Shown here one piece after another: positions 1 to 39,614 of a stretch of 39,614 bases of DNA. Under the pieces are notes generated by a model. The model was not told the DNA's origin, did not search any database, and saw only the letters and a program-made list of their open reading frames with translations. Origin of the DNA: Candidatus Alistipes equi (GTDB lineage Bacteria > Bacteroidota > Bacteroidia > Bacteroidales > Rikenellaceae); assembly GCA_018065435.1 (NCBI GenBank), contig JAGHTK010000156.1:1-39614 (forward strand), read 5' to 3'. Numbering within the stretch: position 1 is the stretch's first letter; each line of letters begins with the position of its first letter. A program made the position numbers and the translations under genes.

Positions 1-147
1 TATGTCCTTAACCTGTATGCCTTCAATGCACATGAGAACCATTTTAGCACGTTTTGCAATCCGGATGGAGGATACCTCCTCCATAAGTTCCTGCAATCGC
101 ATAATATCGCTTTTAGAACATACTATTGGTTTCGCTTTTCTAGACAC
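1..147 (-). pseudogene. N-terminal part of an IS630-like transposase, running off the window edge
   Basis: Reverse-strand translation from a GTG at 147: VSRKAKPIVCSKSDIMRLQELMEEVSSIRIAKRAKMVLMCIEGIQVKDI, resembling the IS630-type N-terminal HTH. Truncated by the window, so intactness is unknown. Confidence 0.5.
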
Positions 148-230
148 TCTGTTGTTTATAATAATTAATAACGCTTTTATAGTACAACAAAGATAAAGAA
201 AACAATCTATAATATCTAATTTAGAGTTAC

Positions 231-257
231 AAAAAAATCCGTAGTGAAAACTACGGA
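231..257 (-). terminator. Intrinsic terminator-like hairpin, oriented for the minus strand
   Basis: TCCGTAGT-GAAA-ACTACGGA perfect 8-bp stem at 238-257, next to A7 at 231-237 (U-tract on the minus strand). Confidence 0.5.
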
Positions 258-519
258 ATGCATATTGGTAAGTTTTTCGGATATCTGAAAAGAAAGATAT
301 GATTTAGATCTGCTACACTTTCAGATTAAACTTAGAATCCGCTATTGTAGCAGAGCCCCCAAATTTTGATGATTTCCAACCGTACAGGTGGGAATATTTT
401 TATGTGTGCGGTGATGGAAAGCCGTAGCATTCCTTTCACTATCAGTGTCTAAGCAAAAGACAATGCCAACGAAAGGCTTCGTACTATGCTTGCTCTCAAC
501 GCCTAGCGCACAAGAAACA

Positions 520-743
520 GCAATGAGCCGGAAATTTCTTTGGACGAAATCAATGCAGAAATAGCAGCATACAGGGCAGAAAAGGAATAATCCGGGACCA
601 CAACAATGATAAATGTGGTTATAGACACAAACGTTCTGGTCTCAGTGCTTCTGGCAGAATCAGAGGACTCATCGGTGATCAAACTCATCGATGCAGTGCT
701 TAAGGCAAGTGCAAAGATTCCGGGAGTTGACGTATTTCTTTAG
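520..743 (+). pseudogene. Toxin-antitoxin relic: antitoxin C-terminus (..NEPEISLDEINAEIAAYRAEKE*) followed by a truncated PIN-domain toxin (606-743)
   Basis: MINVVIDTNVLVSVLLAESEDSSVIKLIDAVLKASAKIPGVDVFL* carries the PIN-domain 'VIDTNVLVS' start motif but stops after 45 aa. Confidence 0.6.
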
Positions 744-870
744 AAAAAGATTTTTGGGAACGACGGATAATCAAATAAAAAGATTTCGGGGGAAAACGAT
801 ATTTTCAATTAAATTATTTGGCCAATTCATTGTTTTTCAGTAATATTGCATCTAACATATACAAAGTACA

Positions 871-2226
871 ATGACTGAACGAGTATTCAAGCGAAAAATC
901 TACAAACAAATTCTTTGTTGGAAGAACGCGAACAATGGCAAAAGCGCGCTTCTCATAGAGGGCGCTCGACGCGTGGGCAAATCAACTATCGTAGAGGAAT
1001 TTGCCCGTCGCGAATACAAGTCTTATATTCTCATTGATTTTAATAGAGCAAGCAATGAGGTCAAGGGCTTGTTTGACAACCTTATGGATCTCGACTTTAT
1101 TTTCCTTAAATTGCAAACCTTCTACAAAAAGAAACTGGAGGTGCGCAACTCCGTTATCATATTTGATGAAGTACAAAAATGTCCGAACGCACGTCAGGCT
1201 ATAAAATATCTTGTGGAGGATGGTCGCTACGACTATATTGAGACCGGTTCGCTTATCAGCATTAAGAAGAATACCGAAAACATCACCATTCCAAGTGAAG
1301 AAGACAAACTTCAGATGCACCCTATGGATTATGAAGAGTTCCGATGGGCATTGGGTGACGAGGTAACCATACCGATGTTGAGAACTTTCTGGGAAAAACG
1401 CATTCCGCTTCAGTCGGTTCATCGCGAAACACAGAAAAATCTGCGACTCTACATGCTCGTAGGTGGTATGCCCCAGGCTGTGAATTCCTACCTTAACACC
1501 AACAATTTCGAAAATGTTGATGCTATAAAAAGGAAGATTGTTCAACTCTACGCAGATGATTTCCTAAAGATTGACCCATCGGGACAAGTTACTCAAATGT
1601 TCATGTCTATACCATCAGCTCTTTCCAATAACAAGCATAGATATACTACTACATCTATTATTGGGAATGTGAACGTAGGCAAACGAGTGGAATTGCTCAA
1701 AGCACTTGAAGATAGCAAATGTGTAAACATGGCATACCATGCCAACGATCCAAATATCGGAATGCCTATCTCTACAAACTTTGATAAGTTCAAAATGTAT
1801 GTAGCAGATACCGGATTGATGGTTACTATGGCATTCTGGGATAAAGACTACACCGAGAATGTAATCTACGAGAAATTGCTTAGCGACAAGTTATATGCGA
1901 ACCTTGGCTACATCTACGAAAATATCATTGCACAGATGCTAACAGCTTCCGGTAATAAGCTCTTTTATCATACTTGGTACAAGAAGAAAGAGGATGGCAG
2001 CATAGACGACAAGCACTCGTATGAAATTGATTTTATCCTCAGCAGAGGACACAAGGTATGCCCCATTGAAGTAAAATCATCTGGTTACAAACGACATGTT
2101 TCACTTGATGATTTTTGCAACAAGTATTCAAACCGCATTTTCAATCGATATCTCATCTACACTAAAGACATGACAAAAGAAGGGCAAATATTGTATGTAC
2201 CTGTTTACCTGACGCCTTTCTTGTAA
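871..2226 (+). CDS. AAA ATPase with DUF4143-like C-terminal domain
   Basis: 451 aa; LLIEGARRVGKSTIVEEFA Walker A; SVIIFDEVQ Walker B; C-terminal YEIDFILSRGHKVCPIEVKSSGY (PD-(D/E)XK-like). Confidence 0.85.
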   Translation: MTERVFKRKIYKQILCWKNANNGKSALLIEGARRVGKSTIVEEFARREYKSYILIDFNRASNEVKGLFDNLMDLDFIFLKLQTFYKKKLEVRNSVIIFDEVQKCPNARQAIKYLVEDGRYDYIETGSLISIKKNTENITIPSEEDKLQMHPMDYEEFRWALGDEVTIPMLRTFWEKRIPLQSVHRETQKNLRLYMLVGGMPQAVNSYLNTNNFENVDAIKRKIVQLYADDFLKIDPSGQVTQMFMSIPSALSNNKHRYTTTSIIGNVNVGKRVELLKALEDSKCVNMAYHANDPNIGMPISTNFDKFKMYVADTGLMVTMAFWDKDYTENVIYEKLLSDKLYANLGYIYENIIAQMLTASGNKLFYHTWYKKKEDGSIDDKHSYEIDFILSRGHKVCPIEVKSSGYKRHVSLDDFCNKYSNRIFNRYLIYTKDMTKEGQILYVPVYLTPFL

Positions 2227-2254
2227 ATTGCACAAACTTTTGATGGTATCCCTG

Positions 2255-2546
2255 TTAAACTATTCTTTTGCCATAGAGGCAAGCATGGTAACTGGAATGG
2301 ATTGCTGACATATACGCTATGCAATATAACATACTTGGATATATCAAACGTTTCGATTCGTATGAAACCATTTGAGGTTTATTTACCGATATAACATCAA
2401 AAACAAAAGAAGTGTCCATCGTAGATAAGATTTGGTTGCTCATTATTGAAGTTATCTCATCAATTGCCGAAGAGATCTCTGCCGACTACAATGAACTAAT
2501 AACGTCCACTATCAACAGAAACACTCATCTCAAAATTCTCTTTTAA
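2255..2546 (+). pseudogene. Decayed transposase C-terminus, probably IS4-like
   Basis: Fragments across frames: LFFCHRGKHGNWNGLLT and AMQYNILGYIKRFDSYETI*GLFTDITSKTKEVSIVDKIWLLIIEVISSIAEEISADYNELI; frameshift and in-frame stop. Confidence 0.5.
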
Positions 2547-3054
2547 CCATATTTGAAAAACGGGAATATCGTCTAAAAAAACCAATGCTATAGTTGAATT
2601 ATTTAGTCTGCCTCTCTTGGCGGCGCACCGATGCAAGCCTCATTTGGCAACGGTTGATTTTTAACGGCACCAGTTATCGCTGAACAAAATTCAACGCTAC
2701 AAAGTTCTTATGGATATTTCAAACGACTTACAAAAATGGATTATCAGACCATTGAGACAATTTGCTATAAATAAACGATATAAAAAAAGCACGTCCCTTT
2801 GAATCGGTGATTGTTCGCCTCATCAAAAGGGGTTATTTTACCGCTTATGGCGCTTTTATAATCTGTGGAAATAATATTTTTTTATAGCCTCCGCAGGTTA
2901 TAACCTAGATTTTTCACATTCTCATTTGAAAAGTTTTCCAGCTTTTACCTGCAATCTATGTTTCGTTGCGGGCATTGGCGTGCAAGTTGAAAATTAACTC
3001 ACACCAAAGGCCATAGAAGCGAATAATTTCGCCCACGAACCAATTTATCTGTTT

Positions 3055-3348
3055 ATGAGACGAAAAATTTTGTCCGCTCTGTTTTTGGGTTTCGTGTTTC
3101 GATGCTGGGCACAAGGAAATGGACTTGCCGGAATAAATGAGGCCACATCTGTCATATCGTCCTACTTCGAACCTGTACTGAAACTCATCTACGCAATAGG
3201 TGCTATAATAGGTCTAATAGGAGGTGTACGCGTCTACTCGAAATTCTCTTCGGGAGATCATGATGTAGGAAAGACCGCCGCCGCATGGTTTGGAGCATGC
3301 ATATTTCTAATTGTAGCAGGAACTGTTCTTCGCGCTTTCTTTTTCTAA
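3055..3348 (+). CDS. traE: Conjugative transposon protein TraE-like (small membrane protein, VirB2-like)
   Basis: 97 aa; signal/TM, INEATSVISSYFEPVLKLIYAIGAIIGLIGGVRVYSKFSSGDHDVGKTAAAWFGACIFL; first gene of the tra operon. Confidence 0.85.
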   Translation: MRRKILSALFLGFVFRCWAQGNGLAGINEATSVISSYFEPVLKLIYAIGAIIGLIGGVRVYSKFSSGDHDVGKTAAAWFGACIFLIVAGTVLRAFFF

Positions 3349-3350
3349 GG

Positions 3351-3653
3351 ATGGAATACATTTCAAGACTTGTTGATAAAAAAACGCAACTTATGGGGCG
3401 TGATGCTATAATAACAATACCGCTTCTTGTTCTGGAGGCTACTTTGCTTTCTTTGAGCATTCTTCTGATGATTGCAGGGGTGGATATTAGATATATTGTG
3501 GGTGTATTTCTGATTCTTCAGGCACTTCTTCTGGCTTTGTTTCTGATGCTTCCAAAAAAGGTGAAAATATTGCAGGAGCATATTCTTGGTCACCTTACAA
3601 GGTGTCGTATAACAACATCCTGTTCCGTTAAGAAAATTCTTCTAGGAAAATAG
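3351..3653 (+). CDS. traF: Conjugative transposon protein TraF-like (small membrane protein, VirB3-like)
   Basis: Likely start is ATG 3351 inside the 3285-3653 ORF; two TM helices; between traE and traG. Confidence 0.75.
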   Translation: MEYISRLVDKKTQLMGRDAIITIPLLVLEATLLSLSILLMIAGVDIRYIVGVFLILQALLLALFLMLPKKVKILQEHILGHLTRCRITTSCSVKKILLGK

Positions 3654-3659
3654 CCCAAA

Positions 3660-6152
3660 ATGAAAACTTGCACGCTTAAAGATATTCTTCCCATCTGGGA
3701 AACTAAAAAGAACTATATCCTATCAAAAGATATGGATGTAACGTTTGGGTGTGAAATAGTTTTTCCTTCGATGTTCGCCCTTTCAAACGAAGAAATCAAA
3801 AAGATGCACGAGGCCTTTTCCAGAGCGCTGGAGATGCTTCCCTCGAATGCCGTTGTGCACCTTAGAAGCGAATACCGCTACGTAAATCCGAAAATTAAAA
3901 CATGGTACAGAGATGAAATTGAAAAGCAAAACGACATGCATTTCTGCAAGCGTCCTCTTTTTGAGAGCACCTCACACCTTTTCATAACATTCAGAAATCA
4001 TCCGGGAATTCCACCCACTATCCTTATGGGATGTCTTTCAAAAAAGGGGATTATCTCCAAGGAGCATCTCGAAAAGGTTCAAAACAAAGAGTATTTCGAC
4101 CATGTTGAAAAGTTCTTCAGATGTATCGAATCCTCGACTTCGATTGTACTTAAAGCTCCTATGGAATGTGATTTTGAAAATGGGGAAAGCCTTCAAAGCA
4201 TAATTCAAAGAAGTCTTTTTGTGGGAGCTTCTTTCGAAGCACCTTTGGAGGATATAACATTTGATGGGGAGTGTCTAAAGGTAGGAAGACGCCACATATC
4301 GATTCTCTCTCTTGGAGAGCTTTCCCTGCTTAGTCCAACAATCTCCCCTATAAAATACTTACAACAAACTAAAAACTCTAAGGATGATTTAGCCCTTTCA
4401 CTTCTTTGCGCGATTGGAGTTTTGTTTCCAAGGGAACACGTTGTAAATGTAGTAATCTCTTTGGGGGATACTCAAAAAGAACTTTCCAGAATAGAGCGTA
4501 GCTCCAATCATAAACACTCTTTGGAACTCTTTTCAAGTGAGAATAGAACATCGGCCCTGGAGCAAGAACAGTTTATTTCCAAGATAACAAAAGGCGGGGA
4601 AACAATCTGCCATCTACACCTTAACCTTATGCTCTGGGACGAAAACGAGGCTATGTTATCAAAAAAAGAAACGGAGGCCGTATCGGCATTTTCCACGCTT
4701 GGATGGAAGTGCCACATTGAGCGAAACCGCCTTCTCGCGCTTTTTTTAAGTTCTATTGCTGGAGCTGCGGGAAGGATCTCTCGTCTGGAAAGTATGACCC
4801 TTACACAAAATGAGGCAGCGATGTTTCTTTCCAGCGAAAGAATCGATAAAGTCTACCCTACCCAGAACGGAGTTCGCCTTGTGGAACGCATCTCGGGAAA
4901 TCCCATCGATGTGGACCTTACGGATACGCCCTTCTTGCAAGGCATCATATCGAATCGCAATAAGTTCATTTTGGGTCCATCTGGCTCTGGCAAGAGTTTT
5001 TTTATGAATCATCTTCTTCACTGCTACTATACACAAGGTTATCACATAGTGGTACTGGATATGGGAGGGAGCTATAAGAACCTCCAGAGAGTTATCCAGT
5101 GGCAAAGTATGGGTCGTGATGGGCTGGAAGTGGAATATGGTACAAACACTGGCTTTTCGATGAATCCGTTTCGCTCTGTGGATTCTGATGACAGCGAAAA
5201 ACTGGATTCCATAATGAATGTCATCCTCTCTTTATGGAAACACGATAGTGAAAGTGTTTCCAGACGTGAAGAGACCTTTTTAGCAGAGAGTATCGCCCTT
5301 TATACGGAGAGTGTCAAGGCGAATAAACGGACAGGATCGATGGATGGATACGTACGCTTCGTGGAGGGAGAATACCAAGAAAAACTTCGTGAGCGTAACA
5401 TCTCATCCAAAGAATTCCCTCTTATGGAATTTCTTTCATCACTTAAGCCCTATACACATCGAGGAAAGTTTTCCCGCTATATAGATTCTAATATGGAAGA
5501 GGACCTTCTTTCGAACCGCTTTATACTCTTTGATATAGATCGCGTCAAGGACAACCGCATCTTAAAGAACATACTGCTTCTTTCGCTTACGGAATGCTAT
5601 ATGGAAAAACTACGAAAACTTCCGGGTAAGCGTAAGGTCATTGTAATGGACGAAGTCTGGAAGGCAATCTCGAGTGAACGTATGGCAGACTATCTAAGAT
5701 ACCTCTTTAAGACTGTTAGAAAGCACGAAGGAGAGGCCATCGTACTTAGTCAGGAAATCGAAGATCTGGTCGAATCCCCTATTGTAAAACAGACTATTGT
5801 CTGCAACTCGGACTGCAGAATCCTCTTCGATATGAAACATAACCGTGTGGCACTGGAGCGTCTAAGAGCTCTTCTTGCGCTTGATGGAAAGGCCATGGGA
5901 GAAATTGAATCACTAAACAGTGCCATAGGTCGGGAACTCTCTGGAAAAGATGTCTGGATAGGTTTCTCTTCGGGTGAAAGTCATGTCTTTAGAGTTGAGG
6001 TAAGTCCAACGGAGCGTATTCTTTACTCTTCCGATGAGAAGACCAAAGAAGAGATGGAACGATATATGCTTCAGGGGTTGGATCCCATAAGTGCAGCCCA
6101 AAGAATTCTTCAAAACAAACAAAGTGCAACGACAAAAGAATCTTTTATATGA
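3660..6152 (+). CDS. traG: TraG-like conjugation ATPase (VirB4 family)
   Basis: 830 aa; FILGPSGSGKSFFMNHLL Walker A; KVIVMDEVWKAI Walker B; position in operon. Confidence 0.92.
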   Translation: MKTCTLKDILPIWETKKNYILSKDMDVTFGCEIVFPSMFALSNEEIKKMHEAFSRALEMLPSNAVVHLRSEYRYVNPKIKTWYRDEIEKQNDMHFCKRPLFESTSHLFITFRNHPGIPPTILMGCLSKKGIISKEHLEKVQNKEYFDHVEKFFRCIESSTSIVLKAPMECDFENGESLQSIIQRSLFVGASFEAPLEDITFDGECLKVGRRHISILSLGELSLLSPTISPIKYLQQTKNSKDDLALSLLCAIGVLFPREHVVNVVISLGDTQKELSRIERSSNHKHSLELFSSENRTSALEQEQFISKITKGGETICHLHLNLMLWDENEAMLSKKETEAVSAFSTLGWKCHIERNRLLALFLSSIAGAAGRISRLESMTLTQNEAAMFLSSERIDKVYPTQNGVRLVERISGNPIDVDLTDTPFLQGIISNRNKFILGPSGSGKSFFMNHLLHCYYTQGYHIVVLDMGGSYKNLQRVIQWQSMGRDGLEVEYGTNTGFSMNPFRSVDSDDSEKLDSIMNVILSLWKHDSESVSRREETFLAESIALYTESVKANKRTGSMDGYVRFVEGEYQEKLRERNISSKEFPLMEFLSSLKPYTHRGKFSRYIDSNMEEDLLSNRFILFDIDRVKDNRILKNILLLSLTECYMEKLRKLPGKRKVIVMDEVWKAISSERMADYLRYLFKTVRKHEGEAIVLSQEIEDLVESPIVKQTIVCNSDCRILFDMKHNRVALERLRALLALDGKAMGEIESLNSAIGRELSGKDVWIGFSSGESHVFRVEVSPTERILYSSDEKTKEEMERYMLQGLDPISAAQRILQNKQSATTKESFI

Positions 6153-6793
6153 AACAACTCCGTAGGAAATTTTTCGTAACGTTTATTTCACTTATGCTTT
6201 TTGTGGTTTATGATACGAAGTGTCAGATTGTTGTAAGCGATCCTTCGAATCTTGCCCAAAGTATAGTCAATGCGGCAAACGAGATGCAGTATACAGCCTC
6301 CTCGGCACAAACAGCTCTTGAAAATCTCGAGAAGACAAAACAGATATTCTCAAGTCAACGGGAGTTTTTCGAACAGTTCCGCGTGGTATCCGCAGCCGTA
6401 AAGGGCGCAAGAAAGCTTCAGGAAGTAATGTTACTTTCCGAGCGCGTTCTGGACACGTATCTGCTTTCTTATCGCACAATTGCAGCTTCAAAATACATTT
6501 CCCCGAAAGAACTTGGAGCCGTAGCTTCTTCCTACGCTACGATTCTTCGTCGAACGGCCGCGGTTCTTTTGGATGTCAGGGAGGCTATCCAGGAAGGAGG
6601 TCTTCGCCTTAATGACAGTGGTCGCATGGACCTTATTCTAAGATGCTACCAGGAAGCAGAAGAACTCATCTCGATAACGGATTACTTCTCAAGAGAACTT
6701 CTTTCGCTTATACGTCTACGAGATGAAGCACGAAGACTCAGAAATCGCTTTCGCGAGATTGGAGGAGATACTAAAAAACTAAATTTCAAGTAA
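6149..6793 (+). CDS. traI: TraI-like conjugative transposon protein (DUF4141-like)
   Basis: 214 aa; signal peptide and long helical region; overlaps the end of traG; precedes traJ. Confidence 0.7.
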   Translation: MKQLRRKFFVTFISLMLFVVYDTKCQIVVSDPSNLAQSIVNAANEMQYTASSAQTALENLEKTKQIFSSQREFFEQFRVVSAAVKGARKLQEVMLLSERVLDTYLLSYRTIAASKYISPKELGAVASSYATILRRTAAVLLDVREAIQEGGLRLNDSGRMDLILRCYQEAEELISITDYFSRELLSLIRLRDEARRLRNRFREIGGDTKKLNFK

Positions 6794-6795
6794 GG

Positions 6796-7764
6796 ATGGT
6801 AAGAATTCTTGTAACATTCTCCACACTTTCGGACCTTCTTTTTAATCTTCACACGAAGATGCTTTCGGTGGTAGAACCTATGTGCCACGTAGCACAAGGT
6901 ATGGCAGCCCTGGCAGTTCTTTTTAAGGTATCCTTTCACATCTATCGCTCAATGTCAATGGGAGAGCCCCTATTGGGAGCAGCACTTTCCATGGTTCGTT
7001 CCCTTCTTGTACTTCTTTGCATAGCGCTCTTTCCTTCGCTTGTGATAGGCGGTCTGAATGGTATTCTTTCACCCCTTAGTTCAGGTACGCAACTTATGCT
7101 TGAAAAGAATCGCGAGAAGATGGAAGATGTGCACGAACAATACGAGATGAAACTTAGAGAGAAAATCTCTAGCGATGATGGACAGGGATATGTTCTTGAT
7201 GACGAGGAGTTCAACCGCCGTATGCAGCGTATGGGAATTCTTGAAGCCCCGGAAATGCTTTCGATGGTTATGGAGCGAAGCGCATTTCATCTTCGTGAGC
7301 GGGCCCTGAGACTTCTTCGGGAAATTCTTCGCATTCTCTACGATTCTATGACACTTTGTCTTAATACCCTTCGCACATTTTTCCTTGTAATTCTTTCCAT
7401 CGTAGGTCCGATATCCTTTGCCATATCAATCTGGAAAGGCTTCGAAATAACACTTCCATACTGGATATCAAAATATGTAAGTGTCTATTTATGGCTTCCC
7501 CTTGGAAACATCCTTTCCGCTTTAATGGAAAGAATCGAATGTATGGTAATTGAGAATGATCTTGCAGCAATTACAAGTGGACAAGATATCTCCCAGGAGG
7601 CATCCGATGCCTTTTGGATTGCCTTTTCGCTTATGGGAATCGTTGGTTTTCGTATGGTTCCCCATCTTTCCTCGTGGATTATACAATGTTCTACGGCGGA
7701 ACGTTATAGTGGAGCTATAGCCGAAATCACTTCATCCGTACTCTCTGCCTTTTATCGAAAATAA
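6796..7764 (+). CDS. traJ: TraJ-like conjugative transposon inner-membrane protein
   Basis: 322 aa multi-TM protein in the traJ position. Confidence 0.8.
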   Translation: MVRILVTFSTLSDLLFNLHTKMLSVVEPMCHVAQGMAALAVLFKVSFHIYRSMSMGEPLLGAALSMVRSLLVLLCIALFPSLVIGGLNGILSPLSSGTQLMLEKNREKMEDVHEQYEMKLREKISSDDGQGYVLDDEEFNRRMQRMGILEAPEMLSMVMERSAFHLRERALRLLREILRILYDSMTLCLNTLRTFFLVILSIVGPISFAISIWKGFEITLPYWISKYVSVYLWLPLGNILSALMERIECMVIENDLAAITSGQDISQEASDAFWIAFSLMGIVGFRMVPHLSSWIIQCSTAERYSGAIAEITSSVLSAFYRK

Positions 7765-7775
7765 AACAAGACTCT

Positions 7776-8417
7776 ATGGAAATTTTCAAAAGATACCCCA
7801 TTGGGGAAGTGGAAACAGTGTCAAGGACGTTTCGTGTGATGCAACGAATAACGATTCTTAGTATCCTATGTGCCTTAATTACAATATCGGCCGTTGCAAT
7901 TTACGCTATGTGGCAAACGGAAGAGAAGTACGACAGAATATACGTACTGGACGAGGGGCACTCAATCTGGATGACTAGAAGGGAAAGCGCTCTGGAAGAT
8001 AGGCCCCTGGAGGCTAAGGCGCACCTGCGTCTTTTTCATGAGATGTTCTTTACGCTTTCTCCAAATAGTGAATCGTGGGATGAAGCTCTGAAAAGAAGCC
8101 TGGAGATGGGAGGCGAAAGCGTTCGAACGCTTTACGAAGATTTGAAGGAAAGTCGCTTTTATGAACGTTTGCACGATACGGGCGCCATACAACGAATCAT
8201 AGTTGATAGTATTCAACTTCTGGAAAGGAGCTATCCAATCCAGGCTACAACATTTTCTCGTCAGATAATCGAAAGAGAATCCGTAACGGAGAGCCGACTT
8301 CTTATAACGGAGTGTGTTCTTTCGCAGTGCCCTCGCACCTATAGTAATCCTCACGGATTTTTAGTCAATCGCTTTCGAATAACCAAAAACAGTGCATTAG
8401 AAAGAAAACACAAATGA
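7776..8417 (+). CDS. traK: TraK-like conjugative transposon protein (VirB8-like)
   Basis: 213 aa; single N-terminal TM; KYDRIYVLDEGHSIWMTRRE; position. Confidence 0.8.
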   Translation: MEIFKRYPIGEVETVSRTFRVMQRITILSILCALITISAVAIYAMWQTEEKYDRIYVLDEGHSIWMTRRESALEDRPLEAKAHLRLFHEMFFTLSPNSESWDEALKRSLEMGGESVRTLYEDLKESRFYERLHDTGAIQRIIVDSIQLLERSYPIQATTFSRQIIERESVTESRLLITECVLSQCPRTYSNPHGFLVNRFRITKNSALERKHK

Positions 8418-9484
8418 AACGAAAAACGGAATATATGCTTTACGCACTTAGTGTTGTCGTGGTTGCTATCCCATTTATGCTTTCTATTAAAAAGGAGCAA
8501 ACAGATGGATTTAACTGTGAATTTCCAAAGGCGTACGATGGAGAAAAATGCCAAAAGCCAAGCGGAGCGCTACTAATGGAAGTACCTCTTCTTACGGACT
8601 CGGTTTTTGAAAAAAGTGCCCTTCAAACAAAAAACAGCACTACCCTTCTGGATACAATTTCCAAAAAGAAAACATCCATCAACTGCTCGCTTCATAAAAG
8701 CCAGACAGCCCTTGAGGCCGTTGGAAAAGCAAGAAGTGTTGCAAGGGATTGTCACAAAGAAAAAAGGATTCCAAAAAAGACTATAAAAGACACTATTTCA
8801 AGTGGAAAGTATCAAAAAACTGACCAGATGGAACTTATTCGTGAAAGTTACCGCCTTGCAATGGAGCTTTCGGGCAAGACTCAAAAAAAAGAAACCCCGG
8901 GCATCACGCATAAAAAAAGTTACCGATTAGAAAAACTTAAGGAGAACGAAGGGGTTGTATCATCCCTTTGTGGAATGGAGAGTGAAGCTAAGTTTTTTGG
9001 ATGCAACAATGAAACGCAGGCACCCCAGGGTGAAGAACTCTTTCTTTTTAAGCTCTGGCAAAAGCAAACTATCGAAAACGGTTCTAGCATGCTTCTAAGC
9101 CTTAATGAAGATGTTCTCATTGAAGGCCACAGAATTTATTCAGGAACGATTTTTGAGGCCGTTGCAAAAGTGGATAAAGACCATCTTTTTATTGAGGTAA
9201 ACTTCCTGGAAATAGACTCTAAAAGAATTCCTCTTTGCTTAAAGGCCGTATCAGCGCAAGGAAGTGATGGATTTACTATTCAAGAAGGAGAGCTTCGAAC
9301 TATCGGAAATGCTATAAAACAAGGTACGCTGGAGGCTTCGAATCTAGGGCTTTCCCATGGAATACTACAACGTGGTATTCACGAAGGAGTGGAAGCTACA
9401 AGGGAAATTCTTGAGAAAAAAATTCAAAAAAAGCGCATCGTTCTGGAAAGTGGTATGACCCTTTTTATGCGAAATGCTCAATAG
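8414..9484 (+). CDS. traM: TraM-like conjugative transposon protein (VirB10-like)
   Basis: 356 aa; N-terminal TM, low-complexity linker, C-terminal IENGSSMLLSLNEDVLIEGHRIYSGTIFEAVAKV.. typical of TraM. Confidence 0.85.
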   Translation: MKRKTEYMLYALSVVVVAIPFMLSIKKEQTDGFNCEFPKAYDGEKCQKPSGALLMEVPLLTDSVFEKSALQTKNSTTLLDTISKKKTSINCSLHKSQTALEAVGKARSVARDCHKEKRIPKKTIKDTISSGKYQKTDQMELIRESYRLAMELSGKTQKKETPGITHKKSYRLEKLKENEGVVSSLCGMESEAKFFGCNNETQAPQGEELFLFKLWQKQTIENGSSMLLSLNEDVLIEGHRIYSGTIFEAVAKVDKDHLFIEVNFLEIDSKRIPLCLKAVSAQGSDGFTIQEGELRTIGNAIKQGTLEASNLGLSHGILQRGIHEGVEATREILEKKIQKKRIVLESGMTLFMRNAQ

Positions 9485-10295
9485 AGAAAAACAATACGCA
9501 TTACAAAATCAAATGAAACGAAGACTTTTTATTTCACTTCTATGGCTTACAGCACTTTGCAGTAAAGTGGATGCTAATGCTTTTTTCAAAGAAAGGGATG
9601 AGAGCGTTCCAGAATTGGAAGTTGCTTTTGATAAGACCCTGCACCTTATTTTTTGCGAGAGAATCGTATACGTTGATCTAGGCTCTCAGGAGATAATTGC
9701 AGGAAAGGCTCCAGGGGTTGAGAATATCCTTCGAGTAAAAAGCCAGCGGGAGAACCCCTCGCTTGATACAACTCTTTCGGTTGTTACCCAGTCAGGAACT
9801 TTCTACTGCTTTCGTTGCATCTATAATGCTAATCCAAAAAGTCTAAGTATTCACCTTAACAGTATGGAAAAAGTGGCTGAAGTAACGGATGATTTTTCTT
9901 GGGAAGAGTTACTTCTTATTAAAAAACGCATAAAAGAGTACGAGCAGGAGCAGCGAGCAACTATAGGAAAAATCTTCAAGAGCAAAAAAATCGAAGTTGC
10001 GTTTTTGATTCGTTCCAAACAACGTCTGATTGTTGCCTTAAAAATGGATGAAAAGCAGGAAACGAAAGTAGCAATCAGAGACCTTTCACGCTCAAAATCA
10101 AAAATTCAGATGAGTGAGTACTCCTATAAACAAATCCTTTCCAGAAAAGATATTGGGGATTTAACGGTGGTGCTTCTAAGGGACCAAGGCCCTAAGCGCA
10201 GCGCTTCACTTGAAATTTCCATAAAACAAAACGAACAAACCTTCCTTTTGGAGCTTAGCCCAAGGGAAAGAAAAATGCTTGGAGAATGGGAATAA
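9474..10295 (+). CDS. traN: TraN-like conjugative transposon protein (DUF4138, VirB9-like)
   Basis: 273 aa; KTLHLIFCERIVYVDLGSQEIIAGKAPGVENILRVKSQ is TraN-like. Confidence 0.85.
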   Translation: MLNREKQYALQNQMKRRLFISLLWLTALCSKVDANAFFKERDESVPELEVAFDKTLHLIFCERIVYVDLGSQEIIAGKAPGVENILRVKSQRENPSLDTTLSVVTQSGTFYCFRCIYNANPKSLSIHLNSMEKVAEVTDDFSWEELLLIKKRIKEYEQEQRATIGKIFKSKKIEVAFLIRSKQRLIVALKMDEKQETKVAIRDLSRSKSKIQMSEYSYKQILSRKDIGDLTVVLLRDQGPKRSASLEISIKQNEQTFLLELSPRERKMLGEWE

Positions 10296-10873
10296 AAAGA
10301 CAAATAGCGTTGCTTGTAGTGATTCTTTTCCATCTATCACTTTTCGGTGAAGAAATTCTAAGCGGAGAAGTTTCTCTGGATACCTCTTTAGCTCTTCGAC
10401 CAAAACGCGCAGGCGTTGGTTGGGATTTTTCCCTTGGAGTATCGAAAAGTTATATGCATCAGATGCGACTATACATAGGTGTAAAGTACTCTTGTGCAAA
10501 TCTTAAATACGCGAAAGGGAACATTCCTGTAAGGGAAATAGGTGGATGCGCTCTATGGTTTATTCCACTAACAAGAAATCTTTCAGGAAAATTCTTCCTG
10601 GAAGCCGCCGCTGGCATTCATATTGGATACTCTAAAGTAAACAATGGAAATAAAGAGCTTTGGGATGGCTCAAGAGTAAAAAAAAGTAAAGGCCTCGTTG
10701 TAAGTTTCGAGATTCTTTCAAGCGTGCGTGTAAAGCTTAAAAAGAGACTGAGTCCATACCTAAGCCTTGGAGTAACATACGCTCCTGTATATGTAACCAA
10801 CAGGTGTTCGCCTACAATAAAACTAGGCACACTTATTCTTATAAACAAACCGTCTAAAATCAAAAAATTATGA
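10286..10873 (+). CDS. traO: TraO-like outer-membrane protein
   Basis: 195 aa; signal peptide and beta-barrel-like repeats; directly after traN. Confidence 0.65.
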   Translation: MGIKRQIALLVVILFHLSLFGEEILSGEVSLDTSLALRPKRAGVGWDFSLGVSKSYMHQMRLYIGVKYSCANLKYAKGNIPVREIGGCALWFIPLTRNLSGKFFLEAAAGIHIGYSKVNNGNKELWDGSRVKKSKGLVVSFEILSSVRVKLKKRLSPYLSLGVTYAPVYVTNRCSPTIKLGTLILINKPSKIKKL

Positions 10874-11862
10874 AAAAAGTAACATTATTCCTTTTTGTCG
10901 CTATTCTTTTTGCGGCATGTACAAAAGAGGTTCAAAATCTTTCTTCAAAGCAAGAGAACCTTCATGAAATTCGTTTTGAAATCCCTCGAAGTCGAGCAAC
11001 TGTAGAGGCTACGGATTTTGAAAAACAGATTAAAACGCTTGAGATTCTGATTTTTAACAAGGACCATCAAAAGGTCATATCAAGAACCGTTCTGGAGGAC
11101 GAAATCGCTTCAGGGAGCTTCTCTGTAGGAGTATCCAAAAAGATGGCGGGCGAAAAGTGCACGGTATATGCCATAGCGAACTCCCCACAGGATGAATCCC
11201 AAAGCGAAGAGGAAATCCAAAGTCGCATAGAGGAGGACTTTGACATGTATCAAAGTAACTACGATATGGTAAAAAACCGGGCAATACGTCCCAGGGGATT
11301 TTCTATGTCAGATAAAAAAGAGGTGACACTTTCCCTGGAAGGGGGTGTAACTTCCGTCACATTATCTTTAAGAAGAGTCGTTGCTCGCATTCACTCTTCG
11401 ATTTCCATATCGGAAAAATTCTCAAAAAAGTATCCCGGGAAGATCACTCCAAAAAGTGTGAAAATTTTAGGGTGTGCTACAAAAAGCTACATCGTTCAAG
11501 GCGATTCCGTAGTCGCAGCACCTCTTACAGCCTCCTATACGCAGCCTTCAAAATTGGAAGATCTGGTATGGCACAACCTTTATTATTCGTATGAGAGAAA
11601 CGATCAGACAAGCGCCACCTTGCCTCGCCTTATTGTTAATTGTGAATACGATAATGATGGAAATGCGGATACGAAGAATGACATATCGCAAATGGAGTAT
11701 GTGATTGATCTTAATGCAAGTGGCATAGGAGTAATAAAAAGAAATACCTCATACGCCGTTGAAGCCCAGATTACAGGTCTTCAGGGACAGGAACTTTCCT
11801 TTACGGTAAGTGTTCTGGATTGGGATGAGGCCACACATGAAGAAATTGAAATTGGTGCATAA
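10870..11862 (+). CDS. Fimbrial subunit-like lipoprotein (Mfa/FimB-type)
   Basis: 330 aa; lipobox LLFAACTKE; FEKQIKTLEILIFNKDHQKVISRTVLEDEIASGSFSVGVSKKMAGEKCTVYAIANSP matches the fimbrillin N-domain pattern. Confidence 0.7.
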   Translation: MKKVTLFLFVAILFAACTKEVQNLSSKQENLHEIRFEIPRSRATVEATDFEKQIKTLEILIFNKDHQKVISRTVLEDEIASGSFSVGVSKKMAGEKCTVYAIANSPQDESQSEEEIQSRIEEDFDMYQSNYDMVKNRAIRPRGFSMSDKKEVTLSLEGGVTSVTLSLRRVVARIHSSISISEKFSKKYPGKITPKSVKILGCATKSYIVQGDSVVAAPLTASYTQPSKLEDLVWHNLYYSYERNDQTSATLPRLIVNCEYDNDGNADTKNDISQMEYVIDLNASGIGVIKRNTSYAVEAQITGLQGQELSFTVSVLDWDEATHEEIEIGA

Positions 11863-14162
11863 TGAAACACTTGAAAAATTTTATACAGACAAAAGTGCCT
11901 TTGGTACTTCTTACACTTTTTCTTGGTTTTACCTTTTCTTGCAGGGAGGAAGACGAAAGTCTTCCTTCCTTGAAAGGAACTTCGTTTTTGAAAATAAACT
12001 TTCAGGTAGATTCTCTTGAAGCGAAGTGTCGAGGCGAGGAAGAAACCATAGAAAATCTTACAGTGTACCTTTCGGGTAAGGATTTTCTTTTTTTCAGATG
12101 CATAAAAGCCGACGAAGGCAAAATAAGACTAGAGTGTCCAAAAGGCAAGTACGATTGCTATTGCATTGCAAACTCTTCCCACGAAGCACTTTCCAGCATC
12201 GAGGAAGTCAAGAGGATGATTCTAAAAAAGGAGGATCTAGGTGCTCTTTGGGCTTATACTGAAGTAGAGTGTAGTCCCGAGGCTCAAAATATCGTAACCC
12301 TTAGAAGATGTCGAACAAAGTTTAGAGTCGATGTAAAGGTAGACAAAGAAAAGCAGGATGAAATCGAGCTTCTGTCGTTTCGCTTTATGAACCTAAAAAA
12401 AACGATGCAGCCCTTTATGGAAGGCTCGTCCATGGATTTTTATAATGAAGAGGAACACAAGGCAGAAAACAGGGATTATCTCTATGCTGAATGTGAGATG
12501 TTTGAAAATCTGGCGGGAGAAAATCCCAATATTGAAAGTGAGATGCAACGAAGTGAAAAAAACGCACCTGCTGGGGCTTCCTATCTTCTAATTCGAGCCA
12601 GAAATCAAAACGAGATTCTTTACTATAAGATCTTTCTTGGGGAGAATACCACAACGTCGTTTAATCTAAAAAGAAATACGGTATACTCTCTGGAGGTTCA
12701 AATTAAAGGGGACTCGAAATTCGAAGAACGTCTTTCGCGCTACGAGATTTTCTGGAATGTAAGGGATAAAGAAAAGGTAGAAGGATACTTTTTCCCCTCT
12801 ACAGGTGCCACACTTGAAATTACTTCTCTTTCAAGTGGAAATACCACGCTAAGTGTTTCGTTTGAAGTAATTCGGGGCGAGAGGGAGCATCTAAAAATTA
12901 ACGGCGAGTACCTTTTCTCGCGCCCATTTGAAATTACTCCGAACTCTACGGAAGAGTTTCAGATAAGTTACACGCCAGAAGTAGTACGGGATGAGAATTC
13001 TTCTCTGGAACTTCGTCTTCGATTCTTAGATCAGAGTGGATACTCTTTTGAAAACACTCTTACGCTAAATTTTGTAAACGCCATACGAATAATGTCTACT
13101 AACTTATCGCATATAGATATCGAGGCCTTGGGTGTAAAGTTTCTTTTAAGGGAAAGCACATCCTCATTTTTAGCCGGTGCCACCTCACCAAGTATCACCT
13201 TAAAGGCAAATAAGACGGCTTCGTATCGCTTTCGAGGATGGATTAAAGATGGTGTACCCCAAAAAACTGAGACGTTTCTTCTTCCAATTACCACAACTTA
13301 TCAGGAGCAGTTGCTTCTTGTAGAGTATGCAGCAAACAAGATATTCTATAAAACAACCTCCTCAAAGTTGCTTCCAATCGAGGGGCCTTTAAGTGCGGAT
13401 GCCGAAGTTGTATCGAATACCTATAGCGAAGGGGAAGGAACGATTCTTTTTGATATGGATGTCGAAACGCTTTTGGACGGAGCCTTTGAAGGACAATCAA
13501 CCCTTCTTGAAATAACGCTTCCCGAAACGCTTCTTTCATTGGAAAAATCTCTGTTTGAAGGGTGTTCCAATTTAGAGGAAGTAACGCTTCCTCTAAACAT
13601 CATAAAAATTCCAACATCGTGCTTTCAGCGCTGCAGAAATTTATCAGAGATCCATCTTCCCGATAAGATTGAAATAATCGAAGAAGGAGCTTTTTCAGGA
13701 TGTGAAAATTTGCAAAGTGTTCTTTGGCCCGCGTCTCTTCGACGCATCGAAAAAAGTGCTTTTTATCTGTGTCGGGCACTGGAAACGGTTTCATTTTCTA
13801 ATCAGACTGAGAGCATTGACAATTGGGCATTTTACGGATGCTCTGCCTTAAAGCGGGTGAAATTCGAAGATGGGCTTTTACGTATTGGTCACTTTGCTTT
13901 TGAAAACTGCAGGGAATTACAAACGGTAGAATTTCCATATCAGTTACAAGAAATTGGAGAAGGAGCCTTTCATAAGTGCGAGAGTCTTTCCCAGGTGGAA
14001 TTTCTTTCTTTCACTTCTCCCCAGCAAGGCTATTATCAAAATGGCTGGGATGCCTTTTATGACTGTTTCGCTCTTGAAAGAATTCTTGTTCCCAAAGGAG
14101 CGCTTTCAAGCTACCAGAAGATGTGGCCCATGCATAAAGAGATAATTAAAGAACGTCCATGA
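11862..14162 (+). CDS. Fimbrillin-like lipoprotein with C-terminal BspA-type leucine-rich repeats
   Basis: 766 aa; lipobox FTFSCREE; N-terminal IENLTVYLSGKD..YDCYCIANSSHEAL; C-terminal tandem ~23-aa LRR_5-like repeats (LEEVTLPLNIIKIPTSCFQRCRNLSEIHLPDKIEIIEEGAFSGC...). Confidence 0.8.
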   Translation: MKHLKNFIQTKVPLVLLTLFLGFTFSCREEDESLPSLKGTSFLKINFQVDSLEAKCRGEEETIENLTVYLSGKDFLFFRCIKADEGKIRLECPKGKYDCYCIANSSHEALSSIEEVKRMILKKEDLGALWAYTEVECSPEAQNIVTLRRCRTKFRVDVKVDKEKQDEIELLSFRFMNLKKTMQPFMEGSSMDFYNEEEHKAENRDYLYAECEMFENLAGENPNIESEMQRSEKNAPAGASYLLIRARNQNEILYYKIFLGENTTTSFNLKRNTVYSLEVQIKGDSKFEERLSRYEIFWNVRDKEKVEGYFFPSTGATLEITSLSSGNTTLSVSFEVIRGEREHLKINGEYLFSRPFEITPNSTEEFQISYTPEVVRDENSSLELRLRFLDQSGYSFENTLTLNFVNAIRIMSTNLSHIDIEALGVKFLLRESTSSFLAGATSPSITLKANKTASYRFRGWIKDGVPQKTETFLLPITTTYQEQLLLVEYAANKIFYKTTSSKLLPIEGPLSADAEVVSNTYSEGEGTILFDMDVETLLDGAFEGQSTLLEITLPETLLSLEKSLFEGCSNLEEVTLPLNIIKIPTSCFQRCRNLSEIHLPDKIEIIEEGAFSGCENLQSVLWPASLRRIEKSAFYLCRALETVSFSNQTESIDNWAFYGCSALKRVKFEDGLLRIGHFAFENCRELQTVEFPYQLQEIGEGAFHKCESLSQVEFLSFTSPQQGYYQNGWDAFYDCFALERILVPKGALSSYQKMWPMHKEIIKERP

Positions 14163-14704
14163 AAAAACTTTTGTGGGGAATAATACTTGTGATAAGTCTT
14201 TTTTGGGGGCAAAAGGCCAATGCACAGATTTTTGAAGTTGGAACGATGCTTTCAAGTGATGTGCTTTTAGAGTGGAACGCCCATCTGTCCATGCGTCTTT
14301 CAAGACACTCATCCCTTCTTCTAAATGCAGAATTTAATCCATTACAAACTTCTTCGTGGAGCATAAAAAACTGTGGGCTTGGCCTCTCGTACAGATGGTG
14401 GCGAACGGAGTGCTTTTATGGGCACTTTATAAGTGTGGATACGTTACACTTAAACTTCCGCGTAGGAAAACAGCCCTTTTTATGGAATGGAAATGGTACG
14501 GCCTTAGGCCTTGGATATGGCTACTCGTGGATTATAAGAAAAAGGCTAAATCTAACGCTTGAAGCAAGCCTTGGACTATGGTACATAAAAGCTAAGCGTT
14601 ACGTATTAGAAGAGGATGAATTTCTTCCTGACAGACTCTACCATCTTCGTCGATTTATGTTTTTACCCCTGAATGCCGGACTTAGTATTGGTTATATGTT
14701 CTAA
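14159..14704 (+). CDS. DUF3575-like outer-membrane beta-barrel protein
   Basis: 181 aa; signal peptide; LGLSYRWWRTECFYGHFISVDTLHLNF..GLGYGYSWIIRKRLNLTLEASLGLWYIKAKRY. Confidence 0.7.
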   Translation: MKKLLWGIILVISLFWGQKANAQIFEVGTMLSSDVLLEWNAHLSMRLSRHSSLLLNAEFNPLQTSSWSIKNCGLGLSYRWWRTECFYGHFISVDTLHLNFRVGKQPFLWNGNGTALGLGYGYSWIIRKRLNLTLEASLGLWYIKAKRYVLEEDEFLPDRLYHLRRFMFLPLNAGLSIGYMF

Positions 14705-14706
14705 AG

Positions 14707-16368
14707 ATGAAAAACAAGCAAGTAAAAAAGATAATTCTAGCCCTTTGGGTTCTACTCTTTTTAGGTTGTTCCATTCAAAGAAGCATTGAACGGGCGCCAC
14801 ATGGTATAAGGCTTCTTTCTTCAAAAAAGATCGAGCAGGCTAAGCCTCAAAGAAAAGCCATCGAAGATGAACGTTTTCTAGTAAAAAAGGGTCATAAGAC
14901 GCTCTACCTTATTCCAAAGGCTGAAGGGGAGGAGGATGAAGGGATTCGAATTGAGGCTGTTGAGGTTTTAGGAAAGTTTCGAAGTGTGGCGGAGCGAGCG
15001 GGTCATGTGGAGATTGCCTACAAAGTAGTAATTCCAAAGGAGGTGCTTCGAAAGAGTCGCAAGCTGGAGCTTTGGCCTGAAGTACACTTTGATGGTAAGA
15101 GTCTTAGTTGCGGTTTAATTGAAATTCGGGGAACGCTTTTCGATATGCTTCAAAAAAGGCAGTACTGGCAGTGGGAGACCTGGAAAAAGAGATTTCATCC
15201 AACGAACAACAGAATTAATCCCGAACGCTTTATAGCACTTAAAAAGAATCCAGCGGCACGCATTGATTCCCTTACGGAAGGTCTAAGAAGCATTTCCCTG
15301 TATCTTACGGAAAGAATCCGACTGGAAAGTTCTACAAAGAAGATTCTTTCCACCATTAGGTGTAAAGCACAGAATACAAATCTTTCAAGTTATTCGTTTT
15401 GGGTGCCAGATACACTTCACTTTTCCATAAGTTCGATGCTTTCCTTTGTAGATAACTCAACCAGATATATTAAGCGTATACGACTTAAGAAAAAACTGCG
15501 TGAAGATGTAAGGCGCATTGTTTTTCCCGTTGGCAGTTACACGATTGTTGATACTCTGGAAAATAACCAGGAAGAGCTCTCAAAGATTCTTTATTTAACC
15601 GATACGCTTCTTCGTGGAATTAATTATGCATTGGATTCCTGCACGGTAAAGGCGTATTCTTCGCCCGAAGGAAGTATCGAAAGTAATATGCGGCTTTCTC
15701 AGATGCGAGCCCAAAGTGTTGTTAAGCGCCTTCGGGAAAGGTTTGGAGAGGATGCCGATACAATTTTTCGGGCTCGTTCGGCAGGAGAAAACTGGGAAGA
15801 ATTCATTTCTCATCTTCATAAAATGCCATGCGCGTTCTCAAGGGAAATTATAAAAGAAGACAGCTTAAATGAAAACCGGGACCTTATTTTAAGGCGTGCT
15901 GCGATAAGATACCCTAAGCAATATGCAAAAATTCAGCAAAAGATTTTTCCAAGGCTAAGGGAAGTACGTTTTCAATTCTTTTTGCACGACAGACTTCTTC
16001 TTAGGGATACGGTTATAACTACCGAAGTTGACTCGCTTTATATGCGTGGGGTGGAACTTCTAAAAAAACGGGAATACAAACAGGCTTTGGAAATTCTAAA
16101 AGACTACCCTGGTATAAACGCTGCCATTGCGCACATGTCTCTTTCTCACGACAAAACTGCCTTAGAGATTCTAAAGAAGGAACCTCTGTCGGCTCAAAGG
16201 GAGTACTTAAGAAGCATTCTTTTTGTAAGAGAGCACATGTGGGAGCAAGCCAAGGAGGCCTTCTTCATATCGTGCAGGCTGGATGAAAATATGGAATTTC
16301 GTTCAGATATGGATCCTGAAATGTCTGAACTTAAAAAACGAATAAAAAATGAAAAGAGTGATTTATAA
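14707..16368 (+). CDS. DUF3868/OmpA-like lipoprotein of fimbrial clusters
   Basis: 553 aa; lipobox LLFLGCSIQ; VKAYSSPEGSIESNMRLSQMRAQSVVKRLRERFG is an OmpA-type peptidoglycan-binding motif; follows the DUF3575-like gene. Confidence 0.65.
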   Translation: MKNKQVKKIILALWVLLFLGCSIQRSIERAPHGIRLLSSKKIEQAKPQRKAIEDERFLVKKGHKTLYLIPKAEGEEDEGIRIEAVEVLGKFRSVAERAGHVEIAYKVVIPKEVLRKSRKLELWPEVHFDGKSLSCGLIEIRGTLFDMLQKRQYWQWETWKKRFHPTNNRINPERFIALKKNPAARIDSLTEGLRSISLYLTERIRLESSTKKILSTIRCKAQNTNLSSYSFWVPDTLHFSISSMLSFVDNSTRYIKRIRLKKKLREDVRRIVFPVGSYTIVDTLENNQEELSKILYLTDTLLRGINYALDSCTVKAYSSPEGSIESNMRLSQMRAQSVVKRLRERFGEDADTIFRARSAGENWEEFISHLHKMPCAFSREIIKEDSLNENRDLILRRAAIRYPKQYAKIQQKIFPRLREVRFQFFLHDRLLLRDTVITTEVDSLYMRGVELLKKREYKQALEILKDYPGINAAIAHMSLSHDKTALEILKKEPLSAQREYLRSILFVREHMWEQAKEAFFISCRLDENMEFRSDMDPEMSELKKRIKNEKSDL

Positions 16369-16531
16369 CGCAAGGCTTAAAAAAGGGCTGTTGTTTTTCA
16401 TGGTGGGGCTTCTTTTTGTGTCATGCACACTTTGGGAAAAGGAAACGATGGAAGAAAGGCGACCACCTCAAATTAAAGGAGAGATTAAGTGGGATGAATG
16501 GGAAGAAAATGTGGATGAGAGGTACCATTAA
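16349..16531 (+). CDS. Small putative lipoprotein (60 aa)
   Basis: LLFFMVGLLFVSCTLWEKE signal and lipobox; overlaps both neighbours. Confidence 0.45.
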   Translation: MKRVIYNARLKKGLLFFMVGLLFVSCTLWEKETMEERRPPQIKGEIKWDEWEENVDERYH

Positions 16532-16913
16532 AGTGTGTTTAGCACTTCTTACAATTTTTTTAATGCAAGGCTGCAAGTGGGACATTGAAAGGGATTACAA
16601 TTCGCCTTTCGAGATTCAAAGCGTAATTGAAAAGAATTCCATGCAATGGAAGCTTTTCGTTTCAATTAAAGAAACATTTCACTGGAAAGAGCAGCAATAC
16701 TTTTTAAGTGTAAGCGAAGTAGAGAGTGGAACATCCATTATATCAAGTGGAATGGTAAAAATAAAAGAAGGTCAGCAATACCTTATGGATGGCGAACAGG
16801 AAACGTTTTTTCTTTCGAGCGAGAAAGAAAATATCCGCTTTACGCTTTGTGTAAGAAATCTTTTTGGAAGAAGCATGAAAAAGGAAATTTCAACTACGGG
16901 TGAAGGCCTTTAG
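16509..16913 (+). CDS. traQ: TraQ-like conjugal transfer lipoprotein (DUF3872-like)
   Basis: MWMRGTIKVCLALLTIFLMQGCKWDIERDYNSPFEIQ...; start chosen at 16509 inside the longer ORF. Confidence 0.7.
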   Translation: MWMRGTIKVCLALLTIFLMQGCKWDIERDYNSPFEIQSVIEKNSMQWKLFVSIKETFHWKEQQYFLSVSEVESGTSIISSGMVKIKEGQQYLMDGEQETFFLSSEKENIRFTLCVRNLFGRSMKKEISTTGEGL

Positions 16914-16943
16914 AAAGAAGAAAAACAGAAAAAACTAAGAACT

Positions 16944-17873
16944 ATGACAGAAGATGAAATACGCAGGGCTAACGACCATTCAATTGTGGAATACCTTAAA
17001 AAAAGGGGAATAGAGCCAGTAAAGCGGGGAGCGTTAGGAGCTATGTATCTTTCCCCTATTCGGGCCGAAAGGAACGCATCGTTTCATGTCTCTTATGAAA
17101 AAAACACCTGGTACGACTTTGGTATAGGACGTGGAGGAGATCTGATTTCACTTGTAAGAGGGATGGAAGGGTGTGATTTTTCAGAAGCCGTTAGAAGAAT
17201 TTTAGGTGGGGAATACCAAAGCATCCCAAAAAAGCAAGAGGAGGCCTATGAAAGCCCATCAACTCTCTCCCTTACGCGCGTTATAAAAAGTGAGAAGGTA
17301 AGTTCTATGCACCTTTTTGACTATGCCCAAAAGCGTGGCATTAGTGAAAAGAATATAGAGCAGTGGCTTAGGGAAGTAGTGGTTGAAGTAGGCAAAAAAC
17401 ACTTTCGGGCACTTGGTTTTCGAAATTCGAGTGGAGGTTGGGAAATTAGGAACGAGGATATAAAAATCTCCGTTTCGCCAAAGGATATAACGCATATATC
17501 CGCAGGGCACGCAACCGTTACCCTATTCGAAGGCTTTTTCGATTTTCTTTCGTATCTGGAGTTGGAGCGTGGACAAAATCCTAAGACTGATTTTATAGTT
17601 CTTAATGGTGTTTCGTTTCTAAGGCGCAGTTTCGATGTGCTTCCGAAATACGAGAAGATTCGTCTTTGTCTAGATAACGACAAGGCAGGAAAGGAGGCCA
17701 CAAAGGTAATTCAGGAGCACTTTTCAGATAGGACTGAAGATCTTTCAAACACGTACCGTGCATCGAAGGATTTGAATGAAAGTCTACAGAAATACCTTCA
17801 GCAAAAGCGCGAACTGGAGCTTCAGCGTCAAAGTCAAACGGGCTCGTTTCATGTAAAAAGAATAAAGCTATGA
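16944..17873 (+). CDS. traP: TraP-like DNA primase (CHC2-like N-terminus plus Toprim)
   Basis: 309 aa; SPIRAERNASFHVSYEKNTWYDFGIGRGGDLISLV; Toprim VTLFEGFFDFLSYL and IRLCLDNDKAGKEAT. Zn-binding Cys residues appear absent. Confidence 0.85.
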   Translation: MTEDEIRRANDHSIVEYLKKRGIEPVKRGALGAMYLSPIRAERNASFHVSYEKNTWYDFGIGRGGDLISLVRGMEGCDFSEAVRRILGGEYQSIPKKQEEAYESPSTLSLTRVIKSEKVSSMHLFDYAQKRGISEKNIEQWLREVVVEVGKKHFRALGFRNSSGGWEIRNEDIKISVSPKDITHISAGHATVTLFEGFFDFLSYLELERGQNPKTDFIVLNGVSFLRRSFDVLPKYEKIRLCLDNDKAGKEATKVIQEHFSDRTEDLSNTYRASKDLNESLQKYLQQKRELELQRQSQTGSFHVKRIKL

Positions 17874-19945
17874 GAGGCGAAGATGATATGGTAGCAATGG
17901 GAAAGCGCCGGCGGCTGATGCTCTCGATTGCAGTAGTTTTTCTTATGAGTCATCTGTGGTTTTTCTCACCCCACCTTCGTGAGGCCCTTGGAATTTTTTC
18001 ACCTTCGACCGATAGAATAACCCAGAAGATTTTCTTAAAAGAGACCCTTTTTGGAGGACAGATTCCTTCAAAACTTCTAATAGCTGCGATTCTTATTGTT
18101 ATATCCCTTTTTGAGGGAGCCAAGAAGAGTTGGGAAAAAGAAGGCCCATGGTGGATTATGTGTCCCATATCGCTTTTAATCTTTATTCTCTTTAACGGTG
18201 AGATTTCATTTATACGAAGTGCTACCATAAGGGAGGGAATCTATGTAGGAGTTATGGTTATGTCGTTTCTAGGAATTCTTTTTGGGCTGGAAAGGGTGAA
18301 AGCAAAGCTTGAAGATTATCTGGAAAAAAGAGGAAGTAACTCACCCGAAGAGAGTTTTTTACAGGAAGAGCGACTTTTATGCAATGAATACTCAATAAAC
18401 TACAGAACTCAGTACAGATTTAACGGGCGTATTCACAATGGATGGATAAATCTTGTGAATATTTTTCGCGCAACGATGGTTCTTGGAACCCCCGGATCGG
18501 GAAAAAGTTTCGCCATAATCGAGCAGTATATCCGCCAATGTATCGAAAAGGGATTCGCAGCCTACATCTACGACTTTAAGTACAGTGATTTAACAGAAGT
18601 TGCCTACAGACACTTTCTGAAAAATCAGAAGCGATACCCATCGAAAGCACGCTTTTTGGTTGTGAGTTTTGATGATTTACGCCATTCGAGTCGATGCAAT
18701 CCACTCGATGCCCGCTTTTTGGACGACATTTCAGATGCCTACGAATCGGCCTACACGATAATGCTTAATCTGAACCGCTCGTGGATAAAAAAGCAGGGAG
18801 AGTTCTTCGTAGAGTCCCCGATTGTTCTTCTTACGGCCGTTATATGGTTTTTAAGAATATACGAAAAGGGGAAGTACTGCACATTTCCACACGCAATAGA
18901 GCTTCTGAATAGTCCCTACAAGGATCTTTTTGAAATTCTTACATCGTATCCCGAGCTTGAAAGTTACATGTCTGCCTTTATCGATGCCTGGAAGGGAGGA
19001 GCGCAGGAGCAGTTGCAAGGACAGATTGCCTCGGCAAAGATTCCTCTATCGAGAATTATCTCACCTACGCTATACTGGGTAATGTCCGCATCGGACTTTA
19101 CTCTGGACTTGAATTCACCAACGGAACCGAAGATTCTTTGTATGGGAAACAATCCCGACAGACAGAATATAAACTCCGCAGCCCTTGGGCTTATCAATTC
19201 CCGCATTGTACGCATTATGAACAAAAAGAAGCGTCTGAAAAGTTGTATTGTAATCGATGAGCTTCCAACAATCTACTTTCGAGGTCTTGATAATCTTATA
19301 GCAACGGCAAGAAGCAATCTTGTGGCTGTGTGTTTGGGAATTCAGGACTTCTCACAACTAAAACGAGACTATGGCGAAAGGGAAGCAACGGTTATATGCA
19401 ATACCATTGGAAATGTCTTTTCAGGTCAGGTTGTGGGAGCATCCGCCAGGGATCTTTCCGAGCGTTTTGGACGCACCATGCAGCAAAGGCGAAGTGTAAG
19501 TTACTCCGATTCTGGTACATCATCACAGTTTTCCGAGCAGTTGGAGCAAATGATTCCTCCATCGAAAATTGCAGCCCTGTCGCCTGGAGAATTCGTGGGA
19601 GAGGTAGCCGATAGTTTCAATCAGCCTATCGAACGGAAAGTATTTCATGCAAAGATTCTTGTTAATCAAAAAGAGAAAGAAGACCCTATAGAGCTTCCTG
19701 TAACGTATGATTTTCTTTCGACAACGGGCGAGGATAACATGCAGCGCACAATTTTAGATAACTTCTTTCAAATCAAAGAGGATGTAAAGCGCATTATAGC
19801 GGATGAACTTCTTCGCATTCGAGAAACGGACGATTTATCAACTCTTCGTCTTATTTCATCGAAATCAAAAAACTGGGGATATGATAAAAGCACAGGGAAT
19901 AACTCTTCCACGCCTGGTAACGTTCCCGTTGATTATGGCAATTAA
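17870..19945 (+). CDS. Type IV coupling protein (VirD4/TraG family; MobC-like)
   Basis: 691 aa; N-terminal TMs; MVLGTPGSGKSFAIIEQY Walker A; KSCIVIDELPTIYFRGLDNLIATARSNLVAVCLGIQDFSQL. Confidence 0.9.
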   Translation: MRGEDDMVAMGKRRRLMLSIAVVFLMSHLWFFSPHLREALGIFSPSTDRITQKIFLKETLFGGQIPSKLLIAAILIVISLFEGAKKSWEKEGPWWIMCPISLLIFILFNGEISFIRSATIREGIYVGVMVMSFLGILFGLERVKAKLEDYLEKRGSNSPEESFLQEERLLCNEYSINYRTQYRFNGRIHNGWINLVNIFRATMVLGTPGSGKSFAIIEQYIRQCIEKGFAAYIYDFKYSDLTEVAYRHFLKNQKRYPSKARFLVVSFDDLRHSSRCNPLDARFLDDISDAYESAYTIMLNLNRSWIKKQGEFFVESPIVLLTAVIWFLRIYEKGKYCTFPHAIELLNSPYKDLFEILTSYPELESYMSAFIDAWKGGAQEQLQGQIASAKIPLSRIISPTLYWVMSASDFTLDLNSPTEPKILCMGNNPDRQNINSAALGLINSRIVRIMNKKKRLKSCIVIDELPTIYFRGLDNLIATARSNLVAVCLGIQDFSQLKRDYGEREATVICNTIGNVFSGQVVGASARDLSERFGRTMQQRRSVSYSDSGTSSQFSEQLEQMIPPSKIAALSPGEFVGEVADSFNQPIERKVFHAKILVNQKEKEDPIELPVTYDFLSTTGEDNMQRTILDNFFQIKEDVKRIIADELLRIRETDDLSTLRLISSKSKNWGYDKSTGNNSSTPGNVPVDYGN

Positions 19946-19969
19946 AACAAACAATAACAAAACAGCATT

Positions 19970-21340
19970 ATGGAACAACAAAGAAATGAAAGAGCGAGAC
20001 GCTTCGATGAAGCGACGCTTCAAATGGAGGCGTTTTCACGTCTTGGACTTAACGAAAGGCTTCTTACGGAGCGTGGTGTTAAGGATGACCTTTTAGAAGG
20101 AAGACGAACGCAGAAGATGGTACCAATCAGAATCAAGGGAGAGAATTTCACACTGTCGGCAGAGGCAAAGCTTCAATTAAGGCGTAGCTCCACGGGAGAG
20201 GTTCTTTTAAGGGTAAGTGGCATGAGGCAAATGCCCGAAATGAAAAGTTTTCTTGGATACGAGTTTACAAAAAGTGACAAAGAGCAACTGCTTTCTACGG
20301 GTCATCTTGGTCATGTGGCCTCGTTTCGAATGCGCGATGGTGAAAGCGAAGAAGGCTTTCTTTCCTTTGATCGAGACACAAATGAACTTATGGTCTTTGA
20401 TTGCAAAAGTTTACGATTGCCGGATGAAATTGGAGGTGTCAGGCTAACGGATGAAATGAAAAATAACCTTCGTGAAGGAAAAAGCATTCATCTTCAAGGA
20501 GTGAGAACCCGAACAGGCGAAAAGGTAGATTGTGAAGCGATGGTAAGTGCTTTAAGACGGGGTCTTGAAATGCGATTTTTAACCCAGAGGGAAAGTTTTC
20601 GAAAGGTCCTTGGAGTAACGCTTGATGATGGTGAACGTGATAAACTTCTTTCGGGCGAGCCTATCTACATAAAGGATATGCTCTCGCATAAGGGAGCTCG
20701 TTTTTCGGCATGGGTTAAAAAATCCGAAGATGGTACTCATCTTGAGTATTTTCAGCAAAATCCAAAAAAGAGTGAATCGGAAAATGTCAAACAAGAAAAT
20801 CCGGTGGAAGAAAAGAAGGAAGTTGATTCCAAAAAGAAAACTACGGAAGGTAAAGCACAATCGCGTCCAATTCCCAAAAGCATTGGAGGAGTGATTCTTT
20901 CCCAGGAAGAACAGGCGATTCTTCTAAAGGGTGACAAGGTCTTCTTGCGTGATATGCAGGATATGCATGGGGAGCGTTTTTCGGCAAATGTCTCTATTGC
21001 TGAAAATGGTCGCATTCTTTACGAATCACTTGAAGAAAAGGTTCCTCTTCCAAATGTAATTCTGGGAGTCAGACTTAAAAAAGAGGAGAAAGATTTACTG
21101 GAAGAAGGAGGATGTGTCTTTTTGGAGGGACTTCGCACTGGTGGAGGTGAAAAAGAGAATTTGTATGTAAGGCGTGATGATAAATTTCCAGATAGGATTC
21201 TGTTTTTTGAAAACGATCCCGAAATGAACTTTAACGAAGCAGTACATATGATTGGAAAAATCGAGCCCAGAAAGAAGGTCGAGAAGCAAGAGACAGAAAA
21301 AATTGAGGAACCGCTTAAAAAAGGCGGCATGAAAATCTAA
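19970..21340 (+). CDS. DUF4099/DUF3945-like repeat protein
   Basis: 456 aa; about five ~60-90 aa repeats centred on (I)GGVxLxxEExxxLLxGxxVFLxxMxxxxGExF. Confidence 0.7.
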   Translation: MEQQRNERARRFDEATLQMEAFSRLGLNERLLTERGVKDDLLEGRRTQKMVPIRIKGENFTLSAEAKLQLRRSSTGEVLLRVSGMRQMPEMKSFLGYEFTKSDKEQLLSTGHLGHVASFRMRDGESEEGFLSFDRDTNELMVFDCKSLRLPDEIGGVRLTDEMKNNLREGKSIHLQGVRTRTGEKVDCEAMVSALRRGLEMRFLTQRESFRKVLGVTLDDGERDKLLSGEPIYIKDMLSHKGARFSAWVKKSEDGTHLEYFQQNPKKSESENVKQENPVEEKKEVDSKKKTTEGKAQSRPIPKSIGGVILSQEEQAILLKGDKVFLRDMQDMHGERFSANVSIAENGRILYESLEEKVPLPNVILGVRLKKEEKDLLEEGGCVFLEGLRTGGGEKENLYVRRDDKFPDRILFFENDPEMNFNEAVHMIGKIEPRKKVEKQETEKIEEPLKKGGMKI

Positions 21341-21353
21341 TATCAATCGAATT

Positions 21354-21620
21354 ATGGAAGAGATACGAATAGAGAGATTACGTACCTACACCGAAGATGA
21401 AATCAACTGGGACGAATTACAGGCAATTGGCATATCGTCCGAAAGACTTTCAAAGATGGGTGAAATGGAGAGTTTGCTTAAAGGCAGAAGAACCAGGCCA
21501 TTTCTTATTACACCAACAATTTTTGGATACAGCATTGATATGGAAGTTACACTTCAAATGGAGGATGACACTACGGGAAGGCCCATCATGAGAATTGAAG
21601 GGATACATCAAAACAAGTAG
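21354..21620 (+). CDS. Short DUF4099-like protein, paralogous to the N-terminus of 19970-21340
   Basis: ELQAIGISSERLSKMGEMESLLKGRRTRPFLI parallels FSRLGLNERLLTERGVKDDLLEGRRTQKMVPI. Confidence 0.6.
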   Translation: MEEIRIERLRTYTEDEINWDELQAIGISSERLSKMGEMESLLKGRRTRPFLITPTIFGYSIDMEVTLQMEDDTTGRPIMRIEGIHQNK

Positions 21621-22050
21621 TGTACCGTTTTATTGTGGGATTTGATTAGCTAATATGGGAAGAATCGTTAGCGGATGTTTTAATAACTTACACCATTTTT
21701 GCCCGAAAAAGTACGATAGATTTTTTCGATGGATTTTGTAATGTTTGTTGTTTATAGAAAGAATCCCAGTCTTTTAATGAAGGAAGGCTAAAGGAGGATA
21801 TATAAGGCACTTGAAAAAAGCATCGCGTAAAAGCAGAGAAAGCCATAAAGTGAACCTTTTCTGCAGGTTAGAAAGTTATAAATAAAGTGCAATAAAATAC
21901 CCGTATAAAACGACATTAATGATAGGCCTATGTGGAAATTCAGCATAAGGATAATCTCGTTTTTTTCATTCGTCCGCCTCCCAGGAAAAGGTGCCCATGG
22001 CTTAACTTTTCTTAACCCAGAACAGGCGTAGTATGTCCCAAAAGAAAAGT

Positions 22051-22086
22051 ATAGGGTTGCAACCTACAGGCAGCCCTATGTTTTTT
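22051..22086 (+). terminator. Terminator/attenuator-like hairpin in the leader of the RteC-like gene
   Basis: ATAGGGTTGC / GCAGCCCTAT (10-bp stem, one G-U) then G and T6; 42 bp before ATG 22129. Confidence 0.6.
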
Positions 22087-22128
22087 ATTACGCAGACAAC
22101 AATGTGTCTGCAACAAAACAATAAATCT

Positions 22129-22731
22129 ATGATATACAATACAAAATTTGAAGGGCATTCCATCCCGGATGAATTTATTCAAAGCCTTAAGGAAGGAACA
22201 ATTGAAAAGTGCATGGAACTTCTTATGCACGAAATCGAAAAAATATTGCCAGGTAGTGAATTTTCTCACGAAAAGATTATTGAGGCACTTGAAAAGGTAA
22301 TAGAGCGTGTGCTTTGTCAAAATGACGTAATGAAAAGGTTCTCCTTGAAGGAAAAAATTTCCCTCATGATAAAATTATCGGCCATAAGCATAATGGAAAA
22401 AGAAGGAGACTACCCTAAAGATGAAGCACAGATTGAGCCTCCCATCAGGCTTGAATTAAGTAGCGGATACACCAGAACGGATCTTACGACCCTACTATGG
22501 GGCATGCACAGTCTGGGAATTTTTGTAAAGACCGAAAAAGGAGAAAAACTTAGTTTTCTGGAATTTCTGAAAGTTCTGTCGATTGTGCTTCCTGTAAACG
22601 AAAGGAGTGCCTACCAGCTTTTGAATAAGGCAAAAATGAGAAAGCAGAAGTCTTCTTTATCAATGACCATTGTCGAAAAGATTCTTCAGATTAAAGAACA
22701 GTTTGACAAAACAGAGAAAGAGAAGAAGTGA
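22129..22731 (+). CDS. RteC-like regulator
   Basis: ATG 22129 inside ORF 22033; C-terminal YTRTDLTTLLWGMHSLGIF.. KAKMRKQKSSLSMTIVEKILQ resembles RteC C-termini. Confidence 0.6.
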   Translation: MIYNTKFEGHSIPDEFIQSLKEGTIEKCMELLMHEIEKILPGSEFSHEKIIEALEKVIERVLCQNDVMKRFSLKEKISLMIKLSAISIMEKEGDYPKDEAQIEPPIRLELSSGYTRTDLTTLLWGMHSLGIFVKTEKGEKLSFLEFLKVLSIVLPVNERSAYQLLNKAKMRKQKSSLSMTIVEKILQIKEQFDKTEKEKK

Positions 22732-22774
22732 AATTTTTCCGGCGGTGGAGACAACTCTACTGCCGGATTTCATT
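22729..22774 (+). terminator. Hairpin after the RteC-like gene, probable terminator
   Basis: CCGGCGGT-ggagacaactct-ACTGCCGG, flanked by TGAAAT/ATTTCA. Confidence 0.45.
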
Positions 22775-23250
22775 ACATCACACAAAGACCAAGTACAACG
22801 TATGTTTGGTGCATCCAAAAAATCTATACTCTAATGCAATCAACAAAACATAAAGTTATCTGGTATTACTTCTTGGACCAGAATATCGTTTATCCTTAAA
22901 GAGATTGAAGGGATGGTAACAAAATGGACTATGCCATCTGTTTAACATTTGTGTCCACTACATCTTCTGTAACAAGATTGGACTGCGCTATAGGAAATTT
23001 TCAAAGTTGGTACTATTTCGAAAAAGAAGAACCGTTGAATCATTTCAATGTGTTATAGCTAAATTGCTAATTATCAAAAAGATTACCAGTAGATTAAGCA
23101 CCTAACAAATTAGAAATATACGCAATTATCTAAAAGAGGTTTAGTGTCTTAAATGATTTGATTTAAGAGAAATTCAAAGCAACTAAAAGCAAAGACTACT
23201 TACCGCAAAAGATAGCGCATAAGATGTTAACAAAATATACGTACGTTTTA

Positions 23251-23281
23251 TTTGTACATGTACTAAAAATTGTTACTTTTG
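23251..23281 (+). promoter_or_regulatory. Bacteroidetes-type promoter, module 1
   Basis: TTTG (23251-23254), 19 nt, TACTTTTG (23274-23281): fits the Bacteroides -33 TTTG / -7 TAnnTTTG consensus. Confidence 0.65.
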
Positions 23282-23415
23282 GGTCCGTAAATTTTTCACC
23301 AAGAATCAAGTTCGATATGCACTTACTTACAGCAATAAACCATCACCTTAAAAGGAGAGAGGCGAAGTGTGCATTTTTGATATCCAACGACAAATTATTT
23401 CAAAATCATATAACT

Positions 23416-23592
23416 ATGTTAAAAAACAATCCTATTATGACGGGGATGTATATCTCTCCGTCATGCGAAATCATTAATCTTAGCCCTAAGGCACATTATT
23501 TACAAGCCGCTAGTCCGTATGGAGATAATGGAGCTGCTGGTGGCATATTTAGTGGTGAAAATACCAATGATTATTCTGAAGATCTTCTTTAA
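23416..23592 (+). CDS. Short peptide (58 aa) directly upstream of adhesin 1
   Basis: MLKNNPIMTGMYISPSCEIINLSPKAHYLQAASPYGDNGAAGGIFSGENTNDYSEDLL*; start conserved with the 27747 peptide (TATGTTAAAAAACAATC). Confidence 0.65.
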   Translation: MLKNNPIMTGMYISPSCEIINLSPKAHYLQAASPYGDNGAAGGIFSGENTNDYSEDLL

Positions 23593-26361
23593 TTGAATAG
23601 GCGTATGAAGAAGTTTTACTTTTTTTTAACATTAGCTACAACTTTAGTAGCAATGCTTGTTTCTTGTCAGAAGGGAACAAATGATATAAATACCATTGAA
23701 AATCAAGGTGTATTTACAGTTACTGCTGATTATGTTGAGCCTGTTGCAGATGTAACGAAGACGGCTTTTGTCGATGACGAGAACCCTTACGTTAAATGGT
23801 TATCAACGGACAAGATTATTGTTTATGAATCTATTGATGGCGAGTATAAATATCACCATAATCAAAAAGGTGATATTATCCTTTCCGATAATGATAAGCA
23901 AGCAAAGTTCAATATCAGTTTGTATACTCCTACAGGAGTTGTTCCTACAGGAAATACATTTTGCTATACTGCTATATATCCTGCAACTGGTGTAAATGAA
24001 GGAACTGGCTTTTATTATTTCGAAATTCCTGCAAGTCAGACGCTTTCGGAAGATGGCAATTTTGCGAGCAATGCAGATATTCTCATCGGTAAACCAATCA
24101 ATATGAATAGCCGCATTTCCACAACAACCAACCTTGAAGTTCAATTCAAGCGACCGGGAACAGTTGTGGCTTTAACCTTAAAAGGGATAACGGCAGGTGA
24201 AACCATATCTTCCGTAAAGGTTACGGCTCCTGAGGGCAAAAAAATTGCAGGACGCTGTAAAATTGATTTAATAACAGGAGTGGTTCCTGAAGATGAAAAA
24301 GCTTACTACGGAGGCACTAATGAAATCACTCTCAACTGCAATATTACAGCAACGGGAAACGATAAATTTTATTTTCGTTGCCTTGATGGCACTTGGACAA
24401 GCGGTAGCGAAGTTTCAATTAATGTTGAGACTGATAAGGCTTATTATTCCAAAACCGTCAATCTTCCCAATGATTATATTTTTGCCGACGGAGGTTTGAC
24501 CAAGTTCGGATTCCAATTCAGCGAAACACATAGGGAAGCGAAGAGTAACGGAACACCTTACACACTCGTTACTTCTAATAGCGACATCTGCGATGGTGCA
24601 TCTTATATTTTTGTTGGAATCAAGGATGATATGTATTATGCCATGTCAGAACAGAATAGCAACAATAGAAAATCCACAGTGGTTTCTGTTCCTGTTGACA
24701 ATGTTATATCCTTGCCTACTAGTACTGAGGCTTATACATTCCAACTTGAAGAAAAAACAGAAGGTTGGGCCATTAAAGATAATACCGCTAGTAGCGTTAA
24801 TAAGGGGGAATATTTATATCCTGCAACAGGAGGAAACTACCTTCGTTCTCAAGAAAATGTCTTGGCATGGACAATTGACATAGATGAGCAAAATTGTGCG
24901 ACAATAAGCGCAAATGAAAAATTGATGAGGTGTAATACAAATCAAACACCTTTGTTCGCCTGCTATTCTTCTGGGCAATCACCTATATATCTCTATGTAG
25001 ACAAATCTACTTGTAAAGAAAAACTTGCTACACCTGTTCTTGGAACTCCTACCGTAAATCATTTCACAAAGTCCATTACCATTACTTGGACCGATGTTGC
25101 AAATGCAACAGTATATGAGGTTTCTTGTGGGGAACAAAAGCAAAATATAAATCCTGGTGTTCAGACCCACACATTCAACGAACTTTCCGCAGGAGATTAT
25201 ACTATTACTGTAAAGGCCGTGGATGGAACAGATACATATACATCTGCAACAGCGACAACTGGTAAAATCACTCTTGGTGATCCTACAATTACCCTTAGCA
25301 CGACTGAAGTTGTCAATGTCGCAGCTGAAGGCGGAGACTTTGAAGATATTACATATGAATTGAATTATGCCGAGGATAAAGACCTTTCTTGGACCTGCGA
25401 CGGAACGGTCGTAACAAAGGTTGTCGTTGTCGCTGACGGCGGAAAAATTGTTTACAGTGTTTCCGAAAACGCCGCTAATGAAGGCCGAAATGGCGAGATT
25501 AAGGTTACGCTCAACGGCGAAACTAAGACCATTACCATTTCACAACTCGGTAAAGGCGCCGCACCTGATCCTGTTCTTACAAAACTCAAGGACATCTCTG
25601 ACGTTCCTGCTGCGGGAGTAACAGGTGTAACAGAAAGCGAAGTTTACTCTCTTGAAAATGCAGAAGTAGGAGATTTGACCATTACTCCTGATGGCGAAAT
25701 AGTAACTGCGGCTTCTTCAACAACTTTAGGTTCCATTACCTATACAGTTGCCGCTAACACTGGCGAAGCACGCACAGGTTCGATTACCATCAGCATTGGC
25801 AGTACGGAATCTATTGAGATTAGCGTATCACAGTTAACCGGAGTCAGCCACGATTATAAATTGGTTGAATCTTCATTAACAGACTGGCGTGGTGATTACC
25901 TAATAGCATACTCAGATGATGTCTTCATGGACGGCTCACTTGCAGGTGGCACTAATGGCGTTGGAAAAACGCAGTCACATGTTGCTCCCGCCAATAATTT
26001 GTCTAGTGATAAGAAGACAGTTTCAGAAAGTTGGGGTGATACTCACTATGTAACGATAGAGGCAATTAATGACACGGATTTATCAAAAGGCTATGTTATA
26101 AAGAGTCACAGTCAAACGACCCCCTACTTCTATCAAACAAGCAATAAGAATGGTATGACTAGTACTGCAACGAAAGCTACAGCGGCAAAATATCCGATCA
26201 CCATTGAATTTACTTCAAGTTCTGACATTAAAATCAAACTCGGTGGAGAAGCAGCTGGCGCTGTTCTTCGTTACAATAAAACCAATGGCACTACTGGCGA
26301 AATGTTCCGCTTCTATAAAAATTGTGGACAATATGCAATATATCTTTATAAAAAGCAATAA
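23593..26361 (+). CDS. Large fimbrillin/BACON-like lipoprotein adhesin, module 1
   Basis: 922 aa (likely start ATG near 23605); lipobox MLVSCQKG; fimbrillin-like N-domain; Fn3-like, BACON-like and 'YLY..NYLR..CYSSGQSPIYLY' modules. Confidence 0.75.
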   Translation: MNRRMKKFYFFLTLATTLVAMLVSCQKGTNDINTIENQGVFTVTADYVEPVADVTKTAFVDDENPYVKWLSTDKIIVYESIDGEYKYHHNQKGDIILSDNDKQAKFNISLYTPTGVVPTGNTFCYTAIYPATGVNEGTGFYYFEIPASQTLSEDGNFASNADILIGKPINMNSRISTTTNLEVQFKRPGTVVALTLKGITAGETISSVKVTAPEGKKIAGRCKIDLITGVVPEDEKAYYGGTNEITLNCNITATGNDKFYFRCLDGTWTSGSEVSINVETDKAYYSKTVNLPNDYIFADGGLTKFGFQFSETHREAKSNGTPYTLVTSNSDICDGASYIFVGIKDDMYYAMSEQNSNNRKSTVVSVPVDNVISLPTSTEAYTFQLEEKTEGWAIKDNTASSVNKGEYLYPATGGNYLRSQENVLAWTIDIDEQNCATISANEKLMRCNTNQTPLFACYSSGQSPIYLYVDKSTCKEKLATPVLGTPTVNHFTKSITITWTDVANATVYEVSCGEQKQNINPGVQTHTFNELSAGDYTITVKAVDGTDTYTSATATTGKITLGDPTITLSTTEVVNVAAEGGDFEDITYELNYAEDKDLSWTCDGTVVTKVVVVADGGKIVYSVSENAANEGRNGEIKVTLNGETKTITISQLGKGAAPDPVLTKLKDISDVPAAGVTGVTESEVYSLENAEVGDLTITPDGEIVTAASSTTLGSITYTVAANTGEARTGSITISIGSTESIEISVSQLTGVSHDYKLVESSLTDWRGDYLIAYSDDVFMDGSLAGGTNGVGKTQSHVAPANNLSSDKKTVSESWGDTHYVTIEAINDTDLSKGYVIKSHSQTTPYFYQTSNKNGMTSTATKATAAKYPITIEFTSSSDIKIKLGGEAAGAVLRYNKTNGTTGEMFRFYKNCGQYAIYLYKKQ

Positions 26362-26407
26362 TTAATTCCTATCACTTATTTCTGCAGACTGGTGTATTAA
26401 GTCCATT

Positions 26408-26435
26408 AAAAGGTCAGGTCTAAGCCTGACCTTTT
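26408..26435 (+). terminator. Intrinsic terminator after adhesin 1
   Basis: AAAAGGTCAGG-tctaag-CCTGACCTTTT, perfect 11-bp stem. Confidence 0.8.
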
Positions 26436-26477
26436 GATTCAAAAGCAATACTTTGCGCACCGCGAGTGACTTGCATT

Positions 26478-26740
26478 ATGCACCACCTCTACCTTTCATA
26501 CCAACCCAATACAATCATATTCTGCAAAGAATGCAATGGATAAAGTCTTGGTACAAAATAGAGGCTATGGTATATAACATTATCTTTAACAAAAAATTCT
26601 CTAAAAGGGTATAAAAATCTCAAATCGTCAAGATAGTGCATCATGTACCATTGAGACCAAATGTAACGTAAGCCTCCGGCTTGTAACATTAAGATAAAGT
26701 GTAATCACAACAGCCATGATGGCATCCATTCAAGTCCTCA
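26478..26740 (+). pseudogene. Decayed copy of the serine recombinase at 31558
   Basis: ATGCACCACCTCTACCTTTCATACCAACCC is identical in both copies, followed by degenerate similarity (GG.ATATAACATTATC..AAAA.TTCTCT.AAAG.GTAT) with stops. Right limit approximate. Confidence 0.75.
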
Positions 26741-27031
26741 GATTGATTCCAACATCTTTACAAGAACTAATAAGTAAGCCATCGTAGTGCGATAGGATGA
26801 AAAAATTGGTACCATAAAATACTCCATCATAGCAGCACTTGTTCTCTATAAGGATATGCCTAATACTTAAAATCTTATCAGCAACTAAAGAAGATGTGTA
26901 AAGAAAGGAACTTCCCACACTCGTACTTTTACATAAATCCAGGCGCTCTCAGATAGAATCAAACACTCTACACGAATCACCAGCAATGTCATTCATGTTG
27001 CTAAAATGTTATTATTTATCTTCAAGTATAA

Positions 27032-27062
27032 TTTGCATAAATTTAGGTTTTAATTAATTTTG
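27032..27062 (+). promoter_or_regulatory. Bacteroidetes-type promoter in the intermodule gap
   Basis: TTTG (27032-27035), 19 nt, TAATTTTG (27055-27062). Confidence 0.55.
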
Positions 27063-27576
27063 CGAAAATAGATTACTACCACCCCATTATAGTGGGTTAA
27101 TCGTTCTTTGAAATGATTGAAATATAGTCTTGAAATGTGTTTTTAAGCCAACGGACTTGAATTTTAAGCTTTACAATACAAGTTGTATGTTGTTATAATA
27201 AAGTTCATTCCACACTTTGATTTAATTCATACGCATTGACTTATCGAAAAAATTATGATAGACACAAACACCATTACAAGAATTTTGTAAAATTCCAATT
27301 GGTATAATACCATAATATGGACTAAACCGAAATTTGAATAATTATACAGAGCCATTCACTTCAAGCACACTTGAAATGGTTTACATCTAAAAGAGTCCTT
27401 GTTAGAATGAATTACAAAGTACCTTGCATACAGATAAGTCTTCATATAAAGTTCACCTCGAAAAGACTAATTTCAATTATACCAAAAATTCGATTATTCC
27501 CTCTTTTTGAGGTTATTTGATTAATTTAATCTCGTCCCTATTTAAGTTAGGACACTAATAAAATTATGGCCTTTTT

Positions 27577-27651
27577 AAGTTACATTTTCTCTTTAACACC
27601 TATCCATACGATAGGTAAAAACACCATCTGGGGGGGGGTAAAATGTAACTT
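27577..27651. repeat. 12-bp perfect inverted repeat enclosing a hairpin and a G9 tract
   Basis: AAGTTACATTTT (27577-27588) / AAAATGTAACTT (27640-27651); inner ACCTATC-catac-GATAGGT (27598-27616); G9 at 27630-27638. Confidence 0.85.
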
Positions 27652-27684
27652 TCAATCAACAACATACGGGAATAATCCCTCATT

Positions 27685-27715
27685 AGCTGCACTCGAAAAT
27701 GGTGCGGCTTTTTTT
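27685..27715 (+). terminator. Terminator/attenuator-like hairpin in the leader of module 2
   Basis: AGCTGCAC-tcgaaaatg-GTGCGGCT then a T run (T7 counting the last stem base); 32 bp before micro-ORF ATG 27747. Confidence 0.6.
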
Positions 27716-27746
27716 GTTTGTGAAAAACACATAAAATACTATAGCT

Positions 27747-27920
27747 ATGTTAAAAAACAATCTTAAAACAATGGAGACGTATACGTCCCCAACTATCAAA
27801 TTAGCACAAGTAAAATCACGGAGTGTGCTATGTCAAAGTCCACTGAGCGAGAATTCTGCCGATCCTAGTTGGAATTTGGGTGAATCCAGTGAATATATTA
27901 ACAACTATGGTGATCTTTAA
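27747..27920 (+). CDS. Short peptide (57 aa) directly upstream of adhesin 2
   Basis: MLKNNLKTMETYTSPTIKLAQVKSRSVLCQSPLSENSADPSWNLGESSEYINNYGDL*; not in the ORF track (length cut-off) but paralogous in start and position to 23416-23592. Confidence 0.65.
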   Translation: MLKNNLKTMETYTSPTIKLAQVKSRSVLCQSPLSENSADPSWNLGESSEYINNYGDL

Positions 27921-27934
27921 TGGAGGGTACGCAT

Positions 27935-30900
27935 ATGAAAAAGCTTATATCAATTCTCACCATTGCTATCCTTTCATTTGCTACAATCACTTCATGTACA
28001 AATGAAGTACAGACAGCAATTGAAGAAAATGGAATTAATATTACCATAATCGGAGGCGACAAAGATTTAAATAACGATTCGTCAAATACTAAGACGTATG
28101 TTTCGGAAGAAGGAAATACCGTTCATGTGTATTGGCAGAATGTTGAAACAGAAAAATTGATGGTCTATGAACTCATCGATAATGGAGATACGGATATTCG
28201 TTATAATGAGTCTTTACAGGCCGATATCAAAGATGGTGGCGTAACGGCAGAGTTCCAAACTTCTATTTATGGTGAAACACCCACGGGTGAGCATACTTAT
28301 AAATATACTGCAATTTATCCTTCAAGTTGTGCTTCAAAATCCGACGGAAAATACCGCGTCGAAATTCCTCAGGTTCAAAACCTCAATGGAACCAACCTTG
28401 CTCCCGATGCCGACGTTCTTGTAGGAGTACCTCACGACAATGGTAATACCAGAATAGCCGAAGGAGCAACTATCCCTTATCAGTTTAAGAGATTTGGTAC
28501 AACCGTCAAAATGACATTGAAGGGTATTTCTAAAGACGAGACGGTAAACAAAGTTGAAATTACAGCCCCTAAGGGAATTTCCGGTTTTGGAGTCGTCGAT
28601 CTTACAAGTGGTGAGGTTACAGAAACAACCGGACATAAAACATCTATAACTCTAAACCTTAATCAGGTCGTTGATGAAACAACAAATATATCAGTATGGT
28701 TTAGAGTCCTCAGTGGAACATGGACTGTTTCCAAAGACAAGCCGCTGAAGGTTGTGGTTACCACAGATGCAGCGACTTACACCAAGGAAATCACAGCTAT
28801 TGCGTCAACTGAGAACAATCTAGAATTTGCTGAGGGTGGACTTACCACTTTAGGTATTTCTGGAATGACACGCGACGAAAATTCTGCAATCGAAGATGGT
28901 GAATACGTGATTACAGCTGTCAATGTAAGCACTAATTATATAATGCTTGCATACGAGTCCGGAAATAACATCAAGTCAGAAACCTACACTTTGAATGAAG
29001 ATGGTAATTTCGTTTTTAATGCATCCTCTACTCACGAACCTGAAGAATGTGTATATACATTTACACGTGTAACAGAAGGCGACTATAAGGGGTACTATAC
29101 AATTAAGGACCATAAAGGTAATTATCTTTATGCAGCAGGAGACAATAGTGGAGGTAAAAACCAAAATTATTTAAAAGCTTATAACCCTGAAACTAAAGAT
29201 GATACATATTATTGGTTAATTACATATGTGGATGAAGAATATTCAATTACTGCAAAATCAAGCAACAGTAATCAATTGAAATTCAATTCTGCATCAAATC
29301 AATTGATGTTCAGTTGCTATACAAGCGGTCAAACAGCCGTAACGTTGTATCCTGCTAGTAAACTTGTAATTGACAGAACTCCTAGAATTGAAGTTTCAGC
29401 AGAAGAATTAAATTATGCCGCTGATGGAACGACGAAGGATTCTCAGATTACTGTCAAGGCAAAATATTGCGAAGGACTTTCGGCGACAAGCAACGACGAA
29501 TGGATTTCAAACATATCAATTTCTGAGGGTGTTCTTGTTCTTACAGTTTCAGCGAACACAGTTGTTCAAGAGCGTCAAGGTGTCATAACAATCAGTTCAA
29601 CAACAGCTGATGTTGAATCTAAATCAATAACGATTAAGCAGGCTGCTCACAGCGATCAGCCTCAAGGTGGTGATGGTATAATAAACTTTGGTAATGGAGA
29701 TGGGGATTGTGCTATCGATGACACTTCTGTAACGGGAACAGATAGCAATTTTAATGAGTGGATGATAACCACTAGCGGCACCACCTATTTTGGGCAGAAT
29801 GCCAATTATAGTCAAATAGGTTCAAGTAATAATCCTGCATCCAGCATCACCTTTACGACCACCTTACCTGACAATGTTCAGATTACTGATTTCTCTGCAA
29901 AATTCGGAGGGTTCTCTGGAACTGCAGGTACGGTTGAGTTAAAAGTTGGAGAAACTGAAGTTGGCTCAGGTAGTCTCGCAAGCACGGACGTCACTGTCAA
30001 TATAGATGAAAACAAAAAAGGCACCATTGGCAAGGTGTTAACTGTTACTGTCACAGGTATTTCCAAAGGTGTAAAGGCATATTACATTTCATATGCATAT
30101 GAACCTATTAAGGCAGTTGAAAGTATTGCGATAAAGACTGCTCCTACCCAAACGACATATTTTGTAGGTGAAAAATTCAACCCTGCAGGTCTTGTGATTA
30201 CTGCTACTTATGATGATGCTTCAACGAAGGATATCGCATATGCAGGGAATGAAAGCAAGTTTACTTTTAATCCAACTCTCGACGCTGAATTACAGACTTC
30301 AAACAACTCTATAGAAATAACATATGGCGAAAAATCAACGACTCAGAACATCACCGTTAAGACTCGTCCGGAATTCACAGTTACACCTTCAAATAACGCA
30401 GCAGAACCTATATTGATAGGAGAAGGCGAGTATAATGGTGAACCTATCAGTGTTATAGTTGGAACAGATGTAGTTTGGACTGTAGCCAAGGTGTCTGGTG
30501 ATGACGTTATCGAATTCACTGAGGGTGGCACAAGTTCCGGAAGCATTAGCGTGAAGATTGATGCTAATACTGGCGCAGCACGTAATTTTGTTCTCAGAGT
30601 ATCTTCTAGTACCGCCGGCGTATCTCCCGCTTCATACGATGTATATCTGCATCAAGATGCATCGTCTACAGTTACCACCATTGCCCTTGCTACGCCTACA
30701 GGCCTGGCATACGACGATAGCACCAAAAAACTCACCTGGAACGCTGTTACAACTGATGTAAACGGAACAGCACTTGTTGAATATATACCTACATACCAAA
30801 TCAACATTGATAATAGTGGCTGGAAAAATGCTTCATCTCCATTCGCTCTATCAACATTGAGTGCAGGCTCTCATACAGCTCAATTAAAAGCAATAGGCAA

Positions 30901-31402
30901 TGGTACTGTTTATGGTGATTCGGAAGCCAGTGACTTATACGAATTCACAAAATCTAATCCGACATGGAAACTCGTTACAGATGCATCGACACTAAAAGCA
31001 GGTGATAAGATTGTCATTGCATCAAGAGATAAAGGAAAATCAGCTACTGATATTACTTCAGATTATATGGGTGAGGTTGCTTCGACTTTTAGTACTGATA
31101 AAAATACCATTACGTCTCTTGGAACTGGCACAGTTGAATTGACAATAGGAGGTTCATCAGATGCATGGACTCTTACAAATAGTTCTGGAAAAAAGCTTGG
31201 TTCAACTGCAGTAAAGAAAGTTGCATGGGATAGTGAAACAACAACTTGGAGTATATCTATTTCAAATGGTAATGCAACCATCCAAAATGGAAAAGATGCT
31301 TATGGACGCTTCCTTCATAATGTTAATTCTACACGTTTTACAACTTATACAAGTGCTACAAATGCTAGTATGTTATTGCCTCAGATATATCGCTACGAAT
31401 AA
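27935..31402 (+). CDS. Large fimbrillin/BACON/Ig-like lipoprotein adhesin, module 2
   Basis: Likely start ATG 27935 (ORF opens at 27920); lipobox ATITSCTNE; N-domain paralogous to 23593-26361; BACON-like, Big-like (VESIAIKTAPTQTTYFVGEKFNPAGLVITATYDD) and Fn3-like modules. Confidence 0.8.
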   Translation: MKKLISILTIAILSFATITSCTNEVQTAIEENGINITIIGGDKDLNNDSSNTKTYVSEEGNTVHVYWQNVETEKLMVYELIDNGDTDIRYNESLQADIKDGGVTAEFQTSIYGETPTGEHTYKYTAIYPSSCASKSDGKYRVEIPQVQNLNGTNLAPDADVLVGVPHDNGNTRIAEGATIPYQFKRFGTTVKMTLKGISKDETVNKVEITAPKGISGFGVVDLTSGEVTETTGHKTSITLNLNQVVDETTNISVWFRVLSGTWTVSKDKPLKVVVTTDAATYTKEITAIASTENNLEFAEGGLTTLGISGMTRDENSAIEDGEYVITAVNVSTNYIMLAYESGNNIKSETYTLNEDGNFVFNASSTHEPEECVYTFTRVTEGDYKGYYTIKDHKGNYLYAAGDNSGGKNQNYLKAYNPETKDDTYYWLITYVDEEYSITAKSSNSNQLKFNSASNQLMFSCYTSGQTAVTLYPASKLVIDRTPRIEVSAEELNYAADGTTKDSQITVKAKYCEGLSATSNDEWISNISISEGVLVLTVSANTVVQERQGVITISSTTADVESKSITIKQAAHSDQPQGGDGIINFGNGDGDCAIDDTSVTGTDSNFNEWMITTSGTTYFGQNANYSQIGSSNNPASSITFTTTLPDNVQITDFSAKFGGFSGTAGTVELKVGETEVGSGSLASTDVTVNIDENKKGTIGKVLTVTVTGISKGVKAYYISYAYEPIKAVESIAIKTAPTQTTYFVGEKFNPAGLVITATYDDASTKDIAYAGNESKFTFNPTLDAELQTSNNSIEITYGEKSTTQNITVKTRPEFTVTPSNNAAEPILIGEGEYNGEPISVIVGTDVVWTVAKVSGDDVIEFTEGGTSSGSISVKIDANTGAARNFVLRVSSSTAGVSPASYDVYLHQDASSTVTTIALATPTGLAYDDSTKKLTWNAVTTDVNGTALVEYIPTYQINIDNSGWKNASSPFALSTLSAGSHTAQLKAIGNGTVYGDSEASDLYEFTKSNPTWKLVTDASTLKAGDKIVIASRDKGKSATDITSDYMGEVASTFSTDKNTITSLGTGTVELTIGGSSDAWTLTNSSGKKLGSTAVKKVAWDSETTTWSISISNGNATIQNGKDAYGRFLHNVNSTRFTTYTSATNASMLLPQIYRYE

Positions 31403-31449
31403 AACAGACTTTTTACACACCCCAATGGTCTTGTGTAAAGAATCTCTCT

Positions 31450-31477
31450 AAAGGTCAGGCCAGTGGCCTGACCTTTT
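31450..31477 (+). terminator. Intrinsic terminator after adhesin 2
   Basis: AAAGGTCAGGCC-agt-GGCCTGACCTTT, perfect 12-bp stem. Confidence 0.85.
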
Positions 31478-31557
31478 AACCCACTGAAGCGGAAATGACA
31501 ACAAAAACAATACTTTACGCACACGCGAATGACTCGTGTATTGCACAAAAATAACAA

Positions 31558-32142
31558 ATGCACCACCTCTACCTTTCATACCAACCCGACACCAACGCAT
31601 TTCAGAAGGAACGTGATGCGCTGGAGTCATGGTGCAAAAAGGAGGCTGTGGAATATAACATTATCACTGAAAACTTCTCTGAAAGAGTATCAAAGCCGCA
31701 GATAGAAAAACTGCTGCGTCCTGTTCACATTGGAGACATAGTCATTGCGACACATCTCACGCGCCTCGGCAGAAGCATAAAGATGCTAATGAACGTTCTG
31801 CAGACTATCTATTGTAAAGGTGCAGAGGTATTCTGTCTTGATACAGGGACCATCAGCAAGGACATTCTTAAATCATTGGAACTCGTAGAAAACATAGATA
31901 AACAAATCCGTAGTGAACGAAGCATGGAGGGTCTGCAAAAAGCCGCCCATCAGGGCAAACAATTCGGTCGTCCTGTAGGTCGGAAAAAGATTCCTGAAAA
32001 GAACGTTCTTTACGGCAAAACCGAACTTATAGATAAGATGATTGCCGACGGCATCTCAAAAACTGAAATCGCTAAAAGACTTGACGTTTCAAGAGGTACC
32101 ATAATAAGTTATCTAAAATCTACAAAAGAAGATAATAGTTAG
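31558..32142 (+). CDS. Serine recombinase/DNA invertase-like (Mpi-like)
   Basis: 194 aa; VIATHLTRLGRSIKMLMNVL; RSMEGLQKAAHQGKQFGRPVGRKK; C-terminal HTH MIADGISKTEIAKRLDVSRGTIISYLK. Confidence 0.8.
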   Translation: MHHLYLSYQPDTNAFQKERDALESWCKKEAVEYNIITENFSERVSKPQIEKLLRPVHIGDIVIATHLTRLGRSIKMLMNVLQTIYCKGAEVFCLDTGTISKDILKSLELVENIDKQIRSERSMEGLQKAAHQGKQFGRPVGRKKIPEKNVLYGKTELIDKMIADGISKTEIAKRLDVSRGTIISYLKSTKEDNS

Positions 32143-32355
32143 TACCTACCAACCTTAGTCCAATCATCAATTTCTGGATCTCGATGTTCCAGATGATATC
32201 TATGTAGATTTAGGCAACTAAAGGCTAATAAAACGGATTATCATTTCTTGTACCACGTTTTCAAAGAAAGTTTTTCTGTGCTTGAGATACAACATCTACC
32301 CTACCTACATTCAAGCACAATCTTGTTTAAGAGGATAAAGAGTTAAAGAATTTAC

Positions 32356-32390
32356 CCGATTTGCAGACGTACTTGCGAATCGGTTTTTCT
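32356..32390 (+). terminator. Intrinsic terminator
   Basis: CCGATTTGCA-gacgtact-TGCGAATCGG followed by TTTTTCTTTT. Confidence 0.7.
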
Positions 32391-32810
32391 TTTGTAACAC
32401 TAAGGTTTCATTGTTCCAATTCACCCCTGCCTTTCATCCCAATAGGCGATTTGTCTCCTTTCATGTCCACAAAATTTTAGTTGAGAAGTAATCCCATACA
32501 AATCTTGTAGCTCCCAACGATACAACGTACAATAAGAACCTGGATAACATTTCAACCATGATTTCTCTTTTTCATGGCAAAGAATAATAGATTAGTTCAT
32601 AACGCATTTTTGATAAAGACCAAAATTCGTACGTAAAACAGGTTTAGTTACGGATTAGTACTACCCATAAAAAGAGCTCATAGAGCAACTCTTGCGCACA
32701 AAATAAAAAAGTTGTTTTACTTATGGTTTAGTAAACCCATTTTATCTTCTAATAAATTGTCTTTCTACGATTTATCGCTCAATTTTGGCAAAACAAATGG
32801 CACAAAAACA

Positions 32811-33215
32811 ATGGAAAACAGCTATGATGAGCTCACAATCATTCGTAATGAATTCATGCAGTTTAAGGGTGAATTCCGTGAGATGAAAGATAACATTCTC
32901 TCTCTTTTGAAACATCATGAAAAGCAAAGAGAACAACTTCGTGAACTTATACACATCCTTCAAGAAATTCTCGAAGCGTTCGATAAGAACGAACATACGA
33001 AATCCCGTTGGGATGATATGGAGTACATTCCAACGTACAAAGTTCTAAGTCGCTACAACATCTCAAGAAAATACCTCTACTACTATCGCATGGAACATGG
33101 ACTTCGTACCAAGCGCATCGGCAAAACAAATTACTACCTACGTTCCGACATTGAAAACATGGGAAAGGACATCACTTTTATTCCAGAAAAGAATAAGGAG
33201 AAACAAAACAAATAA
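32811..33215 (+). CDS. HTH_17/MerR-like DNA-binding protein, possible mobilization accessory
   Basis: Start chosen at ATG 32811; MEYIPTYKVLSRYNISRKYLYYYRMEHGLRTKRIGKTNYYLRSDIENM; upstream of the putative relaxase. Confidence 0.6.
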   Translation: MENSYDELTIIRNEFMQFKGEFREMKDNILSLLKHHEKQREQLRELIHILQEILEAFDKNEHTKSRWDDMEYIPTYKVLSRYNISRKYLYYYRMEHGLRTKRIGKTNYYLRSDIENMGKDITFIPEKNKEKQNK

Positions 33216-33227
33216 ACGCATTGTCAA

Positions 33228-34775
33228 ATGATAATACGCACTTATCTTAAAAAGGACTTTCACACAACCATTCTCTATCACAGAAAAAAGGTCCACGAAC
33301 GTGTTGCATTTTTTCTACATCAAAGAGGTATTGTTGCAAGCAACGACTCACACAGAATCTCAGCCATAGAGTACACATTTTTAAGTTTTGCCAAGGAATA
33401 TGGTATCAATAAAAGCGAGGTTGCAAAAAAGACAAGGGACGTTTTAGCACATATCATTGTTGTAATACAATCACCACATGCCGTAACCCTTGCAGAGTAT
33501 AGAAGCGGTGTCGAAGAAGTTCTTCGCAAAATGGGATTTTCCAACGAGCCGTTCGTTGCAATCATGCATCTTGACTCCTATCAACTTCACATGCATATAA
33601 TGGTCCCCATAAAGCCTGGTGTAAAGTACGATTTACGCTATCGTTCAAGTGAGAATGCTTGGATGAGATGGTTAGAGCAAGGTGGCGAAAAGCCTACATC
33701 ACTTCCCGATATTTCTCTTCCTCCGTCATTGATGTATCGCGCTGATAGTATGCTAGGTCCCTTATCCATTCAGGTACGACATCTGGCAGGAGGCGTAGCC
33801 TCTAACTACATTTTCCAGGACATATCGACATTCGATGCAGCACTACGTCTTTATGGAATTGCCTTGCGTCTTGTTGATAAAACAAACGAAAAGATAAAGC
33901 ATGACTACGGAATGGCTTACCGTTTGACAAAACTTGTAAATAAACATACCATCAGTGTCAGCGCATCAAGTCTTCGTTGCTCTTTAATGCGTCCGCACAT
34001 CGAAAAAGAGTGTCAAAAGGAATTTATGCCTTTGGGCATTCTTCGAACATTTACGCATAGGGACTGTATGGAACTTTTTCAGAATCCACTTAATTGTATG
34101 TTTCATTGGTCAGAGGCTGGAATTGATACAGTCTTAAAGAAGCAAAATGGAAAGTTAGAGGACATTATTCTTGTTGATCACATCCAGCATGAAAGCATTT
34201 CTCTCTTTAGTTTACTTCCTTCACTATCTTCCTTTTTAGGGGCAATCGAAAGTAAGGCCATCGAACTCTTTGGAAGTGCGTATAAAAAGCGGAATTTACT
34301 CTATTCCTTTGCGGACAATATCCTTGCACAAGAGGATTCTTCAACGAAAGGGTCAATTAAAAATCAGTGTTCCCTTCGACAGCTACTTCTTTCGATGCAG
34401 AAAAGCGAAGTTGTGGTTGCACTTAAAAAAAGTAGAGAAGCTGTTGGGGATGTAATGATTTCCATCTTCCAATCCGTTCGAATGGAGACCATGCGTTTGG
34501 CCCCAATCCCTATGGTTGAGCGCATGAAAAACATCACTACTCTTCTTTCAAGGCTTCAGGAATGTGAAAAGATGGTCGCAAAAGCACATTTCATTCTTTC
34601 AAAGCAAAATGATATGGATGACATTCAGAAAATGTACCAAAATCAAGTCAGGGTAATAAATGAAATAAGAGAAAAGTATCAAACGAAGAACATCATAAAA
34701 GAGCAACTTTCAGAAGACGAATCCACTTTTGACGACACAAAGAAGCATAATGCCTTAAAACACATTGCAAAATAA
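33228..34775 (+). CDS. Putative relaxase/mobilization nuclease
   Basis: 515 aa; VLAHIIVVIQSPHAVTLAEYRSGVEEVLRKMGFSNEPFVAIMHLDSYQLHMHIMVPIKPG has the HxH relaxase signature; long helical C-terminus. Confidence 0.6.
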   Translation: MIIRTYLKKDFHTTILYHRKKVHERVAFFLHQRGIVASNDSHRISAIEYTFLSFAKEYGINKSEVAKKTRDVLAHIIVVIQSPHAVTLAEYRSGVEEVLRKMGFSNEPFVAIMHLDSYQLHMHIMVPIKPGVKYDLRYRSSENAWMRWLEQGGEKPTSLPDISLPPSLMYRADSMLGPLSIQVRHLAGGVASNYIFQDISTFDAALRLYGIALRLVDKTNEKIKHDYGMAYRLTKLVNKHTISVSASSLRCSLMRPHIEKECQKEFMPLGILRTFTHRDCMELFQNPLNCMFHWSEAGIDTVLKKQNGKLEDIILVDHIQHESISLFSLLPSLSSFLGAIESKAIELFGSAYKKRNLLYSFADNILAQEDSSTKGSIKNQCSLRQLLLSMQKSEVVVALKKSREAVGDVMISIFQSVRMETMRLAPIPMVERMKNITTLLSRLQECEKMVAKAHFILSKQNDMDDIQKMYQNQVRVINEIREKYQTKNIIKEQLSEDESTFDDTKKHNALKHIAK

Positions 34776-35004
34776 GTTCTACGCCCCGGTAGATCTAATT
34801 TACAAATACCAAAACATTGGCTTTGATGTATAGTCAGATATTTTTTTGAACGATTGCCTGCAATGAATACACATTCCCTAAAATCCACTTCTAAAGTAAA
34901 AGAAGTTCCTAAAGCAAATAGTATTGAAATTGGACAAATGAAAATTTCAAAAAAGGAAGTGAAAAAATTGGAAATCTTCGGTCAACTCAACAAAAAGACA
35001 AACA

Positions 35005-35244
35005 GATATCGAGAAATCGGGCGAGATGCTTGCCGTAGCACACTTCGAGGCTGAAGAAGACTGAGACCCTGCTCCGGACACCCCCGGAAGTAGCGACTCC
35101 GGGGGCGCGTCCGGGGATGATCCGGGACAAGGTCCCGACATCGAAATCAAACACCGTCTGAGTCTCACGTCCAATGATTCGGCTCTCGGCAAGGTGAAAA
35201 TCGGCAACGGTCTAGTTGGCACATCGACTAGGACATACGCATGA
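35005..35244 (+). pseudogene. GC-rich relic, possibly the C-terminal tail of an HU-like protein
   Basis: DIEKSGEMLAVAHFEAEED*DPAPDTPGSSDSGGASGDDPGQGPDIEIKHRLSLTSNDSALGKVKIGNG with an internal TGA. Family assignment is weak. Confidence 0.35.
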
Positions 35245-35494
35245 TTTTGACGTTACGAATTGAAAATTAAAAAGATAATCTTAAAAAGTTCGCCTATTTT
35301 TTATCCTATTTTTTAGCATGGTTTACGGAAATGAATAATGAATTCTTCCTTAAAGATCATGTGCCTTGATAAATTTGCCGGATACTGTATGCTTTGGAAA
35401 AAGCAGGCTAACTTTAGGCTAACAATGAACGATTCCATAGGTTCTGTTTTCTTCGTAAATAGGAGAAAGAATATTGGCAGCAGGTTAAGTCTGG

Positions 35495-36808
35495 TTAGGG
35501 TTTCAAGCAACCTATTGGAACGACATAAATACCATCCTCTGGGCGTCTGTATGCAATGCTGCCCACACCTGTAAGTACCATAAGGAATGAGGGTTTCTTC
35601 ATCTTTGTCGTATCCAGTTTATTCTTCAAGGCTATAAGGCTTTCCACCCCTTCCTTAATAAGGACATTGCCTCCAAGTTTGATTTCTATCAACCCGTATC
35701 GGCCGTCACGAAGATGTACGACAGCGTCACATTCCAGCTTGTCCGCATCCCTGTAATGGGCGACTTCGCCTATCAATGCGTCAGCATAGGTTCTCAAGTC
35801 CCGAATGGCAAGTGTTTCGAAGAAAAACCCGAAAGTATTGAGGTCGTTCTCTAAATCCTTCGGTCCGATAGACAAACTTGCAGTACCTATTGACGGGTCA
35901 GTATAATATCTGGTATTTGATGTACGTATGGCTGTCTTAGACCTCAAATTCGGATTTCATGCCTTTGATTCCTCTACAACAAACAGTTTTGTAAGTGCGC
36001 TGATATATGAGGAAACGGTGTCTGTATCCATCTTCTTCGATTCGTTTGCCTGCATATCGGCGGCAATTGTTTCAAGGGAGGCCTGAGTCGCCAGATTCCT
36101 TGCATATGAGCGCATTAGCAGTCCGACCTTCTCCGGATTGCGCTTAATTCCGTCCACTCTAGACATATCCTTCTCTCTTACGGCTTCGCAATAGTCATAC
36201 GCCTGGTCAAGAGCAATCTCCCGATCCATTTCCACGGCACTGGGCCAACCTCCGCGGCAGGTAAGGAAAGCAAGTTCGGACAGATTGATATTGCTGTGCC
36301 CAAGTATGGCTGAAGGCTCATCGAACAATTGAGCCAAACTGACTTCTCCCGTTGATTCTCCCGATTCAAAAAGAGACATCGGCCGCATATTCAAACGTCC
36401 GAAACGACCGGTCCCGGTATGCTTGATAACTTCTTCGTCTTCCTGCTGAAGCGGAACCGATGACCCTGTCAGGATGAAATGCCCAAAGCCTTTTCTATGG
36501 TCGGCTTCATATCTGATCGTATCCCATAATTGAGGGACTGTCTGCCATTCGTCAAGAAGTCTGGGCGTAGCACCGGCAAGAAGTTCTTGGGGATTGATAT
36601 CTGCCTTTATCTTGACTTCCTTGAGTTGGTCAGGAGCATCCATGTATATGAAGCTTGCTGCTATTTGTTCAGCCGTAGTTGTTTTGCCGCACCATTTGGG
36701 GCCTTGAATCAATACAGCACCCTTTCCGGCGAGTTTCCTCTTCAAAAGTGCATCTGCTATGCGTGGTTTATAGTCTGACATAGGACTCAAATTTTCGCAA
36801 ATATACAA
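35495..36808 (-). pseudogene. DUF4143-type AAA ATPase split by one in-frame TGA (35957-35959)
   Basis: 36808-35957: GAVLIQGPKWCGKTTTAEQ..SKA*; reading on in the same frame after TGA: NPNLRSKTAIRTSNTRYYTDPSIGTA...YGLIEIKLGG. First ATG probably 36781. Confidence 0.8.
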
Positions 36809-36829
36809 AAACCGTCATTTATTGGAAAG

Positions 36830-36865
36830 TTTTTCGGGCAAATATCGAAGTATTTTTCGGGCAAA
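36830..36865 (-). repeat. Two direct copies of TTTGCCCGAAAAA (minus strand), 23-bp period, upstream of the split ATPase
   Basis: TTTTTCGGGCAAA on the + strand at 36830-36842 and 36853-36865. Confidence 0.9.
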
Positions 36866-37262
36866 AAATAAAGCCCCACGGCAGTTCCGACGGCCTTGCA
36901 GGAATCTACTGTCCCGAAGCCCTGTCCGCAAGCGCACATCAGGTGGACACCATCAAAATCTCAAACATCACCACCACTCATATCCGCTTCTCCTCGGAAA
37001 TCAAATACGTGGACCTATCCAACAAAGTCCTCGCAGCAAAAAAAGTTCGTGTTTGCATTGTAAGTATGGTCACGAACAACCCAGTTGTGTGACGCTTGCC
37101 AATGTTGATTGGTGTTTTAAATTGCAGCACCGTCGCTTTCGCTTCTTTTAGCCCGGGTCCGAAGAGCCATGATCGGGGACAAGCTCACATAAGTGCCTAT
37201 GTATTCTTCCCGGGCGATAGCTCCCTATAGTTATTAGGACACTTGCTAAAGCGCTTCGCAGG

Positions 37263-37287
37263 TGGGAATAACGCCACCTTTTTTACG
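37263..37287 (+). terminator. Hairpin with T-tract
   Basis: AGGTGG-gaataacg-CCACCT followed by a T run; coordinates approximate. Confidence 0.5.
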
Positions 37288-37306
37288 TAAGCGAAACTTG
37301 AGATCT

Positions 37307-37954
37307 TTAATTATCCACGTTCAAACCCTTTTTCAAAGCTCGATTTTTTGGTGAGAAAATTCTATAGCCTATAGAAACTCCAATCTTTGAAGGCATGAAC
37401 TCGGACGAAGCATTAAACGGATCAGGATACTTATAATGTTCATGGCCCATAGGATTCATAATAATTTCTCCGTTCATCTTATATCCATTATACCACGAAA
37501 GAAGATAGTCAAAGGCCACGAATATATCGACAACCCAACGCTCGCGGAACTGTTTTTCCCATCCCACACCGATTCCTGTCATAAAGCCGAAACCCTTACT
37601 ATAGGTATCCTTAAACGAAATAAATCCGCCCTTGAAAAGTCTTGGTTTATTCATATCGAAGCACTGCACTCCAACATTACCACTTACATACCAGCCTTTA
37701 TTTGCGCCCTTAAAATAGTAACGCATTTCCGTCTGTAAGATACCAAAATTCATATGGTATCCTTTTCCACCGATTCTACGCCATGGAGAGTAGGTAATAT
37801 CAACCGAGAAAGTTGTATTGTCGGTTGTCTGAAATTCCAGTTGTGGATTTATAATACCAACCGCTGCGTACATAAGATTTAGCTTAGCGTATATCTCAGC
37901 ACGTAGCGATAAAGAGGATAAAAGCAGAAGAATAAGTATTGTAAGTTTTTTCAT
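37307..37954 (-). CDS. Outer-membrane beta-barrel protein, DUF3575-like
   Basis: 215 aa; signal peptide; alternating barrel strands FGFMTGIGVGWEKQFRERWVVDIFVAFDYLLSWYNGY; terminal GVSIGYRIF. Confidence 0.6.
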   Translation of the reverse strand: MKKLTILILLLLSSLSLRAEIYAKLNLMYAAVGIINPQLEFQTTDNTTFSVDITYSPWRRIGGKGYHMNFGILQTEMRYYFKGANKGWYVSGNVGVQCFDMNKPRLFKGGFISFKDTYSKGFGFMTGIGVGWEKQFRERWVVDIFVAFDYLLSWYNGYKMNGEIIMNPMGHEHYKYPDPFNASSEFMPSKIGVSIGYRIFSPKNRALKKGLNVDN

Positions 37955-37964
37955 ATGTGAATAC

Positions 37965-38798
37965 CTATCTAACGGTAAATGTACACATTACAGGATAGTG
38001 ATCTGAAATGTATTCCCGACCGTAGTCTTTTCCGTCAAGAAGACGAAACTCAGTTGGTGTAGCATTGCGATAGAAAATATAGTCTATCATTTCAGGGTGT
38101 TTTGCATATCCCCAACCGTTGAACGTTGGAAGGTGATTAGTCGAAGGAGCCACTTCACGAGAGTCCTGTAACCAACTAGTGAAGATATCCATCACCTCCT
38201 GTTTTGAAGTGTTCATATCTCCCACAAGAAATTGTACACCTTTCTTTTTTGCGATTTTGCGCATACGTTCTACACACATGCGTGCTCCGTTGTCTCTTGC
38301 AAGAGCGCTCTTCACATCAAGATGTGTATCAAAGAGGAAGATATGGCGTCCCGTAGAACGGATTTTTAATTCAACCCACAAGGTTGCACGAATTGAAATC
38401 GAGCCCCATCCCTTGGAAGGTACATTCGGAGTTGGCGAGAGCCAGAAATTACCGAAACGAACAAATTCAAAGACATCCTTGCGGTACATCACAAACTTTG
38501 TATTGTCGAGCATTTGAACAGGAACATAATCCGGCAAATTCTCTATAAGGTAGCTTTTCTGATCCTCCTTTACTTCTTGCATGCCTACAATATCGGGTTT
38601 TTCCCTTTTAAACATTTCAATTGTGGCAAAACGCCTGTTTTCCCAAGCTCGCTCTTCGACATCACGCTTTTCGCCCGTATGGCGGATATTGTAACTCATC
38701 ACACGCAAGGTAGCAACTTTCTCCTGCTTAGAAGAAGCCTTGGAAGGCAAAATGCACAAAATGGAAAAGACAAAGAATAAAAAGAAAATTCGTTTCAT
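37965..38798 (-). CDS. Secreted endonuclease/exonuclease/phosphatase family protein
   Basis: Start at M (38798) before signal peptide MKRIFFLFFVFSILCILPSKA; LRVMSYNIRHTG, DIVGMQEV, LFDTHLDV, FLVGDMNTS, YISDHYPVMCTF. Confidence 0.9.
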   Translation of the reverse strand: MKRIFFLFFVFSILCILPSKASSKQEKVATLRVMSYNIRHTGEKRDVEERAWENRRFATIEMFKREKPDIVGMQEVKEDQKSYLIENLPDYVPVQMLDNTKFVMYRKDVFEFVRFGNFWLSPTPNVPSKGWGSISIRATLWVELKIRSTGRHIFLFDTHLDVKSALARDNGARMCVERMRKIAKKKGVQFLVGDMNTSKQEVMDIFTSWLQDSREVAPSTNHLPTFNGWGYAKHPEMIDYIFYRNATPTEFRLLDGKDYGREYISDHYPVMCTFTVR

Positions 38799-39114
38799 AA
38801 CGCTAAAATTTAAGGATGTCCAGTAAGGATGACTCTTCCAAGTAGCATCCAAAAAACTTTTGACAAAGTTATACAATTACCCATAGTAAAAAAAGGCTAA
38901 TCAAAATATTCATAAAATGGATGTGTATGGAGCCTCTAAAGTAGGGGCAATCTTAGTTAAGGTCAACTGTATTATTTTTAACAAATTAGACAACTTTTAG
39001 CGTACTTTGCATTCCACGACAAAACTTTTTATGGATGGAAATCACAAAAAAAAAGTACATTTGTAGATATCAAAGTTTCAATCAGCAAACAACCTCCAAA
39101 AAACCTACAACGAC

Positions 39115-39614
39115 ATGGGCACATACATAAATAAGGGAAATCTTGCTTTCGAAGAAATTCTCAATAGTAGATATGTTGATAAGTCTTCTTTTATTGCGGT
39201 AGTTAATGCTTCTCTAAAGACTGAAAATAGATTTATATGTACAACTCGCTGCCGTAGATTTGGAAAGTCCATCATGGCAAAAATGCTATGTGCTTACTAT
39301 GACAAGTCTTGCGATTCTCGAGAATTGTTCAAAGGATTGGCAATCGAAAAGGATCCGTCTTTCGAGGGACACCTTAACAAATACAATGTATTATATCTTG
39401 ATGTTACTGCATTTACCTCTAAGCCCAAGTTTTATGGGCACATAACTAGAAGCATCAATGAAACGATGACTAAGGAGGTAAAAAAGAATTTTCCATGTGT
39501 TGAATTTGAAGATAATGCCGATTTAATGGAATGCCTTCAAGCTATATTCAATCAAACAGGCGAGCGTTTCTACTTTATTATTGACGAATGGGATGCGATA
39601 TGTCGAGAATTTCC
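39115..39614 (+). CDS. AAA-ATPase-like protein (DUF1703-associated type), N-terminal part, runs off window
   Basis: MGTYINKGNLAFEEILNSRYVDKSSFIAVVNASLKTENRFICTTRCRRFGKSIMAKML...FYFIIDEWDAICREF. Confidence 0.85.
   Translation, partial: MGTYINKGNLAFEEILNSRYVDKSSFIAVVNASLKTENRFICTTRCRRFGKSIMAKMLCAYYDKSCDSRELFKGLAIEKDPSFEGHLNKYNVLYLDVTAFTSKPKFYGHITRSINETMTKEVKKNFPCVEFEDNADLMECLQAIFNQTGERFYFIIDEWDAICREF

Follow-up and report, generated by a model that had tools for sequence, protein, structure and literature searches.

Why should genes of a fimbrial type lie in the middle of a conjugation operon? The question is raised by a contig of Candidatus Alistipes equi, which we analysed at its full length of 39,614 nucleotides (the window, which is the entire contig C8 of a 2.08 Mb genome that is 84.7% complete). 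An earlier sequence-only reading had placed four fimbria-type genes at 10870-16368, between traO and traQ, and had suggested that the element may produce a surface fibre together with its T4SS, for example for adhesion of mating pairs. As a whole, this interpretation is partly supported by the analysis described here.

Fimbrial genes within the tra operon

The tra block is co-oriented on the forward strand and opens with traG (3660-6152), which encodes a VirB4-like ATPase (Pfam TraG P-loop, 7.8e-121). It is followed by the Bacteroidales-type T4SS genes traI, traJ, traK, traM and traN (6149-10295), which overlap or nearly abut, and by traO (10286-10873; Pfam TraO, 9.3e-9). Pfam identified TraM (8.9e-17) and DUF4138/TraN (7.1e-25), and in the traI-traK stretch DUF4141 (9.8e-11) as well as TraJ (0.0087) and VirB8 (6e-4), both below the cut-off. 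Although traJ and traK are below the Pfam cut-off, they are correctly placed and common to relatives, and the traG-I-J-K-M-N-O order is that of CTnDOT-type operons. The likeness extends to three genes further downstream on the same strand: a traQ-like lipoprotein gene (16515-16913; Pfam TraQ_transposon, 0.0017, sub-threshold), for which 16515 and not 16416 is the likely start, a conjugal primase-like gene with CHC2 and Toprim domain matches (16944-17873) and the gene for a MobC-type T4SS coupling protein (17870-19945; NCBIfam Bacteroid_MobC, 829.5 bits, just under the 900-bit cut-off). Unlike in CTnDOT-type operons, traO and traQ are separated here by an inserted type V pilus set together with the gene for a small lipoprotein. 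In B. thetaiotaomicron, traN-traO is followed by DUF3872 (PMC10434189).

The set comprises four forward-strand genes, A (10870-11862), B (11862-14162), C (14159-14704) and D (14707-16368). The co-oriented and tightly packed arrangement described in the sequence-only reading is borne out by the coordinates: traO and A overlap by 4 nt, A and B by 1 nt and B and C by 4 nt, and a 2-nt gap separates C from D. The flanking genes are also as it described, but D is not directly 5' of traQ: a forward ORF of 60 residues with a lipobox-like FVSC motif (16349-16531), apparently a small lipoprotein, overlaps both D and the traQ-like gene. From traG to mobC, most adjacent genes overlap or are spaced by no more than ~30 nt, and all are co-oriented. 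GC and GC3 continue from the tra genes into the fimbrial genes without a break, and the frames of A-D are all open. Co-expression of the set with the tra genes is suggested by the gene overlaps and by the lack of any convincing terminator. Counts of promoter-like and terminator-like matches, including those in the traO/A and D/traQ intervals, were near the shuffle expectation; the promoter scan is uninformative because Bacteroides promoters differ.

Misbinning of the contig is unlikely, since its GC of 0.40 matches that of ten other contigs of the same genome (0.38-0.42). Past the mobilisation genes, the window encodes two large predicted lipoproteins that contain BACON/Big_3 Ig-like domains (23593-26361 and 27920-31402) and add to the surface proteins of the contig. 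A second DUF3575 protein (1.4e-18) is encoded on the reverse strand near the contig end (37307-37954), adjoining an endonuclease/exonuclease/phosphatase-family gene. AAA_14/DUF4143 ATPase genes are located near both contig ends (871-2226 and 35495-36808), the right-hand copy as two ORFs.

The four fimbrial proteins

The four proteins were characterised by their domain matches and, for A and D, by structure prediction. None of them is assigned to a Tra family by Pfam or NCBIfam. A matches Mfa2 (2.9e-8) and FimA (2.2e-6) in Pfam, both over the curated cut-off, and by profile the Mfa3 tip subunit of P. gingivalis (8.4e-7). Its AlphaFold model is of moderate confidence (pLDDT 74), and the best PDB matches of this model in Foldseek are FimA prepilins, Mfa3, Mfa4, Mfa2 and Bacteroides fimbrillin-class adhesion proteins, with E-values down to 3.9e-14. 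A is a member of the FimA/Mfa pilin superfamily by both sequence and predicted fold. Its sequence contains an LFAAC lipobox with Cys17. Assembly of type V pilins involves cleavage close to the N-terminus, which in Bacteroides is carried out by a surface clostripain (PMC12632263), and Arg42 of A, located after the first strand, is therefore a possible cleavage site; this position is Arg or Lys in 12 of 12 aligned homologs of A (alignment A3). A is probably the polymerising shaft subunit.

B combines a DUF4906 pilin domain (Pfam, 3.6e-21) with C-terminal BspA-type leucine-rich repeats (LRR_5, 1.3e-50), for which LRR proteins in the PDB (4fs7 and 4gt6) were also matched. The tip pilin of a type V pilus is defined by a C-terminal ligand-binding domain (PMC12632263), and B has this layout. 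NCBIfam gave a weak match to a FimD tip adhesin, far under the cut-off. B is a probable tip adhesin, judging from its domain arrangement. Its lipoprotein motif, FTFSC, is weaker than that of A, and the two proteins agree with the prediction of two fimbrillin-like lipoproteins. Around the B gene, a search for shufflon-like inverted repeats returned imperfect arms only, none of them convincing. A and B are the only pilin-like proteins encoded at 10870-16368, and a separate third (anchor) pilin was not seen there. Besides FimA, A matches the Mfa2 anchor family, and the task of a dedicated anchor pilin may instead fall to D or C.

C is a predicted outer-membrane barrel that matches Pfam DUF3575 (1.7e-26), in line with what had been expected of it. 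D was expected to be a DUF3868/OmpA-like lipoprotein, and this description holds at the level of profile homology but not of a Pfam family match. In D, an N-terminal beta region is combined with a peptidoglycan-binding domain of the OmpA type, and the C-terminus is TPR-like; the lipoprotein Cys21 is invariant across alignments A1 and A4. Pfam gives a weak OmpA match, and the AF2 model resembles OmpA C-terminal domains in Foldseek. Pfam DUF3868 (PF12984) was not matched by D, nor was it among the families matched by 17 D relatives. In hhalign, however, D aligned over most of its length with the DUF3868 set of ordinary fimbrial loci (99.95% probability, E 1.1e-37). The D tree separates a D clade from the ordinary DUF3868 loci sampled; the D of the window forms a long branch, so its own placement is unsure. 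Sequence comparison sets D apart as a lipoprotein subfamily of its own within the DUF3868 proteins. Five loci (L054, L055, L056, L058 and L059) encode long D proteins (~830 residues), which form a clade and occur together with DUF3575 and a separate DUF3868-like ORF; tra genes were not found near these loci.

The set has much in common with the type V pili of Porphyromonas (FimA/Mfa1) and Bacteroides (Mfa-like): two-domain lipoprotein pilins, a tip with a C-terminal adhesin domain, and an accompanying DUF3575 protein and DUF3868-type OmpA/TPR protein. It differs from them in that only one shaft candidate is present and a separate anchor pilin is not recognisable, in the distinct lipoprotein subfamily to which its DUF3868-type protein belongs, and in its location inside a conjugation operon.

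Recurrence beside conjugation genes

D homologs at strong E-values were found in ~27 of 150 Rikenellaceae genomes. For the collection scan, the D alignment A1 proved too diverse and was replaced by a closer set, A2, which samples typical relatives of the window but leaves out the window itself. The fimbrial set recurs in at least five slots among tra/mob genes, in Rikenellaceae and Dysgonomonas elements and in Bacteroides plasmids. It follows traO, as in the window, at six other loci (L035, L036, L038, L080, L176 and L201), and mobC-DUF3945 at seven (L032, L037, L041, L057, L079, L085 and L086). In Dysgonomonas and other Bacteroidota it lies between traG and traI (L101, L103, L105, L106 and L154); HMM searches give the order traG-DUF3575-D-DUF5119-Mfa_like-Mfa_like-traI in the last four of these, and Pfam confirms DUF5119 and two Mfa_like pilins in L101. 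At four loci (L097, L100, L118 and L122) it is placed after the traN end of the operon, and in Bacteroides plasmids it either follows the coupling protein or immediately precedes traG. A plasmid search with A as the query returned nothing. The tip domains vary between elements and include LRR, Big_2 and InlB-type repeats. Both the fimbrial identity that the sequence-only reading gave to the genes and their embedding in a tra operon, which recurs in many other elements, are thus supported.

At tra-fim junctions of up to 2.5 kb, the fimbrial genes are co-oriented with the tra genes in 33 of 33 cases, six of which (L110, L111, L113, L114, L120 and L140) were recognised by a TraO-family match alone and are weaker evidence, as is the tra-linked label they carry in the D tree for the same reason. 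Across the 150 Rikenellaceae genomes, TraN or MobC is encoded no more than 12 kb away from 10 of 37 D loci but from only 1 of 86 ordinary DUF3868 loci (Fisher p 2e-5). The difference persists when only genomes with TraN or MobC are considered (10/26 versus 1/27, p 0.002), and TraN is present in 19 of 27 strong-D genomes versus 15 of the 123 others (p 3e-9); these p-values are indicative, as the loci are phylogenetically non-independent. The association of the fimbrial set with conjugation genes is recurrent and strand-coupled.

Counting by eye the ~40 TraN loci with enough downstream sequence, we found a pilin gene within ~1.2 kb after traO or traN in 10. In a further 6, the genome carries a set after mobC or DUF3945, with linkage on one contig in four. 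The element or genome therefore holds such a set for ~16 of 40 scorable TraN loci, and ~30 of 40 tra loci are without a pilin directly after traO. Distances among D proteins correlate with those of TraM (Mantel r 0.76) and TraN (0.63), which was reached in 0 of 2000 permutations; across TraM, TraN, TraK and TraG, r ranges from 0.48 to 0.76. This co-divergence fits long residence in the same elements but also shared host ancestry, with which it is confounded.

An exclusive association of D with conjugation was rejected. The collection scan found D loci with no tra gene detected nearby in 34 genomes, most of them of a rumen Bacteroidales clade, and 31 of these genomes are without TraG and 32 without TraM. 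In addition, the D tree calls for tra linkage to have been gained or lost ~11-16 times. The fibre is therefore not obligatorily tied to conjugation. In rumen Bacteroidales, five of the loci (L111, L113, L114, L120 and L140; ~5-10 kb) have a TraO-family gene 5' of DUF3575 and D, which in L114 is separated from them by a D12 adenine methyltransferase gene. TraG is undetected in the genomes of L111, L113 and L120, and is located elsewhere in that of L140; the L114 genome has a truncated TraG copy on one contig. Such TraO-DUF3575-D loci are possibly element relics or a partnership of TraO with the fimbria.

A role in mating-pair adhesion

We propose that 10870-16368 encodes a type V pilus linked to conjugation, whose tip adhesin would favour contact between donor and recipient, a proposal that we consider to have about an even chance of being correct and that is the likeliest of the readings. 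The gene order, predicted pilin fold, adhesin domain, recurrence and strand coupling were observed, and co-transcription, pilus assembly, a ligand and the role in mating are inferred. The pilus would be a small one of the FimA/Mfa class and part of the conjugation module, with a shaft of A subunits formed through protease-assisted strand exchange. B would cap the fibre and present its leucine-rich-repeat adhesin. The barrel C and the peptidoglycan-binding outer-membrane lipoprotein D would anchor or assemble the fibre. Because the fimbrial genes sit within the tra transcription unit that we propose, the cell would produce the fibre at the same time as the transfer machine. It could then keep donor and recipient, or neighbours in mucus or a biofilm, together until the T4SS engages. 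The repeated association with conjugation genes is consistent with such a role.

The main rival is that the set is cargo for colonisation or biofilm formation, a type V fimbria useful to the host cell and sited in the operon only to borrow its promoter. We regard this as a real but lesser possibility. The finding of D-family fimbriae in genomes without a T4SS and the differing tip domains among elements are both in its favor. So is the nearest precedent, the conjugative megaplasmid pMMCAT of gut Bacteroidales, which also carries fimbrillin genes linked to adhesion; a strain with the plasmid showed stronger adhesion to plastic than did a relative lacking it (PMC12056005). A preprint cited in that paper is reported to link them to biofilm as well. 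The fimbrillin genes of pMMCAT are described as possible variable cargo in a lower-GC region and not as genes within the T4SS operon (PMC12056005). Cargo would not be expected to occupy several distinct sites inside or abutting tra/mob genes, including the traG/traI slot, and always on the tra strand, and ordinary fimbrial loci are nearly devoid of such linkage.

It is improbable that the fibre is an integral surface part of the T4SS that replaces a conjugative pilus and is physically joined to TraN/TraO at the outer membrane. The position of the set directly after traO would suit this arrangement, as would the TraO-family genes 5' of DUF3575-D in rumen genomes (L110, L111, L113 and L120), several of which have no detectable TraG. 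However, the set is absent from most related tra operons, which means that a T4SS can work without it, and its slot varies among elements. Chance insertion of a neutral fimbrial cluster is very improbable: Bacteroidales have many such clusters (86 ordinary DUF3868 loci in the 150 genomes), but the four open frames, kept overlaps and GC3 coherence with the tra genes, the recurrence in several slots and different families and the linkage tests all argue against it.

An adhesive surface structure encoded by the element and acting beside the T4SS in mating-pair formation, as we propose for the mating pilus, has parallels in the PilV-tipped type IVb pili of R64/IncI and PAPI-1 and in PrgB of pCF10 (PMC5297154, PMC10588982). 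In the case of PAPI-1, binding to recipient LPS was examined for PilV2 of its type IVb conjugative pilus (PMC5297154). The proteins involved are unrelated to A-D, and the analogy is functional only. Our search of the open literature, which covers few subscription journals and no preprints, turned up no earlier description of a type V pilus set embedded in a tra operon of Bacteroidales, and the novelty is provisional.

Bacteroidales elements spread resistance genes in the gut. To our knowledge, how Bacteroidales donors find and hold their recipients is poorly understood. A type V pilus set that recurs in tra operons is a concrete and deletable candidate for the grip on the recipient, and its varied tips (LRR, Ig-like and InlB-type repeats) make recipient specificity testable. 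The finding joins two surface systems that are usually studied separately. More tentatively, a dedicated type V mating pilus, co-expressed with the transfer genes, may be widespread among conjugation systems of Bacteroidota. Its exchangeable tip adhesins would set the choice of recipient, a mode of mating-pair formation undescribed for the phylum.
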